This document shows, one piece after another, positions 1-55,533 of a DNA stretch of 55,533 nt. The position numbers were made by a program, and so were the translations under genes. The stretch covers positions 1 through 55,533 of the IMG/VR virus record IMGVR_UViG_3300014499_000008. One strand, given 5' to 3'. Numbering within the stretch: the stretch's first letter is position 1; each line of letters begins with the position of its first letter. Under the pieces are notes generated by a model. The model made no database searches, was not told the DNA's origin, and saw nothing but the letters and a program-made list of their open reading frames with translations. Source of the stretch: a virus.

Positions 1-3
1 CCT

Positions 4-243
4 TTGCGCGGTTATCTCGCAATCATGTTTTATCCGGGAGCGAATTATTACGTTGTGGAAGATGTTCACTTCGAGCACCTTCTCAAATGTGAGCTTGAAC
101 TTCGTGATCTGCGGCAGCAGATAGACGAGGGTTATCGTAAGGTCGAGGCAGCGCACGAAGAAGCCTGCCGTGAAATGGCTGCGCAGAAAGTAACTCTGGG
201 TCGAGTTCGAGCGCGCCAAACTGATAGAGTTGTAACGAACTAA
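4..243 (+). CDS. Small hypothetical protein, possibly cut at its 5' end
   Basis: The reading frame is open from the window edge. The first start is TTG at 4 and the first ATG is at 25, so the true start may lie upstream. The product (up to 79 residues) begins with a short hydrophobic, Tyr-rich stretch and then turns into a charged helix rich in Glu and Arg (about residues 25-65) that could form a coiled coil. No family is recognised. It lies upstream of the terminase cluster on the same strand. Confidence 0.5.
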   Translation: MRGYLAIMFYPGANYYVVEDVHFEHLLKCELELRDLRQQIDEGYRKVEAAHEEACREMAAQKVTLGRVRARQTDRVVTN

Positions 244-276
244 TTGCGCTGTAACATAGCGTATCGGTGGGCGTCT

Positions 277-292
277 TGCTATAATGTGACGT
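277..292 (+). promoter_or_regulatory. Extended -10 promoter for the HTH/terminase cluster
   Basis: A consensus TATAAT lies at 280-285, preceded by TG one base upstream (TGCTATAAT), the extended -10 form that can work with a weak -35. No good -35 hexamer is seen at the usual distance. Transcription should begin about 7 bases downstream, almost on the ATG at 293, so the transcript may be leaderless. Confidence 0.55.
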
Positions 293-862
293 ATGAATGT
301 TGCTGAGATGGATGAAGCTCCGCCGCTGAACGCGTATAAGTTCGCCACGCTTCGCTCACTGCGCGCCTGCCTGCGATCGTTTTCGTCGCTTAGTTCGCTT
401 ACTAATAGCGGCGACTTTGAATCGGCCACGATCTTGTTTGATCTGGCCGGGGCTATCAATGATCCGTTACAGCGCACGATGGTGTTGACGCCTCGACAGA
501 AGCAGGCTATCACGCTTCATCTCATTCAAGACAAACATGTCTCGGATGTATCACGGGAGATGGGCGTTACCGAGCGCGTCGTGTACCTCTTGGTGAACAC
601 CGGGTTACGTCGCCTCTTGTCGTTTCTGCAGGTCGGTGTGCTGCCGCAGTTCAGCGGGTGGAAACAGTGGGAACAGTGGCAAATCGATTACGTTCGGCAT
701 AATGCTGGGAAGTCACGTAAGGAGATTGGTGAACGTGTTGGGCGGTCGGAAGATGCTGTTCGGGTTCTCATCTGTCGCTTGCGTAAAGGAGGCGAGCGAC
801 TTGAAACTGGAAGCCGACGCAATCTTGGCTGCAGACCGGCGCTTGAACGGCAATCGGCTTGA
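293..862 (+). CDS. Sigma-region-4-like HTH regulator
   Basis: A 189-residue protein with two helix-turn-helix-like segments. Residues about 65-112 (LTPRQKQAITLH, then VSDVSREMGVTERVVY) match the sigma-70 region 4 / LuxR-type pattern. A second possible HTH (RKEIGERVGRSEDAVRVL) lies near residues 140-160. Phage proteins of this sort just before the terminase often control late transcription or resemble small-terminase DNA-binding subunits. The ATG at 293 sits directly after an extended -10 box and has no SD; a second ATG at 308 is an alternative start. The 3' end overlaps the next gene, read in another frame. Confidence 0.7.
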   Translation: MNVAEMDEAPPLNAYKFATLRSLRACLRSFSSLSSLTNSGDFESATILFDLAGAINDPLQRTMVLTPRQKQAITLHLIQDKHVSDVSREMGVTERVVYLLVNTGLRRLLSFLQVGVLPQFSGWKQWEQWQIDYVRHNAGKSRKEIGERVGRSEDAVRVLICRLRKGGERLETGSRRNLGCRPALERQSA

Positions 863-965
863 TCATCCGTTTCTCAATGAAGATCAGTTACGGACACGGC
901 ACATCAGAGAGTATTCGTGGGAACCGCGCGTACTCGATGAAACCCTAAGCGGGAAACGTTTATGA
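801..965 (+). CDS. Small hypothetical protein with TTG start inside the HTH gene
   Basis: A 54-residue frame begins at TTG 801, eight bases after a strong SD (AAAGGAGG, 785-792), and ends by overlapping the ATG of the small terminase gene at 962. It overlaps the last 62 bases of the HTH gene in a different frame. The strong SD and the ATGA junction support real translation. The product is charged (Arg, Asp, Glu) with no recognised domain. A longer frame with an ATG at 636 exists but lacks such an SD. Confidence 0.6.
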   Translation: MKLEADAILAADRRLNGNRLDHPFLNEDQLRTRHIREYSWEPRVLDETLSGKRL

Positions 966-1549
966 GAGAACCGATGGATGCGGCACAGATCAGCATCTAT
1001 GAAATGTTCGTGGAGTTGGGTGACAAGCGTAACATTCCGAAGCTGTATGCGCTTTGTAACGAACAGAACTTGGGCGTAACGAGGCGTCAGCTTGAACGTT
1101 GGTGCCTCATCTACCGTTGGCGAGAGCAAGCGAAGAAGAGCACGGCGACGATCGCACGCAAGACCGAAGAGGTGTTGCTTGAAGATAGCATCAGCCGCGC
1201 GCGTAAGCTTATCTCAGGATTGCGATCGATTCAAGATCGATTCATTGTTCGTGTTGCCATTGATCCGCTTGATCCGAAATTGACTGATGAGCAGCGGCAG
1301 CGTGCGATTGATCCTGACTTCCGCGACTTTCAAGAAGCGGTCAAGCTTGAACGCTTGATCCTCGGCGATCCAACGGAGCGACGTGAGGATGTTACTACAT
1401 CTCGTCTTGTGGTCGAACTTGGAGAATCCGAATTGTTGGCTGCGGCGCGCTCGATCGCGGCGAAACGATACGGGCTGCCAACGGAAGAAGATATTAAAGC
1501 TATCAAAGACCGCGCGGAAGTGCCGATCGAGCAAGCTGTGGATGCGTGA
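962..1549 (+). CDS. terS: Probable terminase small subunit
   Basis: A 195-residue, mainly helical protein. The N-terminal region (about residues 10-55) looks like a DNA-binding HTH with a WREQA-type end typical of phage small terminases. A helical middle follows (residues 60-140), then an acidic C-terminus. Its place just upstream of the large terminase, separated only by a small membrane gene, is the main support. The small subunit recognises viral DNA and regulates the packaging motor. Direct family assignment from sequence alone is weak. Start ATG 962 overlaps the preceding stop. Confidence 0.65.
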   Translation: MREPMDAAQISIYEMFVELGDKRNIPKLYALCNEQNLGVTRRQLERWCLIYRWREQAKKSTATIARKTEEVLLEDSISRARKLISGLRSIQDRFIVRVAIDPLDPKLTDEQRQRAIDPDFRDFQEAVKLERLILGDPTERREDVTTSRLVVELGESELLAAARSIAAKRYGLPTEEDIKAIKDRAEVPIEQAVDA

Positions 1550-1815
1550 ACGTTCATGTTGAGATTGCGTTCGTCTGCGGTGTCATTGTTGGCATTGTTT
1601 TAACGCTTGTCAAACTTGTTTACGGTGAGCAATTGCCGAGAGGTGCTCCGAATATTCCGGTTCCCGAATGGGTGCCGACTACTAACGAACCGCATTCTGT
1701 CGTTCCACCGCCGCCGACACGTCAAAGTACACAAGTCACGCTACATGAAGGTACAACGCCGCCGCCGTCAACACCGCCTGCTACACCACGTTACGACAGA
1801 TTGCAGGATAAGTGA
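1546..1815 (+). CDS. Small single-pass membrane protein with Pro-rich tail
   Basis: An 89-residue protein starting at GTG 1546, coupled to terS by a GTGA overlap and to terL by another at 1812. Residues about 5-25 form one hydrophobic segment (IAFVCGVIVGIVLTLVKLVY); the rest is rich in Pro and Thr (PPPPTR, TTPPPSTPP). The layout suggests an N-terminal anchor with a disordered tail. No family recognised; its place between the terminase genes is unusual. A spanin or holin-like role cannot be judged. Confidence 0.65.
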   Translation: MNVHVEIAFVCGVIVGIVLTLVKLVYGEQLPRGAPNIPVPEWVPTTNEPHSVVPPPPTRQSTQVTLHEGTTPPPSTPPATPRYDRLQDK

Positions 1816-3425
1816 ACGGTTTAGAACTGTCGGGACAACTCATTGACAAAACGCAATTCGGCTATGCGTTAGAATATGTCTATCTTGACGGCAAACCATT
1901 TGATTTCGAGGGACATAACTACCTCTTAGATATGTACGGCGATACTCACCCTTATCAGGTCGTTGAGAAAGCGGCGCAGATGGGGGCGAGTGTTATCGGC
2001 ATGATCAAGTCGTTCTTCGTTTGTGACAAGCTAGGTAAGAATGTCATCTATTTCTTCCCGACCGACGAGGACGTTCGCGAGTTCAGCAAATCGCGAGTTG
2101 CACCAATCATTCGCGACTCTCCTCATATACGCGCTATTGTGGATGATGTCGATTCAGTCTCACTGCGGCAAGTAGGGCGTGGCTTTCTGTACTTCCGTGG
2201 TATGCGATCGAAAATAAGGATGAAGTCGGTTCCGGCCGATATGCTAGTATTTGACGAACTCGATGAAGTCTCGATCGATCAGTTCGAGCTTGCCGATCAA
2301 CGCTTGAATCACTCGACGTTGAAATGGCGCTACATGCTATCAACGCCGACGTTCGATAACTACGGCATTGATTATGAGTTCCAAAAGTCTGACCGGCGCT
2401 ATTGGAATCTCATTTGCAAGAAGTGCAGCACGTACAACATTATGGAGAAGCAGTGGCCGGAATGCGTGCGGCGAGATGATGAGATTATCGCATACCTGAT
2501 CTGCCGGAAGTGCAAAGCGATCCTTGATTCACAGTTTGGGCAATGGGTAGCTGAAGCACCGAACGTGCAGCGCATTCGCGGTTATCACCTGTGTGGACTC
2601 TATTCCGTGTACGCCGATCTGCCGGGGTGGTTGGACAACTACAACTCGGGGCGCAAGCGTGAGGAGTTCATGCGCTCGAAGCTGGGCCTGCCGTGGGTAA
2701 GCGCTGATCAGCGGGTGACGGAAGATGTCGTTCTGCGATGCGTCGATGGGCATGAGATTGGCCCAGCTATTCCCCATAGTTACATGGGCGTAGACCAAAA
2801 AGGTGACGGCCTACACGTCGTCATTCGCGGGCGTGATAAGATCACGAAGCGTCCAAAGATCATCTTCATCGGGATTGTGAAGATGTTTCATGAGCTTGAT
2901 CCACTGATGCGGATTTACGATGTCGATCTGTGCGTCATCGACGGTACGCCGAACCAGCATAGTGCTCGTGAGTTCAGCTTACGTTTCCCTGGGCGCGTGC
3001 ATCTTTGTTATTACGTTGAGACGCAGAAGGGCACATATAAGTGGACTGAGCCTCGCGCGTTTGCAGATACCGATACACCAGGCGATTATCAAGTGCTTGT
3101 GAATCGCACCGAAGCACTCGATGATATGTTTGAGGAAATAACTCATCGCGAGATTTCACTGCCCAAGATCAATGATGATGTAACGAATGCATTCGTGCGG
3201 CAACTCTGCAATCTCGCACGCATCAATGAGATTGATGACGACGGCGGCGTAAAACAAGCAGTTTGGAAACGGCTAGGCGAGGATCACTTCGCTCACGCTA
3301 ACTCATACAGCGGTATTGCGCAGGCCAAGTTTGATAGTGGACCCGCGCAAGCAGTTGTGGTCAATTCACCGATGATGTCTGCGATACGTTACTCGCGCAA
3401 CTACGAACAAAACAGTAGGTACTGA
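1812..3425 (+). CDS. terL: Terminase large subunit, GpA-type
   Basis: The DNA-packaging motor: an ATPase that pumps DNA into the prohead and a nuclease that cuts it. In 537 residues one sees a divergent Walker A (QMGAS, 56-60), a Walker B (DELDE, 148-152), a zinc ribbon (Cys 202, 205, 231, 234) and an RNase H-like nuclease with GVDQKGD (326-332), VIDGTP (375-380) and DHFAHANSYS (491-500). The Walker A form and inserted zinc ribbon fit the lambda GpA-like family. Start GTG 1812 overlaps the upstream stop (GTGA). Confidence 0.95.
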   Translation: MNGLELSGQLIDKTQFGYALEYVYLDGKPFDFEGHNYLLDMYGDTHPYQVVEKAAQMGASVIGMIKSFFVCDKLGKNVIYFFPTDEDVREFSKSRVAPIIRDSPHIRAIVDDVDSVSLRQVGRGFLYFRGMRSKIRMKSVPADMLVFDELDEVSIDQFELADQRLNHSTLKWRYMLSTPTFDNYGIDYEFQKSDRRYWNLICKKCSTYNIMEKQWPECVRRDDEIIAYLICRKCKAILDSQFGQWVAEAPNVQRIRGYHLCGLYSVYADLPGWLDNYNSGRKREEFMRSKLGLPWVSADQRVTEDVVLRCVDGHEIGPAIPHSYMGVDQKGDGLHVVIRGRDKITKRPKIIFIGIVKMFHELDPLMRIYDVDLCVIDGTPNQHSAREFSLRFPGRVHLCYYVETQKGTYKWTEPRAFADTDTPGDYQVLVNRTEALDDMFEEITHREISLPKINDDVTNAFVRQLCNLARINEIDDDGGVKQAVWKRLGEDHFAHANSYSGIAQAKFDSGPAQAVVVNSPMMSAIRYSRNYEQNSRY

Positions 3426-3428
3426 GTT

Positions 3429-6164
3429 GTGAAAACCTTACCGGAACATATCGCTGACGTTATCGGATGGCTTGGACTTGCACCGCTGCCGTACAATGCC
3501 TCTGAAGTCCTTTCTGCGCCTGCAGTCGTTGTGCCGCCGGAGAAGGCATCGCTTCGCAATTCATCGTTCGTTCAAGAACCGAAACAATACGATGGCGATG
3601 CAGAGTTCATTGAAGCAGCGAAACCGCAGCTTACGCTCTTTGATCTGTCGAAGGATACTGACCATCTCGGCAATCGGTATGAGGTCAGTGCAACGCTGTA
3701 TGAGGCGGCGAGTGATGGGCAGTCGTATCGGTTGCGCCGTGTTGAAGGGCGTGAAGCTCTCCGTGAGGCGGTGTCACACGCTTCAGAACGATGGGAGCAA
3801 CTTGCCAACCCTACTCTCAACCCCCGGCACATGCGCGAAGCATCGACGCTCGATCGCAATCGCATCATCGAGGCAGCAGCAAATCAGGTGCGACATCGTT
3901 TAACTGAAAGCGCACTCGGCAGCGGTTTCGAGTACGGTGACGGCTATGGTTCGCAAGATCAGTCGTTTGCAATGCGTGATCGGTATGGTGACGGTCATGA
4001 TTCTAGCGCCGAGTATATTCCGCTGATGGGTGGGCCGTACTCGAAGCAGCTTTACCTATATCAGTATTTGGATATGCACCGCAAGGCGTTCGAGGCGTAC
4101 AATCACAATCCGCTTGCACATCAATTGATCGAGATGCAAACCGCGTTTGTGCTTGGTCGCGGTATCGATCACCAATCATCGAACAATGATGTTGATGCGG
4201 TGTGGCGCGAGTTCTGCGAACGGACGAACTTCTATCAAGACTTGGAGAACATCGCAAACGATTTGTGGTGGCAGGGCGAGTTGATGTTGGAGTTCTATGA
4301 TGATGATCCAAAGAAAGGCTTGACCGATTACCGCATGATCGACCCGTCAACTATCTGGGAGATAGTGACGGACGCGGAAGATATGCAGAAACTGTTCTAC
4401 TATCATCAACAGTACAGCACCCCAATGCAGCAATATGTTACCAACAACATTCAGACGACGAAATACATCATTCGACAGATTCCTGCCGGTGATGTACTGC
4501 ATGTGAAACTGAACGTGTCGAAGTATGAGAAGCGTGGGCGTACTGATCTGTTCAGCGTTCTTGGTTGGTTGAAGCGGCTCAAAGACTTGATGAACGCGCG
4601 GGTGATCAAGGGACAACTTGAAGCTGCGTTCGTGTTCGACATCGAGATAAACGCAGGTGATGCACAGGTCGCACAGGCAACGATGCAACTGCCTGATGCA
4701 TTCAAGCCGGGTAGCAATTGGGTTCACAACAAGAACGCGCAGATGAAGCCTGTTGCTAGCGGCATCCGTGCCAACGAATCGCAGCCTGACGTGAATGCGC
4801 TCTTGAACTTGATCGCGGTCGGTTTCGGTATTCCGAAAGAGTTCATCGGCGAGGCGGGTAAAGGTGCGCGTGCCGGTGCTCTTGTTGCTACCGAACCCGG
4901 TACGAAGCGTTTCGAGAAGCGTCAGCGGTTGGTCGAATACATCGCGCAGCAGATATGCGATCGTGTACTGAACAATGCGGCGAAGGCGGGGAAACTCGAT
5001 CTTGACGAAGTGCTCAAAGATGCGCGCAGTGTGCAGCGGCTTGGAAAGCTCGATCAGAACATGCCGACGCGCAGCGATGTGTCGGACGAGATGCAAAAGA
5101 AGAACGATGATTTCGCTGACGAGCAGAAGCAACAGCAGCAAGATCAAATCGATACGCAGACGGCGATGATGAAAACGCAGGGCAAGCAACAGCACGAGCT
5201 TGCACTGAATGATCAAAAGAACCAGCATCGTCAGGCGTTGGCATCGATGAAGTCCAACACCTCGAAGGTCGTCCACACAATCAACGAGCGGCGGTCAACG
5301 AGTGGCCCAGTTCAAGAATCAACACGGTTGCGGGTAGTCGAAGCCAAGTCAGATTCGGACACCAAGAACACAGCAAAGCTTTCAGAAGATCAAACGGCAC
5401 GCATCGCAGCGATCAAAGAGTCAGGCAAGCTATCCGCTGAGTTCATCGAGTTCATCTTCCCCTCGATCGCGCAAGAAGATCGCAGTGCGAAGCTCAAAGA
5501 CTTGGCATTGGCCGAGGCGATGCAATGGTTGCCCAAGTCCGTGTCGGCGACGATGGCGGCGAAGGAACTCAATATCACCACCTACAGCTTTGAGGAAAGC
5601 TGGGCGCAGATCGTTGAGGAGGCCGAGTACGGGTTCTCGATGGCTCATGTGTACGCGCAGGACAATCAGCACACCCCGGCGACCGCGCAGGCCCAAGACG
5701 TGCAAGAGGAGGAGCAGGCGAAGCAGCCGATCGCGCCTCAGAATCAGATGACCAACGTTCCCGTCCCCCCGGCGGTCGCTGGCGACAAGCTGATGCCCGC
5801 GCTACCTCCTGGCGGGGGCGGGAAGGGTCCTGGCAGCGTACCGCCTGGGCAGCAGCCGAACAGCGGGGCGACGAAGGTCAATAAGCACAGCGGCCCCAAC
5901 CCGAACGATACCGACCCTACGGCCAAACCACACGGCTACAGTGCAGCGGCGAACCATCCGATGACCGGCGCAGGCGCGGGCAAGATACGTCAAGCGGCGG
6001 GGCGTGAAGCGATAGTTCGTAAGAAAGCAATCTACGATCAGTTGCTACGTGAGGCTGTTGGCCCTGCTATGGAACTGCGGACCAAGATCGCACAAACGAT
6101 TCTCGCTGACACCAAGAGCGTTGAGGAACTCCTCGAACAGTTCAAAGAGTCTGCATCCGAGTGA
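3429..6164 (+). CDS. Portal protein with long C-terminal extension
   Basis: A 911-residue protein directly after terL, the usual place of the portal, the dodecameric ring through which DNA enters and leaves the head. The portal core spans about residues 195-535 and includes a wing/stem region ending in the typical IPKEFIGE and GTKRFEKRQRLVEY segments. A Gln-rich helical segment follows (about 555-620), then a long extension with a Pro/Gly-rich disordered stretch (about 775-850). Usual portals have about 450-600 residues, so this one is long; the extra parts may stay inside the head. Start is GTG 3429. Confidence 0.9.
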   Translation: MKTLPEHIADVIGWLGLAPLPYNASEVLSAPAVVVPPEKASLRNSSFVQEPKQYDGDAEFIEAAKPQLTLFDLSKDTDHLGNRYEVSATLYEAASDGQSYRLRRVEGREALREAVSHASERWEQLANPTLNPRHMREASTLDRNRIIEAAANQVRHRLTESALGSGFEYGDGYGSQDQSFAMRDRYGDGHDSSAEYIPLMGGPYSKQLYLYQYLDMHRKAFEAYNHNPLAHQLIEMQTAFVLGRGIDHQSSNNDVDAVWREFCERTNFYQDLENIANDLWWQGELMLEFYDDDPKKGLTDYRMIDPSTIWEIVTDAEDMQKLFYYHQQYSTPMQQYVTNNIQTTKYIIRQIPAGDVLHVKLNVSKYEKRGRTDLFSVLGWLKRLKDLMNARVIKGQLEAAFVFDIEINAGDAQVAQATMQLPDAFKPGSNWVHNKNAQMKPVASGIRANESQPDVNALLNLIAVGFGIPKEFIGEAGKGARAGALVATEPGTKRFEKRQRLVEYIAQQICDRVLNNAAKAGKLDLDEVLKDARSVQRLGKLDQNMPTRSDVSDEMQKKNDDFADEQKQQQQDQIDTQTAMMKTQGKQQHELALNDQKNQHRQALASMKSNTSKVVHTINERRSTSGPVQESTRLRVVEAKSDSDTKNTAKLSEDQTARIAAIKESGKLSAEFIEFIFPSIAQEDRSAKLKDLALAEAMQWLPKSVSATMAAKELNITTYSFEESWAQIVEEAEYGFSMAHVYAQDNQHTPATAQAQDVQEEEQAKQPIAPQNQMTNVPVPPAVAGDKLMPALPPGGGGKGPGSVPPGQQPNSGATKVNKHSGPNPNDTDPTAKPHGYSAAANHPMTGAGAGKIRQAAGREAIVRKKAIYDQLLREAVGPAMELRTKIAQTILADTKSVEELLEQFKESASE

Positions 6165-7681
6165 CCGATTCCATCAAGCATGCGCGTGCGGTAAAACGTC
6201 TTGCGCGTGCAGTAGAGTTACGCGAAGCGCAGACACAGACGATTACTGAGATATTGCAGGCGGTGCATCACGATCACATTATTGCCGTTGAGTCGATGAT
6301 CGTTCGTTATCGCGCCGATTTGTTATCCGCGTTGTGGCACAAACGTACAGAGATTATCGGTGCAGCGGAGAATCATCCTGCGCTCGCGGTCGTATTGAAC
6401 AGTCTCACCTTCAGTTTTCAACTGTTGGCGCGTGAATATGTTCCGCTTGCATGTAATCTTGGTGTTGAACGCGCACTGCATGATCTTCAAGTGCGTGGAT
6501 GGTTGCGTCATATCATCGGTAAGCCGGTAGCGAAAGTATCGGTCGTTGATTCGATCTTGATGGAGAATCTCGGCTATCTTCGCGATTCGCTGCTTCCAGC
6601 AATGCATCGCGAGTTGTTTGATGACGAATCAGCAGATGTAAAGCTTGATTCAATGAAAGCACGTATTGGATCATACGCGCATTATCTCTGGAAAGCCGCA
6701 GAACGCAGCTACGTTGTTACATTGCGAGAGTTCTTTATGAAAGTCAAAATGAATACAAAGCCAAAGCTGAAGCTTGCAGAAAGCACCGATGATCCGAGTA
6801 AGTTGAAGTTGACGGAAAGCCATGTGTCAACATTGAAGCTCGTTGAAGGCGGTTACGGCAGTGGCTTTTGGGGGCATCCTGGTCGTCCTGGGATGCGTGG
6901 TGGAAGTTCTAAAGGTCCTGGTCGCGCGCGTGCAATCTTCATCATGGGCGGCGGTGGAAGCGGAAAAGGCTCTACGACAAAGAGTTATGTGAAACGCTAC
7001 GGTATTCAAGAAAAAGATGTGATTGATTCGGACGCGATTAAGAAAGAGATTCCCACATTTGCAAATAAGGTTGATGAACACGGGCTTTATGGTCCGAGTG
7101 GACCGAAGTCATTAGCTGAGTTTGCGAAGTATACGCCAGATGTGCAAGCTCGCACCGAAGCATGGGTGAAAGCGAATACAGAGTTCAAGAGCGTAGCCGA
7201 TTTCGCAAAGGCAGTTGATATTAGCGGCGGCATGACACATGAATTGTCGTCGTATGTAGCAAAGTCGAGATTAGCGGACGCGTTGAACGACGGTAAACGA
7301 TCGTTCATTTATGATTCTGTCGGAAACAAGAATTATGTGCAGTCGTATAAGGATGCTGAAGGCGACACACATCCATCATGGTCCGATCAAGCGATGGCAA
7401 AGGGCCTAGCTGTCACAATCCATCATGTGTACGCGCCGCGCGAGGTCGCGCTCAAGCGGAACGACGGGCGTGATCGTACGGTACCGGAGAAGCAATTGCT
7501 AGGTACCCACGACAAGGCCGACCTGATCGCGCCGATCATCCGCGCGGGGGTGAAAGCGGCCCAGGCACAGGGTAAACCGATCACCTTCCGCCATACGAAT
7601 GCCTTCACGATCAAGAATCTCCGTGAAGCTCGTGCCCTTGGGTACACCCGCATAGGGCACAAGGGTACTCCTTCTCCGTGA
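6161..7681 (+). CDS. MuF-like helical head protein fused to a zeta-like kinase
   Basis: A 506-residue, two-part protein. Residues 1-200 are helical and sit where MuF-type head morphogenesis proteins follow the portal. Residues 200-230 carry three KLKLAES-like repeats and 236-249 the linker GHPGRPGMRGGS. The C-terminal half is a P-loop kinase of the zeta type: Walker A GGGGSGKGS (263-271), DSDAIK (289-294), a THELSS loop (359-364) and an RTVPEKQL segment (439-446). Zeta toxins phosphorylate UDP-amino sugars, but related phage kinases may have other substrates. No epsilon antitoxin is seen next to it. ATGA overlap with the portal gene. Confidence 0.75.
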   Translation: MTDSIKHARAVKRLARAVELREAQTQTITEILQAVHHDHIIAVESMIVRYRADLLSALWHKRTEIIGAAENHPALAVVLNSLTFSFQLLAREYVPLACNLGVERALHDLQVRGWLRHIIGKPVAKVSVVDSILMENLGYLRDSLLPAMHRELFDDESADVKLDSMKARIGSYAHYLWKAAERSYVVTLREFFMKVKMNTKPKLKLAESTDDPSKLKLTESHVSTLKLVEGGYGSGFWGHPGRPGMRGGSSKGPGRARAIFIMGGGGSGKGSTTKSYVKRYGIQEKDVIDSDAIKKEIPTFANKVDEHGLYGPSGPKSLAEFAKYTPDVQARTEAWVKANTEFKSVADFAKAVDISGGMTHELSSYVAKSRLADALNDGKRSFIYDSVGNKNYVQSYKDAEGDTHPSWSDQAMAKGLAVTIHHVYAPREVALKRNDGRDRTVPEKQLLGTHDKADLIAPIIRAGVKAAQAQGKPITFRHTNAFTIKNLREARALGYTRIGHKGTPSP

Positions 7682-7690
7682 CTTCGGGGT

Positions 7691-7761
7691 GTGCAACCAT
7701 GATGGTGTCGTTTGTGTCATAGGGAGCGGAGGGACTTCCTCCACGACTGAAAAGGCTACAA
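7691..7761 (+). promoter_or_regulatory. Conserved leader element (copy 1)
   Basis: It contains the 19-mer TGCAACCATGATGGTGTCG (7692-7710), also found exactly at 37328-37346 and 41034-41052 on the minus strand. An AGGGAGCG box follows, then a hairpin (GGAGG, CCTCC arms) and AAAAGGCTACA just before ATG 7762. This copy lies in the structural block, while most copies precede early genes, so the gene behind it may be expressed separately from the head operon. Confidence 0.65.
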
Positions 7762-8253
7762 ATGACTACCAAAACACTTCCCCGGTTCGCGCAGCTTGCG
7801 CAAGAGCTATTCGATGCGATCGAGCCCGCAACGCGTTCAAACACTGACGAGAAGTACCTACGTCTCAAAGACGGTTCGCCGGAGTGGATGAAGTCAGCCA
7901 TCCGTTATGCACACGACGATGCACAAATGCTGCCGGACGATCTTCGCTACGAATACATCAACGACGCGGCGGAGATGTTGGCCCAGTGTGAAGATGAAGA
8001 TGCGGTCAACGATCTTGAGTTCGAGGCAGACATCTGTCACCATGAATTGTTCGCATGGTTAGCTTCACACGGCACGCGTTATAGTTACGTTGATGAAGAG
8101 GTCGAAGAGAACGGTCACTCTAGCGACGGTCTGATCGGCGATCTGCAGGCGGGTCAAGTGCGTGAGAAACAGGAAGTGTTGCAGCAGTTGTTTCACGCAC
8201 TGCAAACGCAAGCGGAGAACGAACCCAATGCCAATGACGAAGGCGGAGAGTAA
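7762..8253 (+). CDS. Acidic hypothetical protein
   Basis: A 163-residue, strongly acidic helical protein with several aromatic positions (EWMKSAIRYAHDD, about 41-53; ELFAWLASHGTRYSYVDE, about 95-112). No catalytic motif or named family is recognised. It has its own leader (AAAAGGCTACAA before ATG 7762) with the conserved 19-mer upstream. That marks it as belonging, by regulation, with the accessory genes though it lies between two capsid-associated effector genes. It could be an immunity or anti-defence protein; that is only a guess from position. Confidence 0.75.
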   Translation: MTTKTLPRFAQLAQELFDAIEPATRSNTDEKYLRLKDGSPEWMKSAIRYAHDDAQMLPDDLRYEYINDAAEMLAQCEDEDAVNDLEFEADICHHELFAWLASHGTRYSYVDEEVEENGHSSDGLIGDLQAGQVREKQEVLQQLFHALQTQAENEPNANDEGGE

Positions 8254-8395
8254 GGCGAAGCAGCGCGAATACTGGGTGAAGGAACGAGGCTACTGCAAGG
8301 ACTGCATGCAGCGGCCCCATCTTCCCGAACGAACGCGTTGCAAGCAATGCACCGATGATGAAGTTATCCGACAAAGAAAGAGACGAGCGAAATGA
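8228..8395 (+). CDS. Small zinc-ribbon-like protein
   Basis: A 55-residue basic protein starting at ATG 8228 (a second ATG at 8234), after a GGAG-type SD. It has two CxxC pairs (CKDC and CKQC) about 18 residues apart, a compact zinc-binding fold. The reading frame is open further upstream, but that part overlaps the previous gene and lacks an SD. It overlaps the previous stop by 26 bases and ends in an ATGA junction with the next gene. Confidence 0.6.
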   Translation: MPMTKAESKAKQREYWVKERGYCKDCMQRPHLPERTRCKQCTDDEVIRQRKRRAK

Positions 8396-8577
8396 GCATA
8401 CCGGAGAAGTACGACAAGAAAGCAGCAGCGTGGAAACCAACGTTACCACCCGATGAGCCATCTGAGTGGGAGAAAGAGCTTGAAGCAGATGCTAAAGCTG
8501 GTTTGATCACTACGACCGAGATGGGACCGGACGGCAACATGCACGCGATAGACTTTGCCAACGGCGATTATGACTAA
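8392..8577 (+). CDS. Small acidic hypothetical protein
   Basis: A 61-residue acidic protein rich in Pro, Glu and Asp, with Trp residues at about 14 and 26. It is coupled to its neighbours by an ATGA overlap at the start and an 8-base overlap at the end. No domain recognised. Confidence 0.6.
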   Translation: MSIPEKYDKKAAAWKPTLPPDEPSEWEKELEADAKAGLITTTEMGPDGNMHAIDFANGDYD

Positions 8578-9178
8578 GCTGCGTCTCGTATCGAGCGCAA
8601 AGCTAAAGTTAGTCGAAGGTTCACCTGATCAACCGCGTGACGATCACGGACGTTGGACAAGCGAAGGTGGCAACGCAAAGGCGATTGCTGATGCCACTTT
8701 CCGCAGTGGCGCAGGTGGTTCGTTTTCAACACATGGTCAGAAGCGTCCGACAACTGGTTACATGGTGGCAGAGAAAGATCACGAACGCATTGTTGATGCA
8801 CACACGCGCGATGCAGTTCGTGATGCTGTGGCGAAGTATCGTGCTGATTACAAAGCACCGCTAACGCGCGATCAAGTGTTCTTGGGAACATGGCTTGAAC
8901 ACGGTAAGCTCTACCTCGATAATTCACATAACATCCAAGACCGCAAAGCTGCGTTTGCATTCTCTGATGCGCATAACCAGTTTGCGGTCTATAACTTAGG
9001 AATTATGAAAGCTGAAAACACACGACAAGACGGTAAGCGGCCTAGTGAATCGAGCGCGCCGCTGACGGAAGCTGAGCAACCGCCGCAAGCGCATAAGCTG
9101 TTCTTCTCTGACGATATGAGCGATGATGAGATAGCTGATGCGATATGGGCAACACGGGATAAAGGCGGCGATAAGTAG
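8570..9178 (+). CDS. Phage modular protein with QPRDDHGRWTS motif
   Basis: A 202-residue protein from ATG 8570 (an upstream TTG at 8555 would add five residues). It opens with a KLRLV/KLKLVEG segment like the linkers of the kinase gene upstream, then QPRDDHGRWTS, a motif common in phage head-associated modular proteins. The following domain (about residues 55-145) has GYMVAEKD, a GTWLEHGKLYLDNSHN strand pair and NQFAVYNLG, a pattern I associate with a small domain recurrent in phage polyvalent proteins. The tail is acidic. Enzymatic activity is not evident. Confidence 0.65.
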   Translation: MTKLRLVSSAKLKLVEGSPDQPRDDHGRWTSEGGNAKAIADATFRSGAGGSFSTHGQKRPTTGYMVAEKDHERIVDAHTRDAVRDAVAKYRADYKAPLTRDQVFLGTWLEHGKLYLDNSHNIQDRKAAFAFSDAHNQFAVYNLGIMKAENTRQDGKRPSESSAPLTEAEQPPQAHKLFFSDDMSDDEIADAIWATRDKGGDK

Positions 9179-9191
9179 TATACTGCGGTGA

Positions 9192-12100
9192 ATGAATGAC
9201 ACCGTAACCGCCTATTTCGTGGGACCGGACGATGCCTCCACATGCGACACAGGGGGGCCGGATGATGAAGGGTGCGATGGCGCTGTAAACGGTAATCCGT
9301 ACACGCTAGACACCGTTCCAGAACCCGGCTCTTTTGCTTGTACGTCACGTTGCAGGCACATGGTTCAAGTTCACGGCGATGCGCCTGACGGCGTTGAAAC
9401 GATGGATTACACCGGAGACATTGGCTTCGGTGCCGCTGGAGATGCAGCAAATGAAACCGGCGCAGAACGTCTTGATGCGGCGGGAGTAAAGCTCGATGAT
9501 TTGACACCTGACGAACTCGCAATCGTTGATATGTCAAATGGTGAGATTGCACAATATCTCAAAGATAACAATCTCGACATCAGCGACGTTGATTCAGTGC
9601 TAACGTCTGACGATCAAGACGCTGTGCGCGCCGAGATGAATGCGCTTGGTTACAGGCCAAGTTCTGGTGACGACTTTAGTGCAATGGTGTCGAATGGTGA
9701 TGTTGATTCGATTCGTGCATATATCGATGCAAACGGCGTTGATGAAGCGCATCAATTAGCTGCCGATGGGTTTTCAGACGCTAGCGATGCGTACAATCTC
9801 GCTGATGCATTGAATCAAGTTGAGAAGCTTGAGCAGTGGGAGGTCGAATACGACCCGGAAACACAAACGTGGACAGTCACGAACTCCGTACAGCGTTTGG
9901 CGCAAGTCGCCAAAGAACAAAAGCTGAGCACATTAAAACAGTTCTTGCGTGAAGTCGGCACTGCGTCGAGTGGTAATCACCATCACGCAGGACGACCGGG
10001 TGAGGTGGGTGGAAGCGGCCCATCGGATTCACCGCGCGTCATTGTCCCGTCGAGTGCAGGCGAAGGCAAAACAGATCACTATTGGATGGGCGTAAGTCAG
10101 CCTAGTGGTGCGCCCATTCGCGGAACACCGATTGCGTGGAATGATCCTCGTATACCGGACATCATTTATCATGTGACGCCGAATGCAGATGCGATTCAAG
10201 CGTCAGGTTTGTTACGCGCGGGTGGCGTTGGTGGACTCGGCGGTGATAAGAACGATCAGATTGTTTCGTTCACCATATCGAAACCTGTTGCTGAAAACTT
10301 GAAGTCAGCAATGCTAATTATGTCGAATGTCGCGCGTGAAGTTGGGCCGGAACCGCCAATGCGCACGCCTGAGCGCGAAGCGTGGGGAACCAAAACAGTT
10401 GAAGCGTTTGCAAAAGGTGCGAAGGCGGAAGGTTGGGACTATAAACTTGAACCGAACTACGAAGAAGCAAAGAGTGATTACGGACTAAGCGATTGGTCAA
10501 CTCAGTTCATGGGCCGTCGAGATAGCGCGCACATGGATAAAGAAACATATCAAACACCTGAGCGTTGGCGCAATCCGTTGTTCTTCGGTGTAACACAACA
10601 ATATTGGGCGAACGTCGATCCTAAGAGTCTCGGCATTATTTCAATTCCGAAAGCGAATCTGAACACTGGTGCATTGATTACTGACTTTGATCTTGGTCAG
10701 CGTAATCTTGAAGAAGTTCGTTCGTACGGTGATGTGCCGATCACGAACCACATGCGCGAAACACTGACTGCTATTCGTGAAGCTGCACAACGTCAATTGG
10801 TTGGTCAAGTCACAAGCGTGCGTGTTCGCGAAGTCGGAACAGCGTCGAGTGGCAATCACAATCATCCCGGTCGCCCTGGTCATGTTGGCGGTAGCGGTCC
10901 ATCAATGGAAAACGTCAGTCCCGAAGCGCCTGATCTTGCGCTCGAACACGCAAAGGGCGGATGGTCGGAAAACAGTCAAGCAAGGCCACATCTGCAGGTC
11001 GCAGCGAATCGGCAATGGGGGAATGAGGACACTGCAAACTTTACACCGATGATGCTTAGACGTTGGGGCGTATCGAAAGAGAACAAGTACACGCAAAGCG
11101 ACATTATGAATCTTGCAAATGCACAAGAACGTAATGCACAGATTGCGCGTGAACAATATAATATACCTAACAATACAGTGTTTCGCGGTAGTGGTCCCGC
11201 TGAGTATGCAGACATCCCAAGTGATAAACCGTTCACATTGCGTCCGCTTATGTCAACAACAACAAACGAAGATGTAGCGAATCGATTCGGACTTGGCGGA
11301 TATGAATCAGGCAATTACTTCAATGTCAATTATCCTGACACATATCGGCTAGAGATACGTGGACTGTCGCCGGAGGATGTGTTCAGCAACACTAAGGCGT
11401 TTCAGATCGATCGCGACGTAAAGGCGTATGGTAAGACGCATTACGAAGATGTCGAGTTCGAGCATGTATTGTACGGTAATCAACACGAATGGCAGGTTGT
11501 TGGTGAGACTACACAACCTTGGACATTCGACGGCATCGCGCGCACCGTTCACACGAAGATAATCGAACCAGTCGGCGGCGGGAAGCATTACGATGGCCCA
11601 GGTTCAAAAGTACCAGCTAAGCCTGAGTTGACATTCAGCACAGCAGATGACCCCGAAGATGAAAGTGGCTGGGGCAAGGTATTCACTGCGAAGCTTGGCG
11701 ACAAAGTTGTTGCAACTGCGCGTAAGGATATAAATAACAGTTATCTGTCCGATGTCTACGTGAACCGCGCGTATCAGCGACAAGGTATCGGAATGAAGCT
11801 GTATGACTACATTGAGAAAGATCGCGGAATCAAGCTGACTCAGCATCCGACCTATGACACACCCGCATTGAATGCGTTCTGGGCACATCGCAAAGCCAGT
11901 GCCTCCCGTGAAGTTATGCGCGAGGGAGGGCCGGGGAGTGGCGATAGAGGCCATCCTGGGCGTCCTGGGCAGGTAGGAGGGTCAGGGCAGAGCGCAGGTG
12001 TCAGCAAAGCCGCCGCAGCGGTCGCAGACAACCCAAAAACCGCATCCGGGGGCGGGAAAGAGATTCCGCCCAGTGATCCACCAATCGATACTACGAACAC

Positions 12101-12890
12101 TCGCTGGAAGTCGTATGTGAAGAAGATCGTTGATACGCCGGGAACACATGCCTACGATCTGAACAGCACCGGCAACGGCTATCAGCTTGAAGCACAGGGC
12201 ATGGATTACGCTGGTTCATCGTACGTTGATCCAAAGGTTCGTGAATACAACGCGAGATTGAAGTCAACAGTGCTCGATGAAGTTGCACATAATATCGATG
12301 ACATCAATGGTCAAGTTCACAATCTCGATCAATTGTTCTTCGCGAAAAGTATGAGTATCGGTAGTGATGATTTCAGTACAACGGTAGCTGTAACGTTGAA
12401 CAATTCACCGCAGGGCAATGTCGTCGGGTTCAATATGGATAAGATCGGCAGGCATCAACGTATCGGTGCTGATTACACAACTGCCGATCGCGCTGCCAAC
12501 ACAACCGAATATGCAAAGTTGATCACCGATCACGAGATGGGCCATGTATTCTACAATCAGTTAGGACGTAAAGATACATCACAATGGAAGTCAACATGGC
12601 AGAACGCGCAGATCAACGAGGAACATTTCACAGGATATTCAGAATCGAACGATCGTGAAGGTTTTGCCGAAGCGTACTGTGCTTATGTCAACGGATTCAA
12701 AGACAGATTACCGCGTGGATATATGGAGTTTTTCTTGGAACGCAATGTCGATCAACTCAAAGAAGCTGAACAGGCTGACAATGAACCGTTAGCAATTCTG
12801 TGCGGCTTTGGTGATGCGCCAACCGTTCACGTTTATGCCGATCGCATCGAAACGTTTCCAGTAAAGCAGGACAATGAAGATCACAATTGA
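9192..12890 (+). CDS. Multidomain effector (polyvalent-type) protein: MuF tail, two ART-like, GNAT, zincin
   Basis: A 1232-residue modular protein. Residues 1-65 hold a Cys-rich MuF-C-like unit (Cys 18, 28, 50, 54; PEPG at 43-46). Linkers with GRPGxxGGS recur at about 255-275, 547-569 and 908-931. Between them: an ART-like domain (about 320-520; YH 326-327, VSFT 358-361, Glu 507/508 in EEVRSYGDVP); a clear R-S-E ADP-ribosyltransferase (about 575-790; VFRG with Arg 665, STT 688-690, EFE 755-757); a GNAT acetyltransferase (about 812-905; QRQGIG 862-867); and a C-terminal zincin (HEMGH 1114-1118, EGFAE 1156-1160). Proteins of this type are thought to enter the host with the DNA and act on host targets. 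Start ATG 9192. Confidence 0.85.
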   Translation: MNDTVTAYFVGPDDASTCDTGGPDDEGCDGAVNGNPYTLDTVPEPGSFACTSRCRHMVQVHGDAPDGVETMDYTGDIGFGAAGDAANETGAERLDAAGVKLDDLTPDELAIVDMSNGEIAQYLKDNNLDISDVDSVLTSDDQDAVRAEMNALGYRPSSGDDFSAMVSNGDVDSIRAYIDANGVDEAHQLAADGFSDASDAYNLADALNQVEKLEQWEVEYDPETQTWTVTNSVQRLAQVAKEQKLSTLKQFLREVGTASSGNHHHAGRPGEVGGSGPSDSPRVIVPSSAGEGKTDHYWMGVSQPSGAPIRGTPIAWNDPRIPDIIYHVTPNADAIQASGLLRAGGVGGLGGDKNDQIVSFTISKPVAENLKSAMLIMSNVAREVGPEPPMRTPEREAWGTKTVEAFAKGAKAEGWDYKLEPNYEEAKSDYGLSDWSTQFMGRRDSAHMDKETYQTPERWRNPLFFGVTQQYWANVDPKSLGIISIPKANLNTGALITDFDLGQRNLEEVRSYGDVPITNHMRETLTAIREAAQRQLVGQVTSVRVREVGTASSGNHNHPGRPGHVGGSGPSMENVSPEAPDLALEHAKGGWSENSQARPHLQVAANRQWGNEDTANFTPMMLRRWGVSKENKYTQSDIMNLANAQERNAQIAREQYNIPNNTVFRGSGPAEYADIPSDKPFTLRPLMSTTTNEDVANRFGLGGYESGNYFNVNYPDTYRLEIRGLSPEDVFSNTKAFQIDRDVKAYGKTHYEDVEFEHVLYGNQHEWQVVGETTQPWTFDGIARTVHTKIIEPVGGGKHYDGPGSKVPAKPELTFSTADDPEDESGWGKVFTAKLGDKVVATARKDINNSYLSDVYVNRAYQRQGIGMKLYDYIEKDRGIKLTQHPTYDTPALNAFWAHRKASASREVMREGGPGSGDRGHPGRPGQVGGSGQSAGVSKAAAAVADNPKTASGGGKEIPPSDPPIDTTNTRWKSYVKKIVDTPGTHAYDLNSTGNGYQLEAQGMDYAGSSYVDPKVREYNARLKSTVLDEVAHNIDDINGQVHNLDQLFFAKSMSIGSDDFSTTVAVTLNNSPQGNVVGFNMDKIGRHQRIGADYTTADRAANTTEYAKLITDHEMGHVFYNQLGRKDTSQWKSTWQNAQINEEHFTGYSESNDREGFAEAYCAYVNGFKDRLPRGYMEFFLERNVDQLKEAEQADNEPLAILCGFGDAPTVHVYADRIETFPVKQDNEDHN

Positions 12891-13341
12891 TATGCATGGT
12901 ATGACCGTTCTGATCAACGGTATCACCAAAGTTGGCGGCGGTGCGCTTAAGTATGTCGATAGCGTGCTTGAGCGTTGCATCAAGAATGATCTGTGGCCGG
13001 AATGGATCAGACAAATATCATATTCCGATCATTCACTTGAACTGCTCGCCGCACTTGGTCATCCGTACTCGACACGCTACGGCAAAGATTCATTCGTTCA
13101 TCTTGATTCAGTTGTTCACATTCAAGACGGTGAACTGCTTGGCGGTTCTGAGATTCTACGAACGAAAACAGGTTGGGAGCTAGCAAACTCAACACCTCAG
13201 TATGTATATCTGCGTTACGGAACATCGGTAATGCGCATGCGTGATCCTGGAACTGCAGCACTGACAGCAGCATTACCAGCGATACGTCGTCGGTTTGCAA
13301 GCGAGATTAAAGGCGCAATCATTCAAATGATCGTGAGGTAA
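12874..13341 (+). CDS. Probable head-tail connector/completion protein (HK97 gp10-like)
   Basis: A 155-residue protein. The C-terminal half has a YLRYGTSVMRMRDPG segment (about 109-123) followed by a terminal helix (RRRFASEIKGAIIQM), the layout of HK97 gp10 / Mu gpG-type minor structural proteins, where a GT..M..R loop precedes the last helix. It overlaps the end of the multidomain gene by 17 bases. The assignment rests on this loop and on position. Confidence 0.5.
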   Translation: MKITIDMHGMTVLINGITKVGGGALKYVDSVLERCIKNDLWPEWIRQISYSDHSLELLAALGHPYSTRYGKDSFVHLDSVVHIQDGELLGGSEILRTKTGWELANSTPQYVYLRYGTSVMRMRDPGTAALTAALPAIRRRFASEIKGAIIQMIVR

Positions 13342-13345
13342 CAGT

Positions 13346-13549
13346 ATGTCAAAAGATGAACCATTTCGTTCAGTATATTACGATTCTGCGAACGATCAAG
13401 AATCGGATGAGGTTGCAGAACGGCTCAAAGGTGTTCGAGAATCGTTGATCGAGGAGAGCGACACGATTGAACGCAAGCGTATGCGCGAAGTTAAAAAGCA
13501 AGCGGCTGATGAAGGCAATCCGTACCCGCATACGTTGCGTGAATCATGA
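13346..13549 (+). CDS. Small charged helical protein
   Basis: A 67-residue protein, nearly all charged helix (Glu, Lys, Arg), probably coiled coil over about residues 18-52. GAGGT at 13336-13340 gives an SD for ATG 13346. It ends in an ATGA overlap with the next gene. No family recognised. Confidence 0.6.
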   Translation: MSKDEPFRSVYYDSANDQESDEVAERLKGVRESLIEESDTIERKRMREVKKQAADEGNPYPHTLRES

Positions 13550-13935
13550 GTCAAGTCATTGACGGTCAGCTAACGATTCACGAAGAGACGCTCTCGTTGC
13601 TTGAATGCGTGCAACAGGATTACGTTATCGCATTAAAGCCATTGGTCAAGTATCTGCAGCGCGTGGCAAAGGCGACAGCGCCAAGCGATGTTGAGTCAGC
13701 GCGTGTCGAACCGTTGGGGATGTCGCCTTGGGATTGGATATGCTCGAAGAACCGAAAACTCATGCACGCGGCGGGGCAGGAAGGGATGGCAAATACGATC
13801 ATGACGATGCTGCGCGGAGCAGAAGTCTGGGCGAAAGATCACGGTACAACGCTCGAATACGTCGATGTGGCACGATCGACGTGGACACCTGACGGTCGAT
13901 TGATCATCGAGTTCAAGCAAGGGACAGACGCATGA
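13546..13935 (+). CDS. Hypothetical protein
   Basis: A 129-residue soluble protein: an N-terminal helical part, a Trp-containing middle (MSPWDWICSKNRKLMH, about 59-74) and a beta-rich C-terminus (TLEYVDVARSTWTPDGRLIIEF). No catalytic motif or family is recognised. It is coupled by ATGA overlaps to both neighbours, so it belongs to the same transcript as the head-completion genes. Confidence 0.65.
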   Translation: MSQVIDGQLTIHEETLSLLECVQQDYVIALKPLVKYLQRVAKATAPSDVESARVEPLGMSPWDWICSKNRKLMHAAGQEGMANTIMTMLRGAEVWAKDHGTTLEYVDVARSTWTPDGRLIIEFKQGTDA

Positions 13936-14123
13936 CCATCATCCTCGCATTCGTGATCTTGTTCTTCTTATTCGGCGGCGGTTACTATGGTTGGTACAGA
14001 GGTCGTCCTACGGTCGTTGGTGCCCCTGCAAGCTCATACGGATACGCACCGGGACTGGGCGGCATCCTGGTGACGATCGTGGTCTTGTACGTCATCCTGC
14101 ACATCTTGCTACGCATCGTCTAA
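13932..14123 (+). CDS. Small membrane protein, DUF3309-like
   Basis: A 63-residue protein with two hydrophobic segments (about 2-20 and 43-62) joined by a Gly/Tyr/Pro-rich loop. This resembles the very short DUF3309-type membrane proteins. A holin role is possible for any small two-segment phage protein, but no lysin gene lies nearby, so it is not claimed. It ends the rightward head block; the gene-poor stretch begins directly after. Confidence 0.65.
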   Translation: MTIILAFVILFFLFGGGYYGWYRGRPTVVGAPASSYGYAPGLGGILVTIVVLYVILHILLRIV

Positions 14124-14670
14124 AAACCATCATCCGGGGCGGGGAAAGGCGAAGCCGTTGACGTGGAAGGCTACTAACACATCAACGGCTTCCAGTGACT
14201 TGCATCACCGACCGTGCGCCCGCCGTTGATGCATTGCTGCACCACCCGGCCCTCTTGAACGCTCCGGCACCTCAAAACCTAGCTCATGTTGTTGTGTCAC
14301 GTCAAGACTCACGAGCGTTACAAAACGTATCGGCGCACTTCATACATTGCACGGTTCTTCATAAGAGCGCACGAAACCGCTGCAGTGCTCGCCAGTCCCA
14401 AAAGCAAAAACCGGGGGCGGGAATGAGAGTGTCATTATATCAACATAACGAAAACGAAAAACAATGGAAACGAAATGATCTTCAGTGAATCAACAACAAC
14501 AACATTCTCTCTCTCTCTCCTCTGCTCTATCATTATGTATAGCACCTCACTGTCAGATACAACGCGGAGGGAAGAGCGATCGATACCTTCCCCCCTCTGA
14601 GGAAATATGTCAGAGCAGTAGTCAGTCTCCCACCAACCTACAAGCCATGGGACGGCCTGCTTACCTAGTA

Positions 14671-14973
14671 GTCAAGCGTGTGGTCTACCTAGCGCAGCGT
14701 GATTTCGTGATTCGGCGATCTGTATAATCCTACTACAGTTTTGGGCAGTATCTCGAACCCTATCGCTTGACTTCCTGTTCAGCAAGCAGATGGTCAACAA
14801 GCGCAAACCATTGCAGTATAATGGATTGCGCTTCATGGTTGCTCCGCTCTCAGCACTATTCTCTTCACCCGCTGCTGAAACGGAGTGCCAGGGGATGGTG
14901 ACCGGCGAATCGAGGGTTCGCACTACTCCTATTGCTGTTTCCGCCGATCGCATGCTGCTTGGTAGGTCAAGCG
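14671..14973 (+). repeat. Repeated GTCAAGCG word
   Basis: GTCAAGCG occurs at 14671-14678 and 14966-14973, and its complement CGCTTGAC at 14764-14771. The two + copies share more context (TAGTCAAGCGTGTGG against AGGTCAAGCGGGTGG). They may be protein-binding sites within the gene-poor block. Confidence 0.4.
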
Positions 14974-15352
14974 GGTGGCTGGGTTTTCCCTGGGGAGGAC
15001 CCGCTTAGCCCACCTCTCCCCTCTGCCCCGGAGGAAGTAGAGAACGCACTACTCCTTTCCTGCGTCTGTACACGTCTAGACACGAAATTGAACGCTAGGG
15101 GGCCTACGTTGACCCAGGACGCACGGCACCTCTCTAGATAGGCAGATGTATCTCCCAAGCTCACAAACGCGTTCCTAGAGCCTCCATCGCTAGCCGTCAT
15201 TGTTGGGTCACCTGACCGGCTTAACCCGTTCTTTACTCGCTTGCTAGCTTGCCTTGCGTTGACTCGGGCACCCAGATCATGCCTATCATACTGGTGTCGG
15301 TGGCTGTGAGCTTGCTTGTATTGATATGTAAGATAAGCCAAAGGAGTAGTGC
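14920..15352 (+). repeat. Repeated GCACTACTCCT word
   Basis: The 11-mer GCACTACTCCT occurs at 14920-14930 and 15046-15056, and its complement at 15342-15352. Three copies of an 11-mer within 430 bases are not expected by chance. They could be iterons or operator sites. Confidence 0.45.
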
Positions 15353-15479
15353 AAGTGTTTCAGCTATGGCACTCGTACTACAGTTCTTGTGCAAACGACA
15401 TGTTCTCGACGTGTAACATACGAATCGGTTTGTGAAAGGAAGTGAATCAGCATGAGCGTTACGCGATGATTTCAGATTG

Positions 15480-15511
15480 ATTGAATGTTGTGTTTGAAGA
15501 TTGAATGTTGT
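15480..15511 (+). repeat. Direct repeat ATTGAATGTTGT
   Basis: Two copies, at 15480-15491 and 15500-15511, start 20 bases apart (about two helical turns) in an AT-rich patch of the gene-poor block. They may be a paired binding site. Confidence 0.4.
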
Positions 15512-15767
15512 TTTGCGTAATTAGTGTGCCTGCTGCCGATGATACCGCTGCAGCGGAGTGAGGGAAACGATGGGATAAAAAGAGTTCGCTTGTAGCGACT
15601 ACGCAGGTCCCTGACAAATCTTCATCTGATCGCGTTTCTCCTGACGGGCGATCCGATGGTGGCGCTGAAGCCTCGATAGTACCGCCGACACGGGAACTCG
15701 GGGCTTTGTCGTGGAAGGAGGCGATCAGCCGTCTTTGAGCAGGCGGTGATCGATCGTCGTTAGTAGC

Positions 15768-15850
15768 CTTTCGGCGTGGGAGGCAGAGGGCCGCATTCAC
15801 TCCTGTGAGCGCGGTCCTTTGTTTTGCTCGTGTATGATGGTGTCGCGGCA
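15768..15850 (-). promoter_or_regulatory. Leader-like element without a clear gene (copy 6)
   Basis: Read on the minus strand this has CGACACCATCA, then an AGGAGTGAA box, then GAAAGGCTAC, the layout of the early-gene leaders. GAAAGGCTAC is followed by TAAC rather than a start codon. A minus-strand frame (15851-15459) begins inside the element but looks non-coding. It may drive a non-coding transcript or be the relic of a lost gene. Confidence 0.45.
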
Positions 15851-16087
15851 TTACAAGTTAGTGAGCATGCAGATCGAGCGAACTGTGCAGAACGGTCTGC
15901 TGCGTCCTATGCGTCTAGGGTGGCCCAGTTCGCCCGGTAACTGCGGTACTTTCGTACTGTTCACGTCTTGACACGGCTAATTCGGTGCGTATCATTGAAT
16001 GATTCCCCCGCCGTGCATTGACTGTGCGCCCGCAACCCTCTTGAGAGTCTCGGTCATTGTCATGGCAAAACATAAGGCTACGAAGAT

Positions 16088-16366
16088 ATGGTATCGCGCC
16101 CGAAGGTTCGCGATCTTACTTCCTATCGCGCGCACGTAAAGTGTCACGCGTATGACACCGCGCGCTGTTGTCCATATCTTGCGCACCGGGACAAACCGGG
16201 CGTGCTTGTCTATACCTGCATGTACGTTCAATTGAGTCATGTTTATTCTCAACTTAGCGGTTCATGCGCTGATCCGTTTGATGAGGTCAGCCAAACCGCA
16301 TTCCCGAGAGAGATGAAATGCAATCAACCAAAGCCCCGGTCAAAGAAGTTAGCAAACATAGCGTGA
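16088..16366 (+). CDS. Possible small Cys-rich protein
   Basis: A 92-residue frame with ATG 16088 preceded by AAGGCTACGAAGAT, the accessory-gene SD type with slightly longer spacing. The product has five Cys and several His residues and no recognised family. It overlaps the next gene by 49 bases. Codon choice looks like its neighbours. The SD is the main support, so it is listed with low confidence. Confidence 0.35.
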   Translation: MVSRPKVRDLTSYRAHVKCHAYDTARCCPYLAHRDKPGVLVYTCMYVQLSHVYSQLSGSCADPFDEVSQTAFPREMKCNQPKPRSKKLANIA

Positions 16367-16749
16367 CACCTATCTCCCCCGAGCTTGATGATCTTGACGT
16401 TGATGAGGATGAACTCGATGACGACGACGATGACGAGCTTGAAGAAGATGACGACGAGGACCCTGACCCCGCCGCCAATGTCGATTCTGCCGTCAGTGTC
16501 GCGGAAGCTGGGCGGCGCGGGGGTTTGATCAATAGTCAGCGGAAGCGTGCGCTCGATCCTAACTACTTCCGCACGATCGGCAAGCGTGGTGGGCAGGCCA
16601 CGGCCAAGAACCATGACACGGAGCACTATCGGTTGATCGGCACGCGCGGCGGCAAGAGCAATGCCCAAGCTCATGATCACGATCATTTCGTTGAGCTTGG
16701 CACGCTGGGCGGTGCGAAGGTTCGTGCAGCATTGCAGCGCGGGGAGTGA
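16318..16749 (+). CDS. Acidic protein with RGG/KGG-type stress repeats
   Basis: A 143-residue protein with a very acidic segment (about residues 23-50, mostly Asp and Glu). Four spaced GG repeats follow (RRGG 66-69, KRGG 89-92, TRGG 109-112, TLGG 129-132), each with a short His/Asn-containing spacer. This resembles the KGG / stress-induced acidophilic repeat family. Such proteins are small, disordered and often DNA-associated. The repeat-bearing half is basic, so the acidic half may shield it. The role in the phage is unknown. Confidence 0.7.
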   Translation: MQSTKAPVKEVSKHSVTPISPELDDLDVDEDELDDDDDDELEEDDDEDPDPAANVDSAVSVAEAGRRGGLINSQRKRALDPNYFRTIGKRGGQATAKNHDTEHYRLIGTRGGKSNAQAHDHDHFVELGTLGGAKVRAALQRGE

Positions 16750-16940
16750 TGGGCAGACGATCGACGGCGGCGCATTTGAGTGAAGCGGCGCAGAAAGAGT
16801 ACATCGCGCGTATCGCTGCTGTTCGCGCAGTGCATGGCCCTAAGACTGTCGGCACGAGAGCCTTTTCTGACGGTACATACAAGTGCGGCTTGTGTGATGC
16901 CGTGGTCGAGAAGGTTGGCGACAAGTGGATTCATCGGTAG
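16749..16940 (+). CDS. Small CxxC protein
   Basis: A 63-residue basic protein starting at ATG 16749 (a GTG at 16746 adds one residue), overlapping the previous stop by one base. A helical N-terminus is followed by a beta hairpin with CGLC near residue 47, probably half of a zinc-binding site or a redox pair. No family recognised. Confidence 0.6.
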   Translation: MGRRSTAAHLSEAAQKEYIARIAAVRAVHGPKTVGTRAFSDGTYKCGLCDAVVEKVGDKWIHR

Positions 16941-17125
16941 ATGATGACGCACAGTGTGATAACTGTAAGCGTAGCGTCGAAGAACACGTAATCGTTATCA
17001 CGCCCGATATGCTTTCGATTGCGCTGCGCGGCGGTATTGATGCGCTCGGTACGATCGGCAAGCTGCACATGATTTGTCCAACGTCACTCTTTGAATTTAA
17101 TACAACGAGAGTAGGTGAGAGATGA
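16925..17125 (+). CDS. Small CxxC protein
   Basis: A 66-residue protein starting at GTG 16925, overlapping the previous gene by 16 bases. CDNC lies at residues 11-14; the middle is hydrophobic and helical. It ends in an ATGA overlap with the Acb2-like gene. Function unknown. Confidence 0.55.
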   Translation: MDSSVDDDAQCDNCKRSVEEHVIVITPDMLSIALRGGIDALGTIGKLHMICPTSLFEFNTTRVGER

Positions 17126-17355
17126 GCTTACATTCGTCAACGTTTAGTTATCTTCTACCTAATGACGATCAGAAGGTGAAGATGGAACGCCTTCGAGAAG
17201 CGGTGAAGGTTTATGCAAAAGTAATCGAAGCCGACATTCAAGATGGTCCCGATAAAACATACATATTCCGCAGGCTGCGTGAAATAGCTATGTGGGTGAA
17301 CGTTGCGATCACGCGATGTGCCGACGGTACTCCGCGTACTGATCGTGAGCCTTAG
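17122..17355 (+). CDS. acb2: Probable Acb2-type anti-CBASS cyclic-nucleotide sponge
   Basis: A 77-residue helical protein. The second half carries LREIAMWVNVAITR (about residues 53-66) after a DDQKVKMERLREA helix, the pattern of the Acb2/Tad1 hairpin family (two helices with an MWxNxxI core). Acb2 proteins form hexamers that bind cyclic di- and trinucleotide signals and so block CBASS defence. Length and helix layout fit; the call comes from memory of the family pattern. It sits in an accessory operon, coupled by an ATGA overlap to the gene upstream. Confidence 0.6.
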   Translation: MSLHSSTFSYLLPNDDQKVKMERLREAVKVYAKVIEADIQDGPDKTYIFRRLREIAMWVNVAITRCADGTPRTDREP

Positions 17356-17398
17356 CGGAAATACGATGAGAACATATTCAAAGGTTAGGGCCTAAGAT

Positions 17399-17521
17399 AT
17401 GAAGCTGAGTGACGCGGCGATGATCGCGCTCGCGGGTGCCTGGGCCATATACGAGATGACCATGTATTATCGTGAATTTCCCCCCGGATGGATGAGGAAA
17501 CACAAATGGCGGAAGCCTTGA
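17399..17521 (+). CDS. 40-residue membrane-like micro-protein
   Basis: ATG 17399 opens a 40-residue frame with a hydrophobic first half (AAMIALAGAWAIYEM, about 6-20) and a basic C-terminus (RKHKWRKP). AAGGTTAGGG upstream could serve as an SD. It overlaps the next gene by 16 bases. The anchor-plus-basic-tail layout and tight packing suggest a real gene, but nothing is known of it. Confidence 0.45.
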   Translation: MKLSDAAMIALAGAWAIYEMTMYYREFPPGWMRKHKWRKP

Positions 17522-17685
17522 TTGCAGATCAAGCCAATGATCTTGCACAGTTCGTTGACATTGACGATGTAGCGAAATCGTTTTGTGAACAGCTTCATCA
17601 AAACGGCACTGCGTGTGGAATCTGCTTAGTGTATGCGTATATGTTACTTTATGATTTAAAACGTTTGGGATTGCGAGTCTGTTAA
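17506..17685 (+). CDS. Small hypothetical protein
   Basis: A 59-residue protein from ATG 17506, chosen because GAGG lies about eight bases upstream; an earlier ATG at 17488 would add six residues. It is helical with three Cys, two of them in CGIC in the C-terminal half. No family recognised. Confidence 0.5.
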   Translation: MAEALIADQANDLAQFVDIDDVAKSFCEQLHQNGTACGICLVYAYMLLYDLKRLGLRVC

Positions 17686-17705
17686 ACCTGGAAAGGTAAA
17701 TTGAG

Positions 17706-18125
17706 ATGTCAACCATAGACACACAAAACAAGATCACGTACCATCCGGCAATACACGAATTGATCACATCAAATACAGAGATCACTCAAGGACCCGAGTG
17801 CGATATTGACGTTGTGTTCTTCAAGGTAAACTGCGTTGAGATCAATCGTGAGATGTTCGAGAAGTCGGTGTTAGCGTGGCATGGAACCTACGGCACCCCG
17901 ACGTTGAATCTTTTTGACGGTAAGGTTTACAACTACATCGAGATCGGCACATGGCTCGGTGATCAGCAGGTTGCGCTGCGCATGATGGCGCTTGGTGCGT
18001 ATCTTGAAGTTTGGCGCTTGATCACCCCCGATAGTGTGTTCTCGGCGTATCTACTTGATCCGAATGTGTTGATTTCACTGGCGAAGGTCGGCTTGATTAC
18101 CATCGTTGTCGAACCTCCAACATGA
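17706..18125 (+). CDS. Hypothetical protein
   Basis: A 139-residue alpha/beta protein with no recognised motif. The SD GGAAAGG lies upstream of ATG 17706. A VFFKVNCVEINREMFEKS stretch and a later YIEIGTWLGDQQVALRMMALGA helix look like a compact globular fold. The 3' end overlaps the next gene by four bases (ATGA). Confidence 0.65.
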   Translation: MSTIDTQNKITYHPAIHELITSNTEITQGPECDIDVVFFKVNCVEINREMFEKSVLAWHGTYGTPTLNLFDGKVYNYIEIGTWLGDQQVALRMMALGAYLEVWRLITPDSVFSAYLLDPNVLISLAKVGLITIVVEPPT

Positions 18126-18322
18126 ACTACGACGATGAACTTATCGAAATCCTTGATAAGCGGTACAGTGATGAACGTAAATACGGCGTAGTCATTTCGT
18201 CCGACGCTGTTCGTGTTTGCTTGTACGTCGCCATTCTTGCAACGCTCGCGATCTGTCAGTCGATAAATCGAGTCGCGCGGGAGTTGCATGACATTGAAGA
18301 ACTGTACGTTGACCCGCGCTAA
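18122..18322 (+). CDS. Small single-pass membrane protein
   Basis: A 66-residue protein with a charged N-terminus, one hydrophobic segment (about residues 31-46, VRVCLYVAILATLAIC) and a charged C-terminal helix. No family recognised. It is coupled to the upstream gene by an ATGA overlap. Confidence 0.55.
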   Translation: MNYDDELIEILDKRYSDERKYGVVISSDAVRVCLYVAILATLAICQSINRVARELHDIEELYVDPR

Positions 18323-18530
18323 GCTAACGGCGATACGACAGTGCTACGTCAGCCCGGCGACTGGTTATGATTCGTTGCGCGACGTGTGCGATACGCTTGA
18401 ACGCGTGTATGTGCTGCTGGCGAACTCGATGACGCCCGGTAAGCCTGGGTACGGTGAGGGGATCAATAGTTCGAAGCTCGCCGCCGCGCTCGAAGGCGTT
18501 GACTATGTTCGCCCGGTAGGGCAAGTATGA
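18288..18530 (+). CDS. Small hypothetical protein
   Basis: An 80-residue frame overlapping the previous gene by 35 bases. A TTG at 18309 is an alternative later start. The product looks helical and soluble (DSLRDVCDTLERVYVLLANS, about 28-47). No family recognised. It ends by overlapping the excisionase-like gene by four bases. Confidence 0.5.
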   Translation: MTLKNCTLTRAKLTAIRQCYVSPATGYDSLRDVCDTLERVYVLLANSMTPGKPGYGEGINSSKLAAALEGVDYVRPVGQV

Positions 18531-18727
18531 TGATGGCTGAATTGACGTTCGATACTGCGCCTGATGTGATGACGGTGCCGGAAGCGGCGGTGCTCTTGCG
18601 CGTCTCAGCCGATTCGTTGTATCGAGCGATCGGGCGAGGTGAGTTCCCCGGCGCGAAGATCGGTAGCCGGTACCTCGTGGGCAAGGCGGCGATCTTGGCT
18701 TGGTTGGCGGAGAAGTCTCAGCACTAG
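18527..18727 (+). CDS. Excisionase-like HTH protein (MerR/HTH_17 type)
   Basis: A 66-residue single-domain protein with the classic helix-turn-helix of excisionases and MerR-like adaptors: MTVPEAAVLLRVSADSLYRA (15-34), then the wing GEFPGAKIGSRYLV. Three in-frame ATG codons (18527, 18530, 18533) compete for the start. Its place directly upstream of the integrase gene supports a role as recombination directionality factor or as regulator of int. The attP-like site lies about 13 kb away, where a second HTH protein of the same type is encoded (31710-32300). Confidence 0.7.
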   Translation: MMMAELTFDTAPDVMTVPEAAVLLRVSADSLYRAIGRGEFPGAKIGSRYLVGKAAILAWLAEKSQH

Positions 18728-18740
18728 GCAGGAGGTCCTG

Positions 18741-18805
18741 TTGGTGTCGCTGGTGAACGAGGCAAGCGTGGGTTCCCTCTAGCTCACCATCAGCAAAGGC
18801 TACAC
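18741..18805 (+). promoter_or_regulatory. Leader of the integrase gene (variant copy)
   Basis: GGTGTCGCTGG resembles the GGTGTCGCCAGG of the other leaders. A possible stem joins GCTGGTGA with a TCACCATCAGC segment. CAAAGGCTACAC ends just before ATG 18806. It is less conserved than the minus-strand copies. Confidence 0.45.
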
Positions 18806-20089
18806 ATGGCGAAGATTCAAGACATGACGGGCATCACGCTCGTCACCCGTAAGGATGGAAGTCAGGCGTGGGAGATTCGACTCAGCACGCGAGAGAACGG
18901 GAAGCAGAAAGCGTACTGCGCGACCGTTGACACCTCGGAAGGGGCGGCGCGCAAGAAGCGTGACGAGCTTCGCGTGCAGATCGCGCTCAATCAGAAGAAT
19001 CGAAAGAAGAACGGGGCGAACGTATCGGTTGGTGATATACCATTCGCCGTCGCGTTCGATCGATTCATCGCGGAAAAGACGCTCGTGTACGATCAGAAGA
19101 AAACCGCCCAAGGCTATACCGAACTGGGCGTGCGGCTGAAGAAGGCGTTTGGCCCAGTCCCGTTCGGCAAACTCGATCGCGCGATGGTCCGTAAACAGAT
19201 CAAGGTGTGGAAGAAGTCCGGTAAGCTCAAACCGATTCGCGGTCAAGCAGCGATCGATCTGAAAGAAGGCCTATCGGATTACCATATCAACAAACATCTT
19301 TCGCTGTTAGGCACCGTTTACAACTACTTCATCGAGGAAGTAGAAGCAGGCGACATCATGAGTCCGGTGTCGAAGAACATGATGTTCAAGATACCGAAGC
19401 CCAAGCAAGACGAGACAACGACGTATAGCTGGGCGCAGGTGAATCAATTGTTCGCCGCCGCCGATGCGTATCCGGCGCGTTCGAGTTTCAACAAACTGCG
19501 GTTGAAAGCCGTCACGCACTTGATGATCTTTCTCGGCTTGCGGCGTGGTGAGGTGTTCGGTTTATCATTTGACAGTATCGACTTCGAGAAGAAGAAGCTG
19601 CACATCTGGCAGGTTGTAGAGATTGATGCCTCTGAGAAACGTACTCCGGTATTGAAGCCGTGCCCCAAGACGGAAGATTCAGATCGTTGGTTAGCAATCG
19701 ATGATTACACGCTGGCAATCTTGAAAGCGTTGCGCTCGGAATATAATAAGCTGAAGCTCGCATCGAAAGGATTGTTCGATGCAAACAATCATCGACTGGT
19801 GTTTGGCGATGTAAAAGGCAACCCATATTCCGGCAGCAATTTCAACTGCGTGTATACGCGTCTCGTGAAGCGGGCAAAGCTGCCGTACGTTTCACCGCAT
19901 CAACTGCGACATACGTTCGGCACGCTACAGCGCGCGGCAGGTATCGACATGGAGACGATCGCAAAGCGCATGGGGCACAAGTCGCGGATGGTGACGGACA
20001 TTTATGCGGAGTGGAACGTCGAGATGGATCGGCGCTGCCAAAACATCTTGATCGCAGCATACGAAGGTTCGCTCAAGGTCGCTTCGTAA
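18806..20089 (+). CDS. int: Tyrosine integrase
   Basis: A 427-residue site-specific recombinase that joins phage attP with host attB. The N-terminal 60 residues look like an arm-binding domain, residues about 75-190 like the SAM-like core-binding domain, and the rest is catalytic: Arg 246 (LGLRRGE), Lys 288 (PKTEDSDR), His 365 and Arg 368 (HQLRHTFGT), His 391 (MGHKS) and the nucleophile Tyr 400 (DIYAEW). All key residues are present, so it should be active. The start ATG follows AAAGGCTACAC. A hairpin with a T run lies downstream. Confidence 0.95.
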   Translation: MAKIQDMTGITLVTRKDGSQAWEIRLSTRENGKQKAYCATVDTSEGAARKKRDELRVQIALNQKNRKKNGANVSVGDIPFAVAFDRFIAEKTLVYDQKKTAQGYTELGVRLKKAFGPVPFGKLDRAMVRKQIKVWKKSGKLKPIRGQAAIDLKEGLSDYHINKHLSLLGTVYNYFIEEVEAGDIMSPVSKNMMFKIPKPKQDETTTYSWAQVNQLFAAADAYPARSSFNKLRLKAVTHLMIFLGLRRGEVFGLSFDSIDFEKKKLHIWQVVEIDASEKRTPVLKPCPKTEDSDRWLAIDDYTLAILKALRSEYNKLKLASKGLFDANNHRLVFGDVKGNPYSGSNFNCVYTRLVKRAKLPYVSPHQLRHTFGTLQRAAGIDMETIAKRMGHKSRMVTDIYAEWNVEMDRRCQNILIAAYEGSLKVAS

Positions 20090-20113
20090 GCTAACTGAAC
20101 CAAGTTACAACAA

Positions 20114-20169
20114 GAGCGAGGGAATGGTTTCGTACCAGTATTGGAGAACGAAGCCGCCCTCGCTTTTTT
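20114..20169 (+). terminator. Hairpin with T run after int
   Basis: GAGCGAGGG (20114-20122) pairs with CCCTCGCT (20157-20164) and six T follow. The loop is long (about 34 bases) and may hold more structure. It would end the int transcript before the MazG-like gene at 20191, which has its own GGAAAGGCTACA leader. Confidence 0.65.
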
Positions 20170-20190
20170 CAAGTTAGGAAAGGCTACATT

Positions 20191-20520
20191 ATGGCTGCAA
20201 GCGCCAACATGGTGCTATTCAATCAAATCATGCGCGACGTTTTGCGAGAGCGTGAGCGACAAGAGGACTTGCGCGCGTCAGGGAAGTTCGTCGCAACGTG
20301 TGCGACAACCGGCGCTGATCAAATGACCGAGTTCGAGTGTTTTACTGTTCTCGGCGAGGAGGTCGGCGAAGTCGCGAAGGTGCTGCTCGATGCTTCGATC
20401 ACCGACATCAATAGATTAGATGAATCAACGGTTCTGTTTCTGCGTGATGAGTTGATTCAAGTCGCCGCTGTTTCTGTTGCATGGGTTGAACGTCTTGATG
20501 TCACGGAGGGAGAACCGTGA
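20191..20520 (+). CDS. MazG-like nucleotide pyrophosphohydrolase
   Basis: A 109-residue helical protein of the phage MazG-like type: ERERQEDL (20-27), then the metal-binding helix LGEEVGEVAKVLLD (54-67) with the EExxE pattern, then LRDELIQVAAVSVAWVERL (83-101) with the second acidic site. MazG enzymes hydrolyse NTPs and may lower ppGpp in the host. The start ATG follows GGAAAGGCTACATT. It is coupled to the next gene by a four-base overlap (GTGA on the reverse reading of starts). Confidence 0.75.
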   Translation: MAASANMVLFNQIMRDVLRERERQEDLRASGKFVATCATTGADQMTEFECFTVLGEEVGEVAKVLLDASITDINRLDESTVLFLRDELIQVAAVSVAWVERLDVTEGEP

Positions 20521-20888
20521 TCGAGTATTTCGATATGGATGGCAACGCTATATCATTTGATGCGTTTCTTGAATTATACGATCGAGCTAATGATAAGCGT
20601 CGTGTTGCGCTTGATGAAACACCGGAGTTTTACATAAGCACGGTGCTGCTTGGTCTTAATCACGAATGGCGAACTGGTTACCCGCCGTTGATCTTCGAGA
20701 CGATGATCTTTACTCGCGGTGCCGATGGTGGGTTCGGTGGCGGTGAATTTCAGATGCGCTACAGTACCAAGGAAGAAGCTCTTCTCGGACATGCTGCGGC
20801 TGTGCGGTATGCAAAGTCTCAAGGTGCTATTGTGACGGAGTTTCGCAATATCATTTCTTGTGCCTTGACTGAGAGGTTGCTGAAATGA
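20517..20888 (+). CDS. Conserved phage hypothetical protein
   Basis: A 123-residue protein starting at GTG 20517. The ISTVLLGLNHEWRTGYPPLI and IFETMIF segments followed by MRYSTKEEALLGHAAAV match a pattern I have met in many actinophage and proteobacterial phage proteins of unknown role. The last helix of that pattern spans about residues 79-98. It lies in the accessory operon between the MazG-like gene and a run of Cys-rich proteins. Confidence 0.7.
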   Translation: MIEYFDMDGNAISFDAFLELYDRANDKRRVALDETPEFYISTVLLGLNHEWRTGYPPLIFETMIFTRGADGGFGGGEFQMRYSTKEEALLGHAAAVRYAKSQGAIVTEFRNIISCALTERLLK

Positions 20889-21328
20889 TGAACGATTATG
20901 AGTTCCAACAGTTGCTCGATCGTGCCATGCCAAACAAGCTGTATGTGCGGCGTATCGATGATCATACAGTAGCATCAACGCCCCGCAACCAGGAGCACGG
21001 TGTTTGCGACTTCTGCGGGGTCAACGCTGACCATCCGAAGCTGTATGATGCCGAGGATGTTGAGATTGCTTTATTCAACGTTGATGGTAAATCTGAGGTA
21101 ACACAAAGTGTCGGTGCATGGGGCGCGTGCATTCGCTGCGCCATCATGATCGATGCAGAGAGGCGGGAAGCGTTGATCGATCGAGCGATCACGATTGCAA
21201 CAAAGCGCAGATATGAGGCGTTTCCTGACTTGGATAAGCTTTCTCTCTCCACGCAACGTGACATGCACCGCATGGGGAATTTGATGCTGGCAGCTTCACA
21301 CGATGCGTTCTGGCGGGCGAAGAAATGA
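20885..21328 (+). CDS. Cys-rich hypothetical protein
   Basis: A 147-residue protein with CDFC at about residues 41-44 and a later CIRC at about 79-82: two CxxC pairs that could hold one zinc ion. A long helix rich in Arg follows. No catalytic motif. ATG codons at 20885 and 20888 are both possible starts; the ORF overlaps the previous gene and ends in an ATGA junction. Confidence 0.65.
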   Translation: MMNDYEFQQLLDRAMPNKLYVRRIDDHTVASTPRNQEHGVCDFCGVNADHPKLYDAEDVEIALFNVDGKSEVTQSVGAWGACIRCAIMIDAERREALIDRAITIATKRRYEAFPDLDKLSLSTQRDMHRMGNLMLAASHDAFWRAKK

Positions 21329-21516
21329 GCACCTATCTTAAGCCGCTTGTGCCTTGGAACGCCCACCCTCATTTCCATCGTCGCCGTACCATCATGGTTC
21401 GCGGTACTCTAAGGAACTGCGATTGGCCGCAATGCCGCCAAAGTTATGAGCAATACATAGCGGAGATGTCCAAACCGTTCTTGCTGTCGAACCCGGCGTC
21501 TGAGGTGAAGAAATGA
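21325..21516 (+). CDS. Small His/Cys-containing protein
   Basis: A 63-residue basic protein with His-rich HPHFHRRR (14-21) and two Cys in CDWPQC (32-37). It may bind a metal. It is coupled to both neighbours by ATGA overlaps. No family recognised. Confidence 0.55.
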   Translation: MSTYLKPLVPWNAHPHFHRRRTIMVRGTLRNCDWPQCRQSYEQYIAEMSKPFLLSNPASEVKK

Positions 21517-21701
21517 ACGGACCAAACCCGGTGAATAACATGACTCGCCTGTGTCAAATGTGTGGTCGGGCCGTGCCGTTCATTCCTGACGGTGTGTTTC
21601 GCGATCACGATTGCCCTGCAATGCCTGATACCCGAGTGGAGTATTCGTTCACGGTCGTTGATGGTGTTGAAAAAGTCAACGAGGTGAAGAAATGCCAGTA
21701 G
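21513..21701 (+). CDS. Small zinc-finger-like protein
   Basis: A 62-residue protein with CQMC (14-17) and a later HDC (about 32-34), a possible zinc site, plus a short beta-rich C-terminus. Its last 10 bases overlap the next gene. No family recognised. Confidence 0.55.
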   Translation: MNGPNPVNNMTRLCQMCGRAVPFIPDGVFRDHDCPAMPDTRVEYSFTVVDGVEKVNEVKKCQ

Positions 21702-21907
21702 GGCCGGGGAAATATGACGCACTCTGCACCGATGCGAGGGTTGCAGCGGACGCGCGAGCTTGCATTTTAATCATTATTGGCGGTAAGCTAGGCAGCGGGT
21801 TTTCGGTTCAGACTACAGATAGTTCGCTCGCAGAACCGACAGCGCTTGTGTCGTTCTTACGTGTGGTTGCCAATGATATTGAAGGTATCAAGGCGGGTGT
21901 AATATGA
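21692..21907 (+). CDS. Conserved small phage protein
   Basis: A 71-residue protein. MPVGPGKYDALCTDARV, then an IIIGGKLGSGFSVQ hairpin and a final amphipathic helix, match a small family common in phages and phage-like islands. Its function is not known to me. Position in the accessory operon gives no further hint. Confidence 0.65.
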   Translation: MPVGPGKYDALCTDARVAADARACILIIIGGKLGSGFSVQTTDSSLAEPTALVSFLRVVANDIEGIKAGVI

Positions 21908-22305
21908 ATGCATGGTTTGGGCACGGGATGCGTGATACGGCCATTGCTGACGGATGGCCGGAGATACCCGTACCGGACGGTGAACTCTGTTACTACTGCG
22001 GCACCATGATCATTGAATGGGATAGCGGTGAGCGGATACCTTTGATCGGTTCTCTCGGCACGGTGAAGATGCTCTACCGACATCAAGAATGCGTGATCTA
22101 TTCCGTGCAAGGGTCGCGCTGGTGCCGTGCCGAGGGCGTGGAGATGAAGTCCCCACAACACGAACGCTATCACGCACTGCAGCGGGCAGCGTACGGCATC
22201 ATGCGCCCGCGCGCGATCGAGCGACGGGTGTTGCTAGAGTTCGGTGAGTTCATCAGCGAGGACGAACTCATAAACAACTGGCGGGCGGTTCATGACGGAC
22301 GTTGA
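21904..22305 (+). CDS. CxxC-containing hypothetical protein
   Basis: A 133-residue protein with CYYC (29-32) and a later RHQEC (about 59-63), which may complete a zinc site, followed by an Arg-rich helical C-terminus. It overlaps the previous gene by four bases (ATGA) and the next one by 14. No family recognised. Confidence 0.6.
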   Translation: MNAWFGHGMRDTAIADGWPEIPVPDGELCYYCGTMIIEWDSGERIPLIGSLGTVKMLYRHQECVIYSVQGSRWCRAEGVEMKSPQHERYHALQRAAYGIMRPRAIERRVLLEFGEFISEDELINNWRAVHDGR

Positions 22306-22531
22306 AAAGCTGCTGACGATATACGTCGTGTACGATCGGCCAAAGGACTTCCCAACAAAGATCGTCGTTCGGGCGCGGTATGCGACGCGGGATGGAGCGA
22401 TTCGGCCCAGTAAGACAGCACGCGTCTTTGATTCGATCGAACAAGCACAGTCCTGGTGCTCACGGAAAGGGCTGTATCGTATTGAACGCTTCCCTGATGA
22501 TGAACCGCAGATTGTCGAAGCATGGATATAA
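22292..22531 (+). CDS. Conserved small phage protein
   Basis: A 79-residue protein. IYVVYDRPKDFPTKIVVRA, then an EQAQSWC helix and the ending DDEPQIVEAWI, form a pattern seen in many phage hypothetical proteins. It is predicted to be a small alpha/beta fold. Activity unknown. Confidence 0.65.
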   Translation: MTDVEKLLTIYVVYDRPKDFPTKIVVRARYATRDGAIRPSKTARVFDSIEQAQSWCSRKGLYRIERFPDDEPQIVEAWI

Positions 22532-23052
22532 CGAACATACCTGATGACGCGTTCTATCCGCCGGGAGGATCAATCTGCGGTCGATCACTCGGCATCGCGG
22601 CATGCATCTGTGGCGAATGCAGGTATCGTGTGATGAGCACGGAGCAGGTGGTGAAACACGAACCCGATTGCAGCGGAACGCATATCGTATTCGCTGACGG
22701 CAAGCGTATGTGTTTGGATGATGTCAATAATAGTATGGCAGCGGTTGATGTGTTCAAGGCACGCATACGCGCTATTCATAAGCCGTATCGCATATTCGGT
22801 GAATGCGACCACGATCATGAACTCGGCGATGAAGGTGTTGTAGATGCGGAGTACATCGGATTAACTTGCAACTACTTGTATGATGTGTGCTCTGAATGCT
22901 GCGTTGAAGGTGATGGACAAACGGAAGCGTGTGCAACGGAGCACGAACACGGTAAGGACATGCCGATCTGTCGCACGATCGCGGCGTTATCAGACCGCAG
23001 TAATATCTACATCGCTAACTCTAGCAGTAGCTCCGTAACGAAGTATGATTAA
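22522..23052 (+). CDS. Cys-rich protein ending in a stray propeller-repeat fragment
   Basis: A 176-residue protein with many Cys (CICGEC about 28-33, CDHDHE, CSECC, CATEHEH), probably binding more than one metal ion. The last 17 residues or so (SNIYIANSSSSSVTKYD) look unlike the rest and closely match the NIYVANAGNSTVTKYA unit of the tail propeller genes at 28.4-31 kb. DNA at 23002-23049 is about 80 % identical to that unit by hand alignment. The tail seems to have been added by recombination, perhaps replacing the original C-terminus. Confidence 0.6.
   Translation: MDITNIPDDAFYPPGGSICGRSLGIAACICGECRYRVMSTEQVVKHEPDCSGTHIVFADGKRMCLDDVNNSMAAVDVFKARIRAIHKPYRIFGECDHDHELGDEGVVDAEYIGLTCNYLYDVCSECCVEGDGQTEACATEHEHGKDMPICRTIAALSDRSNIYIANSSSSSVTKYD
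23002..23049 (+). repeat. Fragment of the 126-bp propeller repeat
   Basis: About 45 bases starting AATATCTAC and including CCGTAACGAAG match the repeat unit of the NHL-type genes (for example around 28840-28885), same strand and same frame. Differences are not limited to one base type. Confidence 0.6.
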
Positions 23053-23057
23053 ACGAG

Positions 23058-23381
23058 ATGTTTAGAGTTAATCTTTTCAGAATCGAGGTTTGCGTGCAAT
23101 GCGGTACACGTTTCGTGCGGTTACGTCCGTTGCGCCTGTGGTGGTGTTTGTGTTCCAAAACGTGTGGTTACGCGCATCGGCGCATTCCTGGGCACAGCTT
23201 CTACATGCAGCATGCTGATACGGAGCGTGAGCGCCATCGGGCGGCGATAAAGACGGTCGATGCCGATCTTGCGTGGATGACACCTGCTGAACGCCTTGCT
23301 ATGCGGACGCGTGTCGTATCAGTTGATGATCAGCCGTGGAGTCGGCGCGAAGGCGGCGCGGGAAGTCGGAAGCGTCGATAA
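23058..23381 (+). CDS. Basic zinc-ribbon-like protein
   Basis: A 107-residue, Arg-rich protein. CVQC (12-15) and CLCSKTC (30-36) form a treble-clef-like zinc site close to the N-terminus. A basic tail follows (RREGGAGSRKRR). It could bind nucleic acid. It converges with the leftward fibre gene ending at 23393, and only about 11 bases separate them. Confidence 0.6.
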   Translation: MFRVNLFRIEVCVQCGTRFVRLRPLRLWWCLCSKTCGYAHRRIPGHSFYMQHADTERERHRAAIKTVDADLAWMTPAERLAMRTRVVSVDDQPWSRREGGAGSRKRR

Positions 23382-23392
23382 ACTCTCGAATA

Positions 23393-24667
23393 TCACAAAC
23401 CGAAGATGCGGGTGATGAAGGGTCGTTTCTTCGGCGGCGGTGATGCGATTTGCGCGGCAAGCTCTTGCACAGCATTTATCAAGGTGAAGAGGATTTCACT
23501 GGCATCGATGGTGAGGATGTCTGTTTCTTCACCGTCAATCTTGCCGCGTTCGCTGCTTACCGCGCGTGGGATGATAGACTTCAATTCCTGGGCTGACAGG
23601 CCGACGTAGCGCTTTCCAGTCGCTTCAATTCCCCCCAAGCCGTTGTATTCAAAGGCGATTGGGCGCAGGGCAAGGATGTGTGCTAAGCCATCGGTGTGTG
23701 GCTCGATCTTGTGTTTCAGCCGTACGTCGGACGGGTTCGACCAAAAGAGACTCCCTGGCTGTGTGCCTTGCCCGAGAATCTTCAATGCCCCGCTGTCGCT
23801 TACGGTCATCGGACTCGTTGTGTTTGCAGCGTTGCGAAGGACATATCCACTTGCATTCGCCGGAACAATGGTGAACGTCGGGCCGGAGAATGTTCCAGCG
23901 GCGAACTGCAAATTTCCCGTGCTCGTGAAGAGTGCAATTGGTGTTGCACCGCAGTAGAACACGCCTTGCCCGCCGCTTGGAAACGTGAGCGTGCTGTTCG
24001 CTCCACTAAGCCCAATGTTCCATCCCGAACAGGTTAGTGGTCCGTTGATCGAGGCCGATGTCGGCCCGTAGGTTGATGATCCGGTAGTATATCCTGCGGC
24101 CGTGATCGAACCGGAGTCGTTGAATGTGATAATCGATTGCGTATTGGCGGCGTTGCGAAACGCTATCCCATTTGCATTCGGTGGGACATACGTCGCCACA
24201 TTCGCGCTCTGTGCAAATGAGCCGAAGTCCGATAGAATACCGCCGACAGTGACATCACCCGATGATGTGTTGAATATTGGAAGTGCATTGCCGACGATTA
24301 AGCCGGTTGTCGGTTCAGTCCATGACGCACCGAATGCAAGCGTCGATGTGTTCTGCTTGGTTTCTGCACCGCTCGTTGTTGATACATAGACGTTCCAACC
24401 GATTGCGTTGGGTGAACCTGCCGGGCGGGCTGGTGATCCGACCACGAGCAGACGTGATGCAGCAACGGCGAGCGATGTTTCCGGTGAAGCGAGCGTCTCA
24501 CCGCCGCCCGAAGCGACGATCGTGATTCGCACATAGGCGGTGAATGCGCCGAGGGCACCCCCGGCGATCGACGTAGGCGTAACGCTCGCGGGGGTGGAGA
24601 GTGGCGGTAAGTTGAGCGGGCCATTGAACGTTGCCGATGGCCCAGTCAACGCAGTCAGACAATTCAC
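23393..24667 (-). CDS. Tail fibre/spike with S74-type intramolecular chaperone
   Basis: A 424-residue protein. The C-terminal domain (about residues 310-400) has SDVRLKHKIEPHTDGL, then LRPIAFEYNG and YVGLSAQELKSIIPRAV, the pattern of the Peptidase_S74 chaperone domain that trims itself after trimer folding. The upstream part is Ser/Thr/Gly-rich beta structure with repeated ANTQSIITFNDSG-like units; the N-terminus looks like an immunoglobulin-like fold. It is a receptor-binding protein candidate. Start GTG 24667, 7 bases after the upstream stop; last gene of the leftward fibre cassette. Confidence 0.85.
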   Translation of the reverse strand: MNCLTALTGPSATFNGPLNLPPLSTPASVTPTSIAGGALGAFTAYVRITIVASGGGETLASPETSLAVAASRLLVVGSPARPAGSPNAIGWNVYVSTTSGAETKQNTSTLAFGASWTEPTTGLIVGNALPIFNTSSGDVTVGGILSDFGSFAQSANVATYVPPNANGIAFRNAANTQSIITFNDSGSITAAGYTTGSSTYGPTSASINGPLTCSGWNIGLSGANSTLTFPSGGQGVFYCGATPIALFTSTGNLQFAAGTFSGPTFTIVPANASGYVLRNAANTTSPMTVSDSGALKILGQGTQPGSLFWSNPSDVRLKHKIEPHTDGLAHILALRPIAFEYNGLGGIEATGKRYVGLSAQELKSIIPRAVSSERGKIDGEETDILTIDASEILFTLINAVQELAAQIASPPPKKRPFITRIFGL

Positions 24668-24673
24668 TCGCGC

Positions 24674-25771
24674 TTAGCCGATAACGGTTACGCGGTACTG
24701 ATTCACGGTCGGTGCAACGCCGAACACAAGCGTGATGGTGGTAGCACTCGCTGCCTGCCAATCGGTGATGTATGCGTTACCCGACTGATCGCGAATGATG
24801 GCGAGCACATCGGTTGTGCCCAAGTTATGCGTGAGCGTATAGGAAAGCGATGAACCGTCGCCGACCGATGCCGAGTATTTCCGCGCCGCGATCGTCGTAT
24901 CGAGTGCAAAGCCCGTCGCGCTGACAACGAGGCCACCGGAAGGTGTGACAACACCCGCAAAGGTATTGCCGGTTAGCGATACGCCGTTCTGTCCAACATA
25001 GGTGTTCGCGGCGGTAAGCTGGGTGATCGTGACGGCAGTCGTACCGGGAACGATCGTGCCGGAGGTCGGCGTTGCAAGCCGCCATGTCGAACTCGCATAA
25101 ACGGTACCTTGTTCAACAAACCACGTCGCGCCGAGGTCGAGTTCGCCATTCGCGTCATTCGTTGAACGAGTCCATGCACCGGCTGATACGATATACACGC
25201 CGTTCTGCGAGGTCGTTGTTTGGTTGGGAAGGAGAACCCGGTTGCCTGCGGCTTGAATCACGCCGTCAATGGTGAGCAGGCCCGAGAGCGTTGGAACGTT
25301 CGTTGCTGAAACAGCATTGACAGCTTGTTTCGATACGATACCGGCGGCTGAAGCTTGCGCTGCGGCTTGCACATAAGCCATGTTCGCAGCATCGGTGCCG
25401 GTCGTTGGTGTGGCAACGTTCGTCAGTCTGAATCCAGCGAGGGTAACCGGCGCAACGGGCGGGGCGAAGGTGTTCAGCGCATAGCCGGTGACCGTCGATT
25501 GCAAATCGCTGATCGTGGCGGAAGGCTGTGTGCCGGTATGATTCGCGCGTGCGAGGGGGTTGGTGAGCAGTGCAGCGTTCGGGATTGTGCCGACGAACTT
25601 GCTGGCATCGGTCGATACCCAAGCCGAACCGTTATAGATGAACGACGCGTTGACGGACGTATCGTAGTAAATCTGACCGGCTTTAGGCGAACTCGGGGCG
25701 GAGGCGAGATTACCGACAACGGCATTGCGAAGCTCGAACTGATTGGCATTGAGGAAATTGAGAAGATTCAA
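24674..25771 (-). CDS. Tail fibre protein, paralogue of the rightward copy
   Basis: A 365-residue beta-rich protein. It matches the rightward protein encoded at 27319-28416 along its whole length (same 365 residues; shared LANPLARANHTGTQ-like, GVYIVSAGAWTRSTND and LDLGATWFVEQGT segments). N-terminal IYYDTSVNASFIYNGSAWV resembles fibre collar units, and the C-terminal YTLTHNLGT unit is a common fibre domain. Second last in a four-gene leftward operon. The pair points to an inverted duplication that has since diverged. Confidence 0.8.
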   Translation of the reverse strand: MNLLNFLNANQFELRNAVVGNLASAPSSPKAGQIYYDTSVNASFIYNGSAWVSTDASKFVGTIPNAALLTNPLARANHTGTQPSATISDLQSTVTGYALNTFAPPVAPVTLAGFRLTNVATPTTGTDAANMAYVQAAAQASAAGIVSKQAVNAVSATNVPTLSGLLTIDGVIQAAGNRVLLPNQTTTSQNGVYIVSAGAWTRSTNDANGELDLGATWFVEQGTVYASSTWRLATPTSGTIVPGTTAVTITQLTAANTYVGQNGVSLTGNTFAGVVTPSGGLVVSATGFALDTTIAARKYSASVGDGSSLSYTLTHNLGTTDVLAIIRDQSGNAYITDWQAASATTITLVFGVAPTVNQYRVTVIG

Positions 25772-25804
25772 GGTGCTCGTTGCTTTCTTTAATACAGAGG
25801 TGGG

Positions 25805-26260
25805 TTAGACGAGGTACGCGGTGCCGCTTAACGGCTCGCCAAACGAGATGGTCAAATTGTTCAAATCGGTGTATGTTACGTCGCCTTCGGAGGCTTCGCC
25901 GTCGTCGTCAATGATGGTCACGCTTGGATACACGCCGAAGTTATGATTGATCTGCCACAGCGCGGAGGGAATGGTTTGCGCGAAATTCATCGACAAACCG
26001 GGGGGTCCGTGAGGCCCGATTGGCCCAGTGGCACCACGTTCAAGAACAACACTCACGATTGCCATATTGACCACCGTCGATGGGACAGCAACAGTGGTAT
26101 AGATCGGTGCCAGTGCTGCAACGATGTTTACACTTGTGGTAAGTGCTGCAGCGACGGCAGGCGCATTGATCTTCAGAGCGATCTTCGTCACTGACGGAGC
26201 AACAAGCACCGGCATTGTCGGGTCTTTATCAAGGACAAGTGCCGCGAGGAAGTCAGTCAT
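25805..26260 (-). CDS. Fibre-associated protein with short collagen-like motif
   Basis: A 151-residue protein. The middle has GATGPIGPHGPPG (about residues 76-88), a short collagen-like Gly-X-Y run. The C-terminal domain (about 92-151) has LWQINHNFGVYPSVTIIDDD and LSGTAYLV, a module widespread in phage tail proteins, and matches the C-terminus of the rightward gene at 26830. It overlaps the upstream gene by 8 bases. Confidence 0.75.
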   Translation of the reverse strand: MTDFLAALVLDKDPTMPVLVAPSVTKIALKINAPAVAAALTTSVNIVAALAPIYTTVAVPSTVVNMAIVSVVLERGATGPIGPHGPPGLSMNFAQTIPSALWQINHNFGVYPSVTIIDDDGEASEGDVTYTDLNNLTISFGEPLSGTAYLV

Positions 26261-26654
26261 TCGTTATCCCGCCGATAACGGTCAATGTGCCTTGGACGAG
26301 ACGTGTGATGTCTCCCGATGGGTATTCGAGAATCAGATCGTAGTAATACTTCGCAACGGGCGGAACGACGGTTGGACTCGGCGTGACGACAAAGCTCGAT
26401 GTTTGCAAAGCGGTGAGTGATATGGTTACGGTCGATGGATCAGTCTTGTGATCACTCGAATCGTGAACGAGTAAGCCATTTCCATTCGAGTCTAAGTTCA
26501 GTAACGGAGGACGACCGTAAACTAAAAGAATGGACATCTTCGCTATTGCGCCGGAGATGTTCGACGGTAAGTTTGTCGAAGCATCGGTCAAAGAGATAGC
26601 ACCGATGAAGCTGGCATACTGTTCGACGGTTAGGTTTAGTGTCGCAGCACTCAT
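26253..26654 (-). CDS. Probable fibre or baseplate attachment protein
   Basis: A 133-residue beta-rich protein, first gene of the leftward fibre operon. The ending YYYDLILEYPSGDITRLVQG and TLTVIGGIT fits short beta-domain proteins found at the head of phage fibre operons (upper baseplate/BppU-like context). No catalytic motif. It has no counterpart in the rightward cassette, which starts with the 154-residue gene. Confidence 0.6.
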   Translation of the reverse strand: MSAATLNLTVEQYASFIGAISLTDASTNLPSNISGAIAKMSILLVYGRPPLLNLDSNGNGLLVHDSSDHKTDPSTVTISLTALQTSSFVVTPSPTVVPPVAKYYYDLILEYPSGDITRLVQGTLTVIGGITND

Positions 26655-26829
26655 TCGGCGACATCGCTTTGCTTAATAAGAGACTGCATTCCGTCTACCT
26701 TCTTTGTCGTTATGGTAACACGGTGAGCAGACATCATGAGAAGTGCGTGTAAAGCCTGCGTTAAGTCCGCATTGAGGCTGTTTTCATGTTACGATGGAGG
26801 TCACGATCTAAAGGAAGTGAGGGCGCAGT
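26655..26829. promoter_or_regulatory. Divergent intergenic region between the fibre cassettes
   Basis: A 175-base gap between the leftward and rightward fibre operons must hold promoters for both. A clear SD-like AAAGGAAGTGAGGG precedes ATG 26830. No convincing -35/-10 pair is seen by eye, which would fit late, activator-dependent promoters. Confidence 0.4.
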
Positions 26830-27294
26830 ATGGCATCGAATGGCGGCTTCATTGCGTATTCGACAACGAATGGTGAAGTAAGAGTTGCCGTCTATACAAC
26901 GTTCGCACTTGCGCAAGCAGATGCAGTGTTTATCAACGCAGCGATCGCAGCGCAACGGCCCGTCGTTATCGACAATGCGTTACTGAACCCGAATCGCGGA
27001 CCATTCATTGCACAGTACGGACTCGTTGTACTATCGAATGCTGAAGCAGCGACGACTGCCGCAGTTGTATCAGGCGGGTCAGGTGGGTCAGGTGGTGCGA
27101 GTAAGAATCTTGTGTTCAATCAATCAATGCCTGCGTCAATATGGTCAGTGACTCATAACTTCGGTTACAATCCGAGTGTTACTGTTACTGACGAATCAGG
27201 TACCGTCATCGTGGCGGATGTGTCATATCTCGATCTGAATACACTGACTATCACGTTTGCAGTGCCGACGAGCGGCAGCGCATATCTCATTTAG
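26830..27294 (+). CDS. Fibre-associated protein, counterpart of the 25805-26260 gene
   Basis: A 154-residue protein. Residues about 1-80 are a different N-terminal domain from the leftward counterpart. A Gly/Ser hinge (GGSGGSGGA, about 82-90) leads to the shared module IWSVTHNFGYNPSVTVTDES with the SGSAYLI ending. The hinge replaces the collagen-like motif of the leftward protein. First gene of the rightward fibre cassette. Confidence 0.75.
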   Translation: MASNGGFIAYSTTNGEVRVAVYTTFALAQADAVFINAAIAAQRPVVIDNALLNPNRGPFIAQYGLVVLSNAEAATTAAVVSGGSGGSGGASKNLVFNQSMPASIWSVTHNFGYNPSVTVTDESGTVIVADVSYLDLNTLTITFAVPTSGSAYLI

Positions 27295-27318
27295 GTCACT
27301 TGAAGTAAGGAATTTTAC

Positions 27319-28416
27319 ATGCCAAAGTTTGCTGACGCGATTGACTTCCAAAGCATTCCCGTTCTGAACGCCGTCTCACAGAATCTCGGTTCTGCACCGG
27401 CATCTCCGGTGGCCGGACGGCGCTATTTCGATACCACGTCGCTGAGTGAGTTCGTGTGGAACGGCACAGCGTGGGCGGGGTTAGATGCGACCAAGCTGAC
27501 GGCCTCGATACCGAATGCAGCGTTGACGACGAATCCGCTCGCGCGGGCGAATCATACCGGAACGCAGCCTGCATCAACGATCAGCAACTTCGCAGCCGCC
27601 GCCAATGCGTTGACGCTCGATTCATTCACTCCCCCCGCTGCAAACGTTTCGCTCAACAGTTTCAAGATTATCAATCTCGCAACGCCGACACTCGCAACAG
27701 ACGCAACGACCAAAGCCTATGTCGATTCAGGCATTCAATCGGCGGCGGCGGGGATTGTCTCAAAGCAAGCCGTGCGTCTTGTCTCACCAGTCAACATTCC
27801 GACTCTTTCGGGATTGCTCACCATCGATAGCGTCGTGACCGTCGCCGGTGATCGCGTTCTGCTTCCCGCGCAGACAGCATTATCGCAGAACGGCGTATAC
27901 ATCGTATCGGCGGGGGCATGGACGCGTTCGACAAACGACGCGTCATACGAACTCGACTTGGGGGCGACATGGTTCGTTGAGCAAGGAACAATATACAACA
28001 CAACGACATGGCGGCTCGCCACACCAACAAACGGGGCGATAGTAGCGGGGGCAACGGCGGTTACGGTGGCCCAGTTGACCGCAGCACAGACCTATACCGC
28101 TTCGCTCGGTGTCGCTCTTACCGGGAGCAACCTAACAGCAGCGTATGGGGCGGGTCTGACGCTCTTAGGCAACAATCTCATTGTCGATACCACCGTCGTG
28201 AACCGCAAGTACGCAGCGACGATCGGTGATGGAACCACAACGACGTTCGCCATCACGCACAATCTTGGGACGCTTGATGTCACGGTAACATTGCGATTGA
28301 TCGCAACGGGCGAGGAGATTGTGGTCGATAATGTTGCCACGGGTGTGAATACGTTGTCGATAGCGTTCATCACCGCACCGGCAACGAATACCTATCGTGT
28401 GATCGTTACGGGTTGA
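27319..28416 (+). CDS. Tail fibre protein, paralogue of the leftward copy
   Basis: A 365-residue beta-rich protein collinear with the leftward 24674-25771 product. It shares NPLARANHTGTQP, GVYIVSAGAWTRSTND and LDLGATWFVEQGT, while the C-terminal third (after about residue 255) is more divergent, as expected if that part contacts the receptor or the next fibre unit. SD TAAGGA lies upstream of ATG 27319. Confidence 0.8.
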   Translation: MPKFADAIDFQSIPVLNAVSQNLGSAPASPVAGRRYFDTTSLSEFVWNGTAWAGLDATKLTASIPNAALTTNPLARANHTGTQPASTISNFAAAANALTLDSFTPPAANVSLNSFKIINLATPTLATDATTKAYVDSGIQSAAAGIVSKQAVRLVSPVNIPTLSGLLTIDSVVTVAGDRVLLPAQTALSQNGVYIVSAGAWTRSTNDASYELDLGATWFVEQGTIYNTTTWRLATPTNGAIVAGATAVTVAQLTAAQTYTASLGVALTGSNLTAAYGAGLTLLGNNLIVDTTVVNRKYAATIGDGTTTTFAITHNLGTLDVTVTLRLIATGEEIVVDNVATGVNTLSIAFITAPATNTYRVIVTG

Positions 28417-28420
28417 TTGG

Positions 28421-29698
28421 ATGAAGTTCGCTGATGCGTTGTCGCTTAATACCGCTGCGATCAGCGTTGGGGCGACAACGCCTGTTGTTCCGATCGGCGC
28501 GTTGATCTATTCGACAACGGCATCATCGGTCTTGTGGTTCAACGGAACGTCGTGGGTTGCACTTACTTCCGGTTCGTCATCAGGAGCAGTCCCTATGTAT
28601 AACGCCGCCGGTACGGTGCAAACACCTCATGATGTCATTGGACAAGCAACACTAACACTGGTGAATGGCAGCGGTTCTGCACCAATTGCGCTGAGTGGCT
28701 TGGCAGCATTCACGAGCGCGGCGAGTTATGGGCTTGCATCACAACCGACTATTGTTGGTGGAACGTCTCCACTTGCCCCGATTAGTGCGATCACCACTGG
28801 ACTCAGCAGTCCACAGTGCGTAGCCGTTGATAGCACCGGCAATATCTACGTTGCGAACGCTGGCAATAGCACCGTAACGAAATACGCATCAACCGGCGGA
28901 GCAGCGATTCTCACCATCACGAGTGGACTCAGCAGCCCATACGGCGTAGCCGTTGATAGCACCGGCAATATCTACGTTGCGAACGCTGGCAATAGCACCG
29001 TAACGAAATACGCATCAACCGGCGGAGCAGCGATTCTCACCATCAGTAGTGGAATCAGCAGTCCACGCGGCATAGCCGTTGATAGCACCGGCAATATCTA
29101 CGTTGCGAACGCTGGCAATAGCACCGTAACGAAATACGCATCAACCGGCGGAGCAGCAATTCTCACCATCACGAGTGGGCTTAGCGCTCCATACGGCGTA
29201 GCCGTTGATAGCACCGGCAATATCTACGTTGCGAACACTGGCAATAGCACCGTAACGAAATACGCATCAACCGGCGGAGCAGCAATTCTCACCATCAGTA
29301 GTGGAATCAGCAATCCATACGGCGTAGCCGTTGATAGCACCGGCAATATCTACGTTGCGAACGCTGGCGGTAACAACGTACTGAAGTACGCATCAACCGG
29401 CGGAGCAGCGATTCTCACCATCAGTAGTGGAATCAGCAGTCCACGCGGCATAGCCGTTGATAGCAGCGGCAATATCTACGTTGCGAACAGTAGTTACGTG
29501 AGTGTTCTAACAAGCTCTGGAAGCGTTGTTTCATCAATTGGTCTTATGAATGCGCCTGCTTTAGCGACTGATGTGCTTCCGTTCTTTTCGTTAGCACCGA
29601 TTAGTGGTTCGAGTGCTGCCTTACTCTGTGCGGTTGAAGGCGCGGCAGCAAATGTCGATGGTACAATCGTCGTCACGTACAAGCTGAACGGGTATTAG
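28421..29698 (+). CDS. Six-unit NHL-type beta-propeller fibre protein (A)
   Basis: A 425-residue protein. An N-terminal attachment part (about 1-115; IYSTTASSVLWFNGTSWV resembles fibre collar units) is followed by six 42-residue units of the form GVAVDSTGNIYVANAGNSTV, then a C-terminal beta domain ending in TIVVTYKLNGY. Six units suggest a six-bladed propeller of the NHL/Vgb type. Variation is concentrated in a few positions: the residue before G in SPYG/SPRG/NPYG, and the AGNSTVT/AGGNNVL loop. The next gene is a tandem paralogue. A receptor-recognition role is inferred from position. Confidence 0.8.
   Translation: MKFADALSLNTAAISVGATTPVVPIGALIYSTTASSVLWFNGTSWVALTSGSSSGAVPMYNAAGTVQTPHDVIGQATLTLVNGSGSAPIALSGLAAFTSAASYGLASQPTIVGGTSPLAPISAITTGLSSPQCVAVDSTGNIYVANAGNSTVTKYASTGGAAILTITSGLSSPYGVAVDSTGNIYVANAGNSTVTKYASTGGAAILTISSGISSPRGIAVDSTGNIYVANAGNSTVTKYASTGGAAILTITSGLSAPYGVAVDSTGNIYVANTGNSTVTKYASTGGAAILTISSGISNPYGVAVDSTGNIYVANAGGNNVLKYASTGGAAILTISSGISSPRGIAVDSSGNIYVANSSYVSVLTSSGSVVSSIGLMNAPALATDVLPFFSLAPISGSSAALLCAVEGAAANVDGTIVVTYKLNGY
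28790..29500 (+). repeat. Tandem 126-bp repeats in propeller gene A
   Basis: Six tandem units of 126 bases (42 codons) encode the blades. Most of each unit is identical at the DNA level, synonymous sites included, so the array is young or kept uniform by gene conversion. Confidence 0.8.
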
Positions 29699-29704
29699 CC
29701 CGGA

Positions 29705-30991
29705 ATGAAGTTCGGGGGAGTGGTCGTTCCTGGTAAGGCTGCAATCAGCATCGGGGCGACAACTCCAAACGCCCCCAAGGGTTCACTCATGTACTCGACT
29801 TCAACATCGAGTATCTTGCAATTCAATGGCACTTTATGGCAATACCTCACAACAGGCAGGTCACTGCCGATATGGATGCTTCCCATGTATAACGCCGCTG
29901 GCACACTGCAAACGAATCCCCATGAGGTCATCGGACAAGCAACGATAACGCTGGTGAATCTTGCTGGTTCTGTTCCCATTACCTTGAGTGGTTCTGCTGC
30001 ATTTACCAGTGCAGCGAGCTATGGATTTGCTTCACAACCGACGATTGTTGGTGGAACGTCTCCACTTGCCCCGATGAGTGCGATCACCACTGGACTCAGC
30101 AATCCATACGGCGTAGCCGTTGATAGCAGTGGCAATATCTACGTTGCGAACGCTGGCAATAGCACCGTAACGAAATACGCATCAACCGGCGGAGCAGCGA
30201 TTCTCACCATCAGTAGTGGACTCAGCAATCCATACGGCGTAGCCGTTGATAGCACCGGCAATATCTACGTTGCGAACACTGGCGGTAACAACGTACTGAA
30301 GTACGCATCAACCGGCGGAGCAGCGATTCTCACCATAAGTGGACTCAGCAGTCCATCCGGCGTAGCCGTTGATAGCACCGGCAATATCTACGTTGCGAAC
30401 TATGGCGGTAACAACGTACTGAAGTACGCATCAACCGGCGGAGCAGCAATTCTCACGATCACCACTGGAATCAGCAGCCCATACGGCGTAGCCGTTGATA
30501 GCACTGGCAATATCTACGTTACGAACACTGGCAATAGCACCGTAACGAAATACGCATCAACCGGCGGAGCAGCGATTCTCACCATCACTAGTGGAATCAG
30601 CACTCCACGCGGCGTAGCCGTTGATAGCACTGGCAATATCTACGTTACGAACACTGGCAATAGCACCGTAACGAAATACGCATCAACCGGCGGAGCACCG
30701 ACTCTAACCATCACGAGTGGGCTTAGCAGTCCATACGGCGTAGCCGTTGATAGCAGTGGCAATATCTACGTTACGAACACTGGCAATAGCAGCATCAAAG
30801 TGTTTACGAGTATTGGCGGGACGTTAAACACTCTTGTTGGTGCAGCAGTAGCGGCTACAGCAGTTGTACCCGTCTTTTCGCTCTACCCGATTAGTGGGTC
30901 AAGTTGTACCTTACAGTGTGTGGTCGAAGGCGCAACAGCAGCAAATGTCGATGGGACAATCATCGTTACCTATGACTTACGGGGGTATTAA
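29705..30991 (+). CDS. Six-unit NHL-type beta-propeller fibre protein (B)
   Basis: A 428-residue tandem paralogue of the protein encoded just upstream: same N-terminal part (SASYGFASQPTIVGGTSPLA in both, with small changes), six blade units and the same C-terminal TIIVTYDLRGY ending. One unit is shortened (TISGLSSPSG). Loop residues differ from paralogue A (TGNSTVT, TGGNNVL, YGGNNVL, and VTN for VAN in the last three units). The two genes may give alternative receptor-binding tips or hetero-oligomers. Confidence 0.8.
   Translation: MKFGGVVVPGKAAISIGATTPNAPKGSLMYSTSTSSILQFNGTLWQYLTTGRSLPIWMLPMYNAAGTLQTNPHEVIGQATITLVNLAGSVPITLSGSAAFTSAASYGFASQPTIVGGTSPLAPMSAITTGLSNPYGVAVDSSGNIYVANAGNSTVTKYASTGGAAILTISSGLSNPYGVAVDSTGNIYVANTGGNNVLKYASTGGAAILTISGLSSPSGVAVDSTGNIYVANYGGNNVLKYASTGGAAILTITTGISSPYGVAVDSTGNIYVTNTGNSTVTKYASTGGAAILTITSGISTPRGVAVDSTGNIYVTNTGNSTVTKYASTGGAPTLTITSGLSSPYGVAVDSSGNIYVTNTGNSSIKVFTSIGGTLNTLVGAAVAATAVVPVFSLYPISGSSCTLQCVVEGATAANVDGTIIVTYDLRGY
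30075..30790 (+). repeat. Tandem 126-bp repeats in propeller gene B
   Basis: Six units, one of 123 bases, nearly identical to those of gene A about 1.2 kb upstream. Direct repeats this close should recombine and change the number or order of blades. Confidence 0.8.
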
Positions 30992-30993
30992 AC

Positions 30994-31203
30994 GTGGATA
31001 CAAAGATCACCGAGAAGCGCACCCGTTTACAAGCGAATCGCGCTGCGCTCATCCAACAGCATACGGCTTTGACCGAACAACTCACGCAGACGACGGCGGG
31101 CATCCATCAGATCGACGGCGCGCTGGCGATCTTGGGGGAGCTTGAAACGGAATCAGCGGTAACTCATCCCAACGGTGTGACGGCGGCGGCGATCGAGCAA
31201 TAA
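30994..31203 (+). CDS. Small coiled-coil protein
   Basis: A 69-residue protein from GTG 30994, two bases after the propeller B stop. Residues about 5-50 are a strong amphipathic helix (LQANRAALIQQHTALTEQLTQ), probably a coiled coil. It may be a fibre chaperone or trimer clip, as small coiled-coil genes often follow fibre genes; that is inference. A terminator follows. Confidence 0.55.
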   Translation: MDTKITEKRTRLQANRAALIQQHTALTEQLTQTTAGIHQIDGALAILGELETESAVTHPNGVTAAAIEQ

Positions 31204-31228
31204 GCCCGCTTTGCAGGCAAGCGATGAA

Positions 31229-31266
31229 TGAGGCCCTTTGGTGAATGAACCGAGGGCTTTTTCAAT
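31229..31266 (+). terminator. Rho-independent terminator after the rightward fibre operon
   Basis: GGCCCTTTGGTG and ACCGAGGGC form a stem (GCCCT/AGGGC with an inner GGT/ACC) followed by five T. It lies just after the coiled-coil gene and before the att region. Confidence 0.7.
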
Positions 31267-31456
31267 TGCCCGGAAGCGGCCCTGCGGAGGCTCAGGAACG
31301 CGCTGAGCTTGCCGTCCGATGTGATCGTGCCTCCGGCTCAGCCGATGCCCGTTGAGGCCGATCGTTGGGTGGTTTTCTCCGAGTGCGGAGAATGGTGCTG
31401 AGAATGGCCGGTTTTCGGGGTCGTTTTGTAGTCCGAGGAGTAGTACGTCGGACATG

Positions 31457-31482
31457 AAAAAACCCTTACACTGTAAGGGTTT
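31457..31482 (-). terminator. Perfect hairpin with T run beside the tRNA core
   Basis: AAACCCTTACA and TGTAAGGGTTT form an 11-bp inverted repeat; on the minus strand further T follow, as in an intrinsic terminator after a tRNA gene. It lies 10 bases past the tRNA 3' end and may be carried over from a host tRNA locus or serve as the restored tRNA's terminator. Confidence 0.65.
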
Positions 31483-31492
31483 GATCGATTTA

Positions 31493-31532
31493 TGGAGGCA
31501 GTCGGGCTTGAACCGACGACCCTCTGCATGCC
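31493..31532 (-). other. 3' part of tRNA-Ala(GGC) as attP core
   Basis: On the minus strand: anticodon GGC with the 3' side of the anticodon stem (ATGCAGA), GGGTC, a T stem GTCGG/CCGAC around loop TTCAAGC, acceptor strand TGCCTCC and discriminator A. The 5' half of a tRNA (D arm, 5' acceptor) is missing, so this is not a functional tRNA but the usual part carried by phages that integrate into a tRNA gene. Integration would restore the host tRNA. Confidence 0.75.
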
Positions 31533-31709
31533 ATTCGGGTACTCAAGGCAGCAGCAAGATGGAATAAGGCTTTTTTGACGCAGGAGACGCCTCTAAACCG
31601 CTACAGACGCACCAGTGTGCGGAGAATGTGCTGAGAATGGCCGGGGTCTTTTGGGAGGCATCGGGGTCTTTTTACAGGAGCTTTACCAATGGCAGGCTAA
31701 CTTGCCAGT

Positions 31710-32300
31710 ATGGGCAAGCAACTACATCGGCTGATCGACCGTGAACCTGACAACAAGTACGGCACTTGTCCGACGTGCGGGCGTGTCAAGTTGATCTTGA
31801 AGAACGGAACATATCGCTGCTCGAATGCAGTGTTGGGTTCGTCAGGGAAGTCATGGCATCAAAAGAAAGCTCAGCCGGTTGTCATTGAAGAACCGCTGCC
31901 GGTGATTGAAACACCGTCAGTCATTTCGACAACGCCGTATCCTCACCGGATGCTCGATCGCAATCCTGTCGCTATGACTGGCACTTGCGCTGTTTGCGGA
32001 CCCGTTACGCTCGTTAAGCGAAAGGAACGACTTGCTTGCAGTATCGCCGAAGCACGCTGGGCAGTTGATGCGAAGAACCGTAAGGTGTCACGACCATTGC
32101 GTTTCGCGAACCCTACGCTCGATGCAACGAAGGAGTTCTTCACCGTGCGCGAAGCTGCTGTTATTCTTGGCGTTTCTTATACCGCTTTATCTTCCCGCAT
32201 CATTCGTGGGATGCTGCCTGTCGTGTATCATCCAATGACCGGCGAACGCGTCATTACCAATGCGGTTCTGCTAGCCTACATGCGATCTTTGGTTCTGTGA
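31710..32300 (+). CDS. Double zinc-ribbon protein with excisionase-like HTH
   Basis: A 196-residue protein. Two similar N-terminal zinc-knuckle units (CPTC about 20-23 with C37, and CAVC about 93-96 with C110) are followed by a C-terminal HTH (FFTVREAAVILGVSYTALSS, about 144-163) of the excisionase/HTH_17 type. It is the first gene beside the attP-like region, a good place for a recombination directionality factor or an att-binding regulator. Domain arrangement is unusual for excisionases, which are normally single-domain. Confidence 0.65.
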   Translation: MGKQLHRLIDREPDNKYGTCPTCGRVKLILKNGTYRCSNAVLGSSGKSWHQKKAQPVVIEEPLPVIETPSVISTTPYPHRMLDRNPVAMTGTCAVCGPVTLVKRKERLACSIAEARWAVDAKNRKVSRPLRFANPTLDATKEFFTVREAAVILGVSYTALSSRIIRGMLPVVYHPMTGERVITNAVLLAYMRSLVL

Positions 32301-32306
32301 ACCGAA

Positions 32307-32348
32307 ACTGCCTCACCGCCCTGATCAGGCGGCGAAGCAGTAGGCAGT
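32307..32348. terminator. Hairpin between convergent genes
   Basis: Outer arms ACTGCC/GGCAGT and inner arms CCGCC/GGCGG around TGATCA form a nested hairpin between the convergent genes ending at 32300 and 32352. There is no T run, so termination is only likely, not certain. Confidence 0.45.
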
Positions 32349-32351
32349 CTG

Positions 32352-32558
32352 TCAGTTCGTTTGAAACCCTGGCAAGTCATCACTCCATATCCCTCGAACG
32401 GGGAGCTTACCATGGTTGTCGATCTCCCAACAGCGTTCGCAGACAGGGACGTTCGCTGGTGCTGCTATACCATCGATAACGACCATCGATCGCGTGAAGA
32501 TCACTCCCGCCGGGTCCGTCTCTTTTGTGATCGGATTACGGCAGACGTGACACTTCAT
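32352..32558 (-). CDS. Small zinc-binding protein
   Basis: A 68-residue protein with CHVC (3-6) and CERC (40-43), a four-Cys zinc site of rubredoxin/ribbon type. Last gene of a leftward operon (34274 to 32352) joined by ATGA overlaps. No family recognised. Confidence 0.65.
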   Translation of the reverse strand: MKCHVCRNPITKETDPAGVIFTRSMVVIDGIAAPANVPVCERCWEIDNHGKLPVRGIWSDDLPGFQTN

Positions 32559-32857
32559 TTGCGTCTCTCCGCGAAGAACGGTTCGAGGAGTGTCGTGTTC
32601 AATAAGACATAACGACTTGGATATGCTTTCTGAAGCGCAGCATCAAATTCAAAGAATTCGATGGGAAGAAACGTGAGCACTCCGTTGAGTGCTCCGTTTG
32701 TAAACATCGTAACATGCATATGCGTATCGACACTATCGATTCTGATCGTCACAAGACTTGGTATCTTGGGCAGGTTTCTTTGCCACGCCTCTATATCGCC
32801 GTACCAAAAGCAACCCGGCTTACACTTGTCACCGTGGCTTGGGCAAGGTTCTTTCAT
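32555..32857 (-). CDS. Hypothetical protein with N-terminal Cys motif
   Basis: A 100-residue protein. The N-terminus CPSHGDKCKPGC (5-16) may bind a metal or form a knuckle. The rest is alpha/beta with no recognised motif. ATGA overlaps at both ends tie it to the ParB-like gene upstream and the small zinc protein downstream. Confidence 0.65.
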   Translation of the reverse strand: MKEPCPSHGDKCKPGCFWYGDIEAWQRNLPKIPSLVTIRIDSVDTHMHVTMFTNGALNGVLTFLPIEFFEFDAALQKAYPSRYVLLNTTLLEPFFAERRK

Positions 32858-33714
32858 TTCGCCACACCTCGCGCCTTCAATGACTTCTCGTGATAGATGT
32901 TGTAGATGACACGCGACATCGCCATAACTTCGGTTATGCCTTGTGCGTTGCTCACACTCATTACTGCTGAGTTAAGGTCGTAAGGTGCGAGGTTTGATAG
33001 CTTGTCAGCAAGTGACTTAACGCTATACGCATTCTCCTTCATAAAGTGAATAAGGCCGCGAATGATACGCATGTCAAGTGACGCAGCACGGCCATCCCAT
33101 GCGGTCCTCAACACCAACAGGATGTGATCGACCATCTTCTCACCGCCCGCATCATACGCTTTTTCAAGTGAGCTAATCGGGCGCAGGACATTATTCTTTT
33201 TGTAGTCACTGCCGAAGCCTTCGTACTTATCCATCTCGAACTTATGCTTCGAGAGCAGATCGGCAATGGTTACAGCGGCTTGATCACCAAACGCGATGCG
33301 TGCCATGAACTGCTGTGTAGGAGTGATGCGACGACGAAACTTCTGCAATTCATAGAACGCCTTCGCCTCCTCTGCAGCATTCTTCGTCGGGTAGACCATG
33401 CATGGGACTTCAATGAAGCCTAACTGTTCACCAGCTTCGCGTCGATGCAGTCCGTCAATGACATAGTAAACGCCTTTTCGTAAGCCAATGATGAGTGGTT
33501 GAAAGAGGATAGCGCGGTAGTTGAATACGATGTCTCGTACGCGCCACGGAGAAGTCGGGCGTTGATAGGTGCCGTCAGAATGCAGATCAGCGATCTTCAG
33601 CATCATGTACTGACCAAAGTTCGGTGACTGCTTCGACACTGAGCCGTTTGACCGTTCAATCGTCTCTACTGCGCTCTGTAGATGAATACGCGGCGGGCGG
33701 GTCATGATTGGCAC
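32854..33714 (-). CDS. ParB-like nuclease-domain protein
   Basis: A 286-residue protein. The N-terminal half is a ParB/Srx-type domain: VYYVIDGLHRREAGEQLGF (82-100) contains the GxHR signature, here a CTP- or nucleotide-binding motif in ParB and a catalytic region in ParB-like nucleases. The C-terminal half is helical. Phage proteins of this sort (DUF6551-like) are common and their role is not settled; partition, DNA nicking or anti-defence have been suggested for relatives. ATG 33714 overlaps the upstream gene by 13 bases; ATG 33705 is an alternative. Confidence 0.75.
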   Translation of the reverse strand: MPIMTRPPRIHLQSAVETIERSNGSVSKQSPNFGQYMMLKIADLHSDGTYQRPTSPWRVRDIVFNYRAILFQPLIIGLRKGVYYVIDGLHRREAGEQLGFIEVPCMVYPTKNAAEEAKAFYELQKFRRRITPTQQFMARIAFGDQAAVTIADLLSKHKFEMDKYEGFGSDYKKNNVLRPISSLEKAYDAGGEKMVDHILLVLRTAWDGRAASLDMRIIRGLIHFMKENAYSVKSLADKLSNLAPYDLNSAVMSVSNAQGITEVMAMSRVIYNIYHEKSLKARGVAK

Positions 33715-34274
33715 AGCTTCCGCACAACGCTGACGTAGAACTCTGCGAATGCATCAGGCGGCATACGCAAGAGAACTGAATCGAGATGACGTAACACGAT
33801 TTCGCTGGGAGGATCAATATGCTGCAGCACCGGCTTCACTGCTCGCGCTATTGCAGGAAGTCTTGACTCTTCTTTCTTCGCGCGATGTGAAGTCGAAGCG
33901 AGAATGTACTCGCCTCTTTTGCTTTGCCTGACGATGCGCTGTGATTCTAAGGTGCGTATGTGGTAGCCGACATTTCCACTCGTGGCTTCGGGAAAGAACT
34001 CTTCATGAGCAGCCCGTATGGTGAATGCACGATCAGGGTTGTCAGTGAACATCTTCGCGAGATTGTCATGCAGGCCGGGAAACAGTTGTCGCTTCGCTTT
34101 AGGAACAATCCGCTGAAGAACACGCTTTTGCGCACGCGGTTTCTTCGCTACTGACTTCTTCACAGACTTCTTCGCTGACCGCTTCTTAGTAGACGGCTTT
34201 GCTACCGGCTTCTTCGCTGCCCGTTTCTTCGGTGCCGGTTCTTTAGCTGGCACTTCGACTTCTGTTTCGGTCAA
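33702..34274 (-). CDS. Histone-H1-like tail fused to winged helix
   Basis: A 190-residue protein starting at TTG 34274, eight bases after AAAGG of GAAAGGCTACGATC. Residues 10-60 are a Lys/Ala/Pro-rich tail (AAKKPVAKPSTKKRSAKK) like histone H1 and bacterial HC2-type proteins. Residues about 65-130 form a winged helix (GNVGYHIRTLESQRIVRQSKRGEYIL). It likely binds DNA broadly and could compact or regulate phage or host DNA. First gene of the leftward operon that contains the ParB-like gene. Confidence 0.7.
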   Translation of the reverse strand: MTETEVEVPAKEPAPKKRAAKKPVAKPSTKKRSAKKSVKKSVAKKPRAQKRVLQRIVPKAKRQLFPGLHDNLAKMFTDNPDRAFTIRAAHEEFFPEATSGNVGYHIRTLESQRIVRQSKRGEYILASTSHRAKKEESRLPAIARAVKPVLQHIDPPSEIVLRHLDSVLLRMPPDAFAEFYVSVVRKLCQS

Positions 34275-34320
34275 GATCGTAGCCTTTCGTTAGAGAGTGA
34301 AAGCTCTCTATTTCAGACTA
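34275..34320 (-). promoter_or_regulatory. Leader of the H1-like gene
   Basis: On the minus strand, a hairpin (AGAGAG, then CTCTCT, with a short loop) lies directly before GAAAGGCTAC and the TTG start. It has the hairpin-plus-SD arrangement of the other leaders but lacks the TGCAACC element. Confidence 0.5.
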
Positions 34321-34545
34321 CTAACTCGAACGTCCCTTCTCATAAGCGATTACCGTTGCCGCGACTTCAGCCGGAACGCACCCGGCGCAGGCGTACCCTC
34401 CGGCGGCGAGGGCGTACATGGTCGCTTCTACCGCCCTACAGCGTCGGCATGAATACCGGCCTAAGATGGCACGGAGGACGGCGACGAGGCGGGTCCTGGG
34501 GCTTTGGAGGCCCTCTGGCGGCTCTGATTCTGTGCGATCGTCCAC
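34321..34545 (-). CDS. Possible small CxxC protein
   Basis: A 74-residue frame with CRRC and CAGC (about 33-36 and 53-56), a four-Cys zinc-site layout, and a helical C-terminus. It overlaps the preceding gene by 85 bases, so the real start may be later; no later ATG with an SD is obvious. Listed because the Cys spacing fits the many zinc proteins of this region. Confidence 0.45.
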   Translation of the reverse strand: MDDRTESEPPEGLQSPRTRLVAVLRAILGRYSCRRCRAVEATMYALAAGGYACAGCVPAEVAATVIAYEKGRSS

Positions 34546-34814
34546 GCTTGCTCACCGACTCTCTGCAGGAAGGTCGCCATCAGGCTGTAGGAGACGAGGC
34601 CCCAGGCCCCCCAGAGTGTCCACGCGAGGATGGCGAAGGCGATCGTCAGGAGCGGAAAGCCAATACGCGGGGGCGGGGCAAGGTTCGGTATGATCACCGG
34701 AGGGTCGGCGAAGTCAATTCCAAGCACCCTCGATGATTCGTCAATGGAGCCGATCGATATGCGGCGAACGCCTTCACTATTGGCGATTGAAAGATATGCA
34801 TGTTTCATTTGCAT
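34461..34814 (-). CDS. Membrane protein with one or two segments
   Basis: A 117-residue protein. The N-terminal 45 residues look soluble; residues about 50-83 (PLLTIAFAILAWTLWGAWGLVSYSLMATFL) are hydrophobic, enough for one long or two short segments. The tail is Ser/Pro-rich. It is transcribed away from the 34838 gene. No family recognised. Confidence 0.5.
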   Translation of the reverse strand: MQMKHAYLSIANSEGVRRISIGSIDESSRVLGIDFADPPVIIPNLAPPPRIGFPLLTIAFAILAWTLWGAWGLVSYSLMATFLQRVGEQAWTIAQNQSRQRASKAPGPASSPSSVPS

Positions 34815-34837
34815 GAGGATACCATAGGAAGGCTACG

Positions 34838-35476
34838 ATGTTCAGCAGACTTGAAGCAAGAGATATACTTGCCCACATAGACAAAGACGGCGTTGACCCT
34901 GATGTGCTCGCTAAGTTAGTTGCTCTATCCGGTTCAAAACAAACATTGGGGGCAGCGACGACGAGTGGGTGGTTAGCGCCGTCAACGCATCTCGATCAAC
35001 GCGAGGCGGGGGATGGAAGTATTCCACCATTCATCCCCGTCGTCTATTCAAAAGAGCAACTCGCGCGAATCAAAGTGCCGGAGGGTGATGGTTTCCGCCC
35101 AGCTACACAGGCTGACGTGGACGCAATCAATCAGATCAAGAAAGAGGCACATGCCCGTGAATGGGATATGCGTCACTCATACAAGGCGAACTTGAATCAA
35201 CATGATGTCGTCAACGCCGTGTTCGATGCACCCGATCGCGATCGTGGCTTCAGTCCGGTGTTTGAAGAAGTCCTCGTCGGTAAGCGCAATCTCGCCGGTG
35301 ATGAGTGCGTGAGCATCAACGCCGATGGGATGTGCGTCTTTCGCTGCACCAAAGCTGGGCACGGGTACACGCAGTCTCGTTCGCTACGATCGTGCAGCGC
35401 ATGCTTCCTCACCGGCACGAGTCACGAACAGAATGTTGATCCTGGTGAACTCGCGGGGAGTGATAGCCGATGGTAG
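34838..35476 (+). CDS. Hypothetical protein with C-terminal Cys cluster
   Basis: A 212-residue protein with leader GGAAGGCTACG before ATG 34838. The middle is charged and helical (YSKEQLARIKVPEGDGF, then EAHAREWDMRHSYK). Near the C-terminus, three or more Cys (CVSINADGMCVFRC, CSAC) could bind zinc. It is one of few rightward genes in this leftward region. No family recognised. Confidence 0.65.
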   Translation: MFSRLEARDILAHIDKDGVDPDVLAKLVALSGSKQTLGAATTSGWLAPSTHLDQREAGDGSIPPFIPVVYSKEQLARIKVPEGDGFRPATQADVDAINQIKKEAHAREWDMRHSYKANLNQHDVVNAVFDAPDRDRGFSPVFEEVLVGKRNLAGDECVSINADGMCVFRCTKAGHGYTQSRSLRSCSACFLTGTSHEQNVDPGELAGSDSRW

Positions 35477-35595
35477 TGTGCAAACACCGATGGGCCGTGG
35501 ATGACTACTGCAAAGACTGCGATCTGAGCGCGGAAGCGTACGTGTTCGCGAGAGACTTTGTAAAACGCTTTACCGAGTGGATGAACGGTCGATGA
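35470..35595 (+). CDS. 41-residue zinc-knuckle micro-protein
   Basis: ATG 35470 overlaps the previous stop and opens a 41-residue frame with C4-x9-C14xxC17 (CKHRW, then CKDC), a likely zinc knuckle, followed by a basic amphipathic helix (FARDFVKRFTEW). The tight overlap at both ends (ATGA at 35592) supports it. Confidence 0.5.
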   Translation: MVVCKHRWAVDDYCKDCDLSAEAYVFARDFVKRFTEWMNGR

Positions 35596-35804
35596 AGGTC
35601 GCTGTTGTGTTCGTACGCATTCTTGGGTCGGGGATACGGCACATCGCATGTGACCCCGGTACTCTCTGCGGGATTAAACCCGGCACTACATTTCCTGGGC
35701 CGTTGTCGTTCACACGCTATTGCGCTTCTAATCTTTTCGATGCTTGCTCATCGAGGCGTAGGCCACGAGAACCGAGCAGCTTCAAAGTCCACAGCTTCCT
35801 CTAG
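35592..35804 (+). CDS. Possible small hypothetical protein
   Basis: A 70-residue frame from ATG 35592 (ATGA overlap). HIACDPGTLCGIKPG (about 18-32) resembles a short C..C-containing motif of small phage proteins. Its 3' end overlaps, on the opposite strand, the gene at 35748-35954 by 57 bases, which lowers confidence. Confidence 0.4.
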   Translation: MKVAVVFVRILGSGIRHIACDPGTLCGIKPGTTFPGPLSFTRYCASNLFDACSSRRRPREPSSFKVHSFL

Positions 35805-35954
35805 CCGGAAGTGTAGCGATGTAATATCTTCAATCCAACGTGAGTTAAGGCATCCGGTCGGTTCCGCCGCGCGCAGTGCGTTTTCGAGTCGCTTCGCTGC
35901 GCGTGCAGCCTTTTCCAACCGCGCAACCTTCTGTGCCTGCGTCAACTTGATCAT
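35748..35954 (-). CDS. Small basic helical protein
   Basis: A 68-residue protein with a strongly helical Ala/Lys/Arg-rich N-terminal half (QKVARLEKAARAAKRLENAL). ATG 35954 overlaps the stop of the previous leftward gene (ATGA). No family recognised. Confidence 0.55.
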   Translation of the reverse strand: MIKLTQAQKVARLEKAARAAKRLENALRAAEPTGCLNSRWIEDITSLHFRLEEAVDFEAARFSWPTPR

Positions 35955-36219
35955 GCGTGCGGTAAGCCTCGCTCCGTGCGTACTGCGACGAGACGTTCGC
36001 GCAATGCGGTGAGGCAGTCAGCGCAAAGTCTGTCGCGAATATCGAGGTCGTCTTGTGATACCGATCGTGACCACTCCGCGTAGTGCCGGTGACGTTTACC
36101 GCACGCGGTCAGCTTATCGTCATTGGTTCCCAAGCACGTTGTCAGATGCCACTCTGACGCCCGTTTGCGCGACCAATTCGCCCAAGTCGTCCAAGGTACG
36201 TTTTGCGTTGTCATTTGTA
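35951..36219 (-). CDS. Small protein with HxxC and CxxC-like sites
   Basis: An 89-residue basic protein from ATG 36219, which directly follows GAAAGGCTACAA of a conserved leader. An upstream in-frame start exists but lies inside the leader. It has Cys at CLGTND, CGKRH and CADC, a possible zinc site. No family recognised. Confidence 0.6.
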
Positions 36220-36288
36220 GCCTTTCGAGGACCGTTCCGGCCCTTCGCTCCTCACAACCCTGATGGTGTCGCAATGGTTGCAAGCGGA
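36220..36288 (-). promoter_or_regulatory. Conserved leader element (copy 3)
   Basis: On the minus strand: TTGCAACCATT, then GCGACACCATCA (the reverse of the core in copies 1, 2 and 5), GGGTTGTGAGGAGCGAAGG, a wobble-paired hairpin (GGGCCG GAA CGGTCC) and GAAAGGCTACAA before ATG 36219. A TTGCAA/TTGTGA pair could act as -35/-10. Confidence 0.7.
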
Positions 36289-36333
36289 AGGACCCCATTT
36301 CTGAGGTCCTTTGCCGATCGTCGCCCGCCTGTA

Positions 36334-37275
36334 CTACGCTGCTACTGCAACCGCTGCCGCTTCGTCCTCGGCCTCTTCCGGTTCTTCAGCGGCCCGCCGT
36401 CCCGCCGCCGTGGCGAGGAAGTCAGCCGCCTTCGCCGCCGCCGCTGCAGCGGTCAGGATAGCCTTGCTGTCCGACTTCAGCACTTTGATCCAATGGGCGA
36501 GATACTCGGGGTGGCGGAGGTGTCCCTCGATACCGAGTTCCGCGACGACGAACGCGGCGGTGAGTTCGGCGACGAGTTCCTCGAACGCGTACGCGTCATC
36601 ACCGAACCGCTTGCCGAAGGTTCTTGCAAGCCGGTGTGCCGCGCCGGTCCAATGACCGTGCTCGTGGAAGCTCGTTCCGTAGTACGCTGCGGGTGACTCG
36701 AACTGCTCGAACTTCGGCAGCGTGATCGAGTCGGCGCTGGGCGTGTAAAACGCTGAGTCGCCGCCGTGGTGAACTTTGCTGCCGATCGCGGCGATGAACG
36801 CTTCCGCATCGGCGAGTCGTTCGCCCTGCGTCGGCAATTCGACAACCGGCCGGGCGGGGAGTTTAAGGTTGTCGCACTGCGCGACGTTGAACACCGTGTA
36901 CGACTTCAGCAGCGGGAACGATGACTTGCCCGACTTCGCCTTCGCATCGTCGCGGGTGAGGATGGTGAAGAAGAAGATCGAGGTCCCCTTCTCGCCCTTG
37001 CGCACCGAACCACCAAGATCGATAGCCTGTTTGAACGATAACCATTCGCCGGTCGGATAGCCCGCGCTTGCGGCGGTGATCCAAAGATTCAGAACGTTCG
37101 CGCCCCGGTACGCCTTCTTCGTCACAACGTTGAGGGGGAGGTCAGAGAGTCCGTTGGTCGCCCAGGGACGAACCCAGGGAGCAGTTCCCGCTTCAAGCTG
37201 TTCGATGATCTTCATCGTAACGACGTGGAACTTGTCGGCGGCTGACGGCCCCTTCGCCTTCGGTTTGAAACCCAT
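36334..37275 (-). CDS. ardC: ArdC-type antirestriction protein with zincin
   Basis: A 313-residue protein. The N-terminal domain (about 12-130) has the ArdC pattern: IIEQLEAGTAPWVRPW (23-38), YRGANVLNLW (56-65), GEWLSFKQA and VRKGEKGTSIFFF (91-103). The C-terminal zincin has HEHGH (204-208) and the third ligand in FEELVAEL (231-238). ArdC proteins bind single-stranded DNA and protect incoming DNA from restriction. The tail after residue 270 is Ala/Glu-rich low complexity. It has its own leader, so it is an early gene made at once after entry. Confidence 0.88.
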   Translation of the reverse strand: MGFKPKAKGPSAADKFHVVTMKIIEQLEAGTAPWVRPWATNGLSDLPLNVVTKKAYRGANVLNLWITAASAGYPTGEWLSFKQAIDLGGSVRKGEKGTSIFFFTILTRDDAKAKSGKSSFPLLKSYTVFNVAQCDNLKLPARPVVELPTQGERLADAEAFIAAIGSKVHHGGDSAFYTPSADSITLPKFEQFESPAAYYGTSFHEHGHWTGAAHRLARTFGKRFGDDAYAFEELVAELTAAFVVAELGIEGHLRHPEYLAHWIKVLKSDSKAILTAAAAAAKAADFLATAAGRRAAEEPEEAEDEAAAVAVAA

Positions 37276-37347
37276 GATGTGTAGCCTTTCGAGGGGCAGA
37301 GCACCCCTTCGCTCCTTACAACCCTGGCGACACCATCATGGTTGCAC
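37276..37347 (-). promoter_or_regulatory. Conserved leader element of ardC (copy 2)
   Basis: On the minus strand: TGCAACCATGATGGTGTCG (37346-37328), CCAGGGTTGTAAGGAGCG, a hairpin with arms AGGGG and CCCCT, and GAAAGGCTACA before ATG 37275. It starts right after a terminator for the upstream operon. Confidence 0.75.
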
Positions 37348-37353
37348 GCCGGG

Positions 37354-37387
37354 ACAAGAAAAAGCCCCGGTCGCTGCCGGGGCCTTT
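37354..37387 (-). terminator. Rho-independent terminator
   Basis: On the minus strand, GCCCCGG and CCGGGGC form a seven-pair stem with a six-base loop followed by five T. It ends the leftward transcript after the gene at 37394 and insulates the ardC promoter. Confidence 0.85.
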
Positions 37388-37393
37388 CGATGA

Positions 37394-37660
37394 TCAGATG
37401 TGCTCACTTTCCAGTGATAGCAGTTCATCGAGAACACGTTTCGGCAGTGCGGCTTTCACTGCTAGGGCAAGGGCACGCATTTGCGCGCCCTCGGCTGACT
37501 TACCTTCACCTTTTACGACGTGACGCTGACCGCCGTACTCAGCGGTAACGTCGGCAACCCAAAGAATGCGTTCGTCAGTCGCATCTTTGACGTTGACGCC
37601 GATCACGGCAATATCCATTGCGATCGATTGCGCGATGGCGACGAGAGTGATTGCTTTCAT
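37394..37660 (-). CDS. Small hypothetical protein
   Basis: An 88-residue alpha/beta protein (IAVIGVNVKDAT strand; SAEGAQMRALALAVKAALP helix). Last gene of a leftward operon, linked by a TAATG junction to the gene before. No motif recognised. Confidence 0.6.
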   Translation of the reverse strand: MKAITLVAIAQSIAMDIAVIGVNVKDATDERILWVADVTAEYGGQRHVVKGEGKSAEGAQMRALALAVKAALPKRVLDELLSLESEHI

Positions 37661-37896
37661 TATTTGCGATCTTCCACGAAGTTGAAATACGTGCGCGGGT
37701 AGTGGGTGAACTCCATACTGCCCTTCATGCCGTCGCTTCTGCGGCGAACCACGACGAACGGTGCCATGAAGCCGAGAACCTCGAACTCAGCGCGCAGGGC
37801 GTCGGTGTCCCAAGTCTTGTCGGCGAACAAAACATCAACAGCGGGGGCGTTAGAAGCGATCATCGCGCGGCGGATTGATTCGGTATCGTCTTGCAT
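37660..37896 (-). CDS. Small hypothetical protein, leader-type SD
   Basis: A 78-residue protein from ATG 37896, chosen because AAAAGGCTACAAC lies directly upstream. The frame extends to 37995, but that part runs through the upstream gene's end. The C-terminal half (FMAPFVVVRRRSDGMKGSMEF, then HYPRTYFNFV) is beta-rich and resembles phage hypotheticals of unknown role. Confidence 0.65.
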   Translation of the reverse strand: MQDDTESIRRAMIASNAPAVDVLFADKTWDTDALRAEFEVLGFMAPFVVVRRRSDGMKGSMEFTHYPRTYFNFVEDRK

Positions 37897-37924
37897 GTTG
37901 TAGCCTTTTCTTGCTGGAAGTGAG

Positions 37925-38173
37925 TTATTTGTTGAGCGATCGTGCTGCCATCGGGGATTGATACGTGCAGCCTTTGCACCGCATATACATTGCAATGCCC
38001 TTGCCGCCGATCAAGAGCGGGTTGCTGACTTCGACTTCCCACTGCACGAAGATATGACCGTCGCACTCCGGGCATACATCACTTTTAGAGGTAAACTCGC
38101 CGAGCTTGCGTGGTTCGCCTGTCACCGTTGCGCCCGTGCCGTCGTCGGGTCGCATGATTACCATCTGGCTCAC
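37925..38173 (-). CDS. Zinc-ribbon protein
   Basis: An 82-residue protein from GTG 38173, which forms a GTGA overlap with the previous stop and follows GGGAG at good spacing; a first ATG lies at 38164. CPEC and CKGC about 30 residues apart form a zinc ribbon around a beta sheet (HIFVQWEVEV). Possibly nucleic-acid binding. Role unknown. Confidence 0.65.
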   Translation of the reverse strand: MSQMVIMRPDDGTGATVTGEPRKLGEFTSKSDVCPECDGHIFVQWEVEVSNPLLIGGKGIAMYMRCKGCTYQSPMAARSLNK

Positions 38174-38445
38174 AATGTTTCTCCCTTGTAAACGCCGACA
38201 AGTTGATACCGCCAATTGATGTTCGCGCCGATGTCAGGTAACCGTTGCGGAGGCACATCAACTTCAAGCATCGCGGCGGGGGAGCCAAAGGAAACGAACT
38301 GGCGGTGGCCCAGGAGTTGACTGCCGAAGTCCTGGTTCTCATAGACCGCGATACCGTCCCCGCGCGCCAACCATTTGTTGACGACGGCGTAATGTTCGGG
38401 GTCGAGTTGCAACTCGTCTTTGCTGAGCATCTTCGTCTTTTTCAT
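38170..38445 (-). CDS. Small hypothetical protein
   Basis: A 91-residue protein, conserved-looking: YAVVNKWLARGDGIAVYENQ (19-38), then LGHRQFVSFG. The pattern is familiar from phage and plasmid small proteins of unknown role. It is linked to both neighbours by overlaps (TAATG upstream, GTGA downstream). Confidence 0.6.
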   Translation of the reverse strand: MKKTKMLSKDELQLDPEHYAVVNKWLARGDGIAVYENQDFGSQLLGHRQFVSFGSPAAMLEVDVPPQRLPDIGANINWRYQLVGVYKGETL

Positions 38446-38678
38446 TAGCTGCCCGCCATGTACGTTAGATTGATCGATGGCGCATCACGAAACTTGTCGA
38501 GTCCTTCGTCAGTGATGTACGCGACACCGAACTCGCTAAAGTGATCCGCGCACGTTGCGCCAACGATCTGCCCCTTCTCATCCATGATCGTCCATTGCGT
38601 CTCAGCGAAGCATTCCTTGTTCGCGCACATCCAAACGCCGACACTCACTGCGACGGTGAAGTTATTCCTGCGTGCCAT
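38445..38678 (-). CDS. Small protein with CxxxxC
   Basis: A 77-residue protein from ATG 38678 (TAATG junction with the gene upstream); the longer frame to 38828 overlaps that gene and lacks an SD. WMCANKECFAE (about 16-26), later TCADHF. It may bind a metal. No family recognised. Confidence 0.6.
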   Translation of the reverse strand: MARRNNFTVAVSVGVWMCANKECFAETQWTIMDEKGQIVGATCADHFSEFGVAYITDEGLDKFRDAPSINLTYMAGS

Positions 38679-38935
38679 TATGCTGATGCCTTCCCACGTT
38701 CTTGCGCTCGCGCCGCGCGAATCATGTTCGACAGCATCACCTTCGCGCCGTTGATCATCGCATTCGCCTGACTGTTCTGTTCGATGCCTCCGGCATGCTG
38801 CGCATCGCTGAGCAGCAACATGATGCACATCGGATATTCAACGATGTTGGTCGGCGGGATGGGACGCCCGCAACTGTTGCTGTAGTCCTTCGCGAAGAAG
38901 TCCCAGTTGTCGGACGTGTTCGGATTGTTTGTCAT
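38678..38935 (-). CDS. Small hypothetical protein
   Basis: An 85-residue helical protein with Asn-rich N-terminus and a basic Ala/Arg-rich end (MIRAARAQERGKASA). It starts at ATG 38935 within AAAAGGCTACACAATAATG, where the SD also codes for the end of the upstream gene. No family recognised. Confidence 0.55.
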   Translation of the reverse strand: MTNNPNTSDNWDFFAKDYSNSCGRPIPPTNIVEYPMCIMLLLSDAQHAGGIEQNSQANAMINGAKVMLSNMIRAARAQERGKASA

Positions 38936-39291
38936 TATTGTGTAGCCTTTTTACTAACAGGGTTCGGGTAGCGAAGTGAGTCGCGAAGTGCGGCGAGTTT
39001 ACGCTCCTGCTCGTCGCAACGAAGGTTTCGTCGGCAGGCACCGGGAGTTTGAACTGGCAGTGCGCGGTCGCCCTTGCAGTAGTCACAACGTTCGATGAAG
39101 TTGCCGAACCATCTACCGGATGCAGCGAGTTCGAGGACAAACTGATCACCGCTGACGCCCATCACGTCAGCGGGTTCAAACCCGCCCTTCGCGCGCCAAG
39201 CACGGTACGCTAAGAGCAGTTCTTGGGCGGTGTCGAGTTCGTATGCGAGCAACGCCGTGCGCGCATCGAGGAGGCATTGAACCGGGTCCAT
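38935..39291 (-). CDS. Hypothetical protein with Cys motif
   Basis: A 118-residue protein. An N-terminal helical part (LLDARTALLAYELDTAQELL) is followed by a Cys cluster (CDYC about 69-72, then CRRNLRC about 85-91), a possible zinc site. It starts at ATG 39291, overlapping the previous stop. No family recognised. Confidence 0.6.
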   Translation of the reverse strand: MDPVQCLLDARTALLAYELDTAQELLLAYRAWRAKGGFEPADVMGVSGDQFVLELAASGRWFGNFIERCDYCKGDRALPVQTPGACRRNLRCDEQERKLAALRDSLRYPNPVSKKATQ

Positions 39292-39575
39292 TAGCTGCGC
39301 TCCTCGGTCATCCGGTCAACGAACTCTTGCGTCCCGAACGAACCCGGTTCGAGGTCAGACTGTGCAGGAACCGTATTCCCCCAGTAGTCTTTGTGCCGTT
39401 CCGTTCCAACGGTGCAGTAACCGTTCTTGATGAGGTCCATCGCTTCGCGACCGGCGCTGCCTTGGAAGTGCCAGATCGTACCGTCGTTGATCATGGCTTG
39501 GATACCGGCAATGTGCTCCTCGAAGGTCTGCTCCTCCGGTTCGACCATCGTGGTGTATGTATCGGTGTTATCCAT
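39291..39575 (-). CDS. Small acidic hypothetical protein
   Basis: A 94-residue protein from ATG 39575, chosen because GAAAGGCTACACACA lies directly upstream; an earlier start at 39614 lies inside the leader hairpin. The TIWHFQGSAGREAMDLIKNG segment (about 33-52) resembles a small phage family of unknown role. First gene after leader copy 4. Confidence 0.65.
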   Translation of the reverse strand: MDNTDTYTTMVEPEEQTFEEHIAGIQAMINDGTIWHFQGSAGREAMDLIKNGYCTVGTERHKDYWGNTVPAQSDLEPGSFGTQEFVDRMTEERS

Positions 39576-39651
39576 TGTGTGTAGCCTTTCTGAGTGAGAG
39601 GCTTGGCCCCTCACTCCTCACAACCCTGATGGTGTCGTTTCGGTTGCAGCC
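39576..39651 (-). promoter_or_regulatory. Conserved leader element (copy 4)
   Basis: On the minus strand: TGCAACCGAAA, CGACACCATCAGGGTTGTGA (same orientation and sequence as copy 3), a long hairpin with arms GAGTGAG and CTCACTC, and GAAAGGCTACACAC before ATG 39575. The hairpin sequence differs from the other copies while pairing is kept. Confidence 0.75.
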
Positions 39652-39652
39652 G

Positions 39653-40906
39653 CTAGACCGCAACCTTCACTTTCTTCACTTTGACTTTCGTGCCTTTCGG
39701 AACGATTGTCACCCGGTTCAGAACCGTTTGCTTCCGACCATTGTACTCGCTGTGCTTTTTCACGGTCGCGAGGACCGTTATCGTGCTGCTGAGCTTGAAC
39801 TCTTCCGTCTTGTCGCCGGAGGCGAACCACGTCAGTGATTGGCCCTCGGCATCGAGGAAGTTGACGATCGTGGTCATGCCGTAATCACCTTCACGCGCCA
39901 CACAACCGATCACTTCAACATCTTCGATCACTTGGCGCACGCCGACCGTGCCAACGTGCGCGGTAACGACTGCCTTCCGGCTCTCGGTCGCTTTCCGTTC
40001 CGCAACCTTGCCGAGATACCGATTGTAGGACGCTACCGCGCTGATCGCGATGCCGTACTGCTTCGGCTCAACTAAGCCTTGCGAGAGAACGAGCTTGACG
40101 TTGTGCGTGTAATCGTTGCTCGCTGCGTCAGCATTCCAGTGCTGCAACGTTGCGAATGCGAGGAGATTATCATCATCGTTCGGAGAATCGATGTGCCACT
40201 CTTCACGTTGCTTCGCTGTGTGCGCCTCGAAGAAGTTGTTGATACGATCGGCGGTCGCGAGCGCACGCCCACTCCAATCATTCTTTGCTTCCGTCCGTGA
40301 CATCCAACCGAACTGCCGTATCGTCGCCGCACTCCACGAGAGGAGTGAGAAGATCGATGTCCGCGCGACGTATCCGCCGCCGCCACCGAAACCATCGCTG
40401 TCGCCATCGCTGCCGAAGTCATCGAGTTCCAAAAGGAACGTGAGGGCGGCGGCAATGGAGTGAGGGTCAGCACCACCAAGGAAGTCGGCGATGCACTGTC
40501 GGCCCAGTTGTTTCCATTCACCCTGTTCGTTGTAAACGAGGAAGGTCGCCGTCCGTCGCCGATCGAGGCCGCAGTGATCGCAGGTCGGCTTCGAGGTCCG
40601 GTACGCTTCTGGCGCTTCCGGCGTCCCCGGCACCTTGCGAATCGAGTTCCCGCCGTCGAGTTGATCGAGGGTCGCGGCGAACGTCCAACCGGCGAACTTC
40701 GGCGTTACGCCGTTGACTTCGACCGTGTACCACTGAACGAACATCTCACGACCGAAGTCGTCAACGCCCGCTGCACGGTTCTCCGTGTCCAACACCGTGT
40801 AGGTGATGGTTGGAAGGTTCAGCTTCGCGGCGCGCTTGTTGAGCTTGCCGATCTTCTCTTCGAGTTCCCAGAACCTCGGCACTGGGATGGTGTATGTTGC
40901 TTGCAT
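39653..40906 (-). CDS. Zinc-finger/OB-fold-like phage and plasmid protein
   Basis: A 417-residue protein. CDHCGLDRRRTATFLV (109-124) with LGRQCIADFLGG (134-145) is a zinc-binding unit typical of a family common to large phages and plasmids. A Gly-rich hinge (about 172-179) leads to a helical part. The C-terminal 100 residues (from about 315; VRQVIEDVEVIGC, YNGRKQTVLNRVTIV) look like an OB fold, suggesting nucleic-acid binding. Its tail is Lys/Val-rich. No enzymatic residues can be named. First gene after leader copy 5. Confidence 0.7.
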   Translation of the reverse strand: MQATYTIPVPRFWELEEKIGKLNKRAAKLNLPTITYTVLDTENRAAGVDDFGREMFVQWYTVEVNGVTPKFAGWTFAATLDQLDGGNSIRKVPGTPEAPEAYRTSKPTCDHCGLDRRRTATFLVYNEQGEWKQLGRQCIADFLGGADPHSIAAALTFLLELDDFGSDGDSDGFGGGGGYVARTSIFSLLSWSAATIRQFGWMSRTEAKNDWSGRALATADRINNFFEAHTAKQREEWHIDSPNDDDNLLAFATLQHWNADAASNDYTHNVKLVLSQGLVEPKQYGIAISAVASYNRYLGKVAERKATESRKAVVTAHVGTVGVRQVIEDVEVIGCVAREGDYGMTTIVNFLDAEGQSLTWFASGDKTEEFKLSSTITVLATVKKHSEYNGRKQTVLNRVTIVPKGTKVKVKKVKVAV

Positions 40907-41052
40907 GTTTGTAGCCTTTCGAGTTTTTGAATCGTTCGATCAAACTCGAACGCTTTCAATCTGTTTTGTGAGTCATCTTTCAGTTTTCAAGGTTCCGGGA
41001 GCGTTACGGCCCCTACGCACCTCATAACCCTGGCGACACCATCATGGTTGCA
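40907..41052 (-). promoter_or_regulatory. Conserved leader element, long form (copy 5)
   Basis: On the minus strand: TGCAACCATGATGGTGTCG (41052-41034), CCAGGGTTATGAGGTGCG, about 75 extra bases, then a hairpin with arms CGAGTTT and AAACTCG right before AAAGGCTACA. GGTTATGA is the most -10-like version of this site among the copies. Confidence 0.7.
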
Positions 41053-41125
41053 GTTCCGTAAAAGAATGGTAAACCTGTGACGACCCCTATCGGCATCTCC
41101 CCGTAGGAGGGCGGAAAGGGGTGAA

Positions 41126-42709
41126 ATGCCCTCTCAGGCCGTGACTACGACGGTCAATGAAGCTAACGCCGCCTCTGGCGCTGGGCAGCTTTTCCGCCCC
41201 TCCGCGCCCCCTGCAGGCCCCAAGCTCGCGCGCCTCGCGCTGAAGCTCATCTCGTCAAGCAGCAGAAGCAAAGCCGAGAAGCACGCTATAAAGGAAGCAG
41301 CACGGCGGTTGATCGAGGGCACACCGAATACCGAACGGCTGACGTTCTACCCGTCCCCGACCGTCTCTGACGATGGCGCGCTTGCGTACAATCCGCAGAC
41401 GCGTACGGCGGAAGTCATTATCATTGAAGTCGGGCGCGGGAATAGTCGCGATAAACACTACTACGGTGCAGACACCATTCGGCAAGCTGCAGCGGATAAA
41501 GTGTTCGATGGTTCGCAAGCGTATGCTGATCATCCATCGCTGCAGGAAGATATTGATCGGCCCGAACGCAGCATCCGCGATCTCGTCGGATACTATTTCA
41601 ATACGCACGTTACCGAAGTGAAACGGAAAGATGGAACGCGTGTACCGGCGCTCGCTGCTTCGTTAAAGATTCAAGATGGCGCTGACTGGGCAATCGGCTT
41701 GATTCGGGAAGCCATTGACTACAACAAACGGTACCCCGATAAGACTTACGTTGGCATTTCCATTAACGCCGATGGTGATGTGTCGCCTGCTGTTGTCGAT
41801 AATGAGCAGGTCAATTACGTTCGTCGCATCACTGAAGCGTTCAGTGCAGACTTTGTGACCAAACCCGCACGCGGCGGTAAGTTCCTCGCACTCGTGGAGA
41901 GTTCAAGCGGCTCACATAAACAATCAAAAGGAGAACCAGTGGATAAGAAGATTCTTGAGTCCGCTGCTCGTTTACAGGCGCAAATGGCAAGCGGCGAAAT
42001 TGATCGAGAGGAAACCGACGCGCTGCTAACAGCACTGTTGAAAGAAGCAGCGGTACCGGCAAGTCTCGGTGAAGCCGAGAAGAAGTTTGTCGAATCCTTG
42101 AACGAAGCTGATAAAGCAGAGTTTCAGAAGCTCGATGAAGCTGGCAAACCGCCGTGGCTTGTCGAGCGAATGGCGAAAGCAAAAGAGTCGCACGGTGTTG
42201 ACACCAGCGATGACGATGCGGATCAAGATGCTTCCGGTGACGATACCGATGAAGATACCGATGATGAAAACAACTCTAGCAGCGATGTTGCTGCCAAGAA
42301 TGCAAAGGAATCGATGCGCGAAAGCGACCCGAAGATATTCTCGCCGCTGATCTATGCTGCGGCGCTCAAAGAAGCATCGGCGAAAGTAACCGGCGATCTT
42401 GCCACATTGCGGAAGCAAGTTGCTGAACTCACTGCCGGTAACGCCGTGCGCGACAGCATATCGCTAGCCGAACGGTTGCTGAAAGAGTCAACGCTTCCAG
42501 CTTCCGCCGCGACACGTTTGCTCGAATCGCTCGTTGGCAGGCCGGAAGCGCAGATGCGGCGCGTGATCGAGAACGAGGTCGCGTATGTGCGTGATCTTGG
42601 CGTGAGCGTAAAACCAACAGCGGGGGCGGGTGAAAAGACTCTCGCATTGCGTGAAAGCGAGTCGAAGGAGAACGAGTCGTTCCTCTTCGCCGGAATGGGC
42701 GGTCGGTAA
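41126..42709 (+). CDS. Prohead protease with scaffold domain
   Basis: A 527-residue fusion. Residues about 90-255 form the capsid maturation protease: AYADHPS with His 136, VGYYFNTHVTEV (154-165), a YVGISINADG strand with Ser 212, and AFSADFV (238-244). These fit the His/Ser-type phage prohead proteases (XkdF/S78/U35 kind). Residues from about 272 are scaffold: charged coiled coil, an Asp-rich segment (about 355-385) and a helical capsid-binding C-terminus. SD AAAGGGG precedes ATG 41126. A nested start for the scaffold alone is listed separately. Confidence 0.85.
   Translation: MPSQAVTTTVNEANAASGAGQLFRPSAPPAGPKLARLALKLISSSSRSKAEKHAIKEAARRLIEGTPNTERLTFYPSPTVSDDGALAYNPQTRTAEVIIIEVGRGNSRDKHYYGADTIRQAAADKVFDGSQAYADHPSLQEDIDRPERSIRDLVGYYFNTHVTEVKRKDGTRVPALAASLKIQDGADWAIGLIREAIDYNKRYPDKTYVGISINADGDVSPAVVDNEQVNYVRRITEAFSADFVTKPARGGKFLALVESSSGSHKQSKGEPVDKKILESAARLQAQMASGEIDREETDALLTALLKEAAVPASLGEAEKKFVESLNEADKAEFQKLDEAGKPPWLVERMAKAKESHGVDTSDDDADQDASGDDTDEDTDDENNSSSDVAAKNAKESMRESDPKIFSPLIYAAALKEASAKVTGDLATLRKQVAELTAGNAVRDSISLAERLLKESTLPASAATRLLESLVGRPEAQMRRVIENEVAYVRDLGVSVKPTAGAGEKTLALRESESKENESFLFAGMGGR
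41939..42709 (+). CDS. Nested scaffold protein (in-frame internal start)
   Basis: GTG 41939 (codon 272 of the protease gene) lies a few bases after a strong SD, AAAAGGAG (41927-41934), just at the boundary between the protease and scaffold parts. Translation from here would give a 256-residue scaffold without the protease, as in lambda C/Nu3. This supplies scaffold in excess over protease. Confidence 0.7.
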   Translation: MDKKILESAARLQAQMASGEIDREETDALLTALLKEAAVPASLGEAEKKFVESLNEADKAEFQKLDEAGKPPWLVERMAKAKESHGVDTSDDDADQDASGDDTDEDTDDENNSSSDVAAKNAKESMRESDPKIFSPLIYAAALKEASAKVTGDLATLRKQVAELTAGNAVRDSISLAERLLKESTLPASAATRLLESLVGRPEAQMRRVIENEVAYVRDLGVSVKPTAGAGEKTLALRESESKENESFLFAGMGGR

Positions 42710-43261
42710 ATGGCAATTCCATTACAATTTCAAACGCTGAACAACTTCGCATTCACACTCCAAGATGGGAAGCTCATCGTCCTTCCCGACTTATCCGGTG
42801 CCGTGCCGACATTTCAAGGTCAACTCGTGGTATGGGATGCGACATTAAACGGCGGTAACGGTGGTGTGCGACCCGCTGCTGCGCAAGCCGATCTAGCGAA
42901 CTTCGTTGGTGTTGCGGAACAAAACTCGCAACTCAACTCACTCGGCGACATCCTGCCAACCGTATGTGTCGGTTTCCAAGGCGTGTATTACTTCAATACC
43001 ACTGCTGCGGAAGTCTATAAGTTCGGCACGAAAGTGTTCTACAACGAAACGGTTCCGCAAATCGTTCCTACGTTGCCTGCGCAAGTTCAACCCGCTCAGG
43101 TCACAAGCAGTACGAATGCCGGTGCCCGTACCGTTGCGGTCGGATTTGTGATTCTGCCGAACGAGAAACTACTCGCCGGTATTTCATCAATCACGGGGGC
43201 GGCAGGGCTTCAAGTGCCTGTTGCTGTCGTTGCTAACTGGCCCACAGCCGGACTCGCGTAA
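42710..43261 (+). CDS. Capsid decoration protein
   Basis: A 183-residue beta-rich, Ala/Val/Gly-rich protein between the scaffold and capsid genes, where lambda gpD-like stabilising proteins lie. Features include LVVWDATLNGG (39-49), FVGVAEQNSQLNSLGDI (65-81) and VYYFNTTAAEVYKFGTKVFY. Its start ATG 42710 follows the scaffold stop directly. The exact decoration family is not identified. Confidence 0.7.
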   Translation: MAIPLQFQTLNNFAFTLQDGKLIVLPDLSGAVPTFQGQLVVWDATLNGGNGGVRPAAAQADLANFVGVAEQNSQLNSLGDILPTVCVGFQGVYYFNTTAAEVYKFGTKVFYNETVPQIVPTLPAQVQPAQVTSSTNAGARTVAVGFVILPNEKLLAGISSITGAAGLQVPVAVVANWPTAGLA

Positions 43262-43278
43262 AGGAGCGCGTATACACA

Positions 43279-44400
43279 ATGCCACGTTTAACATTGTTGC
43301 AGCGCCAACACGCGAATCTCGAAGCGCAGCAGAACCGTCTCGCCGAAAGCATTCGCCGCACGGCGAAGATCGAACCAAAGAATCTCGTCACGCTTATGGA
43401 ATCCGACGATTTCTCGTTGAAGCGTCTGCGCGAGAACTGCGTGCGCAATGAGTCACGTTTGCGCGAAGCAAACTCGGAGACCGCATTCGGGCAATTGCTG
43501 CGTTACGGCGTGCAGCACTTCATGTTCGACGCGTATGCGAGCGTGACCGATTTCGTGTATACCGATCTTGTCAGCACGCGCGCGTCATCGAATCGACAGG
43601 AATGGTATGCGCCGCTGTACGGCGTGGAGATTCCGCGCGATGTTCCCTTGGGCGGTAAGTTCGAGGACTCGAAGATCAGCGGTATCGATCGCGAGCTTGT
43701 GAACAAGAAGGTCGGGCGCATGTTCAGCGTCGAGCGCGAGTTGATCGATGATGATCAAACCGGGCAGATCGAGCAGCGTGCGAACGGCCTGGGTGAACGC
43801 CTCCGGTATAAGGAAGAAGCGGATACCCTCGGGGTCGATGTATTCACACTGACTCCACAAGGGCGGGGGATAACGGGTCAAGCCGGGGTGTCGTACACCG
43901 TCGCCAAAGGCAATCGACCGGCGGTATTCAGTGCGCTAACGCAACCGGCGCTGGAAGCGGCCGACATCGCGCTGCACAACATCCTTGACCCGATCGGCAA
44001 CCGGGTGTTGGTGAAGCCGTCGCTGCTACTGGTTAGCCCAGCAGACAAATTCAACTCAGCGAAGCTGCTTAACAGCGCACTTCAGCCTTCAATCCCCGGT
44101 GCGGCGGGACAGACCTACAGCACGGCATCGTCGGGATTGACCGGCTATACCGGCACGGTGAACCCGCTGCAAGGACTCTACACGCTGCGCGTCTCGCGGT
44201 TCCTTCCGGCGAATTACTGGTACTTGATGGAACCGAAAACGAGCATCGTGTGGCAAGATCGTGACCCGCTCGAACTCACGATGGAAGCGCGCGATGCAGG
44301 CGCTTCGTTCGAGCGTGACGAGTACCGTTGGCGCGTTCGTCGGCGTTACGCGACCGACGTTCTCGAATATATCTATCTTTACTGCGGCAACGGCCAGTAA
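43279..44400 (+). CDS. Major capsid protein, HK97 fold
   Basis: A 373-residue protein directly after the decoration gene. The N-terminal helical part (residues 1-60) may be a delta domain removed by the protease. Then comes the HK97-like core: an E-loop/beta region (YTDLVSTRASSNRQEWYAPL), a long spine helix (about 165-190) and a C-terminal LTMEARDAGASFERDEYRWRV strand typical of phage major capsid proteins that end near an R-R-Y segment. Position after protease, scaffold and decoration genes makes the call firm. Confidence 0.88.
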   Translation: MPRLTLLQRQHANLEAQQNRLAESIRRTAKIEPKNLVTLMESDDFSLKRLRENCVRNESRLREANSETAFGQLLRYGVQHFMFDAYASVTDFVYTDLVSTRASSNRQEWYAPLYGVEIPRDVPLGGKFEDSKISGIDRELVNKKVGRMFSVERELIDDDQTGQIEQRANGLGERLRYKEEADTLGVDVFTLTPQGRGITGQAGVSYTVAKGNRPAVFSALTQPALEAADIALHNILDPIGNRVLVKPSLLLVSPADKFNSAKLLNSALQPSIPGAAGQTYSTASSGLTGYTGTVNPLQGLYTLRVSRFLPANYWYLMEPKTSIVWQDRDPLELTMEARDAGASFERDEYRWRVRRRYATDVLEYIYLYCGNGQ

Positions 44401-44412
44401 GGCATTACCATT

Positions 44413-44829
44413 ATGGCGAAAGTCGAAAGTGGAGTTCGTGGCGGAGTCGATCTTCTCGATAAGCACGATCGAGTTATTCCTGATCGTGAACTCGCAGAAC
44501 TTATCGAACCGCTCAATGAGCGAATCGATGATAGCCTAACGGTGGCACTGCAGGCGGTGTTAAGACGTAATCCCGGCGGTTACGTCTCGAATCGTCAGTA
44601 TTCGATTACCATTCCTGGTATGCGTGAAAGTGAGATTGTGTTCGATCGATTCTATTACGCAATCGGGCTGCTAGTAGATATGATAGCGTCACCGATGAAT
44701 GATCCTGATCGATTGGCGAACACCGCTCACATTCGTGAACACGCACAGTATGCAGCATCGATCGGCATGAAGTACCTGCCAATTGTTGGCGCTGCAACAC
44801 TGGGTGACATCGAGAGCGCTCTACACTAG
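44413..44829 (+). CDS. Probable head/neck protein
   Basis: A 138-residue protein just downstream of the capsid gene, in the neck-gene slot. N-terminal helical part, then a GGYVSNRQYSITIPGMRESE beta part and a final helix. No family recognised. GTAAGG upstream may serve as SD. Confidence 0.6.
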   Translation: MAKVESGVRGGVDLLDKHDRVIPDRELAELIEPLNERIDDSLTVALQAVLRRNPGGYVSNRQYSITIPGMRESEIVFDRFYYAIGLLVDMIASPMNDPDRLANTAHIREHAQYAASIGMKYLPIVGAATLGDIESALH

Positions 44830-44831
44830 CT

Positions 44832-45491
44832 GTGTCCACCACTCTCGCCGCGCTGATTACTTCGTGTCGGACCCTCGCTGCCGATGGTCCGCTTGATAAC
44901 TTCATGCGCGCTGAGAATCTCAACGATGCAGAGTTCGGCTTCCCTATCGATGGATTAAATCGATCGTTTGTCGTGAAGAACTTCCCGATCGTACCGGGCG
45001 GCGTGCAGAAGGTCGTTGTCGATAACGCAACGACAACGGCGTTCGTCGTGATTGAAGCGATCGGTGAAGTAGACGTTGCTGTTGCACCACTCACCAGCAT
45101 CTTCGTGTCGTATTACTTCTATCTGTTTTCCGACTTCGTTTGGACGGAGTTTGTAACGTCGGCCCTGCAGATATGCAACTTCTCTTCCGCCGTTCCTATA
45201 ACCGACGTGCCGCAGATCGGCGAAGCGTTTCTTCCGGCAGTGAAGCTGTACGCCGGGGCGTTCTTCGCGCGGCGCGTAGCAGCGCAGACCGGGCTTTGGT
45301 ACAACCAGCGGTTGCAAGAGCGTGTTGAAGATCGCGACAATATATCGAGCAAATGGCTGAGAGTCGCGGAGTCAAATGAGAAGCAGGCATTGGAGATGCT
45401 TAATGCGGCCTATCGCGGTTCTGCGAGTGATCAAGGCCCATCATTCCGCGTCGGCGGTTTCCAACCGCAACCGTATACGCCGAGACGATAG
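44832..45491 (+). CDS. Probable head-tail adaptor (neck) protein
   Basis: A 219-residue protein from GTG 44832. A beta part (FVVKNFPIVPGGVQKVVVDN, about 45-64) is followed by a helical bundle (FVWTEFVTSALQI; YAGAFFARRVAAQTG; KWLRVAESNEKQALEML) typical of head-completion adaptors that sit under the portal. The C-terminus is disordered. Two bases separate it from the gene upstream. Confidence 0.6.
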   Translation: MSTTLAALITSCRTLAADGPLDNFMRAENLNDAEFGFPIDGLNRSFVVKNFPIVPGGVQKVVVDNATTTAFVVIEAIGEVDVAVAPLTSIFVSYYFYLFSDFVWTEFVTSALQICNFSSAVPITDVPQIGEAFLPAVKLYAGAFFARRVAAQTGLWYNQRLQERVEDRDNISSKWLRVAESNEKQALEMLNAAYRGSASDQGPSFRVGGFQPQPYTPRR

Positions 45492-45904
45492 TGGGAATTG
45501 TCGCCGGTTCACTGCGCAACGGAGGCTTCACGTCGAAGCCGATCATGGATTTAGCCTATGAATGTCAGATATACCGGAATGCAAGCTCATACACGGGCCT
45601 TGGTTCGCTCAAGGTTGCGTACGTTGTGCTGCCGGGAATAACGCCGTGCGATGTCATTCCCATTACCGATGACATTCATGTGCTAGAGGTCGGCGGGCAA
45701 GACATTCACACGCACAACATACATCTTCCGGCGGGAACAAATATCCTCATTCGAGATGCAATAAAGATCGTCGGGTCGAGGACGGGATTCGGCCCAGTCG
45801 GATTATCATTCTACGTCGATGATGTGTTGCTACCCAGTGAGTCTATATCGTTCATCCGCTTGCGCGTGACCCAGGGCAAAGAACCCGTTGCAGGCGCGGT
45901 ATGA
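45491..45904 (+). CDS. Probable neck or stopper-like protein
   Basis: A 137-residue beta-rich protein from GTG 45491, overlapping the previous stop by one base. Segments LKVAYVVLPGITPCDVIPI and LPAGTNILIRDAIKIVG fit a beta-barrel. Position between adaptor and tail terminator suggests a head-closure (stopper) role. No direct family match seen. Confidence 0.5.
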   Translation: MGIVAGSLRNGGFTSKPIMDLAYECQIYRNASSYTGLGSLKVAYVVLPGITPCDVIPITDDIHVLEVGGQDIHTHNIHLPAGTNILIRDAIKIVGSRTGFGPVGLSFYVDDVLLPSESISFIRLRVTQGKEPVAGAV

Positions 45905-46377
45905 GCTATCCGCTCGAAGTGTTCCTTACGCAGTCGTTGCAGAGTAACGCAGACTTAGTTGCACTGCTAGGTCAGCGTGCTGACGGTAAGCCATCCGTGT
46001 ACCCGTATCATCACCGCGACGTTACGAACCCGATGTATCCGCTGGTCACGATCGCACGCTTCGGGTCGAAGATCAACGGCGAGATGTTCTCCGATACGAT
46101 GTACGCGACGATGATGGATGCACCGCGTATTGCGATCTGTGCCTGGGCGAAGAACGACATCGATGAGGCAGTAGCCGTGATTACCATTATCCGCAATTGG
46201 ATTCGTGCCCCGACTTTCGCCCCCGGCAATCAGTATTTCGCGGGGTTCAAGTTCACCGAGCGAAGCTATCGTGATGATCTGTTTGACACGACGATAAGCG
46301 CTTACCACGTTCACACTGAGTACGATGGATGGGTACAAGAAAGATTCGGAAACCCACAACCGATACCCGCCGCATAA
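45901..46377 (+). CDS. Probable tail terminator protein
   Basis: A 158-residue alpha/beta protein. The pattern of an N-terminal helix, YPLVTIARFGSKIN, a middle helix (DIDEAVAVITIIRNWI) and a final strand (DTTISAYHVHTEYD) fits the gpU/DUF3168-like tail terminator fold, which caps the tail tube at the head side. It lies just before the tail tube gene in the usual order. ATGA overlap upstream. Confidence 0.6.
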   Translation: MSYPLEVFLTQSLQSNADLVALLGQRADGKPSVYPYHHRDVTNPMYPLVTIARFGSKINGEMFSDTMYATMMDAPRIAICAWAKNDIDEAVAVITIIRNWIRAPTFAPGNQYFAGFKFTERSYRDDLFDTTISAYHVHTEYDGWVQERFGNPQPIPAA

Positions 46378-46739
46378 AGCTTCGCGCTGATCAGAATATG
46401 CTCAACGGGAAATGGGATGTAATGTTGCATTACTGCGAACCGAAAACTGTTATCGAGATACGCATTCGAGATACAATGAACGGTAAGCATACTGATCAGT
46501 ATGTTGAAGCAGACCATAGGGGCATTGCAGTCGTTGACATCCCGCAGTTCGGCAAACATCTTGACATAACGTTAAGAGAACTGAACACAAACGCTCTTGA
46601 GCTTCAACGGCTGCACGTCATAGCGACGAAGAAACAGAATAGAATTACAATGTCAACACACGACGAGGACGAACTCATCAACAAAGCCGCTGAAGGCGCG
46701 CAAACTCAACAATCTAACGCAGTCGCGTTAGGAGGGTAA
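46329..46739 (+). CDS. Hypothetical protein before the tail tube gene
   Basis: A 136-residue protein. ATG 46329 overlaps the tail-terminator gene by 49 bases; ATG 46398 is a later option without a better SD. The middle is beta-rich (MLHYCEPKTVIEIRIRDTM), the end is acidic and helical. Its own last codons contain the GGAGG that seems to serve as SD for the tail tube. No family recognised. Confidence 0.55.
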   Translation: MGTRKIRKPTTDTRRIKLRADQNMLNGKWDVMLHYCEPKTVIEIRIRDTMNGKHTDQYVEADHRGIAVVDIPQFGKHLDITLRELNTNALELQRLHVIATKKQNRITMSTHDEDELINKAAEGAQTQQSNAVALGG

Positions 46740-46743
46740 AGCT

Positions 46744-47535
46744 ATCTTTAATTTCTCCGCAGGTCGCGCAAGGCTTCGTAATCCGGGTGTCAACGGACAA
46801 ACGCTCGAACTCGGCGTCGTACAATCTGCTGACGTTGAACTCAAAGTCGATCTGAAAGAACTTCGCGGCGCGTATCGCTATCCGATCGCTGTCGCAGACG
46901 GTAAGGGCACAGCAAGCGGCAAGGTGTCGTTTGCGCAACTCTGGCCCGAGACGCTCGCACAGATCACCGGCGGTCAACTGTCACCGAATGGTGGTGGGCC
47001 GCAGGCACAGGTTGGCGAGTCGCTGACCATCGCAGCGAATATCGCAACGCTGTTAAACGCTGCAACGCTCGTGACGAACTCTGAGATTGTCACGGTGATT
47101 GATGCGACTGGAAGCCCGACCTTTTACGCTCGTGGTACGACACCTGCATCATCGTCATTGGCTGGTGTCACGAACGGTGTCTATTCCATCGCGGCTGGTG
47201 TGCTAACCTTCGCGGCTGCTGATACCGGCTTGAACATTCAAGTCACGTATCTCTATACCCCGGCCGTTAGCACCAACAACGCACAGATCACGCTTTCGCA
47301 AGTTGGCATGAACTCAGCACCGACGTTCGAGTTGACATTGATCGGTACGGGCGCGAAGAACATTTACAACAACTCAAAACAACAGTTCATCGTACAGTTG
47401 AACTCTTGCCTCGCGCCGTCGCTGAAGCTTGATTTCAAACTCGATGACTTTACGATGGCTGATCTTGATTACCAAGCATTCACCGATGTGAATGGAACAC
47501 TCGGCAGAATCTTTATGATCAACGCTAGCGGCTAA
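46744..47535 (+). CDS. Tail tube protein with apparent ATC start
   Basis: A 263-residue protein. The first NTG codons in frame (CTG about 46852, GTG 46924) would remove a clearly protein-like N-terminus (IFNFSAGRARLRNPG, ELGVVQSADVELKVDLKEL). In-frame stop TAG at 46729 excludes an upstream start. GGAGG at 46731-46735 lies eight bases before ATC 46744, so ATC is the best start. Features fit a major tail tube protein: an alternating beta pattern, the PTFELTLIG and KLDFKLDDFTM strands, and place between tail terminator and tail chaperone genes. A terminator follows. Confidence 0.75.
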   Translation: MFNFSAGRARLRNPGVNGQTLELGVVQSADVELKVDLKELRGAYRYPIAVADGKGTASGKVSFAQLWPETLAQITGGQLSPNGGGPQAQVGESLTIAANIATLLNAATLVTNSEIVTVIDATGSPTFYARGTTPASSSLAGVTNGVYSIAAGVLTFAAADTGLNIQVTYLYTPAVSTNNAQITLSQVGMNSAPTFELTLIGTGAKNIYNNSKQQFIVQLNSCLAPSLKLDFKLDDFTMADLDYQAFTDVNGTLGRIFMINASG

Positions 47536-47553
47536 TACCGAAGCGGTGAAATA

Positions 47554-47595
47554 CGAAAGAGTCAGCGTTTTGTACTCGCTGACTCTTTCGTTTTG
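47554..47595 (+). terminator. Strong rho-independent terminator after the tail tube gene
   Basis: CGAAAGAGTCAGCG (47554-47567) and its perfect complement at 47577-47590 form a 14-pair stem with a nine-base loop, followed by TTTTG. It would reduce read-through from the abundant capsid and tail-tube transcripts into the tail-assembly genes. Confidence 0.9.
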
Positions 47596-47708
47596 TGCGT
47601 GCTACCGATTGGGTTTGCTGCGGCTTCCCTATCCCACTATCTTACATTACGAACATCTTCTAATCCGCAGGCGTCCGTCACGACTCGAACGTGAATCTCA
47701 CAAAGCGT
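47596..47708. other. Intergenic stretch
   Basis: No gene seen. It holds a small hairpin TCACG/CGTGA around ACTCGAA at 47678-47694 that resembles a T arm on the minus strand, without the rest of a tRNA. Confidence 0.4.
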
Positions 47709-48071
47709 TTACTTTGCGGTCGGTGTGAAGCTCGTGATCCATGCGGAGATGCGTGTCGAGACGAGGCCAAGAACTCCAAGAGCTTCGTTCGTTCCAGCGG
47801 CATCGAGATTCGCAACTGCTCCCGCCGACAATGCGCCGACGACAGCTTGGATCACGCCTCGTGAGTTCGCCGGTACGGCGTCATAGAAGGCCGATAGAGC
47901 AGCGCTTGTCACGTCAGCAACGATGCCGGGCGTAGCACCCGATATGTGACCGATCACCGAATGCGCGAACACGAGGGCGTCGGATGCGATGACCTGTCCA
48001 AGCGATTCAGCGTCGGTAACAACCTTCTTGAGTGCGGGATCGGCGCTAAGGGTTGTCGTGAACGTTGTCAT
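47709..48071 (-). CDS. Ala/Val-rich small protein, leftward in the tail block
   Basis: A 120-residue, mostly helical, Ala/Val/Gly-rich protein, moderately hydrophobic (AVVGALSAGAVANLDAAG and GVLGLVSTRISAWITSF segments) but without a clear membrane span. It is encoded against the direction of the late genes, in an insert between tail tube and tail chaperone together with the next gene. This is the place where lysogenic-conversion (moron) genes often lie. No family recognised. Confidence 0.6.
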   Translation of the reverse strand: MTTFTTTLSADPALKKVVTDAESLGQVIASDALVFAHSVIGHISGATPGIVADVTSAALSAFYDAVPANSRGVIQAVVGALSAGAVANLDAAGTNEALGVLGLVSTRISAWITSFTPTAK

Positions 48072-48358
48072 ACGCCCACGCTGTCAGTCGGGCGTACGAT
48101 CGGCGCGTGACCCAGCAGATGATGATAGGTCAGCAGTGAGATGTAGTTCTCGGGCGTGCGCCGATCTTTCGTCGCGAGGTCCGTAAGCTTAGCGATCTCT
48201 TCTGCGTCCGTCATGCGGAATTGAATCACAAGGCCGTCCGGTTTCGCGCGGGCTTTACGCGCCTTCTTGGGTTCCGCTGCCGCGACGGTAACAGTTTTCC
48301 CGGCGGGTTCTGTTGCAACCGCTGTACCACTATTCGAGCGTGTCGCTGTTGAGTTCAT
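48068..48358 (-). CDS. Possible ribbon-helix-helix-like small protein
   Basis: A 96-residue protein with a disordered Thr/Ala- and Lys-rich N-terminal half (EPKKARKARAKP). A C-terminal unit follows (GLVIQFRMTDAEEIAKLTDL, then ENYISLLTYHHLLG) with strand-helix-helix layout like RHH DNA-binding proteins. First gene of the two-gene leftward insert; ATGA overlap with the next. It could repress its own operon. Confidence 0.5.
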   Translation of the reverse strand: MNSTATRSNSGTAVATEPAGKTVTVAAAEPKKARKARAKPDGLVIQFRMTDAEEIAKLTDLATKDRRTPENYISLLTYHHLLGHAPIVRPTDSVGV

Positions 48359-48528
48359 TTCGTTAGCCTTCCAGTTCGAGGTAAGTACGTCGAAGAAGTA
48401 CGACGATCGTGTTCGTTTCGCAAAGTGAATTCGAAACTCTTGCTGTAATTGTGTCGAGTTCTATCAGAGTTTTCGCTACAACGATCGCGGAACATGATCC
48501 GAATACGACCGTGAATGAAGGGACGGCA
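48359..48528. promoter_or_regulatory. Divergent promoter region
   Basis: Between the leftward two-gene insert and the rightward tail chaperone. On the + strand TTGCTGTAATTG (about 48438-48450) contains a TGCTGTAAT extended -10-like site. The frame of the chaperone gene is open back to 48409 but lacks an SD there. Confidence 0.35.
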
Positions 48529-49080
48529 ATGAACGGAACACTCGATCAACAGCGGGCAGCAATGGGAGTCGGTGCTGGCTCACCAAGTAAGAAACCCACC
48601 GAGCGCGTCTGGAAGATGTTCACCGACGAGGAGCGTGTCAAGGCGATCAAAGCCGAGCGCGTGACTATTACCATTGGCAGCGGTGCGGAGGCGCGTGAGG
48701 TCGTGATCAGACCGCTGAACCCGCGCACGCTGGTGACATCGTACGCTCTGATCCAAGCCATCCTCGTGCCCTTGATCAAAACGTTTGAGCCGGGGCCGGA
48801 TGGAAGTCGTCGTGATGTGAGCATGCAGTCGATCTTGACATCACTGGGCGACAACATTGACAAGCTTCCCGAACTCATTTACGTCATCTTGAAGCGGGGC
48901 AACGAGATTAGCAAAGAGTGGATCGATGACAATCTCGACATCTTGCTCGATCTGCAGCTTATCATTCCCTTGTTCCTCGAACAGAACGGACTCGGGAAGC
49001 TGATGGGAAACGACCAACCTCCGGTCGGCCCGACGCTTACACCGGAGGCAAGCGGCGAATCCCAGCAGACGGCGGCGTAA
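48529..49080 (+). CDS. Tail assembly chaperone (G-like, short form)
   Basis: A 183-residue protein from ATG 48529 (GAAGGGA upstream). It sits directly before the tape measure gene, as tail chaperones do. The core (about 35-150; RVTITIGSGAEAREVVIRPL, then helical segments) is followed by a disordered Pro/Thr-rich tail read only in the unshifted frame. The slippery heptamer GGGAAAC at 49005-49011 lets a share of ribosomes shift to the second frame and make the long form. Confidence 0.75.
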   Translation: MNGTLDQQRAAMGVGAGSPSKKPTERVWKMFTDEERVKAIKAERVTITIGSGAEAREVVIRPLNPRTLVTSYALIQAILVPLIKTFEPGPDGSRRDVSMQSILTSLGDNIDKLPELIYVILKRGNEISKEWIDDNLDILLDLQLIIPLFLEQNGLGKLMGNDQPPVGPTLTPEASGESQQTAA

Positions 49081-49454
49081 CAAGCGGAGTCTATTTCCTC
49101 TGCCGCTGGTATGGTTGGACCGAGACGCACGTCTGGGACGAAATGACGTTCATGCAATTCCTCATCGCGATCGAGGAAATGCAAACGCAACAGCGGGCGG
49201 AGAATGGAGTCACAGAAATTGTCATTGGCATAATCGGTGAACCGGCGTTTGAAGAGAAGGATGAACAAACCGATCTAACGGCGCTGGGGACGGCGTTCCT
49301 CGATGCTGGCCCAGTGACGAACACCAGTATCGATGATCTGCCCGATGATGTACGCAGTATTCTCCTGGCAGAGCAGCATCGCAAAGTCTCCGGTGTGATA
49401 TTACCAAGCAGCTTCTACTCACGAGATAAGGTTCAAAAGAACGATGGCAAGTGA
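48529..49454 (+). CDS. Tail assembly chaperone GT-like frameshift product
   Basis: Ribosomes that slip back one base at GGGAAAC (49005-49011) continue in the frame that reaches the stop at 49454. The extension reads SGVYFLCRWYGWTETHVWDE, then MTFMQFLIAIEEMQTQQ, and has no proper start of its own: its first ATG (49143) is internal to this protein-like stretch. The shifted frame is open across the junction. This equals the lambda gpG/gpGT arrangement, in which the T part binds tail tube subunits and the G part coats the tape measure. Confidence 0.75.
49005..49011 (+). promoter_or_regulatory. -1 ribosomal slippery heptamer GGGAAAC
   Basis: The heptamer is in the correct phase (G GGA AAC) relative to the short chaperone frame and about 70 bases before its stop. 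Lambda uses the related GGGAAAG at the same place. Confidence 0.8.
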
Positions 49455-52400
49455 CGCCGAGATTAGCGTAATCGCAAAGCTCGAAGCAAACATCTCGGAT
49501 TTCATGACCAAGATGGATGATGCTGTTGTCAAGATGCAAGAAACGATGAAGAAAGCATCTGAGGCAGCAAATGAGGGCGGTGAAAAGGTAACCGAGGGGC
49601 TGAACAAAGTTGCCAAAGAGTCGCGCAAAGCTGGTGAGGAAAGCGGCAAGAACTTCGGCGAAGGCTTAAAGTTGATGCTCGCAGCGGTTGCGACGACGTT
49701 TCTCGATCAGCTTCATGAAGCGTTTGGTGAAGCAAGTGAGATGGCAGAACGGCTAAAGAACGCTGCCGCACAGACTGGTGATTCGCCTGAAGGAGTGCAG
49801 AAGCTTGGGTATGCGTTTGCTACAACAGGATTAAGCATTAGCGAAGCTACCAATTCAATCGTCATGTTTCAGCGGCGCATTGCTGACGCCGCTTCATCCG
49901 GTACCGGCAAGTCTATCTTTTCGCGTGTTGGTCTTGATCCTGCTCAAATGGCAAAGAATACCGGCGCAGAGAACATCGCACTGATTGCAGAAAAGATGCG
50001 TAATCTGAGTAATGCCACAGAGCGTTCGCAGCTTTCAATGGCAGCATTTGGTCTAACCGGCGAGCGAATGATTCCCATTCTTATGAAGGGCGGTGACGGT
50101 CTAAAGGAACTCGAAGGCGAAGCTAATGCTGCTGGCGCAGTGCTCAGTGGCCCCGCCGTGGAAGCGCTTGATTCATTGCGCGAGAAATTGAATCAGCTTG
50201 GAGCAACGAAGCAAGTTTTCAATGCTTCATTTATTGCACCATTTGCTGATGCGTTCGAGCGTGTCGCAGACAGTATTCAACGTGTGTATGCGGCATTTGT
50301 TCATTTAGCTGACGATACGAAGCTTGCAGTTATCTTCGGTACGGTTACGGCAGTGGTTGGCTTAGCTGCAGAGGGGTTTGAAGCATTTCGTCCGATCTTG
50401 GGAAGTCTTGTCAGTAAAGAAGTTCTTGATAGCCTTTTGAATTTCTCTGGCTTCATAACACGGATTGTCACGGTTGTTGGTATTCTGGGTGTTGCTTGGG
50501 CGACGAACTTTGGCGGTATGCGCGTGTTCGTTGGGCAGGTGATTATCGCAATTGAGGACTTCTTTCAACATGCTATGAGTGCGTTTAATGCGATAGCGCA
50601 GAGCGCGCAGTCGATTGTCGGCCCGTCGTTCGAGCGGTTATCGTCGGCAATCAAAGATGTGCTGATTGCAATCGGCGACATGCTAGAAGTCATCAGTTCC
50701 AACAATGATGCATGGTCACTTCTGGAAGATGCGGCGAATGTCGTTCTTAAAGTTCTGTCCGTATTGATCGATATAGCGACTCGCATTATCAATGTGTTCA
50801 AGAACGGTGTCGGTCCTGCGTTGACCGGCGTAGCGGTAATTCTGTCAGCAGTGTTCTTGCCTGCAGTTCTTGCTGCTGCGACTGCGGTGTTAGAGTTCGT
50901 AGCGTACGAAGTCATTATGCGTGTTGCGCTATTCGGTCAAGCAATTCTTGATCTTATTCCGAAGATTCAAGCCATGTGGTTTGCGTGGATTGCAGGTGAG
51001 GATATAGCTTTTCCACCGCTGTTAATCTTTCAAGTCATACTAGTTGCAGTTGGTGCCGCAATCCTGGCAATAGGTGCGAATTGGAACACGATCGGGCCGA
51101 TCGTCTATATGTGGTTATCGCATATCGAAGATTGGGTCGTGAAAGTGAACCTCGTACTTGCTGATTGGTTAGAGTGGTTGGCGAAGCTTCTCAAGGTTGT
51201 CCCCTTTATGGGTGGCATGGCTGACGCTATTCAGAAGATTGCGGATAACACCCGCGATGCTGCTGGCGCTGCGGAGGATGCGGCGGTCAAGTATTTCGAT
51301 CTTGCAAACGCTATGAAAACAGGTGCGGGTCAAGCTGATCTTGGTAATGCGAGCTTCGGTACGTGGAAAGATAAAGAGCCTGAGCCTGGTAAAGACCATA
51401 TCGCTACAGGTAAGAAAGAGAAAGAAAAAGACACAAACTCAGAGGCGTTGAGGGCGCTCGAAGAAGCTCTTTTCAAGTATCAAGAAGCGATTCGACAGAC
51501 ACAAAACTCACTCTCTGAGTTGAAGCTCAAGCAAGAAGCACTGGGTAAGATCGGTACACCAGCAGAGTTGAATGAGTGGAGTTACCTAGAAGAACGAATC
51601 ATTGGTAAGCAACACCTGCTTGCGCAACAACAGCGCGATGAAGCGCAACAAGATTTACGGAATGCTGCAGCCGCTAAAAGACTGATTCATCCTGGCGCAA
51701 AAGCTGGTACGCCGCAAGCGCGCGACAATGATGCGGATATAGCCGCAGTGTATAAATATCGAACCGCTGCGATGAATGCGTTTCTCGCATCTGACACCAG
51801 TCAGCAAAAAGCAAAGACTGATGAAATTGAGATGTACGCGAAGCAGGTCGCGTTCTATAAAACACAGTCGGGTGATAAGGATTTATCATTCAAGGTTCGT
51901 GAAGCTGCGCTTGTTAAATCGATCGCGCTGGAAACGCTAAATATCAAGATGACTGATGCCGATCGCGTGCGGCAGCATCGTGAGTTTCTCGCGATACGAG
52001 AAGAAGAGCTAAAACAAGCTCTTGACCTACAGAAAGCCAAAGATGATGTGAGTGTTGCGAACATTGAAGCTGTAAAGTCAGTGCGTGATGCGACACCGTT
52101 GGATAAAGAAAATCCGAACGCCGCTCACTATCGTGCGATAGTTGATGCTCAAGGTGCCGTTGATGCAGCGCAGGCAAGGTTTAATGATGCGCATGCGGCA
52201 GTAACCGCTGCTGATACAATCCGAATGAATGCCGAGAATGCGCAGCGAAACGCGCCTGCTGATCAGCGGCCAAACTACGATGCACTTGTTGCTGAGGCTA
52301 CGGTCAAGGACAGCGCAGCAATTGTTGCGGGGACGCAGGCTACTGCTGCGCTGACGGTTGCACAGTTAGCTTTGAAGCAGGCGACATTAGCTTTGACTCC

Positions 52401-54204
52401 GGCGCAGCAGGCTTGGCATGACGGATTGCAGTCGATCATTGCACAAATTGCTGGCCCCTTTATGGCTGCAATCAAGAACATACAGAACGGTATGAATCCC
52501 CTTGCGGCACTGTTCTTAGCATTGTTTCAAAAGAGTGCAAGCTTCAATGACATTATGATTATCATGGGGAAGGTTGTTGATCAGGTTGCACGGATATTCG
52601 ATGCAATGCGCCCGATCATCGATTTCTTGTTGGGTATCCTCGTCGGCTTAGTGAACGTATTCCTTTCGATGTATAACATCATCGTGAAGGTGCTCGATGT
52701 TCTCGGCTTGCAGATCAAAACCATTAAGCTTGTCACTGACAATCTTCTCGGCATGAATCAAGCAGTGCCGTTGTTGCAAGTAACGCACGATATTCCGACC
52801 ATGAATCAACTCAACACCGGGAAGATTGGTGATCTTGTCGCGAAGCAAGATGCGACGAACAGTTTGCTCGCCGGGTTCAATCAGCAGTTTGCGAATCTCG
52901 GGCAGATGGCAGGTACACTGCTTGGCATTTATGCGCTCGTCAAGATCATCACAACGTATATGGCACTGAAGGAAGCGGGCGGTATCGGCGGTGCGATCGG
53001 TAATGCATTTCCATTCCTGGCGAAGTTCTTCGGCGGCGGCGGTTCACTATCCACGCCGGGCGGCTCATCATCTATCCCAGGGATGGGCAGATCAGATACG
53101 ACCGATATTCCTGCGAGTACGCCTGCAGCCGCAGTGACAAGCGTAGCGACACCATCAAGTATAGGTGTGAATCTTCCGGCAGCAGGCTCAGGCGGTTCAT
53201 CCTCTGTCGCGGGCATGGGCACATTCGACACAACCGATATGGCTCTCACGCAGTCCCCGGCTGATTTCCAAGCCGGTATGACGACCGCCGTTCAGAACGT
53301 GTCGGCCTTACAGACGACGGCGGCGAACACGGGCGGCATCAACGCGATGAGCACCGGCATGAAGGATAGCCTTGCCGGTATGGCAGGCAACATCGTCGGT
53401 GGCTTGGTCAATAAGGCTATGGGCGGCAACGCGACCGATGCAGCCGCCTTGGGGGGCCTCGGCGGGGCCGTTGGCGCGATCTTCGGCGGGCCGCTGGGCA
53501 GCGCCATCGGCTCATTCGCGGGCGAGGTGATCGGCGGCATGTTCGGCCCTCACTACAACGACAACAAGAACCCTGACATCACCAACGCGACGATCAACGG
53601 TGAACCATACGGTCAGGCGATTGCGAACCTCACCGGCAGTCAGAACATGGTCGCGAACAATCAGACGTACGCCGCACAGTCCGGTGATAGCTTCCTGCAG
53701 CAGATTTCATCGTACATCGCGGCGGGCGGTAAGGGTCTGAGTGCAAATCTCCTCAAAGAGTTCACTGGCGCAACCGGCATCGTCAACGGTAAGAACGGTA
53801 TCCTCGATCTTGCCAACGGCGTGAACCTGCAGTGGCAGCAGCTTGTCAACGATGCGAACACCGCAATGGCTCAGATCGCGAACGGCGGCAATAAGCTCGT
53901 GACCGCTACCGCAACACTATTCTCAAACGCAACGCATGTTGACATCACTTCGCTCTACGGAAATGGAACGAGCGTCACGGCGGCGGGCGGCGTGGCAGCA
54001 AATCAAAACGTCACGGCGGGGAATCAATCGTTGGGCAACTCTCAATTACAACCAGCTTCGTTTGTGGTGAACATCGCAGCAGTGCATGGGACGGATGCAG
54101 GAGCGATCACCAAGGCGTTTCAGCCGGTGTTCGCTGAGTACGCGCGGCAGTCACAGATCATCGCGCGCACACAGGCGAGCGCAGTCGGGCGGGGTGGGCT
54201 ATGA
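49444..54204 (+). CDS. Tape measure protein
   Basis: A 1586-residue protein, the longest of the window, which sets tail length. N-terminal coiled coils (about 1-110), hydrophobic segments around 290-560 (for example ALTGVAVILSAVFLPAVLAA and LLIFQVILVAVGAAILAIGA) that may insert in the host membrane on DNA entry, a long charged helical part (about 660-985), more hydrophobic segments (about 1035-1085) and a Gly/Ala-rich end with LGGLGGAVGAIFGGPLGSAI. At about 1.5 angstrom per residue this suggests a tail of roughly 240 nm. ATG 49444 overlaps the chaperone GT frame by 11 bases. Confidence 0.92.
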   Translation: MASDAEISVIAKLEANISDFMTKMDDAVVKMQETMKKASEAANEGGEKVTEGLNKVAKESRKAGEESGKNFGEGLKLMLAAVATTFLDQLHEAFGEASEMAERLKNAAAQTGDSPEGVQKLGYAFATTGLSISEATNSIVMFQRRIADAASSGTGKSIFSRVGLDPAQMAKNTGAENIALIAEKMRNLSNATERSQLSMAAFGLTGERMIPILMKGGDGLKELEGEANAAGAVLSGPAVEALDSLREKLNQLGATKQVFNASFIAPFADAFERVADSIQRVYAAFVHLADDTKLAVIFGTVTAVVGLAAEGFEAFRPILGSLVSKEVLDSLLNFSGFITRIVTVVGILGVAWATNFGGMRVFVGQVIIAIEDFFQHAMSAFNAIAQSAQSIVGPSFERLSSAIKDVLIAIGDMLEVISSNNDAWSLLEDAANVVLKVLSVLIDIATRIINVFKNGVGPALTGVAVILSAVFLPAVLAAATAVLEFVAYEVIMRVALFGQAILDLIPKIQAMWFAWIAGEDIAFPPLLIFQVILVAVGAAILAIGANWNTIGPIVYMWLSHIEDWVVKVNLVLADWLEWLAKLLKVVPFMGGMADAIQKIADNTRDAAGAAEDAAVKYFDLANAMKTGAGQADLGNASFGTWKDKEPEPGKDHIATGKKEKEKDTNSEALRALEEALFKYQEAIRQTQNSLSELKLKQEALGKIGTPAELNEWSYLEERIIGKQHLLAQQQRDEAQQDLRNAAAAKRLIHPGAKAGTPQARDNDADIAAVYKYRTAAMNAFLASDTSQQKAKTDEIEMYAKQVAFYKTQSGDKDLSFKVREAALVKSIALETLNIKMTDADRVRQHREFLAIREEELKQALDLQKAKDDVSVANIEAVKSVRDATPLDKENPNAAHYRAIVDAQGAVDAAQARFNDAHAAVTAADTIRMNAENAQRNAPADQRPNYDALVAEATVKDSAAIVAGTQATAALTVAQLALKQATLALTPAQQAWHDGLQSIIAQIAGPFMAAIKNIQNGMNPLAALFLALFQKSASFNDIMIIMGKVVDQVARIFDAMRPIIDFLLGILVGLVNVFLSMYNIIVKVLDVLGLQIKTIKLVTDNLLGMNQAVPLLQVTHDIPTMNQLNTGKIGDLVAKQDATNSLLAGFNQQFANLGQMAGTLLGIYALVKIITTYMALKEAGGIGGAIGNAFPFLAKFFGGGGSLSTPGGSSSIPGMGRSDTTDIPASTPAAAVTSVATPSSIGVNLPAAGSGGSSSVAGMGTFDTTDMALTQSPADFQAGMTTAVQNVSALQTTAANTGGINAMSTGMKDSLAGMAGNIVGGLVNKAMGGNATDAAALGGLGGAVGAIFGGPLGSAIGSFAGEVIGGMFGPHYNDNKNPDITNATINGEPYGQAIANLTGSQNMVANNQTYAAQSGDSFLQQISSYIAAGGKGLSANLLKEFTGATGIVNGKNGILDLANGVNLQWQQLVNDANTAMAQIANGGNKLVTATATLFSNATHVDITSLYGNGTSVTAAGGVAANQNVTAGNQSLGNSQLQPASFVVNIAAVHGTDAGAITKAFQPVFAEYARQSQIIARTQASAVGRGGL

Positions 54205-55145
54205 CTACGGTTTACACCCCGCAATTATCATTCGGTAGCGGGGCGCAAAGGTATCTCTTCCCCGTCACGTTCCAAGAGATAAGCCGCACAGTGACACTCG
54301 CGTTCGACAAGAAAAAGATACCGTTCAACTACGGGGAGGATGTTGATCGCAACACAGGGGCGAGTGCAAGAGATATAGTCATCAGCGGCCCAGTGGGTTC
54401 ATTGATCCAAGGCAGTGTCTCACAGCAGACCAACGCCGGTATACAGCTTGCTTCGGCGGCTGATCTTGAAGCTGAGCGTAGACTCCTGGGCGGCTTGCAG
54501 CTTCTTGGGCGACAAGCATTGTACGTTGGCCCGAATCAGTACATCTTCGCCTATCTCGAATCGTTCGAGCACAAGTTTTGGCAAGATGCGTACGGTATGC
54601 GTTACGCGGATTGGACGTTGAAGTTCTACGCTGATGATCCTCGCTATTATTCCGTTTCACCGACTCTTGTCGGTTCATCTACACCCATCACCGTCAGTAC
54701 AATTCAAAGTGTTTCAGCTACGACGACAGGAAATGTGCGAGCATATCCAACGTGTACGTTCACTGCGAGCGGTGGTACTTTAAGTCAGCCATATATCGGA
54801 ATACAGCGATCAGCAGCGAACGGAAGCGGTTTGATTCAAGTTCGTTTTTCGTTGTTGAATGGGGTGAATGCAATGGTAGCCGGTTCAACGCTCGTGATCG
54901 AGTGTGATCCACGCCCCAACAAACGCTCAGTGTGCGCAGTATACACGGCACCTGGTAAACAGCCGGTGAATGCATTGATGTATCTGAATGTCGCAAACGC
55001 TGACTTCACCAACAGCTATGATCTGTCTGAGTTCTTTCCGTTTATTGAGCCTCCGCAAGTCGAAACCGGATTGACATTGTTTTATGGAGCAATAACGACT
55101 GGAAGCTATACGTTCACCGCACAATGGAATGATCGATGGCTGTGA
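54201..55145 (+). CDS. Distal tail protein (Dit-like)
   Basis: A 314-residue protein right after the tape measure. The N-terminal part (RYLFPVTFQEISRTVTLAFD; LIQGSVSQQTNAGIQLAS) and YGMRYADWTLKFYADDPRYY (about 134-153) fit the Dit pattern: an N-terminal ring domain followed by a galectin-like C-terminal domain (about 160-314, with TGSYTFTAQWND at its end). Dit forms the hub between tail tube and receptor-binding proteins. ATGA overlap with the tape measure gene. Confidence 0.75.
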   Translation: MTTVYTPQLSFGSGAQRYLFPVTFQEISRTVTLAFDKKKIPFNYGEDVDRNTGASARDIVISGPVGSLIQGSVSQQTNAGIQLASAADLEAERRLLGGLQLLGRQALYVGPNQYIFAYLESFEHKFWQDAYGMRYADWTLKFYADDPRYYSVSPTLVGSSTPITVSTIQSVSATTTGNVRAYPTCTFTASGGTLSQPYIGIQRSAANGSGLIQVRFSLLNGVNAMVAGSTLVIECDPRPNKRSVCAVYTAPGKQPVNALMYLNVANADFTNSYDLSEFFPFIEPPQVETGLTLFYGAITTGSYTFTAQWNDRWL

Positions 55146-55258
55146 GGTCAAATCCACAACTTCCAGTGCCTCCGGTATTAAGTTGCCTCAACCTTCTGCG
55201 ATGATTAGGTTTTGATTTGTCAAAGCCGATAAAATAGTAGGAATATAAGGAGTGCAAT

Positions 55259-55533
55259 TTGTCGATACAAATAGTTCAAATGATGCCGTGGATTAACGAT
55301 GGCTCTTCTGGTTCTAATTCGTTGAATATAACGCTCAATCAAAAGCCAAAAGTTGGTAATACTCTCGTTTGTATTGACTTGGCGTTTGAAGGTACGGATG
55401 TTGGCAACATACACTTCTACAATGGCATTACTGGCTGGACTATGCTTGGGCAAGATAGTGGAATAGATACTTGGGCAAATGGACGCTATGGTTTTACGCC
55501 GTCGATAGCAATGCGTTATGTATACGACGTAGA
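55259..55533 (+). CDS. Partial tail-tip protein, cut by the window end
   Basis: TTG 55259 follows AAGGAG (55247-55252) by six bases and opens a frame that runs to the window end (91 full codons). The sequence starts with SIQIVQMMPWINDGS and a GNTLVCIDLAF strand, a beta-rich start common in carbohydrate-binding or tail-tip proteins; the rest is not visible. Between this gene and the Dit-like gene lie 113 bases with no clear feature. Confidence 0.6.
   Translation, partial: MSIQIVQMMPWINDGSSGSNSLNITLNQKPKVGNTLVCIDLAFEGTDVGNIHFYNGITGWTMLGQDSGIDTWANGRYGFTPSIAMRYVYDV

Follow-up and report, generated by a model that had tools for sequence, protein, structure and literature searches.

A repeated promoter-like element in a phage genome, with an asymmetric core word present in both orientations

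The virus record analysed here over its full 55,533 nucleotides (the window) carries five copies of a promoter-like element, four reading leftward (E1-E4) and one, A, at 7692 on the plus strand (Table 1), in which two outer boxes held at a constant distance, TGMAACC-N16-GGTTATRAGG, enclose an asymmetric core word that is forward in some copies and reversed in others. Judging from sequence, we consider it fairly probable that these elements form a promoter set for early or accessory genes, and that their spacer holds an asymmetric regulator site able to act either way. For the boxes we observe conserved sequence, fixed spacing and a position mostly just ahead of genes, from which we infer the promoter role.

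Table 1. Coordinates of the elements, core-like words and predicted leader hairpins in the window
Feature	Position	Strand	Description
E1	36250..36282	-	-35-like TGCAACC at 36276-36282; precedes gene 35951-36214
E1 spacer	36260-36275	-	core reversed, TTGCGACACCATCA
E1 -10-like box	36250-36259	-	GGTTGTGAGG
E2	37314..37346	-	core forward, TGATGGTGTCGCCA; precedes ardC, 36334-37275
E3	39616..39648	-	core reversed, AAACGACACCATCA; precedes gene 39291-39575
E4	41020..41052	-	core forward, TGATGGTGTCGCCA; ~110 bp upstream of gene 39653-40906
A	7692..7724	+	core forward, TGATGGTGTCGTTT; precedes gene 7762-8253
A -10 box, degenerate	within 7692..7724	+	TGTCATAGGG
B	18739..18750	+	core-like word TGTTGGTGTCGC, 1 mismatch; poor boxes
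C	15835..15846	+	exact core 12-mer, without recognisable boxes
E1 5' hairpin of predicted transcript	36226..36247	-	z -2.6; then ribosome site GAAAGGCTAC
E2 5' hairpin of predicted transcript	37290..37311	-	z -0.9; then GAAAGGCTAC
E3 5' hairpin of predicted transcript	39593..39615	-	z -3.2; then GAAAGGCTAC
A 5' hairpin of predicted transcript	7726..7744	+	z -1.0; then AAAAGGCTAC

The pattern GCAACC-N(10-20)-GGGTT has 4 matches in the window against 0.04 expected, and all four copies listed in an earlier note on this DNA were found, each at one of the exact 33-bp elements E1-E4, read leftward. That list missed A as well as two further core words, B and C, which lie outside clear promoters and lack a -35 box. 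B is situated between a 66-aa HTH_17 gene (18527-18727) and an integrase gene (18806-20089), 55 bp upstream of the latter; C has gene-poor surroundings, with a leader-like remnant adjoining on the minus strand. The -10 box is weak in A, in B and at a site in another record, G001. As to the genes served, the pairing of one copy with the 39653-40906 gene applies to E4, and the copy placed at 39576-39651 (E3) serves the 39291-39575 gene. ArdC domains were detected in the product of 36334-37275. Terminator-like hairpins of the preceding gene lie before E1 and E2.

First-order Markov controls gave 0.09 occurrences of the core word TGATGGTGTCG; the window has 7, one of them, at 53146, inside a coding gene. 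E2 and E4 carry ATGATGGTGTCGCCAG, E1 carries ATTGCGACACCATCAG and E3 GAAACGACACCATCAG. The earlier note had described a 12-mer reversed in two copies; both E1 and E3 are indeed reversed, E3 with one mismatch (ACGACACCATCA), and 14 bp is a better measure of the inverted unit, which extends between CAACC[A/G] and GGGTT and sits exactly in the middle of the 16-bp spacer. The cores of E3 and A are reverse complements at 14/14 positions (AAACGACACCATCA and TGATGGTGTCGTTT) and those of E1 and E2/E4 at 13/14, and the best reverse-complement placement is at offset 7 in all E1/E3 pairs tested, so that the flip is exactly in place; the outer spacer bases of E1 and E3, unlike the core, are unturned. Because A and E3 share one core sub-variant and E1, E2 and E4 another, these sequences imply at least two orientation changes, although a flip in place, as against mere divergence of half-sites, is not thereby proven.

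The same frame recurs with identical spacing, but with different spacer words, in the uncultured phages G002 and G004. Allowing up to 3 mismatches, the pattern was found among 8 whole records only in G000 (5), G004 (3) and G002 (4), with 0 in the reversed control. In G002 and part of G004, box pairs fell at spacing 16 in 6/6 cases and nowhere else between 8 and 28 (shuffled mean 0.02), and one G002 site has a spacing of 17; with a scoring matrix built from the window only, the sites in G002 and G004 scored higher than shuffled sequence or close to its maximum. The sites are mostly just ahead of genes, with a gene start nearby downstream, and in G002 two of them stand back to back in divergent orientation (L041:7868-/7870+). 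The earlier note had named a lack of enrichment ahead of genes in related phages as grounds for refutation; this was looked at, and the outcome did not refute its idea. G002 has its own word, CTAGACTTGAA: where 0.08 exact copies would be expected it has 4, of which two overlap a -35 box, one lies within a spacer and one is located at the start of the integrase; a further copy with 1 mismatch is reversed inside the 7868- spacer. In G004 the operator word is probably ACCCTTTGAATCGG. Both TGATGGTGTCG and CTAGACTTGAA are asymmetric words found at several promoter-like sites of one phage and specific to that phage. Across the three phages this suggests a single promoter design whose control site can be exchanged; the three are not fully independent, because G004 and G002 have replication-region genes in common. 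The earlier suggestion of an asymmetric protein-binding site acting both ways appears supported, and the arrangement recurs with another word in a second phage.

Elsewhere in IMG/VR the window word was not found together with the boxes: the window core with the -35 box gave 81 loci, none with a -10 box, and the reversed core with the -10 box gave none. A relaxed flank pattern returned 29 IMG/VR loci, nearly all single and chance-like, with further copies only in L008, and a broader box pattern 93 loci, mostly chance matches in coding sequence, with at least 2 good sites only in L008/G004 and G002. The Tunturiibacter phage Tunturi_5, in which the 417-aa gene has a homologue, showed no enrichment (2 versus 1 in the control).

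Let us suppose that TGMAACC is a -35 box and GGTTATRAGG a -10 box with 16 bp between them. The spacer would then be the operator of a phage-specific DNA-binding regulator, recognising TGATGGTGTCG here and CTAGACTTGAA in G002, and a regulator seated between the boxes would most simply block RNA polymerase. Since a protein bound there would block the polymerase, the direction of its site would be irrelevant and both orientations could persist. The inner word is probably repressor-binding; none of the candidate HTH proteins of the phage, among them the products of 18527-18727, 31710-32300, 33702-34274 and 293-862, was linked to it. As the AACC and GGTT of the boxes are complementary, inversion through a hairpin or template switch could reverse the spacer where it stands, its position unchanged. 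Putative transcripts would begin just past the -10 box and, for E1-E3 and A, would open with a 5' hairpin followed by a ribosome site of the GAAAGGCTAC kind; the z-scores of the E2 and A hairpins are not significant, and Rfam covariance models gave no match in the window.

Other explanations need to be weighed against this scenario. A dimeric repressor might instead recognise AACC...GGTT and the core as halves of an imperfect palindrome, with or without an overlapping promoter, and the apparent flip would be an exchange of diverged half-sites. Either half can be read as CAACCnTGnnGnn, the flips are centred on the same dyad, and several G002 spacers are near-palindromic (TAGTCTTTAAAACTAG). We nevertheless regard this as rather unlikely, considering that the TTT/AAA common to A and E3 destroys the half-site likeness while their flip is 14/14, that the core word also stands alone at C and the asymmetric 11-mer of G002 also outside spacers, and that what is conserved in the right flank is TTATRAG, which does not mirror the left.

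The flanks had been proposed earlier as recombination arms, which is probably not their main role. AACC and GGTT are no longer complementary in several copies, namely in G002 (GATT, TGTT), in copy A (TGTC) and in G001 (TGTT), and yet G002 and G004 keep TGMAACC and TTATRAG 16 bp apart; as boxes and spacing are kept while complementarity breaks, the flanks appear to be conserved as sequence, like promoter boxes, and not as inverted repeats; the inverted repeat may still be the chance feature that allowed the flip to arise. The same loss of pairing bears on an element acting in the transcript, where a GCAACC/GGGTTG stem with a 14-16 nt loop would serve as attenuator or protein-binding hairpin, the loop having been inverted by template switching. 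Such pairing is possible, the E3 fold uses this 6-bp stem, and chloroplast DNA is known to undergo inversion of small loops flanked by inverted repeats (PMC2903610). But the E1 and E2 folds do without this stem, in G004 and at one G002 site only a few nt separate the element from the gene start, leaving no leader, and an RNA loop once reverse-complemented is a different sequence to its ligand, making this reading quite improbable. Programmed inversion, with a recombinase turning the 14-bp core to toggle each promoter between two regulatory states, is highly improbable: the repeated flip exactly in place and the presence of an integrase would suit it, but the arms are only 4-6 bp, promoter conservation accounts for the flanks, the outer spacer bases did not turn with the core, and the proteins scanned included none of invertase type.

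If the elements are promoters, which sigma factor reads them is a further question. A sigma-70 reading was rejected, as the spacing would be ~21. From the AAC...GTT layout we infer a resemblance to ECF-type promoters, which have AAC and CGT motifs (PMC3426412), and to EcfG promoters, where GGAAC/GCAAC and CGTT, or its variants GGTT, TGTT and CATT, stand N16 apart (PMC7083833). The -35 side here is TGMAACC in most copies, with AAT in one G002 copy; the -10 side is GGTT, TGTT or GATT, its first base not C, fixed 17 bp from GCAAC and thus one longer than in EcfG promoters, which also have no counterpart to the strongly kept TATRAG after GTT or to a putative operator in the spacer. Sigma-70 region 2 (Sigma70_r2) was absent from all four phage records tested. 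The product of 293-862, considered as a phage sigma, has a region-4-like HTH pair and, encoded immediately ahead of the terminase genes, rather resembles a late regulator. A literature search for ECF promoters in phages found nothing relevant, and protein similarity gave no clear answer on the host. ArdC leans toward alphaproteobacterial phages and plasmids, although such genes move freely. One might go on to imagine a host-range group of phages sharing a promoter frame read by a stress-type (ECF) sigma factor of the host, each with its own immunity operator as a spacer cassette, working in either direction and repeatedly inverted in place. This extension is unlikely; were it true, exchange or reversal of 14 bp would be enough to change the immunity type, with the promoter untouched.

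Should the promoter-with-operator reading be correct, sequence alone would suffice to tell promoter and operator apart in uncultured phages, with the outer boxes showing what the host RNA polymerase reads and the inner word the specificity of the phage regulator. Among known systems, the turning of a segment in place, repeatedly, between inverted repeats resembles the hairpin-loop inversions of chloroplast DNA (PMC2903610), though the cited case has 18-bp arms against 4-6 bp here, where the segment is a putative regulatory word. The SAS/ESAS of cluster K mycobacteriophages are likewise short asymmetric words, repeated ahead of certain genes, and half of them have an inverted repeat (PMC3203893), but SAS stand at the translation start, whereas the present element has two fixed boxes and in most cases precedes a ribosome site distinct from it. 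By analogy, the closest kinds appear to be the asymmetric operators of the P1 C1 and L5 repressors. Those of phage P1 C1 are also asymmetric (17 bp), dispersed over the genome beside promoters and bound by one repressor (PMC8546580); the site here is 11-14 bp, lies in the spacer of a repeated promoter-like sequence and is inverted in place. The stoperators/operators of cluster A mycobacteriophages (L5, TipsytheTRex) are asymmetric 13-bp, phage-specific sites of a monomeric repressor (PMC9283540, PMC6550527). L5-type stoperators are aligned with transcription, and their reversal abolishes repression (PMC9283540), whereas here both directions occur in equivalent promoter-like elements, which, if our reading is true, would offer a natural test of how much operator direction matters.

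The four leader copies described in the earlier note are all present in the window (E1-E4), where GCAACC-N(10-20)-GGGTT occurs four times against 0.04 expected by chance, and a repeat search added a fifth copy, A. E1-E4 are all on the minus strand (4/4), each with a gene downstream. Every window copy consists of TGCAACC (7 bp), a 16-bp spacer and a 10-bp right box. Because terminator-like hairpins of the preceding gene are recognizable in the sequence immediately before E1 and E2, transcription of the genes downstream of these two would require either read-through or a separate promoter. A pair of fixed boxes, separated by 16 bp of variable content and lying directly ahead of genes, would correspond to promoter anatomy, with -35-like left and -10-like right boxes.

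Elements, word copies and ribosome sites in the window and in the other phage records (G001, G002, G004; L008 is from G004, L042 and L043 from G002)
Feature	Record or position	Strand	Sequence	Context
E1	window 36250-36282	minus	spacer ATTGCGACACCATCAG	upstream of gene 35951-36214
E2	window 37314-37346	minus	spacer ATGATGGTGTCGCCAG	upstream of ardC (ArdC N-terminal and zincin domains)
E3	window 39616-39648	minus	spacer GAAACGACACCATCAG	upstream of gene 39291-39575
E4	window 41020-41052	minus	spacer ATGATGGTGTCGCCAG	~110 bp upstream of gene 39653-40906
A	window 7692-7724	plus	spacer ATGATGGTGTCGTTTG	upstream of gene 7762-8253
Site	G002		TGAAACC-TAGACTTCGGGAGTCG-GGTTATGAGG	
Site	G002		TGAAACC-TAGTCTTTAAAACTAG-GATTATGAGG	
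Site	G002		TGCAATC-ACTGACTTTCAAGTCT-TGTTATGAGT	
Site	G002		CGCAACC-TAGACTTGAAACGCAG-TGTTATGAAG	
Site	G002		TGCAACC-TATTTTTATACCGTTAG-GGTTATGGGG	spacing 17
Site	G001		TGCAACC-TCGAAGGTGTCACGGC-TGTTCTGGAG	upstream end of leftward operon
Site	L008		TGCAACC-ACCCTTTGAATCGGTG-GGTTATGAGG	
Site	L008		TGAAACC-ACCCTTTGAATCGGCG-GGTTATAAGG	
Site	L008		TGCAACC-TTTCTCCCGCCGGGTG-GGTTTTAAGT	
Word	L043:13401		CTAGACTTGAA	within promoter spacer
Word	L042:15950, L043:11223		CTAGACTTGAA	overlapping -35 box from upstream side
Word	L043:8228-		CTAGACTTGAA	integrase gene start, between HTH_17 gene and integrase
Ribosome sites	window 36216-36226, 37280-37290, 39580-39590, 40910-40920, 20178-20188		GAAAGGCTACA type	

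The inner 14 bp of the spacer, the core, occurs in both orientations. The A core is identical to the E3 core read in reverse complement (14/14), and the E1 core agrees in the same way with that of E2 and E4 at 13 of 14 positions. Five pairs were also tested by shifting the reverse-complemented spacer of one member along the element of the other; offset 7 scored best in 5/5, with a runner-up of at most 9/16, so that the turn is exactly in place; the outer spacer bases (left A or G, right G) are unturned relative to the core. Sub-variant TTT is forward in A and reversed in E3, and CCA/CAA is forward in E2 and E4 and reversed in E1. Since both sub-variants are found in both orientations, at least two orientation changes are needed if each had a single origin, and these changes were perhaps physical inversions.

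Capsid searches gave the relatives G001 (86% in capsid protein), G002 (69%) and G003 (56%), with three more distant relatives added later; all of them were scanned with a matrix for the two boxes (spacing 15-17) derived solely from the window copies. The G004 sequence L008, first retrieved by pattern, has no detectable similarity to the window. With up to three mismatches, the two-box pattern matched five times in the window, four in G002 and three in G004 among 8 whole records, with no match in the remaining five and none of the reversed control in all eight. A looser box pair occurred six times in G002 and part of G004, against 0.02 in first-order Markov controls, with spacing 16 in 6/6 and none at other spacings in the 8-28 range scanned. 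G004 and G002 have replication-region genes in common (37-50% protein identity), and the window, G002 and G004 are therefore linked via mosaic exchange and not fully independent; the whole comparison comprises only ~12 good sites on metagenomic contigs.

The window's 11-mer TGATGGTGTCG has 7 copies (vs 0.09), five in the promoters, one alone (15835) and one within a coding gene (53146); the integrase and a 66-aa HTH_17 gene flank a further 12-mer, at 18739, that has one mismatch. The G002 word, CTAGACTTGAA, has four exact copies (vs 0.08) and a one-mismatch copy that lies in reverse orientation within the L041:7868- promoter spacer, so that two phages carry their word in both orientations. The G002 HTH_17 gene near the integrase is 36% identical to the window's. 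In G004, ACCCTTTGAATCGG is restricted to two promoter spacers. As these words differ, the phages share a promoter design but each combines it with a word of its own; no other IMG/VR contig was found to hold the window word together with its boxes. If the bound protein occupies the spacer, the inner word would look like an operator for a phage-specific regulator.

A gene-poor stretch of the window (15700-15900) holds a minus-strand leader-like remnant with a reversed core, hairpin arms and GAAAGGCTACT; its core 12-mer is perfect, yet it has no recognizable start codon or -35/-10 boxes. The word TTGCAACC recurs several times in non-coding L008 9700-10270, together with a GACTGGGC...GCGTAAAGC block that is repeated between promoter-like sites. 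Elsewhere in the window, 17122-17355 encodes a 77-aa protein with a below-threshold match (E 6e-5) to the hairpin domain of Acb2/Tad1, which are anti-CBASS/anti-Thoeris sponges, and twelve 300-nt matches in 126-nt steps (28672-30891) run across the related adjacent genes 28421-29698 and 29705-30991; they correspond to a repeat protein with similarity to a phage beta-propeller family.

In E1, E2, E3 and A, a predicted hairpin, different in sequence each time, directly follows the -10 box, then AAAGGCTAC and the start codon. Because its energies against mononucleotide shuffles give z = -2.6, -0.9, -3.2 and -1.0, respectively, the evidence for 5' hairpins as a leader feature is no more than suggestive. 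There is no space for a leader in G004 or in one G002 copy, where the start codon lies within a few bases of the element. The E4 leader (40904-41020, ~110 nt) has a strong hairpin (CGTTCGAGTTTGATCGAACG), and the other copies' leaders are short. An extended ribosome-site context, GAAAGGCTACA, precedes many window start codons; its G002 counterpart at the same position is GAAAGGCTAGA.

The flanks had been regarded as inverted repeats. The AACC/GGTT complementarity proved not to be the conserved feature; it is broken in G002 copies with GATT or TGTT, in A (TGTC) and in G001 (TGTT), and the G002 copies retain TTATRAG and the spacing despite this. The boxes resemble ECF promoters, whose pattern is AAC and CGT (PMC3426412), in having AAC in the -35 box and GTT in the -10 box at a similar distance. 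Alphaproteobacterial EcfG promoters combine GGAAC or GCAAC with CGTT, also GGTT, TGTT or CATT, 16 bp between (PMC7083833), whereas the corresponding distance here is 17. From this likeness of pattern we tentatively entertain, as a lead, that an ECF-type sigma factor might read the boxes. Sigma-70 region 2 was absent from 4/4 phage records tested. Immediately 5' of the terminase genes, window 293-862 encodes a 189-aa protein in which two helix-turn-helix stretches resemble sigma-70 region 4, and a homologue precedes the terminase genes at the same location in G002 (L040:11646-12017).

As a whole, we consider it fairly probable that the elements are promoters with an operator in the spacer. A regulator bound to the spacer word would block sterically, irrespective of the direction of the word, and since such blocking most easily explains the indifference to direction, we favor repression rather than activation. 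L5 repressor sites are direction-dependent, repression being lost when they are reversed (PMC9283540), whereas the elements here carry the word both ways; the P1 C1 operators are likewise asymmetric, dispersed sites (PMC8546580).
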